45,292 nt of DNA, taken from positions 1 to 45,292 of the forward strand of contig JAGLIF010000007.1 in assembly GCA_023143095.1 (NCBI GenBank), written 5' to 3'. This document shows positions 1 through 45,292 of this stretch, piece after piece (position 1 is the first letter of the stretch; each line of letters starts with the position of its first letter). The notes beneath the pieces are model-generated. The model ran no database searches. It was not told where the DNA came from and saw only the letters and a program-made list of their open reading frames with translations. Position numbers and translations under genes: made by a program. This DNA comes from Candidatus Altimarinota bacterium. Lineage in GTDB: Bacteria; Patescibacteriota; Gracilibacteria; UBA4473.

Positions 1-103
1 GGATCTACGATATTTTGCATTCATTAGTAAGACAGAGATCCTGAAACAAGCTCAGGACGACAATGGATTCATTCAGAAAGACAGTTTTTATCAGTGTTTC
101 CTT
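1..103. repeat. Composite interspersed repeat (MITE-like), cut by the window edge
   Basis: The stretch holds the core GGATCTACGATATTTTG (1-17), then a hairpin GATCCTGAAACAAGCTCAGG (38-57), then the end sequence TTTATCAGTGTTTCCTT (87-103). The same modules recur in the same order at 27561-27680, and single modules recur at 18528, 29866, 30657, 36481 and 45200. The right end overlaps the last codons and the TGA stop of trxB. The left part lies outside the window. No transposase is seen, so it would be a non-autonomous element; that is inference. Confidence 0.75.
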
Positions 104-1014
104 AAATACTCTTGGACATCTAATGCGGCTTGGCATCCAGATCCCGCAGCGACAATAGCTTGTTGGTATTTTGGATCAGACACATCTCCTCCTACGAAAA
201 CAGATGGTACATTAGTTCTTGTGTCGTTTTTGATTTCGATAAATCCCCATTTATTTAGATCGATTTGCCCTTCCAAAAATTTCGTATTAGGGGTGTGTCC
301 GATTGCCATGAAAAGTCCATTGAGGTTTAAAGAGGAAATTTCATTTGTTTGTGTATCAGTTAGTTCCACTTCTTCTAGCAAAACAGATCCTTTTAGATTT
401 GTAACATCTTTGTTCCAGAGGATTTCTATTTTTTCATCTTCAAAAACTTTTTTTTGCATCGGAAGAGAAGCTCGGAGGCTGTCTCTTCTATGGAGAATGT
501 ACACTTTTTTTGCAAATTTTGATAAGATTATGGCTTCTTCACAGGCTGAATCGCCGCCGCCGACAACTCCCACTACTTTTTCACGGAAAAATGCACCATC
601 ACAAGTGGCACAAGCCGAATAACCTTTCCCTAAAAACTTTTCTTCGCCTTTGTTGAGATTTAGCCATCTAGCGGAAGCACCAGTCGCAAGAATAATCGAT
701 TCGGCTTGAAATTCTTCTTCGCCGCTCCAAACTTTTAAGTTTTGAGTATTTGTGAAATCTACGCGGTCTATTTCTTTGAAAATTGTTTTAGCACCAAACT
801 TTTGAGCTTGTGTTCGCATATTATTTATGAGAGTTGGTCCCACGATACCGTCAGGAAAACCTGGAAAATTTTCTATTTCGGAAGTTCCCATTAGTTGTCC
901 TCCTGGTTCCATCCCCTCGAAAACAAGCGGGGAGAGGTTAGCACGAGCAGTGTAAATTGCAGCTGTAAGTCCTGCAGGACCAGAACCGATGATGATGAGT
1001 TTTTCTTTTTGCAT
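91..1014 (-). CDS. trxB: Thioredoxin reductase (NADPH, FAD flavoprotein)
   Basis: Cytosolic flavoenzyme that passes electrons from NADPH through FAD to thioredoxin, keeping cellular thiols reduced. The 307 residues match the family length. Visible motifs: N-terminal FAD-binding GSGPAGLTAAIYTARA (about 10-25), the redox-active CATC pair followed by DGAFF (about 135-143), the NADPH-binding GGGDSACEEA (about 152-161), and a C-terminal FAD motif with VFVGGDVSD. The start is the ATG at 1014, before the usual short leader to the first beta strand; no Shine-Dalgarno sequence is present. The last residues, LRKH, and the TGA stop are encoded within a dispersed repeat (87-103), so the original C-terminus may have been replaced by a few residues. 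Divergent from the mscS-like gene. The thioredoxin partner is not in the window. Confidence 0.95.
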   Translation of the reverse strand: MQKEKLIIIGSGPAGLTAAIYTARANLSPLVFEGMEPGGQLMGTSEIENFPGFPDGIVGPTLINNMRTQAQKFGAKTIFKEIDRVDFTNTQNLKVWSGEEEFQAESIILATGASARWLNLNKGEEKFLGKGYSACATCDGAFFREKVVGVVGGGDSACEEAIILSKFAKKVYILHRRDSLRASLPMQKKVFEDEKIEILWNKDVTNLKGSVLLEEVELTDTQTNEISSLNLNGLFMAIGHTPNTKFLEGQIDLNKWGFIEIKNDTRTNVPSVFVGGDVSDPKYQQAIVAAGSGCQAALDVQEYLRKH

Positions 1015-1073
1015 AATTTATTTTTAGTGTTTTCTTAAATTTTATATTTATTTTTAATTTTTTCTAATTAAAT

Positions 1074-1101
1074 ATGACATTTCGATTTTTTAGAGTACAT
1101 T
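1074..1101 (+). promoter_or_regulatory. Probable promoter of the mscS-like gene
   Basis: ATGACA (1074-1079), a 16-bp spacer, then TACATT (1096-1101). The start codon lies 27 bp further on. The spacer length equals that of the other well-formed promoters in this window. Confidence 0.55.
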
Positions 1102-1128
1102 GAAGTAGAAATTTAACCTTTTAATATT

Positions 1129-2187
1129 ATGAAAATTTTAGGCTTTGATGTTTCTGAAATCTTGCAAATGAGTTTTTTTGGTAATCCAGTAGAGAAATAT
1201 TTGATATCTTTAGGAGTTTTCTTGGGAATTTTTATTGGAATTAGAATTTTTCGAAGAGTAATTTTAATCCATTTGGGAAAATTGGCGCTAAGAACAAAGA
1301 ATGGTTTGGATGATAAGGTTGTTCAGATGCTTGAGAAGATTTCATCTTTTTTCTATTTATTTCTAACTTTTTATCTTTCTATAAAAGTTTTAAATCTTGA
1401 TGGAAATTTTCAGCAAATTTTAGATGGAGTTTTTGTGGTTCTTATTGTTTATGAAGCTATAAAAGTCGTGCAAGTACTTTTGGATTTTGCGTTTAAACGA
1501 ATGGATACAGGTAAAAATGAAACAGCCATTCATGGAATCAAAATTATTGCTAAAATTTTGCTTTGGGGAATGGCGATTTTGCTTATTTTGGATAACTTGG
1601 GTTTTGAGATAAAGACCTTAGTTGCCTCTCTTGGTATTGGAGGTATTGCGATTGCATTGGCAGCACAAAATATCTTATCAGATCTTTTTTCGAGTTTTAC
1701 GATTTATTTTGATAAACCGTTTCAGATTGGAGATTATATTGTCATTGGGACGAGTAGTGGAACGGTAGAAAAGATTGGTCTTAAAACAACACGGATTAGA
1801 ACATCACAGGGAGAAGAATTAGTAGTTTCAAACCAAGAGTTAACTTCTGCTCGAGTACAAAATTTTAAGCAAATGAGGCGGAGACGAACTTCTTTCCCAA
1901 TAGGAATTGAATATGGAACTTCTTCGGCAAAAATGAAAAAACTTCCAAGCTTGATTAAAAAGATAATTGAGTCACATGGGAAACAAACAGAATTTGTGCG
2001 TTGTCATTTTTCTTCTTTTGGAGATTCAGCATTACTTTTTAATATTGTTTATTTTGTAAATTCTGGTGGATATGATGAGTTTATGGATGTTCAACAAGCG
2101 ATTAATTTTGAAATTAAAGATATGCTTGAAAAAGAAGAAGTATCTATAGCATTTCCGACACAAACAATTTTTGTGAAAAATAATTAG
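1129..2187 (+). CDS. Small-conductance mechanosensitive channel (MscS family)
   Basis: Membrane channel that opens when membrane tension rises and releases solutes on osmotic downshock. The 352-residue protein has about four N-terminal hydrophobic segments (roughly 22-42, 72-90, 97-117, 137-157). Next comes the family signature: a Gly/Ala-rich pore helix with LGIGGIAIALAAQN, then LFSSFTIYFDKPFQIGDYI, the start of the cytosolic beta domain. The C-terminal alpha/beta part ends with FPTQTIFVKN, typical of MscS. The extra N-terminal helices compared with E. coli MscS (three helices) suggest a YbdG/YkuT-like subtype, but I cannot assign one. It has its own promoter. A long palindrome follows 5 bp after the stop, at the convergent junction with fur. 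Confidence 0.92.
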   Translation: MKILGFDVSEILQMSFFGNPVEKYLISLGVFLGIFIGIRIFRRVILIHLGKLALRTKNGLDDKVVQMLEKISSFFYLFLTFYLSIKVLNLDGNFQQILDGVFVVLIVYEAIKVVQVLLDFAFKRMDTGKNETAIHGIKIIAKILLWGMAILLILDNLGFEIKTLVASLGIGGIAIALAAQNILSDLFSSFTIYFDKPFQIGDYIVIGTSSGTVEKIGLKTTRIRTSQGEELVVSNQELTSARVQNFKQMRRRRTSFPIGIEYGTSSAKMKKLPSLIKKIIESHGKQTEFVRCHFSSFGDSALLFNIVYFVNSGGYDEFMDVQQAINFEIKDMLEKEEVSIAFPTQTIFVKNN

Positions 2188-2192
2188 GTTTC

Positions 2193-2220
2193 AAGTCCGG
2201 ACTCTGCAGAGTCCGGACTT
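2193..2220. terminator. Perfect 28-bp palindrome at a convergent junction (repeat family member)
   Basis: The half-site AAGTCCGGACTCTG reads the same on the other strand with no loop offset. It sits between the mscS-like stop (2187) and the fur stop (2228). It could act as a two-way hairpin terminator, although no run of T follows on the plus strand. A near copy is at 36563-36590 and a half copy at 15992-16003, so it is also a dispersed repeat. Its centre is CTGCAG, the site cut by PstI-type enzymes. Confidence 0.6.
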
Positions 2221-2227
2221 GTGTTGT

Positions 2228-2710
2228 TTAGTAATTACTTTTTTTGAGACGACTGGCTTTAAGTTCTTCAAATCGAGAGAGGATGGCTTTGCTATGAACA
2301 AAAAAGTTTATAGAAATAGAATCCAGATTAAATTGTTTTATTTTTTCAGGAATTTGAAAAGAACCTATTTCGGAAGGATCAATGTCCAAAATTTCATTGG
2401 TATCAAGGTTGATAATATGATGATGAGGTTTCATTTCTCCATCATATCTAGCAAGAGAGTTTTTCATTTCAATTTCCCTTACCAGTTCTAGTTTTTTGAA
2501 TTTACTGAGATTTTTATAGATTGTGGCAAGGGAAATATTTGCGAAATAATACTGTATTTTTTCAAATATTTCTTGGGCACTTGGATGCGATTGGGTGGAA
2601 GCGATGAATTGGAATATTGCCAACTTTTGCGGAGTGATTGGGAGATGATCCCGTTTCATTACTGTCCTAAATTTTTTGATGCGTTGTTCAATTTTTTCTC
2701 GTGTGATCAT
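2228..2710 (-). CDS. Fur-family transcriptional regulator (Fur/PerR-like)
   Basis: DNA-binding, metal-dependent repressor of the Fur superfamily, 160 residues. The N-terminal winged helix is clear (ITPQKLAIFQFIASTQSHPSAQEIF, then ANISLATIYKNLSKF, recognition helix near residues 57-68). The dimerisation domain keeps the metal-binding HHH (about 95-97) followed by IINLDTNEILDID. The usual CxxC pairs that hold the structural zinc are missing: this position reads LDTN, and there is no cysteine anywhere in the protein. The metal sensed (iron, manganese/peroxide or zinc) cannot be told from sequence. The ATG at 2710 gives a normal helical leader; a second Met lies at residue 18. Two Fur-like palindromes lie about 80-110 bp upstream. 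Confidence 0.88.
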   Translation of the reverse strand: MITREKIEQRIKKFRTVMKRDHLPITPQKLAIFQFIASTQSHPSAQEIFEKIQYYFANISLATIYKNLSKFKKLELVREIEMKNSLARYDGEMKPHHHIINLDTNEILDIDPSEIGSFQIPEKIKQFNLDSISINFFVHSKAILSRFEELKASRLKKSNY

Positions 2711-2788
2711 TTGCAGGGAGTAAAAAAAGGGTTGAAAGGCGTTTTTTTAGTCTAAAAAAACAAAAAAAGAATAAAAAATAGTGTTTTT

Positions 2789-2819
2789 GATAATATTTAT
2801 CCATAGATAATCATTATTC
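2789..2819. promoter_or_regulatory. Tandem Fur/PerR-box-like palindromes between fur and tuf
   Basis: Two adjacent inverted repeats are seen: GATAATATTTATC (2789-2801) and ATAATCATTAT (2807-2817). The second agrees with the PerR/Fur core ATAATnATTAT. They lie upstream of the Fur-like gene (minus) and about 60 bp before the tuf -35 (plus). Autoregulation of the Fur-like gene is the simplest reading; that is inference. Confidence 0.6.
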
Positions 2820-2876
2820 ATCATCTTTTTTAAGTCAATGAAAATGCTACTTTTCCTTTTAGGTATCAAAAAAAGT

Positions 2877-2904
2877 TTGACACAGGCAGGTTCAAATTTA
2901 GACT
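2877..2904 (+). promoter_or_regulatory. Promoter of tuf
   Basis: Perfect -35 TTGACA (2877-2882), 16-bp spacer, -10 TAGACT (2899-2904). Transcription would start near 2911, giving a leader of about 37 nt. Confidence 0.7.
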
Positions 2905-2947
2905 CTTTCTGAGTTTTCATACTTTTAATTTTTAACCCTTATTAGTT

Positions 2948-4144
2948 ATGGCAAACACTTTTCAAAGAACAAAACCTCATGTGAATGTTGGAACAATTGG
3001 ACATGTGGATCATGGGAAAACAACACTTACGGCAGCTATTACATATGTATTAGCGAATCGACTTGGAGATCTTCCAGGAAACACGGCGAAAAATTTTGAT
3101 GAAATTGATAATGCTCCAGAAGAAAAAGCGCGAGGAATTACAATTGCTACTTCACATCAGGAGTACGAAACAGAAGCACGACACTACGCACATGTAGATT
3201 GTCCAGGACATGCTGATTATATCAAAAATATGATTACTGGGGCGGCTCAAATGGACGGAGCGATTTTGGTGGTAGCAGCAACAGATGGTCCAATGCCGCA
3301 AACGAAAGAACATATTCTTCTTGCTCGACAAGTAGGTGTTGAGAAAATCGTTGTTTTCTTGAACAAATGCGACATGGTAGATGATGAAGAAATGTTGGAT
3401 TTGGTAGAAATGGAAGTTCGGGAAGAATTGACTAAACGAGATTACGATGGAGACAAAACAGCTATTATTCGAGGATCAGCCTTGAAAGCTTTGGACGATC
3501 CATCAGGAGAATGGGGAGATAAAATTATGGAATTGATGACAGCTTTAGATAGCGAAATTCCAGAACCTAAACGAGAAACAGATAGAGATTTTTTAATGCC
3601 AATTGAGGATGTTTTTTCTATCAAAGGACGAGGAACTGTAGCTACAGGTCGTATTGAAGGAGGAATTATTAAAGTTGGAGAAGAAATTGCAATAGTTGGT
3701 CTCCGAGATACTATTAAAACAACTGTTACTGGTGTAGAAATGTTCAAAAAACTTTTGGATGAAGGTCGAGCAGGAGATAATGTTGGACTTTTACTTCGAG
3801 GAATTGACAGAGAAGATATTGAACGAGGACAAGTATTGGCAAAACCTGGAACTATTACTCCGCATACAGAAGCAGAGGCTGAAGTATATGTTTTGACAAA
3901 AGAAGAAGGAGGACGACATACACCTTTCTTTAAAGGATATAAACCTCAATTCTTTATTCGAACAACGGATGTAACAGGAGAAGTATTTCTTCCGGATGGA
4001 GTGGAAATGATTATGCCTGGAGATAATGCTAAATTCAAAGTAGTGCTTGGTAAAGAAGTTGCTTTGAACGAAGGGACTCGATTCGCAATCCGTGAAGGAG
4101 GACGAACGGTTGGAGCTGGTGTGATCACAAAAATCTTGAAATAA
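2948..4144 (+). CDS. tuf: Elongation factor Tu
   Basis: GTPase that carries aminoacyl-tRNA to the ribosomal A site. The 398 residues cover all three domains. G motifs: P-loop GHVDHGKTT (18-26), switch I with [19 protein letters not shown] switch II, and the guanine-specifying NKCD, where bacterial EF-Tu usually has NKCD or NKVD. Domains 2 and 3 (from about 210) include the [11 protein letters not shown] stretch and the C-terminal [12 protein letters not shown]. It stands as a single gene with its own promoter and terminator. It is not in the usual rpsL-rpsG-fusA-tuf order; an unknown gene separates it from rpsJ. The arginine codons are mostly CGA. Confidence 0.99.
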
Positions 4145-4164
4145 GATGCGAATTAATATTCGTG

Positions 4165-4200
4165 AAAAAAAAGTCCTGCTAGTTGTGGGGCTTTTTTTGT
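4165..4200 (+). terminator. Intrinsic terminator after tuf
   Basis: A run of A, then GTCC, an 11-nt loop, GGGGC and a run of seven T. The A-run pairs with the T-run to lengthen the stem (one G-T pair). It starts 21 bp after the tuf stop. Confidence 0.75.
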
Positions 4201-4236
4201 TTTGAATTTATTTATCAATATCTTGCTAGAAAAGAC

Positions 4237-4264
4237 TTGACAATAATATTATTTATTATAAAAG
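4237..4264 (+). promoter_or_regulatory. Probable promoter of the 4303-4689 gene
   Basis: Perfect TTGACA (4237-4242), 16-bp spacer, TAAAAG (4259-4264). The -10 is imperfect. The start codon lies 38 bp downstream. Confidence 0.45.
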
Positions 4265-4302
4265 AGTTATTGAAGTTTAATAATTTTTAAATAATTTATA
4301 TT

Positions 4303-4689
4303 ATGAAAAAAGAAATATCTAAAATCGAAAATGAAAAAGAAGCAAATAAAACGGATTGTGTAATATGTGAAAAGGAAAGTGATTGTGCAGATAATTTACG
4401 GAGAATTCATCCAAAAGCTTTTAGTGATTGTAAAACCGAAGAAGATTTTAGAAAAGTTGTTGAAGTTGTTCATAACGAATTTAAAGAAAGATTAAAAAAA
4501 TTTAATTCGCCAAAGATCATTAGTTCTGATATAGCAACTCTTTTTACGGATTTTTTTGAAAGTGCTTGTATTACACCAAAGGATTTGATGAAATTTCCGT
4601 TTGATATGGAGAAAGCAAAACTTTTTGCGATTAAGAATTTGGAACAAGAGGTGAGTGAAGCGATAGATAGAAATATAAGTAATGATTAA
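4303..4689 (+). CDS. Hypothetical protein, small, Cys-containing
   Basis: 128 residues, not recognised. The N-terminal third is charged and holds four cysteines (CVIC at 19-22, C28 and C43) that could bind a metal, with a HPKAF stretch between them. The rest is predicted mainly helical, with a second part from about residue 80 (IATLFTDFFESACITPKDLM) ending in an acidic helix. There is no signal peptide or membrane segment, so it is probably cytosolic. It is a single gene between the tuf terminator and the rpsJ promoter, with a good TTGACA -35 of its own. Codon use and A+T content fit a real gene. No function is proposed. Confidence 0.7.
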   Translation: MKKEISKIENEKEANKTDCVICEKESDCADNLRRIHPKAFSDCKTEEDFRKVVEVVHNEFKERLKKFNSPKIISSDIATLFTDFFESACITPKDLMKFPFDMEKAKLFAIKNLEQEVSEAIDRNISND

Positions 4690-4808
4690 TTAGTGGTAAA
4701 GAATCGATAAAAAATCTATTCGATAAAATTTAATTTTAATTTTTTTTATTTGAGTGAAGATGAGGGAACGATTAGATATTTATACACTAAAAACATAAAA
4801 AAAAGAAT

Positions 4809-4846
4809 TTGACACACTTTATTTTTTCTTTATATTCCGTTGGCTC
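4809..4846 (+). promoter_or_regulatory. Promoter and start region of the S10 cluster
   Basis: TTGACA (4809-4814), 16-bp spacer, TATATT (4831-4836), then CCGTTGGCTC. The GC-rich segment after the -10, with GGCT placed 6 nt beyond it, is shared with the promoters before L16 and L6. The predicted leader is about 20 nt. Confidence 0.75.
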
Positions 4847-4863
4847 TTTTCATTAAGAAATAC

Positions 4864-5214
4864 ATGGCAACAACGAAAAAAACGGCTAAGAAAGTAGAAG
4901 AGGTGAAAGCTCCTCAGGTTCGGATTATTGTGAAATCTTTTGATTATACGATTATCGATGAGGCTGCAAAATCTATTGTAGACACGGCAGAAAGGAATGG
5001 TTCAATTGTTTCAGGTCCCGTGCCGTTGCCAACAAAAATCAAGAAATATACAGTCAATCGTTCATTCTTTGTGAACAAAGATGCACGAGACCAGTATGAA
5101 ATCAGGACGCATAAGCGTTTGGTGGATATAAAAGAACCAACTCCAAAGACTATTGAGTCTTTGCAAAACTTATCTTTGCCGGCTGGAGTTGATGTGGAAA
5201 TTAAAATGATGTAA
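4864..5214 (+). CDS. rpsJ: 30S ribosomal protein S10
   Basis: Small-subunit head protein, also known for its role in transcription antitermination (NusE). The core begins at VRIIVKSFDYTIIDEAAKSIVDTAERNGS and contains the conserved loop GPVPLPTKIKKYTVNRS, HKRLVDIKEP and a C-terminal LPAGVDVEIK. The ATG at 4864 is chosen because it follows the promoter; an in-frame upstream start would lie inside the -10 to +1 region. The resulting 116 residues include a basic/acidic extension of about 15 residues compared with the usual roughly 102. First gene of the cluster; rplC follows after 82 bp. Confidence 0.97.
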   Translation: MATTKKTAKKVEEVKAPQVRIIVKSFDYTIIDEAAKSIVDTAERNGSIVSGPVPLPTKIKKYTVNRSFFVNKDARDQYEIRTHKRLVDIKEPTPKTIESLQNLSLPAGVDVEIKMM

Positions 5215-5296
5215 GAAATGGTTTGATCATTTGAGTTTCGGGAGTGAAGACCAGTTGTCCTCTCACTAAAAACCCCAAGAAATAAGATTAAAAAAC

Positions 5297-5884
5297 ATGA
5301 AAGGAATTTTAGCTCGAAAAATCGGAATGACACGCGTGATTTGTTCAGAAAGTGGATTGATGACGCCTGTGACGTTACTGGAAGTTTCGCCTTCTTCAGT
5401 TTTAGAAGTCAAAACAACAGATAATCATGGGTATGCAGCAGCAGTATTAGGAGCTTTTGAACGGAAAAAGTTTGGAAAGAACGAAAATAAGAAGTTTAAG
5501 TTTATAAAAGAATTGTTGTTAGAAGAAGGACAAGAAATAAAAAAAGGAGATAGTTTAGATGTTTCTACTCTAGAAGGAGTGGAAAAGGTAAAAATTACAG
5601 GTGTTTCTAAAGGACGGGGGTTTATGGGAGTTGTTAAGCGATATAATTTTAGTCGAGGACCAGAAACACATGGTTCACATCATCATCGAGAACCAGGTTC
5701 TGTTGGAACTTGTGCGAAACCTGCACGAATTTTGAAAGGAAAGAAAATGCCAGGACATCAGGGAGCGGCAAAAGTGACTGTGCAAAATGTGAAAGTGGTA
5801 CAAATCGATACAGAAAATAATATGATCGCCTTGAAGGGTGCAGTTCCAGGAGCCAAGAACGGCTTTGTTTTTATTAGAGAATAA
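5297..5884 (+). CDS. rplC: 50S ribosomal protein L3
   Basis: Large-subunit assembly protein that reaches toward the peptidyl-transferase centre. The 195 residues are slightly shorter than the usual 205-210. Visible family marks: N-terminal GILARKIGMTRV, and the central extension with RGFMGVVKRYNFSRGPETHGSHHHREPGSVG and KGKKMPGHQGAAKVTVQNVKV. The glutamine in GHQGA is the residue methylated by PrmB in other bacteria. rplD begins 2 bp after the stop. Confidence 0.98.
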   Translation: MKGILARKIGMTRVICSESGLMTPVTLLEVSPSSVLEVKTTDNHGYAAAVLGAFERKKFGKNENKKFKFIKELLLEEGQEIKKGDSLDVSTLEGVEKVKITGVSKGRGFMGVVKRYNFSRGPETHGSHHHREPGSVGTCAKPARILKGKKMPGHQGAAKVTVQNVKVVQIDTENNMIALKGAVPGAKNGFVFIRE

Positions 5885-5886
5885 TA

Positions 5887-6519
5887 ATGAAAGTAGATTT
5901 TTATACGGCCAGCGGAGAAAAAAAAGGGACAGTTGATCTGAAAGAACAGATTTTCGGAGCAAAAATAAACCCTGATTTGATGCATCGAGCGGTGATTATG
6001 AGGTTGGCAAATGCTAGAGAGCCGATTGCTCATACAAAGACTAGAGCAGAAGTAGCGTATTCAACACGAAAGATTTTTAGACAAAAAGGAACTGGAAATG
6101 CACGACGAGGTGCTCGATCAACAAATTTATTAAGAGGAGGCGGAGTAACTCATGGACCACGAAATAATGTTAATTATTCGAAAATGATGCCAAAGAAAGA
6201 ACGACGAGCAGCGTTGTTTTCTTCTCTAACATTAAAAGCGAATGAGAAATCGATTTTTGGTTTTGAAGGATATAAAGGGAAAGCTCCTAAAACTAAAGAT
6301 TTTGCGGAGTTACTTGGAAAACTTCCAGAAACAAAGAAATATTTATTTGTTTTGTCAGAGAAAAATGAGGTATTTGAAAAGTCTTGTCGGAATATTCATG
6401 GTGTGAAAACAATTTTAGCAATCTATCTAAATCCTTACGATGTACTTTTGGCAGATAAGCTTTATTTTGTTGGAGACGCTTTATCAAAAACAGAAGCAAC
6501 TTTTTTAGGAACTAAATAA
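5887..6519 (+). CDS. rplD: 50S ribosomal protein L4
   Basis: Large-subunit protein lining the exit tunnel. 210 residues. The extended tunnel loop is seen as AYSTRKIFRQKGTGNARRGARS followed by RGGGVTHGP, then the KMMPKKERRAALFSSLTLKA helix typical of L4. The C-terminal domain keeps the NPYDVLLADKLYF segment. In E. coli L4 also represses its own operon; no comparable leader is visible here because the predicted S10 leader is only about 20 nt, so that form of control is unlikely. It starts 2 bp after rplC. Confidence 0.98.
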   Translation: MKVDFYTASGEKKGTVDLKEQIFGAKINPDLMHRAVIMRLANAREPIAHTKTRAEVAYSTRKIFRQKGTGNARRGARSTNLLRGGGVTHGPRNNVNYSKMMPKKERRAALFSSLTLKANEKSIFGFEGYKGKAPKTKDFAELLGKLPETKKYLFVLSEKNEVFEKSCRNIHGVKTILAIYLNPYDVLLADKLYFVGDALSKTEATFLGTK

Positions 6520-6522
6520 ATC

Positions 6523-6810
6523 ATGTTAAGAATAGAAACTGTTCTCGTGCAACCAGTTATAACGGAGAAAACCGTGGCAATGGTTGGAAAATATACTTTC
6601 AAAGTTCACTCAGATGCTACAAAATCAGATGTAGTGAAAGCGGTAAAAGCTTTTTATGGAGCAGATGTAGCAAAAGTGAATATGACTAGTTCAGGAGAAA
6701 AAACGAAACTGGCTGGACGAGGAAGGGTAGTGCGACGAAGATCTCGTTCTCGAAAAGCAGTAGTAACACTTAAAACAGGTCAGACTTTAAATTTTAACGA
6801 TTTTAAATAA
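6523..6810 (+). CDS. rplW: 50S ribosomal protein L23
   Basis: Protein at the exit-tunnel mouth, a docking site for trigger factor and SRP in other bacteria. 95 residues, normal length. It shows the family pattern: LVQPVITEKTVAM near the N-terminus, YTFKVHSDATKSDVVKAVKAFYGADVAKVNM, and a basic loop with RGRVVRRRSRSRKAVVTLKTG. It is 3 bp from rplD and 1 bp from rplB. Confidence 0.97.
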   Translation: MLRIETVLVQPVITEKTVAMVGKYTFKVHSDATKSDVVKAVKAFYGADVAKVNMTSSGEKTKLAGRGRVVRRRSRSRKAVVTLKTGQTLNFNDFK

Positions 6811-6811
6811 A

Positions 6812-7660
6812 ATGGGGATTCGAGTTTTAAAACCAAATACGAATGCACAGCGAAATACGAGCATAAATGATCGTTCGCAAGTGACTGCTAAAAAACCAGC
6901 GGTAAAATCTCTGTTGAGAGTGGCTAAGAAAGTAACAGGTCGCTCAAAAGGAACTATTACAATTCGACATAGAGGAGGAGGCATTAGGTCACGATATCGA
7001 ATGGTTGATTTTAACGGAACGGACAAATTGGGTGTTCCAGGAGTGATTAATGAAATTGAATATGATCCAAAACGAACGGCATTCTTGTCGTTAGTGGTTT
7101 TCAAAGATGGTGATAAAAGATACCAATTGGCACATCGAAAAGCTAAGGTAGGAGATGAAGTGGTAACTGATATTAAAGCAAAAGCACAAGATGGAAATCG
7201 AATGCAATTGCAAAATATTCCAGTAGGGTTTTCGATTTATAATTTAGAAGTAACGCCAAACAAAGGTGGTCAAGCTGTTCGATCGGCTGGTCAGAAGGCG
7301 ACGCTTGTTTCTCTAGAAGGAGAAAAAGCTCAAGTAAAACTTTCTTCGGGGGAGGTTCGGTTGGTGGAAAAAACAAATTATGCAACGATTGGAGTAGTTT
7401 CGAACGAAGAGCATGCTTTGGTAAAAGTAGGGAAAGCTGGATCTGTTCGACATAAAGGACGACGGCCGCAAGTTCGAGGAAAGGCGATGAATCCTTGTGA
7501 TCATCCTCATGGAGGAGGTGAAGGAGGGTGTCCAATTGGAATGAAGTATCCAAAAACGCCTTGGGGTGCACATGCTTTGGGAGTGAAAACTAGAAAAAAT
7601 AATAAAGCTTCTAGTAAAAGTATTTTAGTAAGTCGTCACAGAGCAAAAGCTAAAAAGTAA
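6812..7660 (+). CDS. rplB: 50S ribosomal protein L2
   Basis: Large-subunit protein needed for subunit joining and peptidyl-transferase activity. 282 residues. Motifs: GRSKGTITIRHRGGG, RYRMVDFNG, and the C-terminal VRGKAMNPCDHPHGGGEGG, which includes the conserved DHPHGGGEG loop and the histidine near the catalytic centre. The end KTRKNNKASSKSILVSR is typical. The N-terminus MGIRVLKPNTNAQRNTS aligns with the family without extension. Arginine is encoded mainly by CGA. Confidence 0.99.
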   Translation: MGIRVLKPNTNAQRNTSINDRSQVTAKKPAVKSLLRVAKKVTGRSKGTITIRHRGGGIRSRYRMVDFNGTDKLGVPGVINEIEYDPKRTAFLSLVVFKDGDKRYQLAHRKAKVGDEVVTDIKAKAQDGNRMQLQNIPVGFSIYNLEVTPNKGGQAVRSAGQKATLVSLEGEKAQVKLSSGEVRLVEKTNYATIGVVSNEEHALVKVGKAGSVRHKGRRPQVRGKAMNPCDHPHGGGEGGCPIGMKYPKTPWGAHALGVKTRKNNKASSKSILVSRHRAKAKK

Positions 7661-7687
7661 AAATAAGTTCATAAATTATTAAACAAT

Positions 7688-7963
7688 ATGTCTAGATCAT
7701 CGAAAAAAGGTCCGTATGTAGATTCTCGCTTGATAGGAAAAGTTAAAGCAATGAGTGAATCAGGTCAGAAAAGAGTTATTAAGACTTGGTCGCGTTCTTG
7801 TACTATTTCACCAGAGTTTGTAGGACATACATTTGGTGTTCATAATGGAAAAGAACATATACCGGTTTTTTGTACGGAGTTTATGGTAGGACATAAATTG
7901 GGTGAATTTTCTCCAACACGACGGTTTCGAAGTCATGGAGGGAGATTGGCCAAAGGGCAATAA
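7688..7963 (+). CDS. rpsS: 30S ribosomal protein S19
   Basis: Head protein forming a complex with S13 near the A site. 91 residues with the family pattern [45 protein letters not shown], and the end [18 protein letters not shown]. Full length. It lies 27 bp after rplB and 30 bp before rplV. No Shine-Dalgarno sequence precedes the ATG. Confidence 0.98.
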
Positions 7964-7993
7964 TAAAAGCTACTAATTAATTATAAGTATTGT

Positions 7994-8320
7994 ATGAAAG
8001 CACATTTGAGACGAGTTCGAATTTCACCAAAGAAAACGAATCTGGTAGCAGGATTGGTTCGAGGGAAAGATGCTGTGGAGGCACTGAGCTTTTTGAAATT
8101 TGCACCACAAAAAGCAGGAGCGGTACTTTATAAAGTTTTGCATTCTGCGGTAGCTAATGCAGAAAATATTGGTGGAAAAATTCGAGAGAATTTAAAAATT
8201 AAATCTATTGTGGTAAACAAAGGTCCTTTTTATAAACGAAGCCAGCCTTCGACAAGGGGACGAGCATTGCCGATTAGTAAACCAACGGCACATATTTCAG
8301 TAGAATTAGAAGAAAAATAA
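7994..8320 (+). CDS. rplV: 50S ribosomal protein L22
   Basis: Exit-tunnel protein whose beta hairpin, with L4, narrows the tunnel. 108 residues. Family marks are MKAHLRRVRISPKKTNLVAGLVRGK, AVLYKVLHSAVANAEN, the hairpin with VVNKGPFYKRSQPSTRGRALPI, and TAHISVELEE. Full length, 14 bp before rpsC. Confidence 0.97.
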   Translation: MKAHLRRVRISPKKTNLVAGLVRGKDAVEALSFLKFAPQKAGAVLYKVLHSAVANAENIGGKIRENLKIKSIVVNKGPFYKRSQPSTRGRALPISKPTAHISVELEEK

Positions 8321-8334
8321 TATTTAAATAATTT

Positions 8335-8979
8335 ATGGGAAAAAAAGTTTCACCGATTTCGCTTCGAATAGGAATTACTCGTACTTGGGATTCTAAATGG
8401 TATTCTAAAAGGGGTTATAAAGAGAAATTTTTACAAGATTTAGCGATTCGAAAATTCTTGGAAAAGAAATTAGCCTCTGCAGGGATTTCTCGGATAGAAA
8501 TTATTCGAAGTGTTGGAAAAGTTAAAATCACTATTCATACGCCAAAACCAGGAATGATTGTTGGTCGAGGAGGTGAAGCTATTGGATTATTACAAAGAGA
8601 ACTTATTGGAATATTTAAAGAACTTTTTGATGTAAGTGTACAAGAGGTTCGACGACCTGATGCTGATGCTAAGTTGATTGCTGAAAATGTAGCTGGTCAA
8701 ATTACTCGTCGTTTTCCTTATCGACGAGTAGCCAAAATGGCACTGGAGAAGGCAAGAGAATCAGGAGTTAAAGGAGTTAAGATTCTTATTGCAGGACGAT
8801 TAAATGGTGTAGATATTGCTCGATCTGAGAAATATTCCTACGGACAAGTTCCATTGCATACACTTCGAGCGAAAATTGATTATGCTCATGCAGGAGCAGA
8901 TACAGCTTATGGAGTGATTGGTGTTAAGGTTTGGGTGTATCATGGGTTGGTTTTCAAAAACCAAAGTATAGAGGGGTAA
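8335..8979 (+). CDS. rpsC: 30S ribosomal protein S3
   Basis: Protein of the mRNA entry channel. 214 residues. It begins MGKKVSPISLRIGITRTWDSKWYSKRGY and has the KH domain with IHTPKPGMIVGRGGEAIGLLQREL. The C-terminal domain follows with RRPDADAKLIAENVAGQITRRFPYRR, GVKILIAGRLNGVDIARSE and GVIGVKVWVYHG. The C-terminal tail is short compared with E. coli (233 residues). The next gene lies 131 bp away, behind a repeat and a new promoter, so this may be the last gene of the first transcription unit, or readthrough may occur. Confidence 0.98.
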   Translation: MGKKVSPISLRIGITRTWDSKWYSKRGYKEKFLQDLAIRKFLEKKLASAGISRIEIIRSVGKVKITIHTPKPGMIVGRGGEAIGLLQRELIGIFKELFDVSVQEVRRPDADAKLIAENVAGQITRRFPYRRVAKMALEKARESGVKGVKILIAGRLNGVDIARSEKYSYGQVPLHTLRAKIDYAHAGADTAYGVIGVKVWVYHGLVFKNQSIEG

Positions 8980-9006
8980 ATAAAAGTTATGAAATTTTAT
9001 AAAGGT

Positions 9007-9084
9007 TGTCCTGAATTTGTTTCAGTATTTCCTTTTAAAACTACAATAAAAAAACCTTGACAGTCATTGGTTTATACATAAAAT
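9007..9084 (+). promoter_or_regulatory. Repeat remnant and promoter between S3 and L16
   Basis: GTCCTGAATTTGTTTCAG (9008-9025) is a degraded copy of the GTCCTGAAC...GTTTCAGGA repeat hairpin. After it comes a promoter: TTGACA (9057-9062), 16-bp spacer, TAAAAT (9079-9084), then CGCTCGGCTT. ATG 9111 lies 26 bp after the -10. The -10 and the following segment closely match the L6 promoter. Confidence 0.75.
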
Positions 9085-9110
9085 CGCTCGGCTTATTCTT
9101 ATTAAATACG

Positions 9111-9527
9111 ATGCTACAGCCAAAAAGAACGAAGTACAGAAAACTTCATCGATTGAGATCTCAGAACAAAGGAGTTGCAACGAGAGGTTCAGTAATTTCG
9201 TTTGGGGAAATTGGGCTAAAGGCTGTTACTGCAGGAGAAATTACTGCACGACAAATTGAGGCAGCTAGACGAACAATTGCACGATCTGTTAAACGAGGTG
9301 GAAAAGTTTGGGTTCGTATTTTTCCTGATAAAGTGTTAACTGCCAAATCAGGAGAAGTTCCAATGGGATCGGGTAAAGGTGCTCCAGATAAATGGGTAGC
9401 TCAAGTTCTTCCAGGAAAAATTCTCTTTGAGATGTCTGGTGTTGAGGAAGAATTGATGCGAAAAGCAATGAAACTGGCCTCTTATAAATTGTGTGTAAAG
9501 AGTAAAGTTATCGGAACTGAAATTTAA
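9111..9527 (+). CDS. rplP: 50S ribosomal protein L16
   Basis: Large-subunit protein at the A-site tRNA elbow. The start is ATG 9111, giving [21 protein letters not shown]; an in-frame TTG at 9057 would fall on the promoter -35 and is rejected. 138 residues, usual length. Motifs: the KRTKYRK start, [65 protein letters not shown]. First gene of the second unit; rpmC starts 4 bp downstream. Confidence 0.98.
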
Positions 9528-9531
9528 TAAC

Positions 9532-9720
9532 ATGAAAATTCAAGAATTACGGCAATTGACACAGAAGAAACTGAATGACAAGTTGGCGACTTTGCGTCGG
9601 GCGTTGGCAGTAAAGCGTTTTCATTCGAAAACAGGACAAGATCAAAAAACTTCAAATATTCGAGAGTTGAAAAAAACGATTGCTCGAATTCTTACTATTC
9701 TTCGTAACGAGAAAAAATAA
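9532..9720 (+). CDS. rpmC: 50S ribosomal protein L29
   Basis: Small two-helix protein near the exit tunnel. 62 residues: MKIQELRQLTQKKLNDKLATLRRALAVKRFHSKTGQ, then NIRELKKTIARILTILR. It keeps the family pattern of an LxxEL-like first helix and the IRxLKKxIARxxTxLR second helix. Its TAA stop shares one base with the rpsQ start (TAATG), which suggests coupled translation. Confidence 0.95.
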   Translation: MKIQELRQLTQKKLNDKLATLRRALAVKRFHSKTGQDQKTSNIRELKKTIARILTILRNEKK

Positions 9721-9953
9721 TGATTACCAAAAAAGGCAGTATTGTAAAAATATCCGGAAAAAAGACGGTAAAAGTAGCTGTAAATGAATACCGTATGCAT
9801 CCAAAATATAAAAAGCAATTTCGAATTACAAAAAACTTTTTGGTGCATGATGAGTCAGAAACAGCCAAGGTGGGAGATGAAGTGGTAATACAACAAGCTC
9901 GTCCTGTATCAAAGCGTAAGTCTTGGGTACTTGTAGACTCTTCAAAAAATTAA
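9720..9953 (+). CDS. rpsQ: 30S ribosomal protein S17
   Basis: Primary 16S-rRNA-binding protein of the body of the small subunit, with an OB fold. 77 residues. It shows [66 protein letters not shown], all usual for S17. The ATG overlaps the rpmC stop by one base. The usual HP[KL]Y motif is present as HPKY. Confidence 0.96.
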
Positions 9954-9970
9954 GTGAAAAACAGAAAAGA

Positions 9971-10339
9971 ATGATTCAACATATGACACGGCTTCGAGTA
10001 GCAGATAACACAGGTGCAAAAGAGGTGATGTGTATCAAAGTGTTGGGAGGTTCTAAACGACGATATGCTCGAGTTGGGGATGTTATAGTAGTGACTGTAA
10101 AAATGGCGGCTCCAAAAGGAGTGGTAAAGAAGAAATCGGTAGAAAAAGCAGTTATTGTTCGACAAATTTCTCCTATTCGGAGAAAAGATGGGTCGTATTT
10201 GAGATTTGATGAAAATGCGGTTGTGATTGTTAATACTGAAAATCAGCCAAAAGGGACTCGGGTATTTGGTCCTATTGCGAGAGAACTTCGGGCTCGAGGT
10301 TTTCAAAAGATTATTTCACTAGCTCCTGAAGTATTGTAA
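9971..10339 (+). CDS. rplN: 50S ribosomal protein L14
   Basis: Large-subunit interface protein. ATG 9971 gives the usual start [28 protein letters not shown]; an in-frame upstream TTG inside rpsQ would add an unlikely leader. 122 residues, standard length. Later motifs: [39 protein letters not shown] and [27 protein letters not shown]. It starts 17 bp after rpsQ and ends 2 bp before rplX. Confidence 0.98.
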
Positions 10340-10341
10340 AA

Positions 10342-10710
10342 ATGAAATTAAAAATTAGAGATTCGGTTATGGTTATGGTGGGAAAAGATAAAGGTAAAAC
10401 AGGGTCTCTTGTTAAAATAAATCGAGAAAAAGGTTTAGTTTTTGTAGAGGGAATTAATAAAAAGATTAAACATGTGAAAGGACGAGAAGGTAATCCTGGA
10501 GAACGAGTAGAGTTTTTTGCACCAATAGCTATTTCAAATGTGGCGATTATTGATCCTAAAACTAAAAAGCCTTCCCGAATCGGATATAATGTTGATGCTC
10601 ATGGAGTAAAGGTTCGAATATCTAAGAAATCAGGAGAAGTGCTTGTGACATCGTCTTCTAAAAAAGCAGGGATGAAAAAAGAAGCTCCTGCTAAAGTAAT
10701 AAAAGCTTAA
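10342..10710 (+). CDS. rplX: 50S ribosomal protein L24
   Basis: Assembly-initiating protein with a KOW domain. 122 residues. The KOW motif is seen at the N-terminus (DSVMVMVGKDKGKTGSLVKINREKGLVFVEGINKKIKHVK), then GERVEFFAPIAISNVAIIDPKTKKPSRIGY. The last 25 or so residues are a basic, Ala/Lys-rich tail (SSSKKAGMKKEAPAKVIKA), longer than in many relatives. 2 bp after rplN. Confidence 0.97.
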   Translation: MKLKIRDSVMVMVGKDKGKTGSLVKINREKGLVFVEGINKKIKHVKGREGNPGERVEFFAPIAISNVAIIDPKTKKPSRIGYNVDAHGVKVRISKKSGEVLVTSSSKKAGMKKEAPAKVIKA

Positions 10711-10737
10711 ATTTAAAAATTGTATAGAAAATTTGAT

Positions 10738-11295
10738 ATGAAATCTCAATTGTTAGAACGGTACCAAAAAGAAATTGCTCCTAGCCTTATGAAGGAGTTA
10801 AGTATTAAGAATCCTATGGAACTTCCGCGAATTGAAAAAATTGCGGTTAATGTGGGAGCTGGATCTTATCTTCTGCGAATAGGGAAAAAGAGTCCAGAAG
10901 AAGTTGAAGAAGCTGTTGCGAAAATTACTGGACAAAAACCAGTTGTTCGAAGTGCAAAAAAGGCTGTTTCGAATTTTAAATTACGAGAAGGAATGCCGGT
11001 TGGTGTTTCTGTAACACTTCGAAATGAACAAGCTTATAATTTTTTGGATAAGGTAATTAATATTGTTTTTCCTCGGGTTAGAGGTTTTCAAGGTGTGAAA
11101 CGAAATATTTTTGATAAAAATGGAAACTGTGCGGTTGGATTTGCTGAACATACGGTTTTTCCTGAAATAAATGTAGATGATAGTCGAAGAGTTCATGGTG
11201 TTCAATTTACTATTGTTTTTTCTTCTAGAAACAAAAAACATAACATGAAACTTTTGGAGAATTTTGGATTTCCTTTTAAAAAGGAAAAAAAATAA
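10738..11295 (+). CDS. rplE: 50S ribosomal protein L5
   Basis: Central-protuberance protein that binds 5S rRNA. ATG 10738 (MKSQLLERYQKEIAPSLMKE) is preferred over an in-frame TTG six codons upstream. 185 residues, close to the usual 179. Motifs: NPMELPRIEKIAVNVGAGSY, ITGQKPVVRSAKKAVSNFKLREGMPVGVSVTLR, FPRVRGFQGVKRNIFDKNGNCAVGFAEHTVFPEI. The residues after NVGAG are somewhat diverged. 27 bp after rplX. Confidence 0.98.
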   Translation: MKSQLLERYQKEIAPSLMKELSIKNPMELPRIEKIAVNVGAGSYLLRIGKKSPEEVEEAVAKITGQKPVVRSAKKAVSNFKLREGMPVGVSVTLRNEQAYNFLDKVINIVFPRVRGFQGVKRNIFDKNGNCAVGFAEHTVFPEINVDDSRRVHGVQFTIVFSSRNKKHNMKLLENFGFPFKKEKK

Positions 11296-11321
11296 TTATA
11301 ACTTTTAAATTTTTTTAAAAT

Positions 11322-11546
11322 ATGGCTCGAAAATCAATCGTAACAAAATCTCAAAAATTCATGGAACGGGTACTTCTAGCGAAAAAAGAAGGACGGAAAG
11401 TTGAATATTCTTCACGGGCCTATAATAGGTGCAGTCTTTGTGGTCGACCGCGAGGATATATGAGAGATTTTGGTATTTGCCGATGTTGTTTCCGGGAACA
11501 TGCTGAAAAAGGATTAATTCCAGGAGTAAGAAAATCTTCTTGGTAA
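11322..11546 (+). CDS. rpsN: 30S ribosomal protein S14, zinc-binding type
   Basis: Head protein of the small subunit. 74 residues, about 13 more than the usual zinc-type S14. Two cysteine pairs, CSLC and CRCC (CxxC-x12-CxxC), mark the zinc-ribbon form. Family stretches are [41 protein letters not shown]. The N-terminal basic part is longer than normal. 26 bp after rplE, 40 bp before rpsH. Confidence 0.97.
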
Positions 11547-11586
11547 AATAACCGTAAATGATTAATTAAAATTAGTAACTAATACA

Positions 11587-11961
11587 ATGACAGATCCAAT
11601 AGCAGACCTTCTTACGAGAATTCGAAACGCACAAATGGCAGAAAATCCTTCATTGGAGCTACCTTATTCCAAAGAAAAAGAGTCCATTGCAAATGTGATG
11701 AAGAAGAATAAATTTTTGGCTGAAGTGAAAAAGGACGAATCTGGGAAATTTCCAGTTCTTGTTTTAACCTTAGTAGAAAAAACATTAGAGCTGAAAAGAG
11801 TTTCTCGTCCAGGACAACGGATATTTGTAAAATCAGATAATATTCGAAAAGTGCTCAATGGGTTTGGGATTGCGATTATTTCTACTTCAAAAGGTGTTAT
11901 GACTGGATACGAAGCACGGAAACTTAATATTGGAGGAGAGTTTCTATGTACAGTGAGTTAA
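11587..11961 (+). CDS. rpsH: 30S ribosomal protein S8
   Basis: Central-domain 16S-rRNA-binding protein. 124 residues, marginally short for the family. It shows MTDPIADLLTRIRNAQ, a middle strand region PVLVLTLVEK, VSRPGQRIFVKSDNIRKVLNGFGIAIISTSKGVMT, and the C-terminal rRNA-binding GYEARKLNIGGEFLCTV. In E. coli S8 is the spc-operon repressor. Here it ends the second unit; rplF is 509 bp away behind repeats and a promoter. Confidence 0.97.
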   Translation: MTDPIADLLTRIRNAQMAENPSLELPYSKEKESIANVMKKNKFLAEVKKDESGKFPVLVLTLVEKTLELKRVSRPGQRIFVKSDNIRKVLNGFGIAIISTSKGVMTGYEARKLNIGGEFLCTVS

Positions 11962-12417
11962 TTTGTATTTAGCGCTTATTTTTAAAAAAGATTATTTTTT
12001 TGTACGAAATTGGTTCTTTAAGATTGGATTCATTTTCATCTTTCCTCATTCCTGCGAAGGCAGGAACCCATTTTCATTCCATTCTTTTTATAACTAAAAA
12101 GAACCAAAAAGTTTTGAGGGTAAAAAAACTCGCTAAGAGGTGTTATTTACCTAAAATTTATTTTTTATGTCGCTCAAACACGGTTTTACCCTCAAACTCC
12201 CAGAGCTTACTTTCCTCTTGTATTGTCATCTTGTGTTTAATACTTTAGGAAACCCTGATAAATAAACTTACAATAAATAATATTTTCTTGTTCAAAACTA
12301 AGTTAGTCCCGTTCTCTTTTTGTTTTTATCAATGTTTCCTCAATAGGAAAATTACTCATTAATTTTTGTTATATATAGAAATAAAAAAGGTAGTTTTTCA
12401 GTTGGTGAAAAAACTTC
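11962..12417. repeat. Repeat-filled spacer inside the ribosomal cluster
   Basis: No credible gene lies in this 456-bp stretch. It holds a REP-like hairpin CATTCCTGCGAAGGCAGG (12047-12064), then an inverted pair GAGGGTAAAA (12116-12125) and TTTTACCCTC (12184-12193). A 38-bp module at 12176-12213 recurs inverted at 30747-30784 with three differences. The fourth item is a 94-bp unit at 12247-12340 bounded by AGGAAACCCTGATAAA and TTTATCAATGTTTCCT. That last pair matches the end sequence of the dispersed composite repeat. Confidence 0.75.
12247..12340. mobile_element. Small MITE-like unit with terminal inverted repeats
   Basis: 94 bp with 16-bp ends that pair with each other at 14 of 16 positions (AGGAAACCCTGATAAA and the complement of TTTATCAATGTTTCCT). 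The inside is AT-rich with no ORF. The same end sequence occurs singly at 87, 18585, 24334, 27524, 30785 and 45200. No target duplication could be made out. Confidence 0.5.
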
Positions 12418-12445
12418 TTGACAGAATCTGGCTTATCCATAAAAT
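12418..12445 (+). promoter_or_regulatory. Promoter of the L6-SecY unit
   Basis: TTGACA (12418-12423), 16-bp spacer, TAAAAT (12440-12445), followed by CGCCAGGCTTTT. ATG 12471 is 25 bp beyond the -10. The -10, the GC-rich segment after it and the GGCTT are shared with the L16 promoter at 9057. Confidence 0.75.
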
Positions 12446-12470
12446 CGCCAGGCTTTTTTGGAATAAATGT

Positions 12471-13019
12471 ATGTCTAGAATAGGAAAAAAATCGGTTTTG
12501 ATCCCTCAGGGTGTAGAAGTTTCTGTTATAGGAGATAAGGTTGTTGTGAAAGGTCCAAAAGGGACGCTTGAACAATCTATTGAACAGGAGTTTGTAAGCG
12601 TTAAAGTGGAAGATGGACAAGTTATTGTCGATCGAAAAAATGATGAAAAAACCACTAGAGCGCGGCACGGACTATACAGAAGCTTAATTAACAATCTTAT
12701 TGATGGTGTTTCTACAGGGTTTACAAAACAATTAGAAATTCGAGGTGTTGGATATCGAGGACAGGTGAATGGGAAGGTTTTAGAGATGAATCTTGGTTAT
12801 TCTCATCCGATTAAATATACTTTTCCAGAAGGAATTGAAGTGAAGTTTGAGGAAAAAAGTCAGACTTTACTTTCTGTATTTGGAATTGATAAACAATTAG
12901 TAGGTTCTATTGCAGCCAAAATCAGATCTTATCGAAAGCCAGAGCCTTATAAGGGAAAAGGAATTCGGTATGCAGATGAGCATGTGGCAATAAAAGCTGG
13001 TAAGTCTGCTAAGAAATAA
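12471..13019 (+). CDS. rplF: 50S ribosomal protein L6
   Basis: Large-subunit protein near the factor-binding site. ATG 12471 gives the standard MSRIGKKSVLIPQGVEV start; longer in-frame starts would cross the promoter. 182 residues, two alpha/beta repeats. Motifs: VVKGPKGTLEQ, TTRARHGLYRSLINNLIDGVSTGFTKQLEIRGVGYR and the C-terminal GIDKQLVGSIAAKIRSYRKPEPYKGKGIRY. First gene of the third unit, 15 bp before rplR. Confidence 0.98.
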   Translation: MSRIGKKSVLIPQGVEVSVIGDKVVVKGPKGTLEQSIEQEFVSVKVEDGQVIVDRKNDEKTTRARHGLYRSLINNLIDGVSTGFTKQLEIRGVGYRGQVNGKVLEMNLGYSHPIKYTFPEGIEVKFEEKSQTLLSVFGIDKQLVGSIAAKIRSYRKPEPYKGKGIRYADEHVAIKAGKSAKK

Positions 13020-13034
13020 TTAAATTATTAAGAA

Positions 13035-13373
13035 ATGAAGGTACAATCTAAAAATCAACGAAGACTTTCTCGAGCAAGAAAGACTCATGCGAAAGCAAGG
13101 ATTTCTCAAAAACCTCGATTGATTGTTTTTCGATCGTTGAAAGCGGTTTATGCACAAATTATGGATGATCAGGTAGGAAAAGTTTTATGTGGAACTTCTA
13201 GTTTAAAGGTTAAGTCAGGGTTAGAGGGTGCTAAGATGGTTGGATCTGAGATTGCTAAATTGGCAAAGTCCAAAAAAGTTTCAGAGGTAGCCTTTGATCG
13301 AAATGGATATCAATATTTGGGGCAAATTAAAGCATTAGCTGATGCGGCGAGAAAAGGGGGGTTAAAATTTTAA
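13035..13373 (+). CDS. rplR: 50S ribosomal protein L18
   Basis: 5S-rRNA-binding protein of the central protuberance. 112 residues. It has a basic N-terminus (RRLSRARKTHAKARISQKPRLIVFRSLKAVYAQIMDD), then AKMVGSEIAKLAKSKKVSEVAFDRNGYQYLGQIKALADAARKGGLKF, the usual family ending. Full length. The next gene is 31 bp on. Confidence 0.97.
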   Translation: MKVQSKNQRRLSRARKTHAKARISQKPRLIVFRSLKAVYAQIMDDQVGKVLCGTSSLKVKSGLEGAKMVGSEIAKLAKSKKVSEVAFDRNGYQYLGQIKALADAARKGGLKF

Positions 13374-13404
13374 AATCTTTTAGTTATTTCTATTTACTGA
13401 AATT

Positions 13405-14103
13405 ATGACAGAAAAAAATACAAGCGTTGTCGAAAAAAAGAAAGAAGTTGCGGCAGCAGCATCTGTTTCTGGTTTTAAGCCAGAAAAGAATGATGATCGA
13501 CGATCTAAAAAGGGTCGGAGAGGTGGCAATAAGCGAAGACGACGAGAACCGAAAGAGTTTGAAGAAGCTATCTTACAAGTTCGACGAGTTACGCGGGTAA
13601 CAAAAGGAGGACGACAATTGCGGTTTAGTGTTTCAGTTGTAATTGGAGATCAGAAAGGACGAGTAGGTTTTGCAAATGGAAAGTCATCAGAAGTGATGTT
13701 AGGTGTGCAAAAGGCTATTGCAACAGCGAAGAAAAAATTGATAAAAGTTCCTATTTTTGAAGATTCTATTCCACATGCAGTAGTTTCGAAGTATAAAGCT
13801 TCTCAAGTATATCTATTTCCAGCTCAAGAAGGTAAGGGAGTGATTGCGGGAAGCTCAGTACGGAAAATTTTGGAATTGGCAGGAATTAAAAATGTGCTTT
13901 CTAAGATGCATGGTTCACGAAATAAAATTAATGCAGCATATGCAACGATTGAAGCTTTAAAACAATTACAAAACAGATCGCCTAAAAGAGTTGTAAAAGA
14001 AGAGGAAGAAGAAAAAGCTGTTGTGGAAGAAGTGAAAGAAACAAAGAAGATAGAAAAGAAAGTGGAAAAAAAAGCTTCGGCTGAAAAATCCACTAAAAAA
14101 TAA
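13405..14103 (+). CDS. rpsE: 30S ribosomal protein S5 with long charged tails
   Basis: Small-subunit protein important for decoding accuracy. 232 residues against about 165 in E. coli. The core (about 50-195) carries VRRVTRVTKGGRQLRFSVSVVIGDQKGRVGFANGKSSEV, IPHAVVSKYKASQVYLFPA and GVIAGSSVRKILELAGIKNVLSKMHGSRNKINAAYATIEAL. An Arg/Lys-rich N-terminal extension of about 50 residues and an acidic/basic C-terminal tail (EEEEEKAVVEEVKETKK...) surround it. rplO follows directly after 24 bp: there is no rpmD (L30) in between, where most bacteria have one. Confidence 0.98.
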   Translation: MTEKNTSVVEKKKEVAAAASVSGFKPEKNDDRRSKKGRRGGNKRRRREPKEFEEAILQVRRVTRVTKGGRQLRFSVSVVIGDQKGRVGFANGKSSEVMLGVQKAIATAKKKLIKVPIFEDSIPHAVVSKYKASQVYLFPAQEGKGVIAGSSVRKILELAGIKNVLSKMHGSRNKINAAYATIEALKQLQNRSPKRVVKEEEEEKAVVEEVKETKKIEKKVEKKASAEKSTKK

Positions 14104-14127
14104 TTTAGATTTATAAGATTTTGAAGT

Positions 14128-14571
14128 ATGAAATTACATGAGTTAGCACCGAAAATTAAAAAACCTGCTCGGAGACGAAAGGGACAAGGAAATGCAACGG
14201 GTAATGGAACATATGCAGGAAGAGGTTGTAATGGACAAAATTCTCGTTCTGGTGGTGGAGTAAGATTGGGGTTTGAAGGAGGACAAACTACATTGATCCA
14301 ACGAATGCCAAAAAATAAAGGGTTTCGAAATATAAATCGAGTAGAATCTCAAGTGATAAAGTTGGGGCAACTGGAAGAATCTTTTGAAGATGGAGAGAAA
14401 GTAAATCTTGCTTCATTGTTAGAAAAAGGTCTTATTGGAAAAAATGATACCAAAGTAAAAATTTTGACAGAGGGGACACTTGAAAAAAAAATAATAGTAG
14501 AAGCTGGAATTTTATTCTCTGTTACAGCCAAAGCGGCTATTGAAAAAGCTGGGGGAACCATTGCTTCATAA
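14128..14571 (+). CDS. rplO: 50S ribosomal protein L15
   Basis: Late-assembly large-subunit protein. 147 residues. It starts MKLHELAPKIKKPARRRKGQGNATGNGTYAGRGCNGQNSRSGGGVRLGFEGGQTTLIQRMPKNKGF, the glycine-rich RNA-binding part of L15. The C-terminal globular part ends with KAAIEKAGGTI. Full length. A weak hairpin and T-run lie between it and secY. Confidence 0.97.
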   Translation: MKLHELAPKIKKPARRRKGQGNATGNGTYAGRGCNGQNSRSGGGVRLGFEGGQTTLIQRMPKNKGFRNINRVESQVIKLGQLEESFEDGEKVNLASLLEKGLIGKNDTKVKILTEGTLEKKIIVEAGILFSVTAKAAIEKAGGTIAS

Positions 14572-14576
14572 GAATT

Positions 14577-14605
14577 GGTCATATGAAAAATAAGACCTTT
14601 TTTTT
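14577..14605 (+). terminator. Weak hairpin with T-run between rplO and secY
   Basis: GGTC (14577-14580) and GACC (14594-14597) enclose an AT-rich loop and are followed by eight T. The stem is short (four base pairs, with more possible after a mismatch), so it may only attenuate transcription into secY. Confidence 0.4.
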
Positions 14606-14676
14606 ATATTAATTAAAAATGTTTTGCTGAAATTTGCAAAATACATACAATTCGTTCGAATTATTGTTTTTATAAA

Positions 14677-15945
14677 ATGAATAAATTAGCTCAAGTTTTT
14701 ACCACCAAGTCATTACGGGATAAGATTTTGTTTACAATCTTTATTCTTATTATTTTTCGAATTTTGGCACATATCACTATTCCTGGAGCGGATATCGAGA
14801 AGATTCGTTTTTTATTAGAAAATAAGGGACAAAATGCTCTTGGAATTTTTTCTCTTTTGACAGGAGGTGCAATGGAAAATTTTTCAATTATTTTGATGGG
14901 ATTGACGCCTTATATTAATGCATCCATCATTTTACAGCTTTTGACAGTAATTGTGCCTAGCTTGGAAAATCTTAAAAAAGAAGGTGAGCAAGGACAAAAA
15001 AAGATTAGCCAATATACACGGCTTTTGACGGTGCCGTTGGCATTCGTACAGAGCTACGGGATGATGACACTTATTAATAAATATTCCCCAGGGATTGTTG
15101 ATACGACAGATGCAGCCGTTATTTTACCGATGATGTTGATGGTAACAGCGGGAACTGTTGTATTGATTTGGCTTGGAGAACTTATTACTGAAAAAGGAAT
15201 TGGAAATGGAATTTCTCTTTTGATTTTTGCGGGAATTGTTTCGACTGTTCCACAACAGATTGCTGGAGCGTTTCAGTCTTCCTCTGCACCAGTCATTTTG
15301 GGGCTTGTGGTTGCAACGATTCTTTTGACAACTTTTGTAGTGTATGTTTCTGAAGGAGAACGACGCGTTCCGGTAATATATGCTTCGAAGAAATCTTCTG
15401 CGACGCAAAAATCCTTTTTGCCACTTAAAATCAATCAAGCAGGAATGATTCCAATTATTTTTGCGATTTCATTGGTTTCTTTTCCTTCGATTTTGGCGCA
15501 GTTTTTTATTCAATCGGAATCAGCGACTTTGCAAAAAATTGCAGAAATGTCTATAGAATTTTTTAATCCAGCGTCTCCAGGACTCTATTATAATATTTTA
15601 TATGCACTTTTGATTTTTGGGTTTACTTATTTTTATGTTTCATTGGTTTTTGAACCAAAGAAGATTGCCGATAATATCCAGAAAAGAAGTGGGTTTATTC
15701 CAGGATATCGTCCAGGAAAGGAAACCGAAAAGTTTTTGGAAATAACTACGAATCGACTTTGTTTTTGGGGAGGTTCTTTTTTGGCTTTTGTAGCGATTTT
15801 TCCACTAATTTTTACGAATTGGCTTGGAAGTGGGGTAGCATTGTTTATCTCTGGTGCAGGAATAATTATTGTTGTATCAGTGGTGCTCGATTTAATCCGA
15901 AGAATTAACGCTCAGTTGGTTATGCAGGATTATGATAAGTTGTAA
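14677..15945 (+). CDS. secY: Protein translocase subunit SecY
   Basis: Channel-forming core of the Sec translocon in the inner membrane. 422 residues with about ten hydrophobic segments. Family marks: N-terminal TKSLRDKILFTIFILIIFRILAHITIPG, LTPYINASIILQLLTVIVPSLENLKKEGEQGQKKISQYTRLLT, GIGNGISLLIFAGIV, and the C-terminal GFIPGYRPGKETEKFLEITTNRLCFWGGSFLAFVAIFP. It closes the ribosomal cluster. The adk, map, infA, rpsM, rpsK, rpsD and rpoA genes that often follow are not here. The downstream junction holds a repeat hairpin and a convergent gene. Confidence 0.98.
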   Translation: MNKLAQVFTTKSLRDKILFTIFILIIFRILAHITIPGADIEKIRFLLENKGQNALGIFSLLTGGAMENFSIILMGLTPYINASIILQLLTVIVPSLENLKKEGEQGQKKISQYTRLLTVPLAFVQSYGMMTLINKYSPGIVDTTDAAVILPMMLMVTAGTVVLIWLGELITEKGIGNGISLLIFAGIVSTVPQQIAGAFQSSSAPVILGLVVATILLTTFVVYVSEGERRVPVIYASKKSSATQKSFLPLKINQAGMIPIIFAISLVSFPSILAQFFIQSESATLQKIAEMSIEFFNPASPGLYYNILYALLIFGFTYFYVSLVFEPKKIADNIQKRSGFIPGYRPGKETEKFLEITTNRLCFWGGSFLAFVAIFPLIFTNWLGSGVALFISGAGIIIVVSVVLDLIRRINAQLVMQDYDKL

Positions 15946-15956
15946 TTAAAAATAAT

Positions 15957-16003
15957 TGTCTTCCCGTTCTTGAAACGGGATCTAATTCATTTAAGTCCGG
16001 ACT
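15957..16003. repeat. Repeat hairpin at the secY / surface-gene convergent junction
   Basis: TTGTCTTCCCGTTCTTGAAA then CGGGATCTA: CCCGTT and AACGGG form a stem. This is the core hairpin of the dispersed composite repeat. A half copy of the AAGTCCGGACT palindrome follows at 15992. It may serve as a two-way terminator for secY (stop 15943-15945) and the minus-strand gene ending at 16009. Confidence 0.65.
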
Positions 16004-16008
16004 TTGTT

Positions 16009-18477
16009 TTACTTCTCAGCTTCCACGATAAGTTTAGCGGCTTGACCGCGTGTAAGGTATCTGTTTGGCCAGAAGCGACCATCCGAGAATCCTTGCACCA
16101 TTTTTTGATTAAATGCGGTTAGAACCCAAAATTTTTCCCATCCAGGTGTATCAGGGAAAGGGAGGTTGGTTGGTGGTGTCCAGTCTTCTGGTTGAATTAC
16201 CCCTTTAATTGCTAATAAAATTTTTACGGCTTCTGCTCTTGAGAGATTTTGGTGAGGACGAAAGGTTTGGTCAGAATATCCGTGGATAACATTTTTCTCT
16301 GCTAAGAAATTAGCTGCTTTCGCAATTTTGGAGTTTTCATCTAAATCTCCAAATCGGTATACATTTTCTATCATTTTCCATTCTTCTCCATAAAAATATT
16401 GAGCGGACATTTTAACAAATTCTCCTCGAGTAATTTTTTGATCAGGGAGTGCATTGCCGTTTGCCGATAAAGGAAGAATAAATTGGTCAGCAAGAATTTT
16501 TAAATACCCATTGGCCCAATGATTTGTATGAAATCCGTTCCAGAAAAAATAGTCAGATGGAAGAGCTTTTTCTCGAGAACCTTCACGAATAGAGAGACAT
16601 CGTAAATCTTTATGACAAAAATCAATTTCATTTGCCAGTCCAAATAGTTCGCCTAAAAGTTCAGGGAAAGCTAAAAACAAATCTTTTTGTGCAGGAGAGA
16701 AAGGAGCGAGTGTTATTAACTTTTCAGTCTTATTTTTTTCATGAAAATTGAATTGTTGCCAAACCTTTTCATTCAAATAAAATGGTATATTTTTGATAAA
16801 TTTAGCAGTAGATGGAGGGTAGAATATTTCAGGATTTTCTAGTGCAAAAATTTCTCGCCAAAGTTCTTTTTTTGAAGTTTGTGCAAGCACATTCCTTACT
16901 GTAATGGGATTGGTTGGTTCGGAGAAGATGGAAGTTTTTATTCCAAAAGTTCGAGCAATTGAAATAAGGGCTTTTATCGATTCTTCTGAAATCAGAGATG
17001 GATCATTGAGTTTGCAGAAAGTTCTTAAAATGTGTGCTATTTTACGGGCTCCCCAGAGACGGGGAAGAAAATTTTCCAGTTCACTGTGAGTAGGAGTTTT
17101 CCCAGAAAATTCTCGACTGACAAAAAGCGGAAAAACATAAGGGGAAAAGAATTTTTGTACTAGAGGTAAAAACTCACTTTGTTTTGGATATTTTTGTTGA
17201 AAAGATTTGGCTTCAAGAGGGGGAAGTTGGGCGTTCCACTTTTCCCAAAACTCTTCTGATTCGATGAAAAAATATGGGGTACGGAATAAGTTTAAACGAT
17301 TACCGCCAGAGTGGTGAGTCAAAAGATCTAAATCGTTTTTATCAAAAGAAAAATCGAGAGTAAAAATGGGAAAATCCCATGTCTGAATGGTTTTGAGCTC
17401 ATCAGAGGAAAGAGATAAATCTTGAAAATCTCCTAAAAGCAGTACACCAAGATTTGGTGTTTTTTTAAAATTTTCTAAAATTGTAAAGATTTTTCCAAAA
17501 TCGGTTTTTTCGGTAGGTTTCGTTTGTTTAAAAATTTTGAAAAATTTTTCACGCAAGTCTTGTGAATTAGATTCAAATCCATCTGTTTTTTCTTTGATTT
17601 CTTTTTGGTTAAAAAAAATGAGTTGAATAGTTGTTGTTTTTTGGATTTTTTCTAAAAATTCTTGAAGTATGTCTCCGATTCGGTTCCAAGGAGATCCAAA
17701 AACGGATCCTGATGTATCTACTAATATCAGGATTTTTTCAAAATTTTGTGTGGGATGGTCTGTTTTTAGGTTTCCATGATAGATGGCATTAAATGCTGGA
17801 AAATTTAAGGCAGGATTTTCTGTTTCGGAAAAGAAAAAAGAAAAGTTTTCTTGAGGTATAAAATTAGTTTCTTTTTTCATCCATACGATTTGGTTTTCCA
17901 ATCGAAAACTTTTGGCGACGCTTGAAAAAATAGGTAAGAAATGGAGAATTGGACGAGGACGAATGATTGAAAGTACTAACTCAAAATTTTTGCTTAAAAT
18001 CTCATCATTTAAAAAAAGTTCGGAAAAGAAAAAATCATGTATGAAATCTAGTTTTTGTTGGTATTTGAGTTTTATTTCTACTGGTTTTTTACTTGGAAGT
18101 TCAAATGTATCGCTTACGAATGTTTTTGGCCATTTGGAGGGAGATAGTCGAAAGAATTGAACCATTTTGTGTTTCTTGGCTTTTTCAAAAAGAAAGTTTA
18201 ATTTTTTCTGACCTGTCAGTATTTCAAAATCTTTTCCATTAGCATTTACAAAAAATTGTATGTTTTGAGCTGTTGAATTTAAAGGGAAAAAATATTCCAA
18301 GTTTTGTGTGACTTCGGAATTGTTTTGAATGGTTTCGACGATTTCTATTTGAAAAATATCCTGATTGATTTCGATATGAATTTTTTGATCTAAGCGTTCA
18401 AAAATAGGGGCATCGACAAAAAAGGCAGAAATGGGATTAATCCAACAAAAACTAAGACCGAAAAAAATTTTTTTCAC
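16009..18477 (-). CDS. Exported VIT / von Willebrand A protein with C-terminal SLH domains
   Basis: 822-residue surface protein; start GTG 18477 (MKKIFFGLSFCWINPISAFF, a signal peptide of about 20 residues). Domains in order: a VIT-like beta domain (about 25-215), a vWA domain (about 246-430) opened by the metal-site motif DTSGS (254-258), a helical linker, then three S-layer-homology repeats (about 645-822) with ITRGEFVKMSAQYF, LSRAEAVKILLA and LTRGQAAKLIVEAEK. SLH repeats bind cell-wall polymers, so the protein is expected on the cell surface with its vWA domain exposed for binding. VIT plus vWA resembles inter-alpha-trypsin-inhibitor-type proteins found across bacteria. It lies downstream of the PKD/pilin operon on the same strand, but a repeat of about 120 bp separates them. 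Confidence 0.85.
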   Translation of the reverse strand: MKKIFFGLSFCWINPISAFFVDAPIFERLDQKIHIEINQDIFQIEIVETIQNNSEVTQNLEYFFPLNSTAQNIQFFVNANGKDFEILTGQKKLNFLFEKAKKHKMVQFFRLSPSKWPKTFVSDTFELPSKKPVEIKLKYQQKLDFIHDFFFSELFLNDEILSKNFELVLSIIRPRPILHFLPIFSSVAKSFRLENQIVWMKKETNFIPQENFSFFFSETENPALNFPAFNAIYHGNLKTDHPTQNFEKILILVDTSGSVFGSPWNRIGDILQEFLEKIQKTTTIQLIFFNQKEIKEKTDGFESNSQDLREKFFKIFKQTKPTEKTDFGKIFTILENFKKTPNLGVLLLGDFQDLSLSSDELKTIQTWDFPIFTLDFSFDKNDLDLLTHHSGGNRLNLFRTPYFFIESEEFWEKWNAQLPPLEAKSFQQKYPKQSEFLPLVQKFFSPYVFPLFVSREFSGKTPTHSELENFLPRLWGARKIAHILRTFCKLNDPSLISEESIKALISIARTFGIKTSIFSEPTNPITVRNVLAQTSKKELWREIFALENPEIFYPPSTAKFIKNIPFYLNEKVWQQFNFHEKNKTEKLITLAPFSPAQKDLFLAFPELLGELFGLANEIDFCHKDLRCLSIREGSREKALPSDYFFWNGFHTNHWANGYLKILADQFILPLSANGNALPDQKITRGEFVKMSAQYFYGEEWKMIENVYRFGDLDENSKIAKAANFLAEKNVIHGYSDQTFRPHQNLSRAEAVKILLAIKGVIQPEDWTPPTNLPFPDTPGWEKFWVLTAFNQKMVQGFSDGRFWPNRYLTRGQAAKLIVEAEK

Positions 18478-18527
18478 ACATTAATTTTAAATTAACAATG
18501 CTTTTGAATCAAATAATTTTTCAAACA

Positions 18528-18600
18528 CAAAATATCGTAGATCCCGTTTCAAGAACGGGAAGACATTTTTTTATTGTGAGTTTATTTATCAGTGTTTCCT
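18528..18600. repeat. Composite repeat between two surface-protein genes
   Basis: Core CAAAATATCGTAGATCC, hairpin CCCGTTTCAAGAACGGG, GAAGAC, then the end sequence TTTATCAGTGTTTCCT. Its last base is the first base of the complement of the TAA stop of the PKD gene at 18600-18602. Confidence 0.75.
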
Positions 18601-20756
18601 TATTTAATTTCAATTTCTTTAATTGTTTCAGCAATAATATTATGTTGATCAACTAGTTGAAGCTTAATTTTATAAATTCCTGGTGTTTTATAAGTATGTG
18701 TTATCGGTTTTGGATTGTATTGTTTTTGAGTGTAACCATCTCCAAAATCCCAAGAGTATTCTTTAATAAGTCCTTTGGAAGTATTGGGGTTGAATTCTAC
18801 TTCTAGAGGAGCTTTTCCTATTTTGGGGGTAAAATTGAAATCAGATTTTACAACTGGTATTCGCACAGAAACGAGAGTGTCGGTATAACTAGTTTTTCCT
18901 TTAGAAGTAAGGATTGTAAGTTTTACTGTAAAATTACCAATAGTTTCAAAAAGATATGAGATTTTTGCACCATAATGGATGGGGTCTCCGTCTGGGAATT
19001 CCCAAATATAATCTACAATTTCTCCTTCATCAACGGCTGAACCAGAACCGTCGAAGTCAACGCGAAGCGGAACTTCTCCAGCGGAAGGTTCTGTGTGGAT
19101 TTTAGCTCGAAGTCCAGATCGTTCTACTTTAACTATTTGGATTTTTTCATAGGTTTTTTCATCAGCATCGATAATTATGAGTTTAACTTCATAGATGCCG
19201 GCTTTTCGGAAGGTATGTTTTACCGCCTTGGAAAATTCATCAATAATTCCATCATTTTCAAAATCCCACTGCCACTCAAAAGCGTTTCGAATTTCAGATT
19301 TAGAAGAATCGAAAGAAACATCAAAAGGGACAACTCCGTAAAGGATTCCATCTTTATTTGTTGTGGCAGGTGTTGTTCTGATAAAAAGATTAGCTTTGGA
19401 ATTATCAGGCGAAACTTTAATTGTCTTTGTAATTTTATTTCGTTCCCCTAAGTCATTTTGAACAGTGAGGGAAACTTCATATTCGCCTGGATTTCTAAAA
19501 ACACGCTGCAATTTTCTTCCTGTAAAAGGTTCAGTGTCACCAGTTACAAACCATTCAAATCTAGTGATTTGTCCTTCTTTTACAAAAGAATTAGAACCGT
19601 CAAAAGAAAGTTTTAGTGGAGCATATCCTTCAAATGATCCATCGGCAGTGATTTCTGCACGGAGACTTCCTTCTGGGTTTTTTACATTAATAATGGTTTC
19701 AACAACATCAAAGTCATGGTTTGATCCCGTAACACGAAGTTGAACTTTGTATTCACCGAATTGAGTAAAAATTTTTTCAACAGATGGTGTTTCTTGTCGA
19801 ATTTCAAACTCACCATCTCCGTCTAAATCCCATTCGTAAAGAATAATTTCACCATCAGGATCACGAGATTCAAGAGCGTTGAATTCAACTTTAAGTGGAA
19901 ATGGTCCAGAGTCTGGAGAGGCGATAAGAGAAGCGAGTACTGATTCATTTGAAATAATAACCAATTTTTTCGAAAGAAAAGAAACCTCTTTTACTTCTTT
20001 TTCTGAAAAATAGGAAACATTGGCCGTTACTGGAAATCGTCCACCGTTTTCGCCTTTGTCTAAAAAACGATGTGTTACTTTTGGACCAGAACCATCAACA
20101 ATATTATCTCCGTTAAAATCCCAATTAATTTGTCGGATTAATTCTGGATTAATGTTTGCAAAAAGTTGTTCGCCTATATCAAAACTGATTTGTATTGGAG
20201 CACTTAACCCAACAACATTAGAAGGCTCAGTATTGATCAAGGATTCATCATCTGTTTGTACTATTTCTCCATGAAGCGTAGAAATAAACCAAAAAAAGAA
20301 AACCCAAATACCGCAAATAGAAACAAACAGTAAGGAATAAAGTCCTGCTTTTGCAAAAATGGTTTTTCGGTTAATAGCATCTTTATCTGTCATTAATCCT
20401 TGGAAGAGGAAAATGAGAGACAAGATGAGTAATATAAGTGCTAACAGGCCGAAAATAGCATTGGTCATTGTTTGCAATAAACTTTTAAGACCAAGGGCTT
20501 TTATGCCAAGTGTTTCAAAAAGAGGATTTGATACATTTCCACTAACAGTACCCCAAAAGACGAGACCATAAAAAAGAGCTAAAAGAACAAAACCAATACC
20601 TAAAATTCCTAAAAGAAAAGTTTGTGGTCGCATTTTTTTTATTTTCTGTTGCGGCTGTTCAGCCTTTTCTTTTTTTATCGAAACATTTTTATCTTCCTTT
20701 TTTTGTGGAAAATTTGGATTGATAGAATCGTTGTTTGGTAAGTTTTCTTCTAGCAT
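18600..20756 (-). CDS. Membrane-anchored protein with about six PKD domains
   Basis: 718 residues, last gene of a four-gene minus-strand operon. The N-terminal 45 residues are charged and probably cytosolic. Three membrane helices follow (about 46-70, 97-119, 134-160). The rest is outside the membrane and made of about six PKD-type beta domains (from about 185 to the end). Each has the diagnostic WDF.GDG or WDLDGDGE-like strand and a VTLT/VKLxI final strand (for example ISFDIG...INWDFNGDN, YEWDLDGDGEFE, YSWDFGDGYTQ). PKD domains are protein- or glycan-binding spacers. The stop codon is shared with a dispersed repeat. The gene upstream ends 65 bp away. No catalytic domain is seen. A structural part of a cell-surface machine is likely; that is inference from context. 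Confidence 0.82.
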   Translation of the reverse strand: MLEENLPNNDSINPNFPQKKEDKNVSIKKEKAEQPQQKIKKMRPQTFLLGILGIGFVLLALFYGLVFWGTVSGNVSNPLFETLGIKALGLKSLLQTMTNAIFGLLALILLILSLIFLFQGLMTDKDAINRKTIFAKAGLYSLLFVSICGIWVFFFWFISTLHGEIVQTDDESLINTEPSNVVGLSAPIQISFDIGEQLFANINPELIRQINWDFNGDNIVDGSGPKVTHRFLDKGENGGRFPVTANVSYFSEKEVKEVSFLSKKLVIISNESVLASLIASPDSGPFPLKVEFNALESRDPDGEIILYEWDLDGDGEFEIRQETPSVEKIFTQFGEYKVQLRVTGSNHDFDVVETIINVKNPEGSLRAEITADGSFEGYAPLKLSFDGSNSFVKEGQITRFEWFVTGDTEPFTGRKLQRVFRNPGEYEVSLTVQNDLGERNKITKTIKVSPDNSKANLFIRTTPATTNKDGILYGVVPFDVSFDSSKSEIRNAFEWQWDFENDGIIDEFSKAVKHTFRKAGIYEVKLIIIDADEKTYEKIQIVKVERSGLRAKIHTEPSAGEVPLRVDFDGSGSAVDEGEIVDYIWEFPDGDPIHYGAKISYLFETIGNFTVKLTILTSKGKTSYTDTLVSVRIPVVKSDFNFTPKIGKAPLEVEFNPNTSKGLIKEYSWDFGDGYTQKQYNPKPITHTYKTPGIYKIKLQLVDQHNIIAETIKEIEIK

Positions 20757-20821
20757 TTTGGGAATATATTTATTTCTTTTACTTTTACTTTATTCTTTTA
20801 GAAAAAAAGAAAAAGAAGTCT

Positions 20822-23800
20822 TTAATAATTTTTTTCTTGAATTTTAATGATAAGGCTATCGGAAATAGTAGAAATTCCGTCAGAAACAGTTAATCGTAAA
20901 GTATGAAGGCCTTCTCTTTTGAATTGAAGAGTTATGTTTTGTCCAGATCGTTTAATTTCTCTTCCAACTTCCCATTCAAAAAACAAAGGTTTATCAGATG
21001 AATGCTGCAATCTTCCATAAAAGAAGAATTTTGTATTAACAGTTCCAGTAATATCAGCAAAAACAAAGGCATCATTTTCTGGATCAGGATTGCTTTCTAT
21101 ATTTGATAATTGTATATCTATTTGATCTAATTGTAGTTGTAAAAGCCTTTGTTTTTCTGGATCTGTTTCTTTTTCAAGCTCTTTAAGTTTTTGATTTCTG
21201 ATAAATTCTAACCGTTCTTTAGACCATTCGTTTTTTGCAAAAAAAGGATTGGAACCTAGTTTTTTTAATTCTTCATTGATTTGATTGATCTCTTCTTGTA
21301 AGAGTCTTCGTTTTTCTGGATCTGTTTCATTTTCTAAGTTGGCCTGTTTTTTTTCTAAAACCTCCTTTAATTGTATTTCGATAAGAGAATCGAGTCCTTT
21401 TTTCATAAAACTGGTAAGTTTTTTATTTAATCCTAATTCCTCATTGATTTGATCAAGTTCTTTTAGTAGTTGTTTTCGTTTTTCTGGATTTGTTTCTTTA
21501 TTTAGTTCTGCTTCTTTTTTTGTTTTTAATTGTTCAAGAATTTGAGATTGTTTCTTCAATGTTGAAGGAGTTGTATTACTATTTTGATTATTGACTAATG
21601 GTTTCAATTCGGATTCTATCTGTGCAATTTCGTCTAGTAAAGACTGATATTTTGCAGGATCAGTTTCTGTAGCTAATTGGAATTCTTTTTCTTTTATTAA
21701 TCCATTTAATTCAGATATTTTATTTTTAATTGCAGAAGAATTTAATTCAGAAGCAACGATTTCAAGTGTTTTAATTTCGTTATCGATAGCGTTTATTTTT
21801 TGTTGAATTTCTTTTCTTGCCTCTGGGTTAGATTCTTCTTGAAACATTTTCAAAAGGTCTTCTTTATCTTTTTTAAGTGCTTGGATAGTTCCTTTTATAG
21901 ATTCTGCTTTGAGAGAAAAAGGAGTTTCTGAAATTTTTTCTAAACTTTTATTAAGTTCATCAATTTCTGCTTGAAGAGCATTTTGTTCTTCTGTTGTTTT
22001 GCTAGCTGAAAGTTGTTCTTGTTTTTCTTTTAGAGTATTTTCAAGAATATCTTTTAATGGTGAACTAAAAGGATCGTAGCTATCAATCATCTTTTCAGAA
22101 GAAACAATGCCTAATTGCAAAAGGTCTCCTTGGGAGATATTTTCTTTTTGAGAGGTTGTTTCAATTGCTAAAAGGGGAGCTAATTCTTTTTCTAGTTGAT
22201 CAAGTTCTTTTGATAAAATTTTATATTTTTCAGGATCAGTTTCATTGTTCAATTGAGCTCTTTTATTTGCTATTGATTCATTTAGTTTATTGATGGTTTC
22301 TATTGTATCAATTATAGTGATACTTACAGTATCTGTGGCGGTGAATTCTCCGTCAGAAACAGTAACATTAACAGTATAGATTCCTGGTTCAGAATATTTG
22401 TAAGAAGCATTTTTTATGTATAGTTTCCCACCGTCGCCCATATCCCAAGAATAAACTAGATAATCATTATTAGGATCAGTAGTCTCTGGGAAAAATCTAA
22501 AAACAGTATTGATACTTCCTTTATTGTTACTTTCGTTGATTTGAATGATTGGAGCTAGATTTTCTTCAGGAGGAGGTGCATTTGGATCAACTTCTGTTAC
22601 TGTTATCGAAATAGAATCTTTTGCGGTGAGTTCCCCGTCAGAGACATTGGCGGTTACAGTATAAGTACCAGGTTTATCGTATTTGTGAGAACTAGATTGT
22701 CCGTAGGATTTAAATCCATCACCCATTATCCAAACAAAATCTAAATTATCATTGTTTGGGTCTGAGGTGTTGAGGAGGAAACGAAAAAGAGTATTAGTAT
22801 CTCCTTGTTTTTGAATTTCATTAATCTTAATAATTGGAGGCAGATTTTCGTCGGTTTTTTTCTCTGTTATTGGTTTGTTTAATTCGTCTATTTTATCAGT
22901 TGAATCAGTTTCTTCTACTTTAATGGTTATGTTATCTTCGGTAACAAGTTCTCCGTCTGAAACTTTAACATTAACAGTATAGGTTCCTGGTGTTGCGTAT
23001 TTGTATGCTACATTTTGTATATACATTTTTCCACCATCGCCCATATCCCAAACATAAGAAAGATAGTCATTGTCAGGATCAGTAGCGTCTAAATAGAAAG
23101 AAAAAAGAGTAGAAGTATTTCCAATGGTTTTATTTTCTCTAATTTGTGCTGTAGGGGCTTGATTTCCTTCAGTTGCAGTTGTTTCACCAGTTGTTTTATC
23201 TTCCGAAATGGTTATATCCATAGAAGCTTCTGTTTCATCGATACCATCAGAAACTTTTAATTTAACTGTAACTTTTCCAGTTTCAGTGAATTTTTTTGAG
23301 ACATTTTGAGTAAACTTTTGTTCTCCATTAGGGAATGTCCATTCATATTGTAAATAGTCATTATCGTCATCAGAACCTTTTCCATAAAATAAAAAAGTAG
23401 TGTCGAGATTTCCTAGATTACTTGGGGAAACTTGAATATAGGCTGTTGGAGTAGCATTTTCCATATTGCTTGTCACTTCTAGTACATTGTCAGAAATTTT
23501 TACTGTTTGTCCGCCTGAATTATCAACAATGGTTACTTTAAAAGTATAATAATGTTTTCCAGCGGTTTGAGATAAATTAAAAATAGCGTTATCAACAGTT
23601 GTGATTTGAGCAAATTTAGTACTAGCGTTTTCTATTACTTCAAAACGGTATTGTTCAATTTTTCCGTCAATATCATTGGCATCGACAGAAACGGTTACAC
23701 TTAGTGCTCCTAAAGTGGGATCTTTTTTAAATTTAATAGAGGTTATTTTAGGAGGAGTATTTTCCATTATAACTGTTACTGTTTCTTCATCTTTACTATT

Positions 23801-24328
23801 AGATTCGCCTTTTTGAGAAGCGATAAGTTTTATTGAATATTTGCCTGCTTTTGTTATGGCGTAAGGAAGTTGTTCACTTGTATAACTTTGTCCGTTTACT
23901 ATCCAAGAAATATTAACATTTTTGGTTTGTCCTTCTTTATCAAATGATTCTGAAGAAAAATTGATAGTTTGATCGGCTGTTATGTAAATAGTTTTCGAAA
24001 GTGTATCCTTACCATCTACAGATACTTTTAAGATAGCAGTTGGTATTCCATCGTTTGTAACATAGATAGGTTTCTTAACAGTATTTTCTCTTGTTCCAGA
24101 TGAAACCTTTAGAGTAACTTCGTTTTTTCCTGTTTTGTTGAAAATATGTTCAACTGTAGGACCATATTTAGTTTCTCCATCAGGGAATGTCCATTCAAAA
24201 TTAGTGGCATTTGGACTATTGGCTTTAAAGGTTGCGACTTTTCCTTTTACAACAGAATAAACAGAAGCAGCTTGAGCAAGATTGCTAAAGAGACAAGATA
24301 GAACACAAAAGAATAGAAGTTTTTTCAT
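20822..24328 (-). CDS. Giant secreted PKD protein with coiled-coil hairpin repeats
   Basis: 1168 residues with a clear signal peptide (MKKLLFFCVLSCLFSNLAQA). About seven PKD-like beta domains follow (roughly 20-680), with NFEWTFPDGE, YEWTFPNGEQ, YVWDMGDGGK, FVWIMGDGFK and YSWDMGDGGK. Residues about 685-1065 are helical: seven related units with the pattern ETDPEK-x-LL-x-ELDQI-x-EL, each a likely helix-turn-helix hairpin. One last PKD-like domain closes the protein (about 1075-1168). No membrane helix or cell-wall signal is visible after the signal peptide. It sits between a pilin-like/PKD protein and the membrane-anchored PKD protein, 22 bp and 65 bp away. A rod or stalk is plausible, but no enzymatic role can be read. 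Confidence 0.82.
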   Translation of the reverse strand: MKKLLFFCVLSCLFSNLAQAASVYSVVKGKVATFKANSPNATNFEWTFPDGETKYGPTVEHIFNKTGKNEVTLKVSSGTRENTVKKPIYVTNDGIPTAILKVSVDGKDTLSKTIYITADQTINFSSESFDKEGQTKNVNISWIVNGQSYTSEQLPYAITKAGKYSIKLIASQKGESNSKDEETVTVIMENTPPKITSIKFKKDPTLGALSVTVSVDANDIDGKIEQYRFEVIENASTKFAQITTVDNAIFNLSQTAGKHYYTFKVTIVDNSGGQTVKISDNVLEVTSNMENATPTAYIQVSPSNLGNLDTTFLFYGKGSDDDNDYLQYEWTFPNGEQKFTQNVSKKFTETGKVTVKLKVSDGIDETEASMDITISEDKTTGETTATEGNQAPTAQIRENKTIGNTSTLFSFYLDATDPDNDYLSYVWDMGDGGKMYIQNVAYKYATPGTYTVNVKVSDGELVTEDNITIKVEETDSTDKIDELNKPITEKKTDENLPPIIKINEIQKQGDTNTLFRFLLNTSDPNNDNLDFVWIMGDGFKSYGQSSSHKYDKPGTYTVTANVSDGELTAKDSISITVTEVDPNAPPPEENLAPIIQINESNNKGSINTVFRFFPETTDPNNDYLVYSWDMGDGGKLYIKNASYKYSEPGIYTVNVTVSDGEFTATDTVSITIIDTIETINKLNESIANKRAQLNNETDPEKYKILSKELDQLEKELAPLLAIETTSQKENISQGDLLQLGIVSSEKMIDSYDPFSSPLKDILENTLKEKQEQLSASKTTEEQNALQAEIDELNKSLEKISETPFSLKAESIKGTIQALKKDKEDLLKMFQEESNPEARKEIQQKINAIDNEIKTLEIVASELNSSAIKNKISELNGLIKEKEFQLATETDPAKYQSLLDEIAQIESELKPLVNNQNSNTTPSTLKKQSQILEQLKTKKEAELNKETNPEKRKQLLKELDQINEELGLNKKLTSFMKKGLDSLIEIQLKEVLEKKQANLENETDPEKRRLLQEEINQINEELKKLGSNPFFAKNEWSKERLEFIRNQKLKELEKETDPEKQRLLQLQLDQIDIQLSNIESNPDPENDAFVFADITGTVNTKFFFYGRLQHSSDKPLFFEWEVGREIKRSGQNITLQFKREGLHTLRLTVSDGISTISDSLIIKIQEKNY

Positions 24329-24333
24329 TTTTA

Positions 24334-24350
24334 TTTTTTCAGTGTTTCTT
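24334..24350. repeat. End-sequence-like repeat between two operon genes
   Basis: TTTTTTCAGTGTTTCTT resembles the end sequence TTTATCAGTGTTTCCTT. It fills most of the 21-bp gap between the PKD gene start (24328) and the preceding TAA stop (24350-24352). With only partial identity, descent is uncertain. Confidence 0.4.
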
Positions 24351-25972
24351 TAAGGGGTAATTTCAAAATCAACAGAAAGGGTTGTTTGTACTTCTTGAGT
24401 TTGTTCAACAGAATCTGATTTGAGAGTTTGTCCATTAACTAATTGTGTGACAATAAGTTCAATGTTTTTAACGCCTTCAGTAATAAATTCATGAGTGAGG
24501 GTTGAGTTAGCACTTGTTTTAGGAATGCCATTAATAGTCCATTTGTAATAAAGTGAATTACTTTCTCCATAAATATTTTCACTCTTGCTAGCATCAAAGA
24601 TGTATTCACCAGGTTTGTTAGTGTTTTTGGTAGAACGAATGACAAAGTCGGCAGATGGTTTATCACTAAGTATCGTGATAGTTTTAGAGGTTTTTCCAGA
24701 GACAGTAACTGTATTTTCTACTTCAAGTGAAACTTCATAAGTTCCAGCTTCTGAGAAAGTAACAGCGATAGTTTTTCCAGTAACTTCACTAAAGCATCCA
24801 TTTCCACCTGAACAAGTCCATTTGTAATTACTAATGGATCCGATACTGGTTCTAGAAGAGGCGGCATTAAGGGTAATAGAATCACCAACTGTAGTGGAAG
24901 TTTTACTTGCAGTAAGAGTGGCGGTTGTTCCTCCAACAATAAGTGTTTTCTGGAAGGCATAGGTTTGTCCATCTATACCTTTAGTAATACTTCGAAGAGA
25001 ATATGTTCCTTCTTTCCCGTAAGCATGGTTGGCTGTAGGTGTTGATGAGCTTAAAATAGCCATTAGACCGTCACCAAGATCAATTTTAGAATCTCCTTCA
25101 ATGCTCATTCCAATAGTGACACCAGCAAGAGCGCTTTCAAGAGAAATTACAGAGGTATCAGCGAAGTTTTGAACATCACCTCCAGAAATGGTGATACCAT
25201 TTTGGAAAGAAAAAAGATCTTCTACTGAAACATCACCAGCTTTACCACCAGTATTATTGAAACCACCAGCACCGCCAGTATTATTAAAACCACCAGTACC
25301 ACCAGTATTATTGAAACCACCAGCACCGCCAGTATTATTGAAATCACCAGCACCACCAGTATTATTGAAACCACCGGCACCACCAGTATTATTGAAATCA
25401 CCAGCACCACCAGTATTATTGAAACCACCGGCACCACCAGTGTTATTAAAACCACCGGTACTACCAGCACCGCCAGCACTTCGATCATCTCCGCCAGATC
25501 CAGCTTGAGTAAGAAGTGTGTTTACGAGTGCAAAAGAAATCAAAATAATAATGATTCCAATAACAGCATATATAATAATTTTTTTAGATTCTTCGATTTT
25601 ACTATCTTCTCCAAGTGCGGTTACATATAGGTATCCAGCATAAATTATGGCGGCGGTTGCGATAAGGCCAAGAAAAGATAGTGTAAAATTTAAAACATTG
25701 AGAATAAATCCTCGAGCAGATGTATTATTTCCAATTTGATTGAATTTCCCTGGAGCAGGTAAGACAAAAGAGCCATCTGGTCCAACTCCTTCTCCAGTTA
25801 GGGAGTCCCAAGCATCCTCAAAAGTATTACCAATTGTATCAATTTGATTAGCGGTTTCTAATGTTGATTTGGCAAAGTTAGAAATGGAATCAAGAGTTCC
25901 AGCAAACGATGGAGTAGTGATAAAAAAGCAAGAAAGGAGGACAAAAGCGATACCAAGAGCGAATTTTTTCAT
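24350..25972 (-). CDS. Pilin-like (TrbC/VirB2-type) membrane protein with Gly/Asn repeat and PKD domains
   Basis: 540 residues. A signal peptide (MKKFALGIAFVLLSCFFITTPSFA) is followed by a two-helix hydrophobic hairpin (about 89-118 and 131-154) of the kind named T4SS pilin or Mbov_0395-type. The connecting loop has GYLYVTALGEDSKIEESKK. Next are eight 9-residue repeats built on GGFNNTGGA (about 170-244), which may be a flexible linker. Then come two or three PKD-like beta domains (about 265-535). The loop and second helix closely match the next upstream protein, so the two are paralogues in their hairpin part. A pilin-type hairpin carrying a long extracellular adhesive tail is unusual. Start ATG 25972, 34 bp after the upstream gene. 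Confidence 0.82.
   Translation of the reverse strand: MKKFALGIAFVLLSCFFITTPSFAGTLDSISNFAKSTLETANQIDTIGNTFEDAWDSLTGEGVGPDGSFVLPAPGKFNQIGNNTSARGFILNVLNFTLSFLGLIATAAIIYAGYLYVTALGEDSKIEESKKIIIYAVIGIIIILISFALVNTLLTQAGSGGDDRSAGGAGSTGGFNNTGGAGGFNNTGGAGDFNNTGGAGGFNNTGGAGDFNNTGGAGGFNNTGGTGGFNNTGGAGGFNNTGGKAGDVSVEDLFSFQNGITISGGDVQNFADTSVISLESALAGVTIGMSIEGDSKIDLGDGLMAILSSSTPTANHAYGKEGTYSLRSITKGIDGQTYAFQKTLIVGGTTATLTASKTSTTVGDSITLNAASSRTSIGSISNYKWTCSGGNGCFSEVTGKTIAVTFSEAGTYEVSLEVENTVTVSGKTSKTITILSDKPSADFVIRSTKNTNKPGEYIFDASKSENIYGESNSLYYKWTINGIPKTSANSTLTHEFITEGVKNIELIVTQLVNGQTLKSDSVEQTQEVQTTLSVDFEITP
25243..25460. repeat. 27-bp tandem repeat array, eight units, in coding sequence
   Basis: Units encode GGFNNTGGA on the minus strand, two of them GDFNNTGGA, in an alternating order (GG, GG, GD, GG, GD, GG, GG, GG). 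DNA units differ by a few silent changes. The copy number is likely to vary by slippage. Confidence 0.85.
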
Positions 25973-26006
25973 TTGAATGATTTATTTTTGTTTTTAGTTT
26001 TTAGTT

Positions 26007-27437
26007 TTAAAAAGCGGCTTGCATAACTGTGTTTACTATGGCATAAGCGCTTAGTATAGCTAAGATTCCGATTATAACCCAGAGAATAATTTTTTTGGCT
26101 GTTTCGATTCGACCGTCGTCTCCAATAGCAGTGACATATAAAATTCCAGCCCATACGATGGCTAAAACTGCCATAAGTGCAGCAATAGGTAATAGGAATA
26201 AGGTCCAACCAATTATCAGCATTTTTAAATCTCGTTCTTTCGAAATATTATTATCCAGATACATTTCTGTGGTGTTTGCTCCACCATAAAGTCCATCACC
26301 GTCAAAGATTGGAGCAGTGAGATATGGAGTTGCACCTTCTTCTAACATCATTTCTTCTAAAATTTCTTCTTCTAAAACGATAGCTTTGCCAGTCTTTTTC
26401 TTTTTTGTGCAAGCTTCTTTTTTCTCTTCGCCAGAAGCTTTATCACAAGCAATCACTTCTGCACTATTTGCATAAGTTTCTGCTTTGGTGATTAGCTCCT
26501 CATTAAGTTTATGTGTCATTCCAAGACTATTGAAAAGATAATCAATTTTTGGTTGTACTTTTTTTTCCTCAGCTACTGTTAGGGCTTCTTTGTATATAAT
26601 TTTTGGTATAAGGGTTATATTATCTTCCGAATTTGCATCCTTGATTTCATCAATAAGTAAATTAATATCGTCTGTTACCTCAGTTAGATCTTCTCTACTT
26701 CGAATTTCAAATTCACGGTCTTTAAAATCATAATATAATTGCTTGAAGTCATTCCGATTTTTCTCTAGTGTTTCCCAATTTGTAACTACTTTATTTATAT
26801 CAACATTCATATCAGCAACAGCATCATTAACTTCTTTGTTTTGGTCTATTATATCATCCTTGGCATCTTCCTGTTGTTCTTTTATGTCTTTTAATTGTTT
26901 ATTTGCATCTTCTAGACACTTAGCTTGATTAGGTTTACCTATACAAGCTGCCATAGCGGCCTTAATATTTTTTGCTTCAGTGTCTAATGAACCTAGCTTA
27001 TCTTCTGCTTGTTTTAATTTTTCCACTTCTTCATCTGCTGTTTTATCTGCTGCGTCATCTTCTTTAGTTTTAACTTCCTTGAATTCACCTTTTTTTGTGG
27101 TAAGTTGCTTCTGTAATTTCGTTTTTTCAGCACTTGCGTCTGTAATATCTCCTTGTATTTCGGTTAGTTCTTTATTTAGAGAAATGAGTTGGTTTGCACG
27201 ACTAGGATTTCCTTTTTTTATTTCTTCTTCAATGGTTGTTATTGTTGCGGTTATCGTTGTTTTTTTAATTGTTAATTCTTTTATTTCATTTTCTTGATCT
27301 AAAATGTCAATATTTATTGAATGAATATCGTCGTCTATATCATCGGCTGTATCACTCCAGAACCAGGCATTTGTGTTTTCTGAAATAAACAAAGAGAAGG
27401 TAAGTATTAAAATTGCAGAAATAAATAGTTTTTTCAT
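26007..27437 (-). CDS. Secreted coiled-coil protein ending in a pilin-like two-helix module
   Basis: 476 residues, first gene of the operon. Signal peptide (MKKLLFISAI-like start, cut near NTNA at 24), then about 230 residues of strongly charged coiled coil (about 30-260) with CIGKPNQAKCLED inside, and a further helical part to about 390. The end carries the hydrophobic hairpin (about 400-430 and 445-472). Its linker and second helix, AGILYVTAIGDDGRIETAKK onward, match the hairpin of the next gene product. Here the module is C-terminal, whereas in the neighbour it is N-terminal. Four cysteines may form disulfides outside the cell. A surface filament or anchoring role is inferred from the module and the operon. 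Confidence 0.8.
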   Translation of the reverse strand: MKKLFISAILILTFSLFISENTNAWFWSDTADDIDDDIHSINIDILDQENEIKELTIKKTTITATITTIEEEIKKGNPSRANQLISLNKELTEIQGDITDASAEKTKLQKQLTTKKGEFKEVKTKEDDAADKTADEEVEKLKQAEDKLGSLDTEAKNIKAAMAACIGKPNQAKCLEDANKQLKDIKEQQEDAKDDIIDQNKEVNDAVADMNVDINKVVTNWETLEKNRNDFKQLYYDFKDREFEIRSREDLTEVTDDINLLIDEIKDANSEDNITLIPKIIYKEALTVAEEKKVQPKIDYLFNSLGMTHKLNEELITKAETYANSAEVIACDKASGEEKKEACTKKKKTGKAIVLEEEILEEMMLEEGATPYLTAPIFDGDGLYGGANTTEMYLDNNISKERDLKMLIIGWTLFLLPIAALMAVLAIVWAGILYVTAIGDDGRIETAKKIILWVIIGILAILSAYAIVNTVMQAAF

Positions 27438-27458
27438 TTTATGTATAAAATTCCCCTA

Positions 27459-27487
27459 ATTATACCAGAGATTGGGTAAAAATTCAA
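27459..27487 (-). promoter_or_regulatory. Strong promoter of the pilin/PKD operon
   Basis: On the minus strand: TTGAAT (27482-27487), 17-bp spacer ending in TGG, perfect -10 TATAAT (27459-27464). TGG before the -10 makes an extended -10. The start codon at 27437 leaves a leader of about 15 nt. Confidence 0.75.
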
Positions 27488-27523
27488 GTGATAAATGGAA
27501 TGGAAAATTGTCAGAGTCTTTTT

Positions 27524-27680
27524 AAGGAAACACTGACAAAAAAATTCGCAACAAAAAAATGTCTTCCCGTTCTTGAAACGGGATCTACGATATTTTGTGT
27601 TCCTTGTTATTATGAAAAAAAGACAGAGATCCTGAAACAAGTTCAGGACGACAATCGATTCGTTCAGAAAGACAGTTTAT
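27524..27680. mobile_element. Composite repeat, best complete copy in the window
   Basis: Order of parts: end sequence AAGGAAACACTGACAAA (27524-27540), hairpin CCCGTTCTTGAAACGGG, core GGATCTACGATATTTTG (27581-27597), hairpin GATCCTGAAACAAGTTCAGG, then a tail with TTCAGAAAGACAG. The copy at 1-103 has the same order and ends in the inverted form of the end sequence, so a full unit would have terminal inverted repeats. Here the right end is missing, cut by the purL-like gene end at 27686. Confidence 0.65.
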
Positions 27681-27685
27681 TAAAT

Positions 27686-28723
27686 TTAAAAAATTTCTCT
27701 GAGACAATTTTCCCAAAGCGTTTTATATTCTGCTAGGTTGTTTTCAAAAATAACCTTGTTTTTATGTGTTATTAGCAGGTCAAAGTCTTTGGTTGTTTTG
27801 CCTATTTCAATGGCTTCTTCTCCAAAAATTTCTTTAATTTTATCTGGGTTGGAGGTGCTGATTATGGCGCCAAGATCTTCCGCAAACAAAAACTGTGGAA
27901 CGGCTTGATCAGCAGGAATATCTATTTGTACACCGATGTTTTTTTCAAAGGTGCTTTGACACAATGCAGCAAAGAGACCGCCTCTCAAAATAGGATTGGC
28001 AACTGAAACAATATTTTCGTTAGCAGAAATTCGGAGTCCTGAGCATAGTTTTTTAAGTTTTTTATAATTTGTCTCTGGGACATGAGAGTCTTCTTGTTTA
28101 AATAATCGTAAAAATTCAGAACCTCCCAAGTTTTGTGAGCGGGAACCTATTACGAAAATGGTTTCTTCCGTTTTTTGAAAACCAATTTGTGGGACAGTTC
28201 TTGGATTGTCTATTCGTCCAAAAACAGAAATGATAGCACTTGGGGGAATAGATTTTTTGGCACATTCATTGTAAAGGGATACATTTCCCGAAACGATAGG
28301 GATATGAAGGGTTTCACAGGCGTTTTTTACTCCTTCAATGCCTAAAACAAGATCTCCCATTTGATCTGGTTTTTCTGGATTTCCAAAATTAAGACAGTCT
28401 GTGGCTGCCAACGGGATTCCTCCTGTGCATGCAATATTTAATACGGCTTGCGCTATGGCATTTTCTGCAGCGTCTTTTGCTGATATTTTTGCAAGATTTG
28501 TGTTTCCTCCAATACCGATAACTACAGCAATTTGAGAAGATTTTTCGTCTAATTCTGGGAAATCTCTAAAACAAGTTGTAATAGAAGCGGCAACTTTGCC
28601 TCGTTCATGTACGGTATTTCCTTGAACATTTTTATCATAGGTTTCATAAATCGGTTTTTGGCTCGCTACATTGGGGGTGTTCAATATTTTTTCAAAAGCG
28701 AGAGAAAGGGGGATTTTTTTCAT
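27686..28723 (-). CDS. C-terminal half of phosphoribosylformylglycinamidine synthase (PurL-like)
   Basis: 345 residues matching only the second half (second AIRS-like N and C domains) of PurL, normally about 730-740 residues. Telling stretches: NTPNVASQKPIYETYDKNVQGNTV, AENAIAQAVLNIACTGGIPLAATDCLNFGNPEKP, PIVSGNVSLYNE, and GGLFAALCQSTFEKNIG. PurL makes formylglycinamidine ribonucleotide in purine synthesis; in solved PurL structures the working site is in the first half and the second half binds a structural ADP. No first half is found in the 250 bp upstream, and the ATG at 28723 is natural. It may be a half-gene partner encoded elsewhere, a repurposed protein, or a remnant. No other purine gene is in the window. 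Confidence 0.8.
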   Translation of the reverse strand: MKKIPLSLAFEKILNTPNVASQKPIYETYDKNVQGNTVHERGKVAASITTCFRDFPELDEKSSQIAVVIGIGGNTNLAKISAKDAAENAIAQAVLNIACTGGIPLAATDCLNFGNPEKPDQMGDLVLGIEGVKNACETLHIPIVSGNVSLYNECAKKSIPPSAIISVFGRIDNPRTVPQIGFQKTEETIFVIGSRSQNLGGSEFLRLFKQEDSHVPETNYKKLKKLCSGLRISANENIVSVANPILRGGLFAALCQSTFEKNIGVQIDIPADQAVPQFLFAEDLGAIISTSNPDKIKEIFGEEAIEIGKTTKDFDLLITHKNKVIFENNLAEYKTLWENCLREIF

Positions 28724-28796
28724 TATTTTCTTTGGTAGTAGATTACCAGAAAAAATTTATTCAACAAAATTTTATTTTTCATACTTATTTCTCCCC

Positions 28797-28851
28797 AGTT
28801 CGAACTGTATGTTCCCCAAGTTCGAACTTTATGTTCTCTCCAGTTCGAACT
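28797..28851. promoter_or_regulatory. Three spaced copies of the palindrome AGTTCGAACT
   Basis: Copies at 28797-28806, 28819-28828 and 28842-28851, 22 and 23 bp apart (about two helical turns). They lie between the purL-like start (28723, minus) and the peptidase-like start (28980, plus), which suits an operator array for one or both genes. The binding protein is unknown. Confidence 0.55.
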
Positions 28852-28979
28852 TAAGACTTAAAGAAATATCTTGTAACAATAATTTGACATATATGTAAAA
28901 AACAATTAATAAATAATAAGAAAATAAAATAAAAACCAATAAAGACAAAGTGATTTTTTGATTATTTTATTTTTTAAAA

Positions 28980-29798
28980 ATGTTTTTAAATTTGTTGGTT
29001 TTGATTCTTTCCTGTTTCAATTTTTCTACAGAAATGGGTGATATGCATGCTTCATCGGAAAAACAATTAATAAAAAGAAAAATAGCTGTTCCATTTCTTC
29101 GGATAAATGTTTCTTTGCCTTGGGAAGGGCATTTTTCAGCAAATTCATTTCGTTCTCCAAGTGAAAGATTGGAATTAAAAAGGGTAAAAAGAACATTGGA
29201 AAAAACGATTTTAGCCTTGCCAGCAAACCATGTTGAAAGATTGGAATCTTTAGAAGTGCGAAATAAAAGTCATATTTCTCGCGGGATGGCGAATTCCAAA
29301 AAGATGATTTTACACACAGGAACAATTGAAAACCAGAAAGAGTTGTCGGCTGTTTTTATTCATGAAATGGGGCATATTGTAGATTTTGGTTATTTTCGTG
29401 GAAAATCGTCTTCAGGGAGATCTTTGTTTATGGATAGGAAGAAATTTATTTTTAATGATGATTTGAGTTTAAAGTTTTATCAAATTTCTTGGTTAAGGGA
29501 GAAAATGGTTAAAAAGACTGTTGCGAGGCAAGATTTTGTTTCTGGGTATGCGAAAAGTGATTGTTTTGAGGATTTTGCAGAAAGCTATCTTTTTTATCGA
29601 ATTCATGGAGAAAAATTTCGAGCACTTATGGTAAATTCTGAGAAGTTGCGGCAAAAATACTTCTTTATGAAAAAGTTTGTCTTTGATGGGAAGGAGTTTC
29701 AAAAAGAAAAGGAAGTAATTGATTTTCTTGGGGAGTTGACTTGGGATGTGACTCTTTTGACATATTCAAAAGAGAATTTGATGGCAGTGAGTGATTAG
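28980..29798 (+). CDS. Secreted zinc-metallopeptidase-like protein
   Basis: 272 residues with a short signal peptide (MFLNLLVLILSCFNFS). The zinc motif HEMGH is at 128-132 (AVFIHEMGHIVDFGYF), and a likely third ligand comes about 65 residues later in SDCFEDFAESYLFYRIHG (E201). HExxH plus a downstream DxFAE is the pattern of gluzincin-type peptidases, including the lethal-factor-like (ATLF) group. The substrate is unknown. A TTGACA (28884-28889) is present upstream, but no convincing -10 was found at 16-17 bp. The gene stands alone on the plus strand, divergent from the purL-like gene and followed by repeats. Predicted site of action: cell envelope or outside. Confidence 0.7.
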   Translation: MFLNLLVLILSCFNFSTEMGDMHASSEKQLIKRKIAVPFLRINVSLPWEGHFSANSFRSPSERLELKRVKRTLEKTILALPANHVERLESLEVRNKSHISRGMANSKKMILHTGTIENQKELSAVFIHEMGHIVDFGYFRGKSSSGRSLFMDRKKFIFNDDLSLKFYQISWLREKMVKKTVARQDFVSGYAKSDCFEDFAESYLFYRIHGEKFRALMVNSEKLRQKYFFMKKFVFDGKEFQKEKEVIDFLGELTWDVTLLTYSKENLMAVSD

Positions 29799-29811
29799 AG
29801 GGAATAGCTAG

Positions 29812-29955
29812 ACCCGACTTTACTCGCATTTTTGCGCAGGCGGGTATACATTTTTAATATTGTCGTCCTGAACTTGTTTCAGGATCTCTGTCTTCCCTTC
29901 GTAAGGAGGAAAACAAAATATCGTAGATCCCGGATCAAGTCCGGGAAGACAATCA
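29812..29955. repeat. Cluster of palindromic repeats (REP and composite-repeat modules)
   Basis: ACCCG...CGGGT hairpin at 29812-29835, GTCGTCCTGAACTTG / TTTCAGGATC at 29865-29887, then core CAAAATATCGTAGATCC (29914-29930) with hairpin CCGGATCAAGTCCGG. The module order is the reverse of that at 27561-27660, i.e. the element is inverted. It includes the gap between the peptidase-like and nucleotidyltransferase genes; no gene there. Confidence 0.75.
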
Positions 29956-30041
29956 TTACATAAAATCATTAAAAAAATTAGAATTTTGATATAAAAATTA
30001 AAATAAGATAGAGTCTTCTTAAGGAACTTCTTATTGTAGTA

Positions 30042-30653
30042 ATGAATCAGATAAATAATTATCTCAAAAAAGCGGCACGGTGGAGTCGTTTTTTAGTTTT
30101 TTTACCAGGAGTACGAGCGATATTTTTATCAGGAAGTTTGGCACAGGGAATAGGTACTGATCAGTCAGATATTGATATTTTTATTGTGGCACGAAAAGGA
30201 AAAATTTTTACAGCTCGTTTTTTTGTGGCAGGATTTTTGTGTTTGTTTAGGCAGCTTGCGAATCAAGAAAAGAATCATGCTGGAAAGATTTGTCCAAATC
30301 ATTTTATTACTGATGGTAGTTTAGAGATTAGGGAAAAAGATTCGTATGCCGCAAAACTTTTTTCACATAATCAATTTTTGGCAGGAGATTTGTCTATTTG
30401 GGATAAATTTAGAGCAGTTAATGCTTCGTGGATAATGTCTTTTGGGGAGAAGTTCAAAGAAGAATCATTTTTGATAGAAAAAGAAGAGTTGGTCAAGAAC
30501 GGTAAAAACGGGCTACTTGAAAAATATTTAAAAAAAATTCAGATTAGAAAAATCGAAAAAAATAAAAAAAACATCCCGTTGGAAGCTAAAATTATTTTGG
30601 AAGATTTTGAGATTCGGTTACATCCTAATCCTAAAGGAAACCAAAACTCTTAA
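30042..30653 (+). CDS. Minimal nucleotidyltransferase-fold protein
   Basis: 203 residues. The N-terminal half has the polymerase-beta-like NTase signature: FLSGSLAQGIGTDQSDIDIFIVARKG (about 29-54), i.e. GS, then an SDIDIF pair of metal-binding aspartates. A third acidic residue is not obvious. The segment TARFFVAGFLCLFRQ is hydrophobic but too short to call a membrane anchor with confidence. The C-terminal part is helical and basic. Such stand-alone NTases may modify proteins or small molecules (for example MNT antitoxins or aminoglycoside transferases); no HEPN partner gene is adjacent. The substrate cannot be told. Start ATG 30042 without Shine-Dalgarno. A repeat cluster lies on each side. 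Confidence 0.75.
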   Translation: MNQINNYLKKAARWSRFLVFLPGVRAIFLSGSLAQGIGTDQSDIDIFIVARKGKIFTARFFVAGFLCLFRQLANQEKNHAGKICPNHFITDGSLEIREKDSYAAKLFSHNQFLAGDLSIWDKFRAVNASWIMSFGEKFKEESFLIEKEELVKNGKNGLLEKYLKKIQIRKIEKNKKNIPLEAKIILEDFEIRLHPNPKGNQNS

Positions 30654-30656
30654 TGT

Positions 30657-30801
30657 CGTCCTGAACTTGTTTCAGGATCTACGATTTTTTGTGTTTCTCA
30701 TTCCTGTGTAGGCATGGATCCATGTGTTTTGCCTCTCTAGATAAAAAAAGTAAGATTTGGGAGTTTGATGGTAAAACCGTGTTTAAGAAAACACTGATAA
30801 A
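30657..30801. repeat. Repeat cluster downstream of the nucleotidyltransferase gene
   Basis: GTCCTGAACTTGTTTCAGG then a short core GGATCTACGATTTTTTG (30675-30691), a REP-like CATTCCTGTGTAGGCATGG (30699-30717), the inverted 38-bp module shared with 12176-12213 (30747-30784), and the end sequence AAGAAAACACTGATAAA (30785-30801). Thus modules of several repeat types are abutted. Confidence 0.75.
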
Positions 30802-30830
30802 CTCTGAAAAATAATAAAAAAACAATTATT

Positions 30831-31010
30831 TTAAAAATCGTCTTCTTCCCTAAAGAGTTTTATTCGAGCTGGTACGCGTTGCATAACGAGAATTTCTGCA
30901 GCACAAAGATAACATTCCAGAACTTCTCCTTCTAAGAAATCAGCCTCTGGGATTTCAACCCGTCCTCGACAGTCTGGGCAATAAAAAACAATTACTGTGT
31001 CATCGTGCAT
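30831..31010 (-). CDS. LysW/zinc-ribbon-like small protein
   Basis: 59 residues from ATG 31010 (MHDDTVIVFYCPDC). A TTG further upstream in frame would add seven residues but lies in a direct repeat. Two CxxC pairs, CPDC and CYLC, about 24 residues apart, frame a short beta ribbon with the pattern VEIPEADFLEGEVLECYLCAAEILV. This is very like LysW, the carrier protein for amino-group-protected lysine or arginine synthesis. LysW ends with EDWGE, whose last Glu carries the substrate; here the end is EEDDF, so that carrier role is doubtful. It follows mutS on the same strand (63-bp gap). No lysX-like gene is in the window. Confidence 0.65.
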   Translation of the reverse strand: MHDDTVIVFYCPDCRGRVEIPEADFLEGEVLECYLCAAEILVMQRVPARIKLFREEDDF

Positions 31011-31073
31011 TTTTAATGGTTTTTTCCTCAAAGTTTTTAATGGTTTTTTTGCAAAAATGCAAATTTAAAAATT

Positions 31074-33635
31074 TTAAGATTTAATTATTTTTTGTATTTC
31101 ATAAATTTTTTCTAGGGCAGCTTTTGGAGTAAGTTCATCAGGATTTATATTTTTGAGGTATTGCTCAATGGCTAATTCTTTTTTTGTTTTTTCTTCTTTT
31201 TTTGGTTGAGAAGCGAGGGAAAAAAGGTTTGGTTTCCCAGAGAGAATATTTTCAGATTCGAGTCGACGAAGGACTTCTTGTGCATTTTTTATGATTTTTG
31301 ATGGAATTCCCGCTAGTTTTGCAACATCTATTCCAAAAGAATCAGAAATACCGCCTTTCCGAATTTTTCTAAGAAAAAGAATACCTTCTTCTGTTTGTGT
31401 TGCAGAAACATGAAAATTTTCTGCTCCCTCTAAATCATTAGCTAAATCGATAAGTTCGTGGTAGTGGCTGGCAAAAATAGTGCAGATTTTTTTTTCATGT
31501 AAAAATTCGGAGATAGCCCAGGCAAGGGAAATACCATCAAAGGTAGAAGTTCCTCGTCCTATTTCGTCTAAAATAACAAAACTTTTATCTGTTGCAGCGT
31601 TGATAATTGAGGCTGTTTCTGCCATTTCTACAAAAAAAGTAGACTTGCCTCCTGCGAGATTGTCTGAGGCTCCAACACGAGTAAATATACGATCAAAAAC
31701 AGAGAATTTGGCAGATTTTGCAGGAACAAAACATCCCATTTGTCCCAAGAGAATAATAAGACAATTTTGTCTTAAAAAAGTAGATTTCCCACCCATATTG
31801 GGACCTGTCACAAGATGAAATCGTGAAGCATCAGATTCCATGTTTAGGTTATTGGCAATGAAGCTTTCAGTTGAAATTTTTTCGACTACGGGATGTCGTC
31901 CTTGTTTAATGTGAACGAAATTTATCTTTTCTTCTGAAATTTCAGGTTTTGTCCATCGAAATTGTTGAGATGTTTTAGTAAAAGTAAGCAATGTGTCAAT
32001 TTCAGCAATTGCTTTGGAAACGGTTTGAATTTCCATTGTTTTTTCTAAAACTTGTGTTCTTAATGTTTGGAAAAGTTTGTGTTCTAGTTCAAATGCCTGA
32101 CTTTCGGCGGTTAATATTTTAGTTTCATATTCTGTTAACTCTGAAGTAGAAAATCTAGTGGCATTAATCAAGGTTTGTCTTGGAATCCATTCTTCTGGAA
32201 CATATTGAATTTGACCTTTGGAAACTTCCAAACAAAATCCGAAATTTTTAGAAAATTTTATTCGTAAATTGGAAATTCCAGATGTTTGTTTTTTTTCTTT
32301 TAAAAATTCTTCAAGCCAAGCTTGAGCTGTTTTTGCTGTGTTTCGCAAGATATCTAACTTCGTATTAAATCCATCTTTAAAAAGTCCTCCTGTGGTAATT
32401 TCCAATGGAGGATGTTCTATAAGACTATTTTCAAGTGTTTCGCATAGGTTGTCAAAGTCTTCAAAAAAAGGAATTTTTTCCTGTAGCAGTGTGCAGGGGA
32501 TATTTTGGAGGGTTTCTTTTATTGATGGAAAAACGGAAAAAGCGTTTCTAAAAAAAGAGAGATCTCGAGCGTTTCCTCGATTGGCTGTTATGCGGGAAAG
32601 AATTCGTTCTAGATCTGGAGTTTGTTTGAAAGATTTGGAGAGGGTTTCCAATAAGTTAGGATTTTGAATTAATGTTTCAATGGCACAGAGTCGGTCTTTA
32701 ATTCTTTCTGGATTAAGAAGTGGATATGTCATCCAACTTCTCAAATTTCGAGCTCCCATGGGAGTGAAAGTTTTTTCAAAAATAGAAATTAGTGTTGCAG
32801 CATTATTTTCCCACGCTATTGGTTGAAAAATTTCAAGATGTTGTAGCGTTTGTGCATCAAGATGCATATTTTCAGAGACAGAGTATCGTTTTATTTTTTG
32901 AATATGATTTAGACTTGATCTTTGTGTTTCGGATAAATATTCCAAAATTTGGGCGGAAACTTCTAAAAGTAAAGCAAGTTTGTCGATTCCGAAAATTTCA
33001 ATATTAGAAAACTGATTCGATAAAATTTTTCGAGCACTTTGTTCAGAAAGATCTTTTCGTACAGTCAAAAGTGCTTTGGGCAATTTTTGGCAAAATTTTT
33101 CGTCTTCAAAAATGCTGGAAGGAATGCAAATCTCAGAAGGGTTTATTTTATAAAGTTCATCCAAAAATGAGATTTCATCTTCAAATAAGGAGGTTCGGAA
33201 GTCTCCAGTGGAAAGATCAGAAAAGGCTAAGGCAAAATGCTTATTTTCTTTAACAGAAATAGCTGCTAAAAAATTATTTTTATTGGGATCTAAATTTCCT
33301 CGTTCCAAATTAGCTCCTGGTGTTACGATACGAAGAATTTTTCGTGATATTTTTTTGGTTTGAGGGTCTTCGACTTGTTCAGCAATAGCGACTCGATAGC
33401 CATTTTCTACTAATTTTTCCAAATATTCTTCATGTGAATGGAAAGGGAATCCGCACATAGGCATTTCACTTTCAGTACCCTTGTGTCTGGCTGTAAGTGT
33501 TATACCTAAAATACGAGAGCATAATTGTGCATCTTCAAAAAACATTTCGTAAAAATCTCCCAGACGAAAAAATAAAATTGCATCTGGATTTTGATTTTTA
33601 AGTTCCCAATACTGTGTTTGTACCGGTGTGGACAT
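31074..33635 (-). CDS. mutS: DNA mismatch repair protein MutS
   Basis: 853 residues, normal for MutS1. It recognises mismatches and small loops in DNA and recruits MutL. The mismatch-contacting Phe-x-Glu is FYE (28-30) in LFFRLGDFYEMFF. Then follow the connector, core and clamp domains and the ATPase domain with Walker A GPNMGGKSTFLRQ, the FFVEMAETASII signature, Walker B SFVILDEIGRGTSTFDG and the His loop ASHYHEL. The C-terminal helix-turn-helix (DVAKLAGIPSKIIKNAQEVL) is also present. MutL is not in the window. The upstream gene has its own terminator at 33676-33706. All motifs are intact. Confidence 0.98.
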   Translation of the reverse strand: MSTPVQTQYWELKNQNPDAILFFRLGDFYEMFFEDAQLCSRILGITLTARHKGTESEMPMCGFPFHSHEEYLEKLVENGYRVAIAEQVEDPQTKKISRKILRIVTPGANLERGNLDPNKNNFLAAISVKENKHFALAFSDLSTGDFRTSLFEDEISFLDELYKINPSEICIPSSIFEDEKFCQKLPKALLTVRKDLSEQSARKILSNQFSNIEIFGIDKLALLLEVSAQILEYLSETQRSSLNHIQKIKRYSVSENMHLDAQTLQHLEIFQPIAWENNAATLISIFEKTFTPMGARNLRSWMTYPLLNPERIKDRLCAIETLIQNPNLLETLSKSFKQTPDLERILSRITANRGNARDLSFFRNAFSVFPSIKETLQNIPCTLLQEKIPFFEDFDNLCETLENSLIEHPPLEITTGGLFKDGFNTKLDILRNTAKTAQAWLEEFLKEKKQTSGISNLRIKFSKNFGFCLEVSKGQIQYVPEEWIPRQTLINATRFSTSELTEYETKILTAESQAFELEHKLFQTLRTQVLEKTMEIQTVSKAIAEIDTLLTFTKTSQQFRWTKPEISEEKINFVHIKQGRHPVVEKISTESFIANNLNMESDASRFHLVTGPNMGGKSTFLRQNCLIILLGQMGCFVPAKSAKFSVFDRIFTRVGASDNLAGGKSTFFVEMAETASIINAATDKSFVILDEIGRGTSTFDGISLAWAISEFLHEKKICTIFASHYHELIDLANDLEGAENFHVSATQTEEGILFLRKIRKGGISDSFGIDVAKLAGIPSKIIKNAQEVLRRLESENILSGKPNLFSLASQPKKEEKTKKELAIEQYLKNINPDELTPKAALEKIYEIQKIIKS

Positions 33636-33675
33636 GGTAAAGAATCAATAAACAAGAGAGAAGCTAGCATAATTT

Positions 33676-33706
33676 TTTATAAAAAAATAGACCAGCATTG
33701 CTGGTC
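33676..33706 (-). terminator. Intrinsic terminator of the lipoprotein gene
   Basis: On the minus strand: GACCAGC, loop AAT, GCTGGTC, then TATTTTTTTA. A perfect 7-bp stem with a T-run placed between the lipoprotein stop (33739) and the mutS start (33635). It separates the two genes. Confidence 0.85.
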
Positions 33707-33738
33707 GATTCTTCTGTAAAAACTAAAATTTTTCAAGT

Positions 33739-34971
33739 TTATTCATTAATTTTGATTCGAATTCTTTTAGTTGAAGTAGAACTTTCAGTAGTTTCATCTT
33801 CGATAGATTCTTTGGTTTGGTCATCTTCTGAATTGTTTTCGTCAATAACTTCTTTTTCTATTTCAATAATTTCTTCAGTGGCTTCTATTTCAGTAATTGT
33901 TGTAAAATCATTTGCTTGATCAATTAAATTTTGTGGTAAATCTTCAGGGATTTGAGTTTCGGAAAGGTTTTCATCAAGAGACAATTCTTCCTCTTCAATA
34001 AGCGTTGTTTCAGATGTTTCTTTTGGTGTATTAGCGTTGTCTTCTTCTGTTACTTCTTTAATTTCTTCTTTATTTTCATCAAGTTTTGACTTATATCTAT
34101 CTGGAATGACATTGGTAGGTATTTCGTTTTTAGTACATCCATTAATATTGCAAGATAGAAAAACTCTTTTTTCATTAATCAAGTATTCGATTTCTGCAAA
34201 AACTGTTTCAGGATAGGCTTTGGCAATAGAATCACATTCTTCATCGCAGAAAAATGAAAATTTTTCAGAAATAAATTTGTTTTTTTCTTGAAGATGACCA
34301 TAAAAATCTTCTAAATCAGAACGGTTTGGATGATATTCTTCTTTTTCAGTTTCTATTAAAGAGAGAAAGAGTTCTCCAGAGTCATCTATTTCTACAGATA
34401 TGTCAGGTTCTGTAGAGTTTTTCATGGATTCTGCATGAATTGTTCTTTTTTCCAATTTTTCGGAGTAATCTTTTGAAGGAGTATCTTCTATTTCTTCAAA
34501 CAATTCTTGTTCTTCTAAAAAATTAAGTTCTTTTAAAGGTTCGTCAGTAGGAATATTTTCTTCGAAAACTTCTTTTTCTAAAGTTTTTTCAGAAATGAAA
34601 TCTTTTTCTGTGAATTCTTTAAAAGTTTGTTCAACTGGTTTTGGTATGGAAGTATCAATGTTTTCTTGTGTTATATCAATTTCGAACGATTCTTTCTCTA
34701 AAGTTTTTTCAGAAATGAGATCTTTTTCTGTGAATTCTTCAAAAGTTTGTTCAACTGGTTTTTGTATAGAAGTATCAATGTTTTCTTGTGTTATATCAAT
34801 TTCGAACGATTCTTTCTCTATTTTAATTTCCTCGGAGATGGGTTCAGGAGCGGTGTAATTTTCTTCTTCTTCGGAATTGGCTCCAAGAACACTTGTTTTT
34901 AAGTTTGTTGTGTCACATCCAAAAAGAAAACAGGAAGTAAAAATACTGAGAATTGAGAGTGTTTTTTTCAT
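33739..34971 (-). CDS. Acidic repeat-containing lipoprotein
   Basis: Start taken at ATG 34971 (MKKTLSILSIFTSCFLFGC); an in-frame upstream start at 35001 would cover the promoter. The lipobox LFGC gives a Cys lipidation site at residue 19. 410 residues, rich in Glu, Thr and Ser. Two 40-residue tandem repeats (ESFEIDITQENIDTSI...TLEK) are followed by a partial third copy. A compact part with four cysteines (FFCDEEC and SCNINGC), possibly disulfide-bonded, lies about 245-300. A low-complexity acidic tail ends in KRIRIKINE. Role unknown; envelope location follows from the lipobox. It is divergent from the polymerase/ligase-like gene, with which it shares -35 bases. Confidence 0.7.
   Translation of the reverse strand: MKKTLSILSIFTSCFLFGCDTTNLKTSVLGANSEEEENYTAPEPISEEIKIEKESFEIDITQENIDTSIQKPVEQTFEEFTEKDLISEKTLEKESFEIDITQENIDTSIPKPVEQTFKEFTEKDFISEKTLEKEVFEENIPTDEPLKELNFLEEQELFEEIEDTPSKDYSEKLEKRTIHAESMKNSTEPDISVEIDDSGELFLSLIETEKEEYHPNRSDLEDFYGHLQEKNKFISEKFSFFCDEECDSIAKAYPETVFAEIEYLINEKRVFLSCNINGCTKNEIPTNVIPDRYKSKLDENKEEIKEVTEEDNANTPKETSETTLIEEEELSLDENLSETQIPEDLPQNLIDQANDFTTITEIEATEEIIEIEKEVIDENNSEDDQTKESIEDETTESSTSTKRIRIKINE
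34571..34810. repeat. 120-bp tandem duplication in the lipoprotein gene
   Basis: Two nearly identical 120-bp units (40 codons each). The differences are few, for example ATGAAA/ATGAGA and TTTGGTATGG/TTTTGTATAG. A recent in-frame duplication. Confidence 0.85.
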
Positions 34972-34991
34972 TTTTATGAAGTTATCCGTTG

Positions 34992-35041
34992 ATAATACCA
35001 CGAATTCATTTATTTGTCAAAAACAATTTTGCAAGTATACT
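34992..35041. promoter_or_regulatory. Divergent promoters with coinciding -35 boxes
   Basis: Plus strand: TTGTCA (35014-35019), 16-bp spacer, TATACT (35036-35041); ATG 35049 follows 7 bp later. Minus strand: TTGACA (35015-35020), 17-bp spacer ending in TGG, TATTAT (34992-34997), serving the lipoprotein gene. The two -35 boxes overlap by five bases, so polymerase should bind only one at a time. Confidence 0.7.
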
Positions 35042-35048
35042 TTTTTTG

Positions 35049-36311
35049 ATGCAAAAAATTTTTTGGATATGTTTGTTTTCAATTGTTTGTGGTCTTTTGG
35101 TGAGAATTCCTATTGGAGGAGCGGGGATTTTGCTTTCAGACATTCTTTTACCTATCTTTGCAGCACTGTATTGTATTCAAAAAGTTCTAATTGAACGGAG
35201 TTTCCCACGAGTTTCTTTTTTTGGACCAGGGATGTTTTTTTTGTTGTTTGCTTTCTTAAGTTTTTTCTTTGGTGCTTGGGATTTATTTTTTCAAGAAAGA
35301 CTTTTATCATTTTTTTATTTGATAAGATTTTTTTCTATTTTGGTTTTTGGGGTGGCAACGATGGATTTTTTACAGACTAAAAACAAAGAAAAACAAAAAA
35401 TACAACGAGAACTTTTTTTTCGAAATTTATTGTTTGTTGCAAGTACGGTTGTTTTATTGGGGTACTTACAATTTTATTTGTTTCCAGATATAGGGGATTA
35501 TTCAACGGTTGGAGGATTTGATCCACACAAAGGTCGTCTTTTGGGGACATGGATGGACCCCAATTTCTTAGCGGGGTTTCTGGGTTTTTTGTTACCAGTG
35601 ATGTTTGGAAAATTTTACAATTCTGTTTCGCGTTTAGAGAAAATAAAACTTGGGATACTTATTTTGATATTTTTGTATGCGTTGTTTTTAACTTTTTCCC
35701 GAAGCGGTTATTTGTCATTGATAGTTGGGATGACATTCTTTTTTCTTTTTCGAGATTTAAAAATTATATTGTTGGGTGTTGTTGTTGCGGGTTTTGGACT
35801 TTTCACTAGTGAACGGGCACAACTTCGGACGATTGAATTAGTTGGAACCGTGAAATCAATTATCTTGCAAGATACTGATGAGATTGATCCGACAGCAAGT
35901 TTGCGAATAGAAAGTTGGTCCAAAAGTTTTGAACTTTGGAAAAAATATCCTCTTTTAGGAATTGGCTATAATACATATCGATTTCGTGCAGCGAAAGAAG
36001 GTCTTGTAGATGAAGATTTCTTTTCGGCAGGGGGGTCAGATTCTACATTTTTAACGATTCTTGTAACGACTGGTATTTTTGGATTTGTGGTGTTTGCATA
36101 CTTTTATGCAGTTCTTTGGATTACGAATCTTAGACGGTTTTTGCAAACTAAAAATGAGCTTTATTTAGGTTTTGTCGCGGGGCTTTCGACGATGTTTGTG
36201 CATAGTATTTTTGTGAATTCTTTTCTTTTTCCACATATCTTTTTAGTGATTTTATTTGTAGCAGGGATTTTGGAGATACCAGTATTAAAGAAAGGAATTT
36301 CTGATAAATAA
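35049..36311 (+). CDS. O-antigen ligase / polymerase-like membrane protein (Wzy/WaaL family)
   Basis: 420 residues from ATG 35049; upstream TTG starts overlap the promoter. About ten to twelve hydrophobic segments. The family signature is visible around RIESWSKSFELWKKYPLLGIGYNTYRFRA, the extracytoplasmic loop pattern R..W..S...W...P..GiG, followed by TTGIFGFVVFAYF. These enzymes join glycans to lipid or other carriers at the outer face of the inner membrane. Whether this one works on lipopolysaccharide-like, teichoic-acid-like or glycoprotein chains is unknown. The transcript would be nearly leaderless. It ends just before a palindromic repeat at 36332 that could terminate it. Confidence 0.75.
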   Translation: MQKIFWICLFSIVCGLLVRIPIGGAGILLSDILLPIFAALYCIQKVLIERSFPRVSFFGPGMFFLLFAFLSFFFGAWDLFFQERLLSFFYLIRFFSILVFGVATMDFLQTKNKEKQKIQRELFFRNLLFVASTVVLLGYLQFYLFPDIGDYSTVGGFDPHKGRLLGTWMDPNFLAGFLGFLLPVMFGKFYNSVSRLEKIKLGILILIFLYALFLTFSRSGYLSLIVGMTFFFLFRDLKIILLGVVVAGFGLFTSERAQLRTIELVGTVKSIILQDTDEIDPTASLRIESWSKSFELWKKYPLLGIGYNTYRFRAAKEGLVDEDFFSAGGSDSTFLTILVTTGIFGFVVFAYFYAVLWITNLRRFLQTKNELYLGFVAGLSTMFVHSIFVNSFLFPHIFLVILFVAGILEIPVLKKGISDK

Positions 36312-36331
36312 TTGTTTCTTTTGACAAAATG

Positions 36332-36590
36332 ATTGTCTTCCCGTTCTTGAAACGGGAAGACAATAGGGTTGTTCAGGATGACAATACCCGCCTTCGCGGG
36401 CATGAGAGAGTGGGTGACTGTTTATAGTTATGTAATGATTATAATCATGATTTAAATAAGTACATAAAATAATCAAAAAACAAAATATCGTAGATCCCGT
36501 TTCAAGAACGGGAAGACAATAGGGTCGTTCAGGAAGACAACCCCGCCTTTGCGGTAAGCAATAAGCCCGGACTCCAGAGAGTCCGGACTT
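36332..36590. repeat. Dense cluster of palindromic repeats
   Basis: ATTGTCTTCCCGTTCTTGAA with its matching arm CGGGAAGACAAT forms a palindrome (36332-36364). Then come REP-type CCCGCCTTCGCGGG (36387-36400), core CAAAATATCGTAGATCC with CCCGTTTCAAGAACGGG (36481-36512), and the CCGGACTCCAGAGAGTCCGG palindrome (36568-36587). The cluster lies at the convergent end of the ligase-like gene and the hydrolase-fusion gene; no coding sequence is credible here. Confidence 0.75.
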
Positions 36591-36612
36591 GGGGCGGAGC
36601 ATGATGTTTCTT

Positions 36613-39600
36613 TTATTGAAAGAGTGTGGTGATTGAATCTTGGATTTTTTGTTTTAGTTTTTCGTCTTTCATCATTTCATTATGATTTTTGCCCTGTTCA
36701 ATATTTTCAAATGGAATATCTGTGTCATTGTAAAAATCTTTATTGCCTTTTGTGTTGTAGTAATTACCTTCACCAAAGGCATCTTTTCCCTCCCAAAAGT
36801 TTATATGGTTTTTTATATTGTCTGGGATTTTTATAGGAGAAGAAAATTTATTACTCCCAAAAGCTTCAGCTAAACTTGTTAGAATGGGTTTTCGTCCTTC
36901 TGCAGCTCCGACAGAATCAATAGTTACCATTAAATCAACATCGATATTTTCTTTTTCGAGTCTTTTGGCAAGTTCTAAGGCACTGTCTCCGCCGAGACTA
37001 TGCCCAGTGAGGACGAGTTTCCCCTTTTTTCCCAATGTTTGTTTTATTTCCTCTAGAGCTGTCCCGCCACGAAAAAATCCTTCAATCCAACCACTTCCTG
37101 CTTCATCGTGAGAGAGGGTGATAACTTTAGTATTCTGTATATTAGTATCGTTTCGAAGTGTTTGTGTAATGGCATCAATAGAAAAACCAGATTTGTCTTT
37201 GTAATTAAAAAGTCCAGCAATGTTGATAACTAGGTTTGTACTATCATCTTTTTGAATTTTCCAAAAAGTCTTATAGCGAGCTTCTTTTTCTTCATAGTTC
37301 ATTTTTTTTGAAGCTTCTAAAAATGCTTTGTATCGAATGGCTGTTTGTGTTGAGTTATCTTTTAGAGGAACTGGTTTAAAATTAAGTATGCCAAGATTGA
37401 GGATTTTTTCTTTTAAAGTTAATTTTTCTATTTTTGCTTGAGCGCCAAGGGTGATTGATTTTAAAACTTCAGTCCATTTTACTTTTTCTGTGAGAATCTT
37501 TTTTTCTTCAGGTTTTTTGCTTATGATTGGATTTTTTATTGAGATGGCTGCTCGACCAGAGTTGCCATGAGGATGTCGTCCATCACTAGAAGTTTCGTAC
37601 AAAGAATTTCGAATATTTTCTCCTCGCGGAGTAGCGTAAAATTGAAGAGAACGAAGCATTCCACCTATTTCTCGGTTTTTGTTATAGGTGCTTATAGATG
37701 AGAGGGAAATATGAGCGGGTGTGTAGGCAGATAAAAAGCTTTGCTGATTGTCTAAAAACTGAGCTTGTTTTGTGTTGAACCCGTCAAGAAATTCTTTTGC
37801 AGTTGTTTGTTGAGGCAATTTTTTTTCTGCTTTGATTATAGATTGTGTTAATGGGTCAAATGCTCGTTCCTCTGCTGTTTTTCCAAACCATTTATAATTG
37901 CTCCATAGAGTTGTTTTTGTTTTATTGGTTATTTCATTGAGCGTTTTTGATTGATCCGTTAAAAATGATTGTCGATTTTTTTCAGCAGTTTCTAATTGGC
38001 AAAGTCGAGTTGTCCAAGCTGCACGCTTTTTTTCTCGTACGAGAGGGTGTTCTTTGTAATAATTTTGCCATCCACGGTAGGAATTAAGTCTTTCTTTGTG
38101 TGCTTTTTTACTCAAATTTGTTAGAACATTTTCAAGATGAGGACTCCAAGAACTTCTGCTTCGAGCTAGAGAACCATAATATTTTCCAAGTTTTCGATTC
38201 CAATAGAGATTACTACTTCGTCCATTTTGACGCTTGTCTCGAATCCAACCGTCTTTTGTCATCCAGCATAATTTCCCTTCTTTTTGTAATTTTTTAAGTT
38301 CTGGTGTGCGATCAACAAATTCTTGCCAAGAAATATCGTTGGAATAGCTAAGTTTTAATTTTAAAGATTCTATTTCTTTTTGTGAGGCTGTTCTTTCTAT
38401 TTGAAGTTGAACTAATTTTTTTTGTGTTTTTTGATAGGTTAGCAGATCTTTACTGTTGATTTTTGTTTGGGAAAAATAGGCACTTTGATTTTCTGCTATG
38501 AATAATTTTTTGAAGTATTCAAGTACTTGATTTTTAGCTATAGTTGAGGATGAAAAGGGCTTTTTTAATTCCTCAATAGTGGGAGTGTTTATCGTCTTTA
38601 TAAAATTATTTCTAAATATATCTTTAGGAGAATCGGTGTTTTTTATAGTTATATTTTCTCCTGCAATTAGTTTTTTTATTTCTGTTTCTGAGAAATTTTC
38701 AAGCACTTGTGAATAAGTTCCTAATAAATATGTTTTTTGTTTTGTTTCCTGTGAAGCAAGTACTTTTTTAACTGTTTCTCCGAATTTTTTTATGGTTTCT
38801 GCATATGTTTTTATTTCGTGTTCTTGTTGCGTTTTGTAGTTTTGTTCTTTTTGAATTGAAATTCTTCTGTTTTTTAAAAAGGCATACCAAGAGTTTGTCC
38901 ATTTATTGTATTGTTGAATTATAGAAGCCTTTATAGGGTTTGTGGAAATAGGTCGTGTTTTTTCTAAAACTTTTTGGTAAACCTCTCGTCGAAATAACCG
39001 AGTGTTGCCATTGTTTTTCAAGAATGCTTCTTCATAGATATTTTGTAGAATATCGTATTTTTCTTCCTGCTCTCTAAAATTAGGCATGGGGGTTTTTAGT
39101 CGTTTTCGTTTTCTCTTCAAAAGGCTATATAAAGTGAATATCAATCCTCCCATTCCCAATAGACCTTTTGTTTTAGCATAGTCTTCCCAATTTGTAATAA
39201 TTTCTCCGTTTTTAAGCAGTCCTTCTTGATCGTTTTGCATATCAAAATCTTTATCCAGCAAAGTTTCGATTTTTTCAATATCGCCAGATTGCAGTATATC
39301 TAATTCTTTTTTGCGTTGTCTTCTCCAGAGAGCGTAGGCACCAGCCAATAAGAGACCAGAAACTCCAATTAATTTTCCAAGAGCTTCCCAATCAGTAACT
39401 TTTTTTCCTGATTTGAGTTCACCGTGTGTTCCATTTATTTTAAAGTTTTGAGTAAAAAAATCTTGTGTTTCTTTTTGATTGGCTAGATTTTCAATAGATT
39501 TTTTTTGTAGTTCTAAAAATTGAACATCAGAAATCTGTCCGTCTGAAACTTCATGAGTCATGGTTTCTCCTATAAACAAGGGTTGAAATTCTGAGGTGGC

Positions 39601-39675
39601 ATTTGTTTGAGCACAAAGGAAACAAAGAAAGATTAAAAAAAAGAAGGTTCGTGTTTGTTTTCTTGTAAGAAGCAT
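36613..39675 (-). CDS. Exported 1020-residue protein with C-terminal serine-hydrolase (lipase-like) domain
   Basis: Signal peptide (QTRTFFFLIFLCFLCAQTNA). Then come two copies of a short module: charged lead with G.L..G...T.WE, one hydrophobic helix (GVSGLLLAGAYALW about 104-117; GMGGLIFTLYSLL about 173-185) and a cluster of Lys/Arg. A long helical, charged middle (about 190-840) has no recognised domain. The end is an alpha/beta-hydrolase: nucleophile elbow GHSLGG (S893), a likely acid in TIDSVG (D920) and a His in GKNHNEM (H998), matching the order Ser-Asp-His of lipases. Substrate unknown. It could be a surface enzyme or a delivered effector; that is inference. Start ATG 39675. Both neighbours lie beyond roughly 300-bp spacers. 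Confidence 0.75.
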   Translation of the reverse strand: MLLTRKQTRTFFFLIFLCFLCAQTNATSEFQPLFIGETMTHEVSDGQISDVQFLELQKKSIENLANQKETQDFFTQNFKINGTHGELKSGKKVTDWEALGKLIGVSGLLLAGAYALWRRQRKKELDILQSGDIEKIETLLDKDFDMQNDQEGLLKNGEIITNWEDYAKTKGLLGMGGLIFTLYSLLKRKRKRLKTPMPNFREQEEKYDILQNIYEEAFLKNNGNTRLFRREVYQKVLEKTRPISTNPIKASIIQQYNKWTNSWYAFLKNRRISIQKEQNYKTQQEHEIKTYAETIKKFGETVKKVLASQETKQKTYLLGTYSQVLENFSETEIKKLIAGENITIKNTDSPKDIFRNNFIKTINTPTIEELKKPFSSSTIAKNQVLEYFKKLFIAENQSAYFSQTKINSKDLLTYQKTQKKLVQLQIERTASQKEIESLKLKLSYSNDISWQEFVDRTPELKKLQKEGKLCWMTKDGWIRDKRQNGRSSNLYWNRKLGKYYGSLARSRSSWSPHLENVLTNLSKKAHKERLNSYRGWQNYYKEHPLVREKKRAAWTTRLCQLETAEKNRQSFLTDQSKTLNEITNKTKTTLWSNYKWFGKTAEERAFDPLTQSIIKAEKKLPQQTTAKEFLDGFNTKQAQFLDNQQSFLSAYTPAHISLSSISTYNKNREIGGMLRSLQFYATPRGENIRNSLYETSSDGRHPHGNSGRAAISIKNPIISKKPEEKKILTEKVKWTEVLKSITLGAQAKIEKLTLKEKILNLGILNFKPVPLKDNSTQTAIRYKAFLEASKKMNYEEKEARYKTFWKIQKDDSTNLVINIAGLFNYKDKSGFSIDAITQTLRNDTNIQNTKVITLSHDEAGSGWIEGFFRGGTALEEIKQTLGKKGKLVLTGHSLGGDSALELAKRLEKENIDVDLMVTIDSVGAAEGRKPILTSLAEAFGSNKFSSPIKIPDNIKNHINFWEGKDAFGEGNYYNTKGNKDFYNDTDIPFENIEQGKNHNEMMKDEKLKQKIQDSITTLFQ

Positions 39676-39974
39676 AAAAAAGAGAATTAAAAAAACTTGT
39701 TTTGAGTCTTTTTGAGTTTCTCTTTTTCGTCAAAGGAGGAAGTTAATTCTTCCTTCATTTTTTCCACAATTAAAGAATTTAAAAAAGGAATGAAATTTTT
39801 ATTTTTTCTAATTTTAATGAGGGGTGGTAATAGAATATTTTTTGTGGAGATATGGAACAAAAAATAATTATTTGATAAGGGGAAATAAGGAAACTCCTTC
39901 CGTTCCGCTACAGAAAACAATTTAATTTTTATGGAAAAATATATACACTGTAGAAAATTATTAAATTGCAATTT
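39676..39974. other. Gap between the hydrolase gene and the restriction gene
   Basis: About 300 bp of AT-rich DNA. I see no credible gene, strong hairpin or repeat of the families above. It must hold the upstream signals of both divergent genes. It marks the border of the defence island. Confidence 0.5.
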
Positions 39975-40913
39975 ATGCCAGATGTAACAAAAAAATATAG
40001 GAAAGAGCTTGATAAAATCAAAAATCTTTTAAAAAAAGTTGGTTTTAATAACAAGCACAATACTGACTTAACCGCTTGGGCTATTCTTGCTTTGCAAGAT
40101 GAAAAACCAAAACAGACAAAAATTGGTTTTGGCTCTCTTGCGGAAGGTGCAAGTATCCGAGATCTATTAGATTTTTGTCGTGAATGCGGTACAAACTATG
40201 CAGAAAATACTCGGGAGAGTGTAAGAAAACATAGTATAAAATATCTTGTTGAAGCCCATATTGTTATTAGAAATCATGATGATCCTGGTCGCCCTACAAA
40301 TTCAGCAAAAACGAACTATATTTTGAACAAAGAATTTTTAAAAATTATTAATGCAACACAAGGTCAAAAAAAGCTCATTGCTGATTGGAACAAAAAATAT
40401 TCAATCATGGATCCAACGAATAATTGGAGAAAGGATAAATCTCTAAAAGTTTCATTTGAAGAATATATCTACCAAGTGCATCCTTCACCACATAATTTTT
40501 TATCAAAAATAGCAGTAGAAAATTTTCTTCCTGCCATATCAGAGAATTTTAAAATTATATATTTTTCTGATACGGATGATAAATCTCTTCATACAACAAA
40601 TACTCTTGATAATTTTATGAAATCAAAATTTGATGTTCATAAACAAGTGCCTGATGTGATTGCATATGATGATAAAACAAAAACATTATTTTTCATAGAA
40701 GCGATTGCCTCATCAGGAGAAATAAACGATCTGAGAAAAAAAGAAATTGATAAGCTCTTCCCGATAGACTCCAAAATAAACAGATGTTATGTGAGTGTTT
40801 TTATGAATCGTAAAGAATTTCGAAAATTTAGTGATTCCATTGCGAATGGAACAGAAGTTTGGATTGTAGATAAAGTGCTTCACACCATCACTTTTCGAGA
40901 ACTCAAAATATAA
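39975..40913 (+). CDS. BsuBI/PstI-family type II restriction endonuclease
   Basis: Predicted to cut unmodified CTGCAG-type sites; the specificity is inferred from the family. 312 residues from ATG 39975; an in-frame TTG at 39966 is less likely. A helical N-terminal part (to about 120) is followed by GQKKLIADWNKKY and the C-terminal nuclease domain: VPDVIAYDDKTKTLFFIEAIASSGEI (225-250), holding the PD and EA residues of the active site, then RKKEIDKLFP, INRCYVSVFMNRKEFRKFSDSIANGTEVWIVDKVLHTITF. The run of conserved stretches from ADWN to HTITF is the pattern of this family. The 3' end overlaps the convergent methylase gene by 34 bp. Arg codons are mixed, unlike the CGA-rich ribosomal genes. 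Confidence 0.85.
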   Translation: MPDVTKKYRKELDKIKNLLKKVGFNNKHNTDLTAWAILALQDEKPKQTKIGFGSLAEGASIRDLLDFCRECGTNYAENTRESVRKHSIKYLVEAHIVIRNHDDPGRPTNSAKTNYILNKEFLKIINATQGQKKLIADWNKKYSIMDPTNNWRKDKSLKVSFEEYIYQVHPSPHNFLSKIAVENFLPAISENFKIIYFSDTDDKSLHTTNTLDNFMKSKFDVHKQVPDVIAYDDKTKTLFFIEAIASSGEINDLRKKEIDKLFPIDSKINRCYVSVFMNRKEFRKFSDSIANGTEVWIVDKVLHTITFRELKI

Positions 40914-42454
40914 TCGGATTCTTCGGCAGATAATTCATACGATTGATGAATTATTTTCTCCAGTCGTTTTTCATCTATTTTCCCTCTTTCATAGTTTTCT
41001 AAACTTTCAATATTGTGAGGTATTGGAAAAATACGAATTTCCTTTGCAGAAACTTGAGTATTTCCATTGATAAGACGAAATAATTTGTCCCATAGCTGAC
41101 TGTTCAAAAGCAACTCCATTACTTTTAGCGAAGGAGCTTTTTCAGTTTCTCGTTTCATAAAATTAAGATGATTTTCTAAAAAATAACCATTTTTACTTTT
41201 AGGAATGAGTGCTCCCTCAATTCGACGATTTTGCTCTTTTGCAGAAATTCTTTTAAACGCCAATACTTCTTCATATAACTTTTCTGATTTTACCTCCTCT
41301 GAATCCATCATTTTTTCACTTCGTTTATTTTGTTTTTTGTTTGGTTCAAATCCAAATGAAGTAATATTGTGAGACCAATAAAGAGGTCTATATTGTTGTT
41401 TTTCCTTTTCTTGAAAATATTGTTTTCTTCGATACGCCACGATTTGACCTGTTGATACTTTTAATCCTGAATTGTGGATTTTTGTGAATCCATTTTTAAA
41501 ACATTTATTTATAAGATTGATATCCGATTCATGTGAGGGAATACACATAATATCCTCATCCCAAAAAACAATGCTAAAAGCTGATAGAAATTTTTTAATT
41601 TTAAATTCTCCATTTGTGAAGGCGACTCCAACAGTAATATCTTTAAAATTAGGCTCTCTATTTTCTAGCGTAAGTAAAACTTGTTCCTGTAAAACATCAC
41701 TAAAAGCCTTGTCTCTTTCATAGAGGGTAATAACTTCTTTTGTAAGAACTCTTTTTGAAAGAATTTGTCGTAATCTTGCAAAATAAGTCCCTGAAACAAA
41801 ACTTTTAGGAATAATAAATCCAAGCTTTCCTCCTTTTTTGAGATAGTTAATTCCTACTTCTACAAAAGAAGCATATAAATTGGGATGTCCTAAATTTTTC
41901 TTTGGCGTTGCTTTTAGATATGGGGGATTTCCTAAAATACAATCAAACTCATACTTTTTACCGAATAATCCTACTCCATTTTCAAGAGAGTTTTGTACTG
42001 AAATATTAAACATCGTATTTAATTGGATTTGATACCCCTCTCTTGCCAAAAATGATCGAATATTTGCGAGAGTTATTCTTACCAGTGCCGAATCAATATC
42101 AAATCCAAAAACTTGTTCTTGTATTTCTTGTAATTCTTTTTTTTCAGCAATCATTTTTTCTAAAACCACTAGTAAAAATCTTCCACTTCCGCAAGAAATA
42201 TCTGCAACAGTTTGATTTGATTTGTATTTTGTTGATTCAATTAAGTAATTTACAATTGTTTGAGGAGTAAAAAATTGTCCATTTTTTCCTTTATATTCTT
42301 TTGAAATAACCTGAGAATAATAATCTCCTAAGCTATCCCACTTTGCAATATCAAAGGGAATATCCATAATTTTTCTTGCACCTACAACCCCATTTACCGC
42401 TTCAAACGATTCACAAAGTTCATTCCAGTACTGTAAATTGTAATTTTTAGACAT
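40880..42454 (-). CDS. N6-adenine DNA methyltransferase of the PstI/BsuBI-type system
   Basis: Protects the host site by methylating adenine. The start is placed at ATG 42454 (MSKNYNLQYWNELCESF), because this overlaps the lexA-like stop in ATGTCTAA; the longer in-frame start at 42517 would lie deep inside that gene. 524 residues. Motif I DISCGSGRF (85-93) binds S-adenosylmethionine, motif IV is NPPY (176-179), and the order I then IV marks the gamma class. GQFFTPQTIVNYLI (59-72) is typical of Eco57I/TaqI-like enzymes. A C-terminal target-recognition part follows. The gene is convergent to the restriction gene with a 34-bp overlap and downstream of the LexA-like repressor in one operon. It ends in TGA. 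Confidence 0.88.
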   Translation of the reverse strand: MSKNYNLQYWNELCESFEAVNGVVGARKIMDIPFDIAKWDSLGDYYSQVISKEYKGKNGQFFTPQTIVNYLIESTKYKSNQTVADISCGSGRFLLVVLEKMIAEKKELQEIQEQVFGFDIDSALVRITLANIRSFLAREGYQIQLNTMFNISVQNSLENGVGLFGKKYEFDCILGNPPYLKATPKKNLGHPNLYASFVEVGINYLKKGGKLGFIIPKSFVSGTYFARLRQILSKRVLTKEVITLYERDKAFSDVLQEQVLLTLENREPNFKDITVGVAFTNGEFKIKKFLSAFSIVFWDEDIMCIPSHESDINLINKCFKNGFTKIHNSGLKVSTGQIVAYRRKQYFQEKEKQQYRPLYWSHNITSFGFEPNKKQNKRSEKMMDSEEVKSEKLYEEVLAFKRISAKEQNRRIEGALIPKSKNGYFLENHLNFMKRETEKAPSLKVMELLLNSQLWDKLFRLINGNTQVSAKEIRIFPIPHNIESLENYERGKIDEKRLEKIIHQSYELSAEESDYILSSRKVMV

Positions 42455-43055
42455 TTGATATTTCATAAGAATAAACTCCTTTAACCACTCCCTCCACTCG
42501 AAAATCTTCATTTGCAACGAATGGTGGATATTTAGAATTTAAAGAAACTAAAATAACCCCATTTTCTTTTTGAATTTTTTTTATCAAAGTTTCTCCATTA
42601 TTCACACAGACAACAATACTTCCATTATCAGCATGATTTATTTTTCTTGCAATTACTAAATCTTTTTCATGAATTCTTGGAGTCATAGAGTCTCCCTTTG
42701 CTTTTACCATAAATGCTTCTGAAGAAGGGAATCCCAAAATTTTTGAGGAAATAGGAACTCTCTCAATTGGATCTCCATCAAAAACAGATCCGTTTGGACC
42801 ACATTGAGCAAGTCCGTATAAATTTAAAAATGTAACTTGTTTATCTGGAGATTCTGCCAAAATTTGATAGTCTTTAGGATTTAAAGGATTTCGTCTTAAA
42901 TATCCTTTTTTTTCAAGTTGTTTAATGTGATGTTGCACAACACTTGGGGAAGAAACTTCCATAATTTCTTGAATTTTTCGAACAGAAAGTGGTTCATCAC
43001 TATTTTTTTTTAAGATTTCCAAAAGCCTTTTTTGTGCAGGATGAAGTTCTTGCAT
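42447..43055 (-). CDS. LexA-like self-cleaving repressor (S24 peptidase)
   Basis: 202 residues. N-terminal winged helix (about 1-65) with LHPAQKRLLEILKKN and SPSVVQHHIKQLEKKGYL, as in LexA. The C-terminal S24 domain has a cleavage bond at C85-G86 in GLAQCGPNG, catalytic S123 in KGDSMTP and catalytic K159 in GETLIKKI. Cys-Gly replaces the Ala-Gly of LexA, as in UmuD, so it should still be cleavable when RecA is activated. It may be the cell's LexA or a defence-island copy. The methylase start lies inside its last codons (8-bp overlap), so the two are probably translated together. The promoter and an operator-like inverted repeat lie directly upstream. Confidence 0.88.
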   Translation of the reverse strand: MQELHPAQKRLLEILKKNSDEPLSVRKIQEIMEVSSPSVVQHHIKQLEKKGYLRRNPLNPKDYQILAESPDKQVTFLNLYGLAQCGPNGSVFDGDPIERVPISSKILGFPSSEAFMVKAKGDSMTPRIHEKDLVIARKINHADNGSIVVCVNNGETLIKKIQKENGVILVSLNSKYPPFVANEDFRVEGVVKGVYSYEISNV

Positions 43056-43083
43056 TGGAATATTTTTTCTAAATTTTACTCAA

Positions 43084-43130
43084 ATTGTATCATGCGAAAA
43101 ATAAAAAGCAAGAACAATTTGACTTGTTCT
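43084..43130. promoter_or_regulatory. Promoter and LexA-operator-like inverted repeat in the divergent region
   Basis: Minus-strand promoter for the repressor gene: TTGCTT (43106-43111), 16-bp spacer, TACAAT (43084-43089). The perfect inverted repeat AGAACAATTTGACTTGTTCT (43111-43130) has 7-bp arms and a 6-bp middle. It shares base 43111 with that -35 and contains a plus-strand TTGACT (43119-43124) that may be the -35 of the CBASS-like genes. It is the expected binding site of the adjacent repressor; that is inference. Confidence 0.65.
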
Positions 43131-43176
43131 ATTTTATTTAGTACGCTTGAAGTAGTTACAATTTTTATTTTTAAAA

Positions 43177-43704
43177 ATGAATATGACAGAAATAATAATC
43201 AATTTTTATGGTAGTCCTCCTTTTACGGTTTTTAGTGGAATAATCGCAACAATTTTTGTTTTAGGAGTTATTTATAAAATAATTTCTTGGTTTTTCGGAA
43301 TAACACCAGTTGTTTTTAGATTGGGAATTGCTTTATGGAAAAGAGAAATAGCTATTTTTAGCTCTCTTGAACTTTTTGAAAGTTTGAAATCTGCTCTTGT
43401 TGATTCAAAAATATTTAAAGAGAAAAATATTGTTCGTATAGGGAAGGAAAATACTGAAAAAGCAAAAAATAAAACGGTTTTCTTGGTTGATTGGGAAACT
43501 TTTGGAGAGGATATAGAAACTGTTTTTAGTTCAAGAAAAAATCACCAAACAGCAATTATAATTTATGCAAAACCTCAAAGCATTCCTCATGATAAAATGA
43601 ATGATATTGCAAATCGTCCAAATACGGTTGTTGTAAATTTCAGAGGAAGATTACTAAATGATATTTTAACTTCACTTATTACAACCAGTTATGATAAAAG
43701 ATAA
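43177..43704 (+). CDS. Membrane-anchored putative CBASS effector, unrecognised alpha/beta domain
   Basis: 175 residues. A hydrophobic helix at about 14-41 (FTVFSGIIATIFVLGVIYKIISWFFG) is followed by a short second hydrophobic or amphipathic stretch. The remaining 120 residues alternate strands and helices: KTVFLVDWETF, a helix, TAIIIYAKP, a helix, NTVVVNFRG, and a last helix. This is a Rossmann- or receiver-like order, but I see no motif of known CBASS effectors. The CD-NTase start overlaps its end by 14 bp (43691-43704), so the two are coupled. By analogy with other CBASS effectors it may disturb the membrane when it binds the cyclic nucleotide; that is inference. ATG 43177 or 43183 could both be used. 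Confidence 0.6.
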   Translation: MNMTEIIINFYGSPPFTVFSGIIATIFVLGVIYKIISWFFGITPVVFRLGIALWKREIAIFSSLELFESLKSALVDSKIFKEKNIVRIGKENTEKAKNKTVFLVDWETFGEDIETVFSSRKNHQTAIIIYAKPQSIPHDKMNDIANRPNTVVVNFRGRLLNDILTSLITTSYDKR

Positions 43705-45034
43705 ATTTAATTCTAAATTTCGTACATATGTTAGAGAAAAAGTTTCTCCTACAAATTGCTATGATAAAAAATGTGGCAAATGTGATAAGTGTTTTGTTAC
43801 TGCAATTTATGATTCTTTCAAAACTGTTTTAAATCAAAATTGTATTCAAATTGGTTCATATCCAAGATTTACAGCAATTCGACCATTACACGATTTGGAT
43901 ATTTTATATATTTTAGGAGATTGGGAAGAACAAAATCATAATCCACAAATGTTACTAGAAGAACTTTTAAAAGAAATAAAGAGTAATTATGTAAATCCAA
44001 CAGAGTATAAAACCGAAATATCCTTACAAACTCATTCTGTTACTGTTGTTTTCAAAGATAATAATGATGAAGAAATTTTTTCAGTTGATATTGTTCCAGC
44101 ATATATTTTTTCTACAAATGAATTTCAACAAGATACTTATAAAGTTCCAGAAGTTTTAAGACAGAAACATGGAGGGAAAAGACAAGAATTTTATAAAAAA
44201 TTATCAGAAGAACATAAAGAGATGAATTGGATTCATACAGATCCAAGAGGTTATATTAAAGTAGCAAAACAAGTAAATCAATCAAACGATGATTTTAGAA
44301 AAACAGTAAAATTTATAAAAGCATGGAAAAATTCATGTAAAGAAAAATATGATGATTTTAAATTAAAATCTTTTCATATTGAGCAAGTCATTACAAAATA
44401 TTTTCAAAATAAAAATGACTTAGAAATTTTTGATAGTATTTTTAAATTTTTCGTTGATATTCCAGAGATAATACAATCACCAAAAATAAAAGATAGGGCA
44501 AATACTGAAAAATATATTGATGAATATTTAAATAATTTAACGGAAGATCAAAAAAATAAAATTATCCAAGCAAGAGATTGTTTTTTGAGAAAATTAGAAA
44601 ATTTTTCTAAAGATGATTTAGTTGAAAATTTAATTGAGGCTTGTTTTTATAAAAGAGTTAGTAGTTCTGAACAATTTTTGTTTGATTTTAAAATTCCAGT
44701 TTTAATAGATGTGCAATATGATTTTAAAATAGACGGTTTTATCCAAAAAAAGGAAGGGTTCAGGGATGGATGGATCAGTAAGATATTATGGAAGATAGAA
44801 TTTAAAAGAAACATAAAATTTGAAATAGTAAGCGATAAACCAAAAGTTGATTTGTTTAAATGGAAGGTAAAAAACGATAATAGTTCTATGAGTCCGAGAG
44901 GAGAAATTACAGATAATCAAACTAAAAACAATCCTGAAAGTACTGAATTTAAAGGCAACCATTATGTAGAATGTTATGCAATCTTAAATAATGTTTGTGT
45001 GATAAAAGCAAAGCAAAATGTAAAACTAAACTAA
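43691..45034 (+). CDS. CD-NTase (CBASS-type cyclic-nucleotide synthase) with AGS-C sensor domain
   Basis: 447 residues. The NTase core is marked by GSYPRFTAIRPLHDLDILYIL (55-75): GS, then the aspartates D68 and D70, with the third in FSVDIVPAY (D133). These would bind two metal ions. The middle is helical (about 150-340). The C-terminal 100 residues have DLFKWKVKND, RGEITDN and FKGNHYVECYA, the AGS-C pattern reported for SMODS/CBASS proteins. Before the core are four close cysteines (C23, C28, C31, C34). The enzyme would make a cyclic di- or oligonucleotide after phage sensing and activate the upstream membrane protein. No Cap2/Cap3, HORMA or TRIP13 gene follows within the window. Arg codons are nearly all AGA. 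Confidence 0.82.
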   Translation: MIKDKFNSKFRTYVREKVSPTNCYDKKCGKCDKCFVTAIYDSFKTVLNQNCIQIGSYPRFTAIRPLHDLDILYILGDWEEQNHNPQMLLEELLKEIKSNYVNPTEYKTEISLQTHSVTVVFKDNNDEEIFSVDIVPAYIFSTNEFQQDTYKVPEVLRQKHGGKRQEFYKKLSEEHKEMNWIHTDPRGYIKVAKQVNQSNDDFRKTVKFIKAWKNSCKEKYDDFKLKSFHIEQVITKYFQNKNDLEIFDSIFKFFVDIPEIIQSPKIKDRANTEKYIDEYLNNLTEDQKNKIIQARDCFLRKLENFSKDDLVENLIEACFYKRVSSSEQFLFDFKIPVLIDVQYDFKIDGFIQKKEGFRDGWISKILWKIEFKRNIKFEIVSDKPKVDLFKWKVKNDNSSMSPRGEITDNQTKNNPESTEFKGNHYVECYAILNNVCVIKAKQNVKLN

Positions 45035-45199
45035 AACGAAAAATATTTTTTGAACTTACTCTACTTTACTCCGATCACGCTATGTTCTCATTCCATTTCA
45101 TTCTGTTTGGGACACATAACAAGGTATATATGGTTCAGTTTTCGGTTCGTAATTTTTCCAAATTTTCTTTATTACGCTCCGAAAACTTCTTTTCTTCTT

Positions 45200-45292
45200 A
45201 AGGAAGCACGGATAAAAACCAGAGATTCATTTTGTATCAAAAAAACAGTCTTTTTTTTGTAACAAGGAAGGTAAAATATCGTAGATCCCGTT
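45200..45292. repeat. Composite repeat at the right window edge (cut)
   Basis: Variant end sequence AAGGAAGCACGGATAAA (45200-45216), then an AT-rich filler, then core AAAATATCGTAGATCCCGTT (45273-45292), which continues past the window. It is the same family as at 1-103 and 27524-27680. The 165 bp between the CD-NTase gene and it hold nothing else that I recognise. Confidence 0.7.

Follow-up and report, generated by a model that had tools for sequence, protein, structure and literature searches.

The window analysed here, a stretch of 45,292 nucleotides from a Candidatus Altimarinota bacterium, is one contig (C9) of a 1.2-Mb genome that is 97% complete. Four genes lie on its minus strand, as do all features below unless stated otherwise, and are called here A (26007..27437, 476 aa), B (24350..25972, 540 aa), C (20822..24328, 1168 aa) and D (18600..20756, 718 aa). 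They are separated by gaps of 34 bp (A/B), 21 bp (B/C) and 65 bp (C/D), and a check of the open reading frames confirmed the coordinates and strand given for them by an earlier sequence-only reading of the window. That reading also assigned the operon one strong promoter. A consensus scan places a promoter-like site, TTGAAT-17-TATAAT with a TG extended -10, at 27459..27487, 21 bp before the ATG of A, which is a good match in a sensible place; because such sites are no more numerous in the region than in shuffled sequence (48 versus 43 ± 7), a single strong promoter is only plausible.

Behind D lies a gene for a VIT/VWA protein with two SLH domains (16009..18477), assigned by Pfam and by blastp and gene positions in the family. 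The same gene directly follows D in at least 11 family genomes, either overlapping it or within ∼120 bp, and because of this conservation the unit in the window probably extends past 18600 to include it, running from 27437 to 16009. The two genes are separated by a REP-like element with a terminator-like hairpin (18503..18600), and a second, inverted copy lies upstream of A (27525..27601, plus strand). We considered an invertible element or switch built on these flanking inverted repeats and dropped it, and no switch is claimed, since the pair are copies of a dispersed element that is not specific to the operon, two of its 46 matches in the genome.

Protein A consists of a signal peptide, a coiled-coil ectodomain and a C-terminal pilin-type hairpin, as determined from its reading frame, Pfam and hydropathy. 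The hairpin (residues 408-472, 26022..26216) scores 33.6 bits against the VirB2-like Pfam family PF18895 (T4SS_pilin), for which the curated cut-off is 26.6 bits, and E 7e-25 in an HMM search. In B, a signal peptide is followed by a hairpin of the same family (residues 90-154, 25511..25705; 27.2 bits, HMM E 3e-24), a Gly/Asn repeat, two PKD domains and a terminal lone strand. The repeat was detected by TRF as 8.3 tandem copies of a 27-bp unit (25244..25467), and codes for a Gly/Asn-rich linker of the GGAGGFNNT type. Both proteins thus score as members of T4SS_pilin, and hydropathy and sequence give both the VirB2-like topology of signal peptide, two helices and a short charged cytoplasmic loop. 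Homologues of A, recognized by the hairpin region, were found in 58 of 60 relatives. The Pfam matches for A to D included no family for the prepilin N-methylation motif of type IV pili, a sequence search of the PDB returned neither a solved homologue of the hairpin nor a solved pilus relative, and comparison with PHROGs gave nothing useful.

Protein C carries a signal peptide (residues 1-20, judged by eye; 24269..24328), 6-7 PKD domains, one of them terminal, and a long helical region; it has no membrane helix beyond the signal peptide, and is predicted to be secreted. D begins with a cytosolic tail and three predicted membrane helices, and continues with PKD-like domains, of which 5-6 were called; the features were drawn from its reading frame, Pfam and alignments, and the protein is collinear from end to end across the class. 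PKD domains exceed the Pfam cut-off in B, C and D. These results bear out the domain plans that had been read from the letters: a coiled coil with a C-terminal pilin-like hairpin in A, an N-terminal hairpin with Gly/Asn repeat and PKD domains in B, the hairpin common to A and B, a PKD/helical protein of 1168 residues in C, and a PKD protein anchored by a triple helix in D.

D has an extra first helix in place of a signal peptide, and its membrane helices 2 and 3 (residues 87-160, 20277..20498) form a degenerate hairpin of the pilin type, which in the window's D is seen only through profile comparison. Alignment by hhalign with the A/B hairpin profile gave a probability of 92% (E 6e-7) that reflects mostly the first hairpin helix, with the second aligning poorly; controls reached at most 2.1% for 20 column shuffles, 6.5% for the other parts of D, and 5% for unrelated membrane proteins. 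The pilin HMM matches D directly (E about 1e-6) in two genomes, G031 and G049 (orthologues L193 and L194), where D sits within a long pilin array. By these profile matches, A and B carry the T4SS_pilin hairpin and D a diverged one, making three hairpin proteins in one gene set. A Foldseek search with a model of the D N-terminus (mean pLDDT 79) returned nothing below E 1e-3, and its matches to a Kir channel and to Ig domains were regarded as fortuitous or generic.

Among named records, D is matched best in metagenome-assembled genomes of Candidatus Gracilibacteria, Peregrinibacteria and Peribacteria, and full-length collinear D is confined to these; beyond them the PKD part alone matches, and such PKD-only matches outside the class (most loci from L117 on) were left out of the D counts. 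A profile of the D N-terminal module, matched over the membrane helices and first beta domain, detected ∼73 of 145 class genomes with E values no higher than 2e-27. Some ten others, most of them TGA-recoded, gave weaker matches over that stretch; none of ∼108 genomes from other Patescibacteria classes, in a phylum-wide sample of 116, matched at 1e-10. Nearly every family genome with enough sequence (G000-G019) has the order A-B-(C)-D. At 45 of 60 distinct D loci the gene before D encodes a pilin-PKD protein (28), a PKD protein (13) or a pilin (4), counting the next gene on the same strand, nearly always within ∼105 bp, and ignoring small unassigned ORFs. Outside the family, class members usually have two triple-hairpin proteins followed by a hairpin/PKD giant of ∼1,400-2,000 aa and then D; in the window's genome the triple-hairpin proteins are on another contig (C7). 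One family has two four-hairpin proteins followed by A, a hairpin protein of 172-183 aa and D, the TGA-recoded lineages retain the order giant-D, and families f2, f15 and f17 have D elsewhere. The class-typical block is often divergent from one encoding SecE, NusG, L11 and L1, genes that we named by eye from sequence. Genes of 450-520 aa upstream in recoded lineages were rejected as multi-hairpin proteins, since no pilin HMM match supports this and their predicted helices, one or two each, are N-terminal; Pfam identifies one as an M23/SLH protein, and the others resemble solute-binding proteins by eye.

As judged from these gene neighborhoods, the order B-(C)-D is conserved across class Gracilibacteria, and because it recurs across the whole class it reflects more than chance. 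The sequence-only reading had named the neighborhood in relatives as its own test, which its proposal survives. Its suggestion of a system distinct to this lineage was both too narrow, the core being common to the class, and too broad, since the hairpin belongs to the known VirB2-like family of Patescibacteria; fusions of the hairpin to large ectodomains are also present in other classes of the phylum.

Most class members have a single giant protein in place of B and C, and profiles of the B C-terminus and the C N-terminus hit consecutive stretches of these giants, with the B profile ending and the C profile starting at residues 561/564 (L056), 512/518 (L043), 514/520 (L045), 679/688 (L070) and 893/900 (L073). 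The sequence of the fused L043 protein across the joint is ...TLAVDFTVPVEPLDKDEIFTFRAQSPGAEAYAWTF..., while in the window B ends in ...TLSVDFEITP and C begins, after its signal peptide, with ASVYSVVKGKVATFKANSPNATNFEWTF. Together, the profiles and joint sequences assign strand A of a PKD domain to B and strands B onward to C, so that the last 10 residues of B (24353..24382) provide strand A, the first PKD domain of mature C (24050..24268) is without it, and the signal peptide of C is interposed at the fission point. An AlphaFold model of the fused L043 stretch (mean pLDDT 91.5) contains two domains of beta-sandwich type, and the F of VDF takes part in a beta bridge. The next strand with at least three residues begins thirteen residues further on, placing the cut in the A-B loop. 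From these alignments, B and C derive from one giant that was cut inside a single PKD domain.

On the D tree, the genomes with the fission form one clade of seven (support 100/99), with G003 apart, which corresponds to two changes. Each of the clade's six complete B proteins retains the tail, while identity in D falls to ∼50% or less, and five of the six have a V/A-D-F motif; the tail of G005, PNIKIIQ, is off the VDF motif, and the B end of G003 is atypical. Mature C is without strand A in every case. By sequence, the clade thus presents a donor-strand pattern, an Ig-like domain short of strand A and a partner with a lone strand. The retention of the tail in all six proteins argues that it is functional, and we tentatively propose, at somewhat less than even confidence, that the split domain is an assembly joint through which B and C would snap together outside the cell, rebuilding the one-piece arm of a host-contact machine linked to a type IV secretion system (T4SS). 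Only a little less likely is that the fission was instead a random event that left B and C as independent proteins and the VDF tail as a functionless relic. The shortness of the tail, its divergence in G005 and the single-residue bridge that is all the fused-domain model gives strand A are in keeping with a relic, whereas its persistence at this level of divergence in D, together with the consistent absence of strand A from mature C, speaks for the joint.

The D gene also lies near T4SS genes in three lineages. In G066, D (L186, 5601-7754), a 71-aa ORF, PrgI (8081-8635) and TrsD (8646-9326) follow one another on the same strand within 4 kb; in G024 and G036 (L073, L074) PrgI-TrsD is convergent to D within ∼5 kb; and in the recoded G122 (L191) D lies ∼16 kb from PrgI-TrsD, with a pilin after TrsD. 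PrgI (VirB3) matches PF12666 above the family cut-off and TrsD is VirB4-like. Proximity within 5 kb occurs in only three of the ∼70 genomes with both genes, two of the three being in one family, and by our own estimate ∼0.6 such cases would be expected by chance among some 70 genomes. In the window's genome, PrgI-TrsD, VirB4 and a multi-hairpin pair are on contigs other than that of the operon. PrgI/TrsD loci of other classes have, within them or nearby, hairpin proteins with large ectodomains (L207; and L208, with the order PrgI-TrsD-...-922 aa-548 aa), and a genome outside the class (L211) has the hairpin fused to SLT transglycosylase and amidase domains. A published survey reports 1,135 Patescibacteria assemblies in which VirB2-like pilins are encoded close to virB4, and the absence of a relaxase from most Patescibacteria T4SSs (PMC12102498). 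Other studies describe an epibiont for which pilins encoded in the T4SS cluster are essential (PMC10633639), and host-attached Paceibacteria whose highly expressed secreted proteins include T4SS pilins and a PKD protein (PMC10936435). On balance, these gene arrangements favor a tie between the module and the Patescibacteria T4SS.

From hydropathy and the charged loops, A, B and D are all predicted to have their bulk on the same, outer side. Each hairpin would be lodged in the cytoplasmic membrane, its charged loop facing the cytosol, and the PKD chains of B and D, like the coiled coil of A, would thus project outward; C would be secreted through a signal peptide of its own. With its final strand, B would then fill in the first PKD domain of C, so that the anchored half would hold the secreted half and the two would make up a long arm of ∼8-9 PKD units plus helices in the window, which in relatives is one chain of ∼900-2,900 aa. 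The hairpins may pack against the T4SS, both its PrgI/VirB3-VirB4 core and the VirB2-like pilins, the arms may hold or recognize the host cell during contact, and the downstream VWA/SLH protein may add an S-layer-anchored partner. Taken whole, this scheme of T4SS-packed surface arms on VirB2-like hairpins, with B and C clipped together for host contact, is one to which we give an even chance. PKD repeats are generic spacers, and no adhesive or ligand-binding domain was identified in the module proteins.

A less likely scheme is purely structural: the proteins would form a membrane-tethered PKD coat, or stalks resembling an S-layer, in which the hairpin is a mere double-pass anchor and there is no role in secretion or in a pilus. 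PKD domains do occur in an archaeal surface-layer protein (1l0q), the SLH protein is conserved behind D, the near-fixed build of six PKD domains in D looks structural, and in most genomes D is apart from T4SS genes. A coat does not account as readily for the pilin arrays, PrgI and TrsD that adjoin D in several lineages, or for the hairpin ectodomain proteins within T4SS loci of other classes. We consider it improbable that A or the short pilins are drawn out of the membrane to polymerize as a VirB2-type filament, on which B, C and D would serve as adhesins at the tip or along the side; the hairpin family is VirB2-like, and arrays of multi-hairpin and single-hairpin proteins adjoin the module, but the ectodomains of A and B, at ∼400 aa, are unlike the short known VirB2 pilins, no polymerization signal was identified, and no solved pilus relative emerged from the PDB. 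That the genes are neighbors without a common function, held together by chance or general genome compaction, is very improbable: compact genomes do retain many neighbors, and three families have D elsewhere, but the order is kept over many families, recoded lineages included, mostly with gaps of 0-105 bp, and domain fusions and fissions remain in place.

The arms proposed here share their hairpin domain, phylum and arrays, and in some lineages T4SS proximity, with the Patescibacteria VirB2-like pilins (PF18895; PMC12102498). Those pilins are mostly 100-200 aa, whereas here the hairpin bears PKD chains or a coiled coil, and three hairpin proteins form a fixed module; the survey text has no occurrence of PKD (PMC12102498). 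A and B resemble the Mbov_0395-family pilin-like conjugal transfer protein (NF045849) in the hairpin while falling below its cut-off, which the triple-hairpin protein of the window's genome exceeds (51 versus 40 bits); unlike A and B, that family of mycoplasma-type conjugative elements spans ∼80 positions and is without an ectodomain. The PamR pilus system (CPR_pilus_PamR, NF058578) was rejected, as its similarity to D (23.5 bits) and C (21.7 bits) is weak, at the PKD level, and far below the cut-off of 300, and 41 relatives contained no member. Among PDB folds, the tandem at the B/C junction is matched best by solved parts of a giant chain, the Aureispira grappling hook GhpA (9fly, E 4e-5); the match is generic to PKD/Ig tandems, and anchoring and organism differ, leaving a functional analogy drawn from the fold only. 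As in donor-strand complemented pili of the chaperone-usher and type V kinds, one protein is predicted to supply the strand that an Ig-like domain of its partner lacks, but here the partners are the halves of what was once a single PKD domain, in one pair only, with no chaperone or usher seen and no polymerization implied.

The hairpin family itself is already known. We found no description of the class-wide module, the hairpin in D or the split PKD joint in the searchable literature, a scope that leaves out most subscription journals and all bioRxiv preprints. The Gracilibacteria and Peregrinibacteria that carry the module are tiny and probably host-dependent, and the module would bear on the way in which ultrasmall episymbionts hold on to and exploit host cells; in one cultivated member, pilins of the T4SS cluster are essential. 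The module would link VirB2-like hairpins to long surface arms through a defined, class-wide gene set, and the split PKD domain offers a testable assembly rule. These results also suggest that 'pilins' with large ectodomains are worth looking for when Patescibacteria T4SSs are annotated.

The neighbours of the module differed between lineages. In Peregrinibacteria, a block of secE, nusG and ribosomal protein genes often lay divergently on its upstream side (loci L072-L076 and L083-L116). In the window family, the module and the secY ribosomal block were convergently oriented. In recoded lineages, which read TGA as sense, the position immediately before the module was taken by an M23 peptidase/SLH-type protein and by an apparent solute-binding protein (L168:1499-2977 and L176:1038-2606).

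Upstream of gene A in the window is a PurL-like gene (27686-28723, 345 aa), which matched PurL only in its C-terminal half, at positions 380-722. Homologues of near-equal length were also found upstream of A in 7 other family loci, and these matches suggest that PurL is split or partial in this lineage. Three tandem copies of a 22-bp unit (28785-28852) separate this gene from a putative metallopeptidase gene (28980-29798). Copies of a REP-like palindromic element, dispersed with 46 matches across the 1.2-Mb genome, lie on each side of the operon in mutually inverted orientation (18503-18600 and 27525-27601).

The T4SS_pilin hairpin was also found in another Patescibacteria class (L211), joined to SLT transglycosylase and amidase domains in one protein and to SLT and GDSL lipase domains in a second (genes at 4826-6646 and 7922-10030). 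The window genome encodes two triple-hairpin proteins on a separate contig, C7 (L061:13054-15786), near a secreted 643-aa PKD protein with no obvious membrane helices (L061:7312-9243). In most class members, a pair of this kind is immediately upstream of the giant, the one-piece counterpart of B and C. A VirB6-like part has been reported absent from Gracilibacteria (PMC12102498); the triple-hairpin proteins could be candidates for this component.

Follow-up and report, generated by a model that had tools for sequence, protein, structure and literature searches.

Separate Genes for the Two Halves of Small PurL: A Putative Split FGAM Synthetase Conserved in Eleven Related Genomes

The PurL second-half gene and its surroundings

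The stretch of DNA analyzed here, referred to as the window, comprises 45,292 nucleotides and corresponds to contig C9 of a 1.2-Mb genome that is 97.4% complete; its features of interest are collected in Table 1. A preliminary description of the window had noted a stand-alone second half of PurL, and an ORF of exactly the expected extent is found, beginning with ATG, ending with TAA and free of internal stops. In what follows we call this gene the C-half. It matches the small PurL model TIGR01736 at positions 380-717 of 718 (E 5e-70, 236.6 bits) and NF002290 at positions 389-722 of 723 (E 8e-72), all 7 of the NCBIfam families listed for it are of the PurL type, and both the AIRS and the AIRS_C domains are recognized. 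A chance match to PurL is excluded. The models for PurM (TIGR00878), HypE, SelD and ThiL give no match at E 0.01, which rules out that the C-half is one of these related proteins. An AlphaFold2 model of the C-half, computed from a 34-row alignment with a pLDDT of 93.3, superposes on residues 386-723 of Thermus thermophilus PurL (3viu) with a Z score of 38.3 over 330 residues (rmsd 2.0), and on residues 628-993 of Salmonella PurL (1t3t) with a Z score of ∼31.

Table 1. Features in the window and on other contigs, with coordinates, strand and basis of assignment
Feature	Coordinates	Strand	Basis
purL C-half gene (345 aa, A2-B2 half of small PurL, FGAM synthetase)	27686..28723	-	ORF, profile match, AIRS + AIRS_C domains, AlphaFold2 model
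Codons of C-half residues 145-152, SGNVSLYN, including G146, N147, S149	28268..28291	-	Identity across split and one-piece PurLs
Codons of C-half residues 108-110, T-D-C, including D109	28394..28402	-	Identity across split and one-piece PurLs
Two terminator-like hairpins (27629-27649, 27565-27583), downstream of C-half, before pilin-like gene	27565..27649	-	Consensus scan only
Three 18-nt copies around palindrome AGTTCGAACT	28789..28851
T4SS-pilin, PKD-repeat, S-layer/VIT gene run	16009..27437
CBASS-type oligonucleotide cyclase-like gene near adenine DNA methyltransferase-like gene	43691..45034 and 40880..42517		E 3e-31 and E 3e-30, both under cut-off
PurQ	L082:1575-2810 (G000:C8)		TIGR01737 188 bits, above cut-off 177.8
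Tailed PurQ running on into PurC + PurE (Magasanikbacteria)	L098:12821-15487		PurC + PurE by eye

The C-half is flanked on one side by pilin- and PKD-type genes and on the other by a metallopeptidase-like gene (a weak match) and a nucleotidyltransferase-domain gene, beyond which lies a frame that we read by eye as mutS. None of the 16 distinct ORFs of the window that were scanned besides the C-half is a purine gene, as had been stated at the outset. The C-half and the pilin-like gene are separated by a gap of 248 bases that contains the terminator-like hairpins of Table 1, and this gap together with the hairpins argues against co-transcription of the two genes in the window; 5 terminator-like sites are counted over both strands of a 1,701-base stretch, as compared with a mean of 1.2 (sd 1.2) in shuffled sequences.

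Several other elements of the window deserve mention in their own right. Between the C-half and the divergent metallopeptidase-like gene lie three 18-nt copies, at a spacing of 22-23 nt, around the perfect palindrome AGTTCGAACT, which is also present elsewhere in the genome, as two copies 22 nt apart in L001 and as single copies in L089 and L191. The pilin/PKD part of the run of T4SS-pilin, PKD-repeat and S-layer/VIT genes recurs beside the C-half in relatives. Toward the end of the window the cyclase-like and methyltransferase-like genes, each of which matches its model under the cut-off, form a possible defence island.

A separate first half and the distribution of the pair

The question of whether a first half and other pur genes are present, raised in the preliminary description, can be answered from the genome itself. 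An AIRS_C domain search of the 97.4% complete genome yields four loci, HypE, PurM, an N-terminal half of PurL (N-half) and the C-half, and therefore no full-length PurL. The N-half is located on contig C5 as an intact 444-aa frame that starts from TTG (an internal ATG would give ∼427 aa), carries the FGAR-AT linker domain and matches TIGR01736 with 384 bits, so that two genes of one genome together cover this model at positions 1-376 and 380-717. Both miss the cut-off of 525.75 bits for single-chain small PurL, the C-half falling far under full-length cut-offs because only half of the protein is present; neither half-chain alone is a complete PurL. PurM is a separate gene (225 bits to TIGR00878, below the cut-off of 236), and PurF, PurD, PurQ, PurE, PurC, PurB and PurH are found as well; the initial PurE match carried a flag for internal stops, yet its gene is an intact ORF of 133 aa.

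Among the 60 nearest genomes, the one containing the window included, a free C-half is present in 11, at 43-57% identity to our copy, and a free N-half occurs in exactly the same 11, at 69-75% identity. Thus the 10 relatives, too, carry the first half as a gene of its own, the two halves are always both there or both absent, and all 11 genomes belong to a single family, f1. The preliminary description had left open a split enzyme on the one hand and another job in purine or signalling chemistry on the other. It is the former that these data bear out; the latter is unsupported, given that the motifs of the PurL second half are kept and that the N-half co-occurs. A full purL elsewhere in the genome together with a lack of half-length homologues would have spoken against a split enzyme, and neither is the case. 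The halves reside on different contigs or else on one contig at a distance of 11.4 kb (G010, where both are on the same strand with pilus-type genes in between) or 263 kb (G018).

Eight of the remaining nine family f1 members sampled (G001, G002, G004, G006, G007, G013, G014 and G015) have a longer PurL type, with frames of 974-1275 aa, in place of the split form, and the ninth, G009, has none. This replacement in relatives of the same family suggests that FGAM synthase types have been exchanged within it. Outside the family, PurL of the small type is in one piece wherever it occurs among the rest of the 60 genomes (760-905-aa frames), except for three, G020, G022 and G054, in which PurL is cut by contig ends.

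Wider surveys gave a similar distribution. Of 353 genomes of the class 183 matched and, among the matches listed, an unbroken free C-half is confined to the same 11, setting aside contig-end cases, two broken longer genes (G290 and G239) and three short PurL frames of 510, 586 and 643 aa (G348, G305 and G351, respectively). Short C-half frames in G307 and G337 are likewise cut by contig ends, and a 5' contig end truncates the loci L101, L118, L135 and L169. In G290 (L194) and G239 (L197) the longer PurL type is interrupted close to the same N/C joint, giving two neighboring frames that overlap, probably through frameshifts or sequence errors, and G239 additionally has an 828-aa frame with a C-half elsewhere. 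In an evenly drawn sample of the phylum 78 of 379 genomes matched, with the free form in our genome only. Finally, the best 80 of 587 related stretches from named genomes include the free form twice, in Candidatus Gracilibacteria bacterium Tobar13m-G49 and uncultured bacterium RB_MAG_00020, both of which are among the 11 split genomes, while the other 78 read on upstream for 110-758 aa. We have found no earlier report of a PurL divided between its two halves in the openly licensed literature, an absence that is weak evidence.

Recurring neighbors accompany both halves. A relative of the pilin-like gene adjoins the C-half in at least 7 of the 10 other split genomes (G010, G011, G012, G016, G017, G018 and G019), its mechanical frame overlapping that of the C-half in G012 and G018, and the metallopeptidase-like gene has a relative close to the C-half in at least 5 of the 10 (G003, G011, G012, G017 and G018); these counts are lower bounds, several flanks being short, and the neighbor names in relatives were mostly read by eye. 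The N-half of our genome adjoins an RmuC-like gene; G003, G011, G017 and G018 have a relative of this gene close to their N-half, and several split genomes have pilus-type genes there. In G011, G012, G017 and G018 PurQ and a frame reading as PurH lie within a few kilobases of the N-half.

One might ask whether a one-piece gene has simply been mis-assembled, or whether a recoded stop codon joins the two parts. PurL is, after all, cut by contig ends in 3 of the 60 genomes, and the copy in G041, a member of the class, contains many in-frame TGA codons. In the split genomes, however, the halves are internal to contigs and have flanks of their own, with neighbors that recur in several genomes, and two of these genomes correspond to public records of different projects. 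Moreover, the N-half ends in TAA, TAG or TGA depending on the genome, and therefore recoding does not join the halves. The internal contig positions, recurring flanks and differing stop codons speak against both an assembly break and a recoded stop, and we regard an artefact of either kind as highly improbable.

Break site, retained residues and divergence

In order to locate the break we fitted the split halves, as fragments, into an alignment of 13 one-piece PurLs. The end of each N-half and the beginning of each C-half fall within a linker whose length also varies among the one-piece proteins, and not a single conserved column is lost, in keeping with the clean start at the inter-half boundary that had been described earlier. 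Approximately 21-24 residues follow the last conserved PurL segment in the N-halves and, counted from the assumed start codons, approximately 12-17 residues precede the next conserved segment in the C-halves. Split inteins are able to join proteins that are encoded far apart, and in principle the halves could be ligated after translation into one PurL chain in this manner. Remnants of the linker as short as these leave too little space for intein halves, given the assumed starts, although in G010 and G019, where the open frame extends 73 aa upstream of the assumed C-half start, the argument rests on the choice of start codon. We consider rejoining by an intein the least probable of all the explanations weighed here.

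Residues H69, Y72, E117, S118, H119, N120, R140, D141, D304 and E347-T348-Q349 of the N-half are invariant across all 11 split and all 13 one-piece PurLs compared, and the same is true of D109, G146, N147 and S149 of the C-half, which keeps the signature of the PurL second half, TDCLNFGNPEK and SGNVSLYNE. Exceptions are found at H121, beside the catalytic motif, which is Ser in 3 of the 11 split sequences and replaced in 2 of the 13 one-piece sequences, and at residue 271, which is Gln in our N-half and Glu in the 10 other split N-halves and in all 13 one-piece proteins. The conserved set in the two halves presumably includes residues for catalysis and for binding of Mg, ATP and substrate, and in the C-half the Asp, Gly, Asn and Ser are spaced accordingly; from the annotation of small PurL we take D109, G146-N147 and S149 to join the ATP/Mg/substrate site. 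The preliminary description had assigned the working site to the missing half, and this stands only in part. One account of PurL places the synthetase site in domain 1 as proposed and the ADP site in domain 2, and describes a hydrophobic barrel formed between the two duplicated halves (PMC3815217).

The invariance of these motifs also bears on a scheme in which a PurM-like homodimer of the N-half is functional by itself and the C-half is left to serve some other function, for example as a nucleotide-binding sensor. The halves are homologous, PurM of the same fold is a free-standing enzyme, a structural search with the C-half model also picks up the first half of T. maritima PurL, and the C-half sits in a conserved pilin/PKD neighborhood away from pur genes, all of which can be cited in favor of such a scheme. 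Yet the C-half retains its second-half signature, has in none of the 11 genomes been seen without a free N-half, and evolves at a rate relative to the N-half that is close to that of one-piece PurL. We therefore think an N-half homodimer unlikely.

The rate comparison derives from pairwise distances. The C-half is more divergent than the N-half in split and one-piece PurLs alike, with mean C/N distance ratios of 2.43 and 2.11, respectively, slightly higher in the split pairs. Over the 11 genomes the N-half and C-half distances are correlated (r 0.81, permutation p 0.0001), a correlation that could arise from shared ancestry by itself. Unrooted trees of each half set the 11 split sequences apart from the 13 one-piece sequences with support values of 1.000 and 0.999, and therefore a single fission is the simplest account. 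In the three closest pairs the C-half has a dN/dS of 0.09-0.13; the value is 0.19 for our genome and G005, with two further pairs not computable as dS is saturated; dS is high throughout the closest pairs and, because it is near saturation (pS 0.64-0.73), the ratios are only rough. The C-half is under purifying selection.

It is difficult to reconcile these numbers with a C-half that is the decaying remnant of a broken purL, even though the gene no longer adjoins its partner and its divergence is ∼2.4-fold that of the N-half. Its frame is open in all 11 genomes, at identities of 43-57% to our copy, dN/dS is low and the motifs are invariant, one-piece enzymes show a similar C/N ratio and the genome has no other source of a second half. 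Open frames, low dN/dS and invariant motifs speak against a pseudogene, in agreement with the earlier view that this is not a simple decayed remnant, and decay is very unlikely as an explanation.

A putative two-chain FGAM synthetase and the PurQ tail

We propose that small PurL is naturally split here into a two-chain FGAM synthetase, with the C-half as its second subunit, and place the probability of this reading at roughly 0.87. In one-piece PurL the tandem PurM-like halves A1-B1 and A2-B2 pack together; here they would be two proteins, an N-subunit of 444 aa (∼427 aa from the ATG) consisting of the linker domain and A1-B1, and a C-subunit of 345 aa consisting of A2-B2. The two would assemble as a pseudo-symmetric heterodimer resembling the PurM dimer, which may serve by analogy as a model for the packing of the halves, and the pair would convert FGAR to FGAM in an ATP-dependent manner with ammonia supplied by PurQ. 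Fission probably occurred once, in an ancestor of part of family f1, at the linker between the duplicated halves.

The closest known relative is the small PurL (smPurL, TIGR01736/NF002290) of the PurS-PurL-PurQ FGAM synthase, as exemplified by the T. thermophilus (3viu) and T. maritima (2hs0/3d54) proteins, with which the present system shares sequence along both halves, active-site motifs, the predicted fold of the C-half, the pathway context and a PurQ glutaminase subunit (Table 1). It differs in comprising two genes at separate loci, in a PurQ with a C-terminal extension and in that a stand-alone PurS was not found: a search with PF02700 that was positive in 12 of 14 controls gave no match in our genome or in the other 10 split genomes. 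Large PurL of the Salmonella/E. coli type likewise contains a region that superposes on the C-half model, as described above, but unites N-terminal, synthetase and glutaminase parts in a single chain of ∼1,295 aa. Members of the PurM superfamily (PurM, HypE, SelD, ThiL) resemble the C-half in fold, as free-standing A-B units; unlike them, the C-half is recognized as the second half of PurL, and the genome encodes PurM and HypE separately. There is precedent for an expected pur gene occurring in two ORFs, PMC3261824 listing one purC of Methanosarcina barkeri and purP of T. gammatolerans. The M. barkeri purC is described there as two adjacent loci in one species, whereas the PurL halves are far apart and conserved in 11 genomes.

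What appears to be new, then, is a known enzyme, small PurL, encoded as two genes. PurL is held to stem from gene duplication followed by fusion (PMC5919458), and a conserved natural undoing of that fusion would offer a direct test case, predicting that the halves can do without the old joint and are workable as a PurM-like heterodimer. There is a practical aspect as well. Because each half scores far under the curated cut-off, annotation may record PurL as missing or truncated in these genomes, and purine auxotrophy may be called even though the pathway is present.

The PurQ proteins are unusually built. PurQ is 407-453 aa long in the nine sequences analyzed, of which eight come from split genomes, with a tail of roughly 150-200 aa C-terminal to a glutaminase of 240 aa; tailed forms are seen in our genome and in the relatives L083-L087, L090, L094, L095 and L100. 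The tail consists of two repeats of one another (profile-profile probability 93.5%, E 2e-7). Similarly long PurQ frames are found in relatives with one-piece small PurL, the tail sequence being seen in G027, L098 and L100, and therefore the tail probably predates the fission.

The tail may replace PurS, as a fused PurS pair. In a model of a relative's PurQ, built on a two-row alignment (mean pLDDT 44.9), it is predicted to form two beta-alpha-beta-alpha-beta units that fit PurS at low confidence. A Pfam search of 6 tails gave no PurS match at E values up to 10, a profile search of the PDB returned two chance-level matches only, and a fold search with the PurQ model placed glutaminases in the best rows, with PurS absent among the 50 matches shown. 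Compared with a profile of 35 PurS sequences the repeats match weakly (E 0.006 and 0.008, probability 5-6%), whereas the same PurS set gives far stronger matches (E 6e-6 and 4e-5) to the N-terminal domains of the longer PurLs, which counts against the tail being PurS; the tail itself matches those N-terminal domains poorly (E 0.014 and 0.22).

The putative PurS assignment of the tail is one element of a more elaborate scheme, a rewired FGAM synthase in which an obligate N + C heterodimer would be completed by PurS as a tandem pair on the PurQ C-terminus (N + C + PurQ-SS), and in which the C-subunit, heading the conserved pilin/PKD surface-protein run, would tie assembly of the purine synthesis complex to a surface/attachment program. 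We view this scheme as improbable as a whole. The tailed PurQ can also be part of a larger polypeptide: in the Magasanikbacteria locus of Table 1 it runs on into what we read by eye as PurC and PurE, all within one frame of 889 aa.
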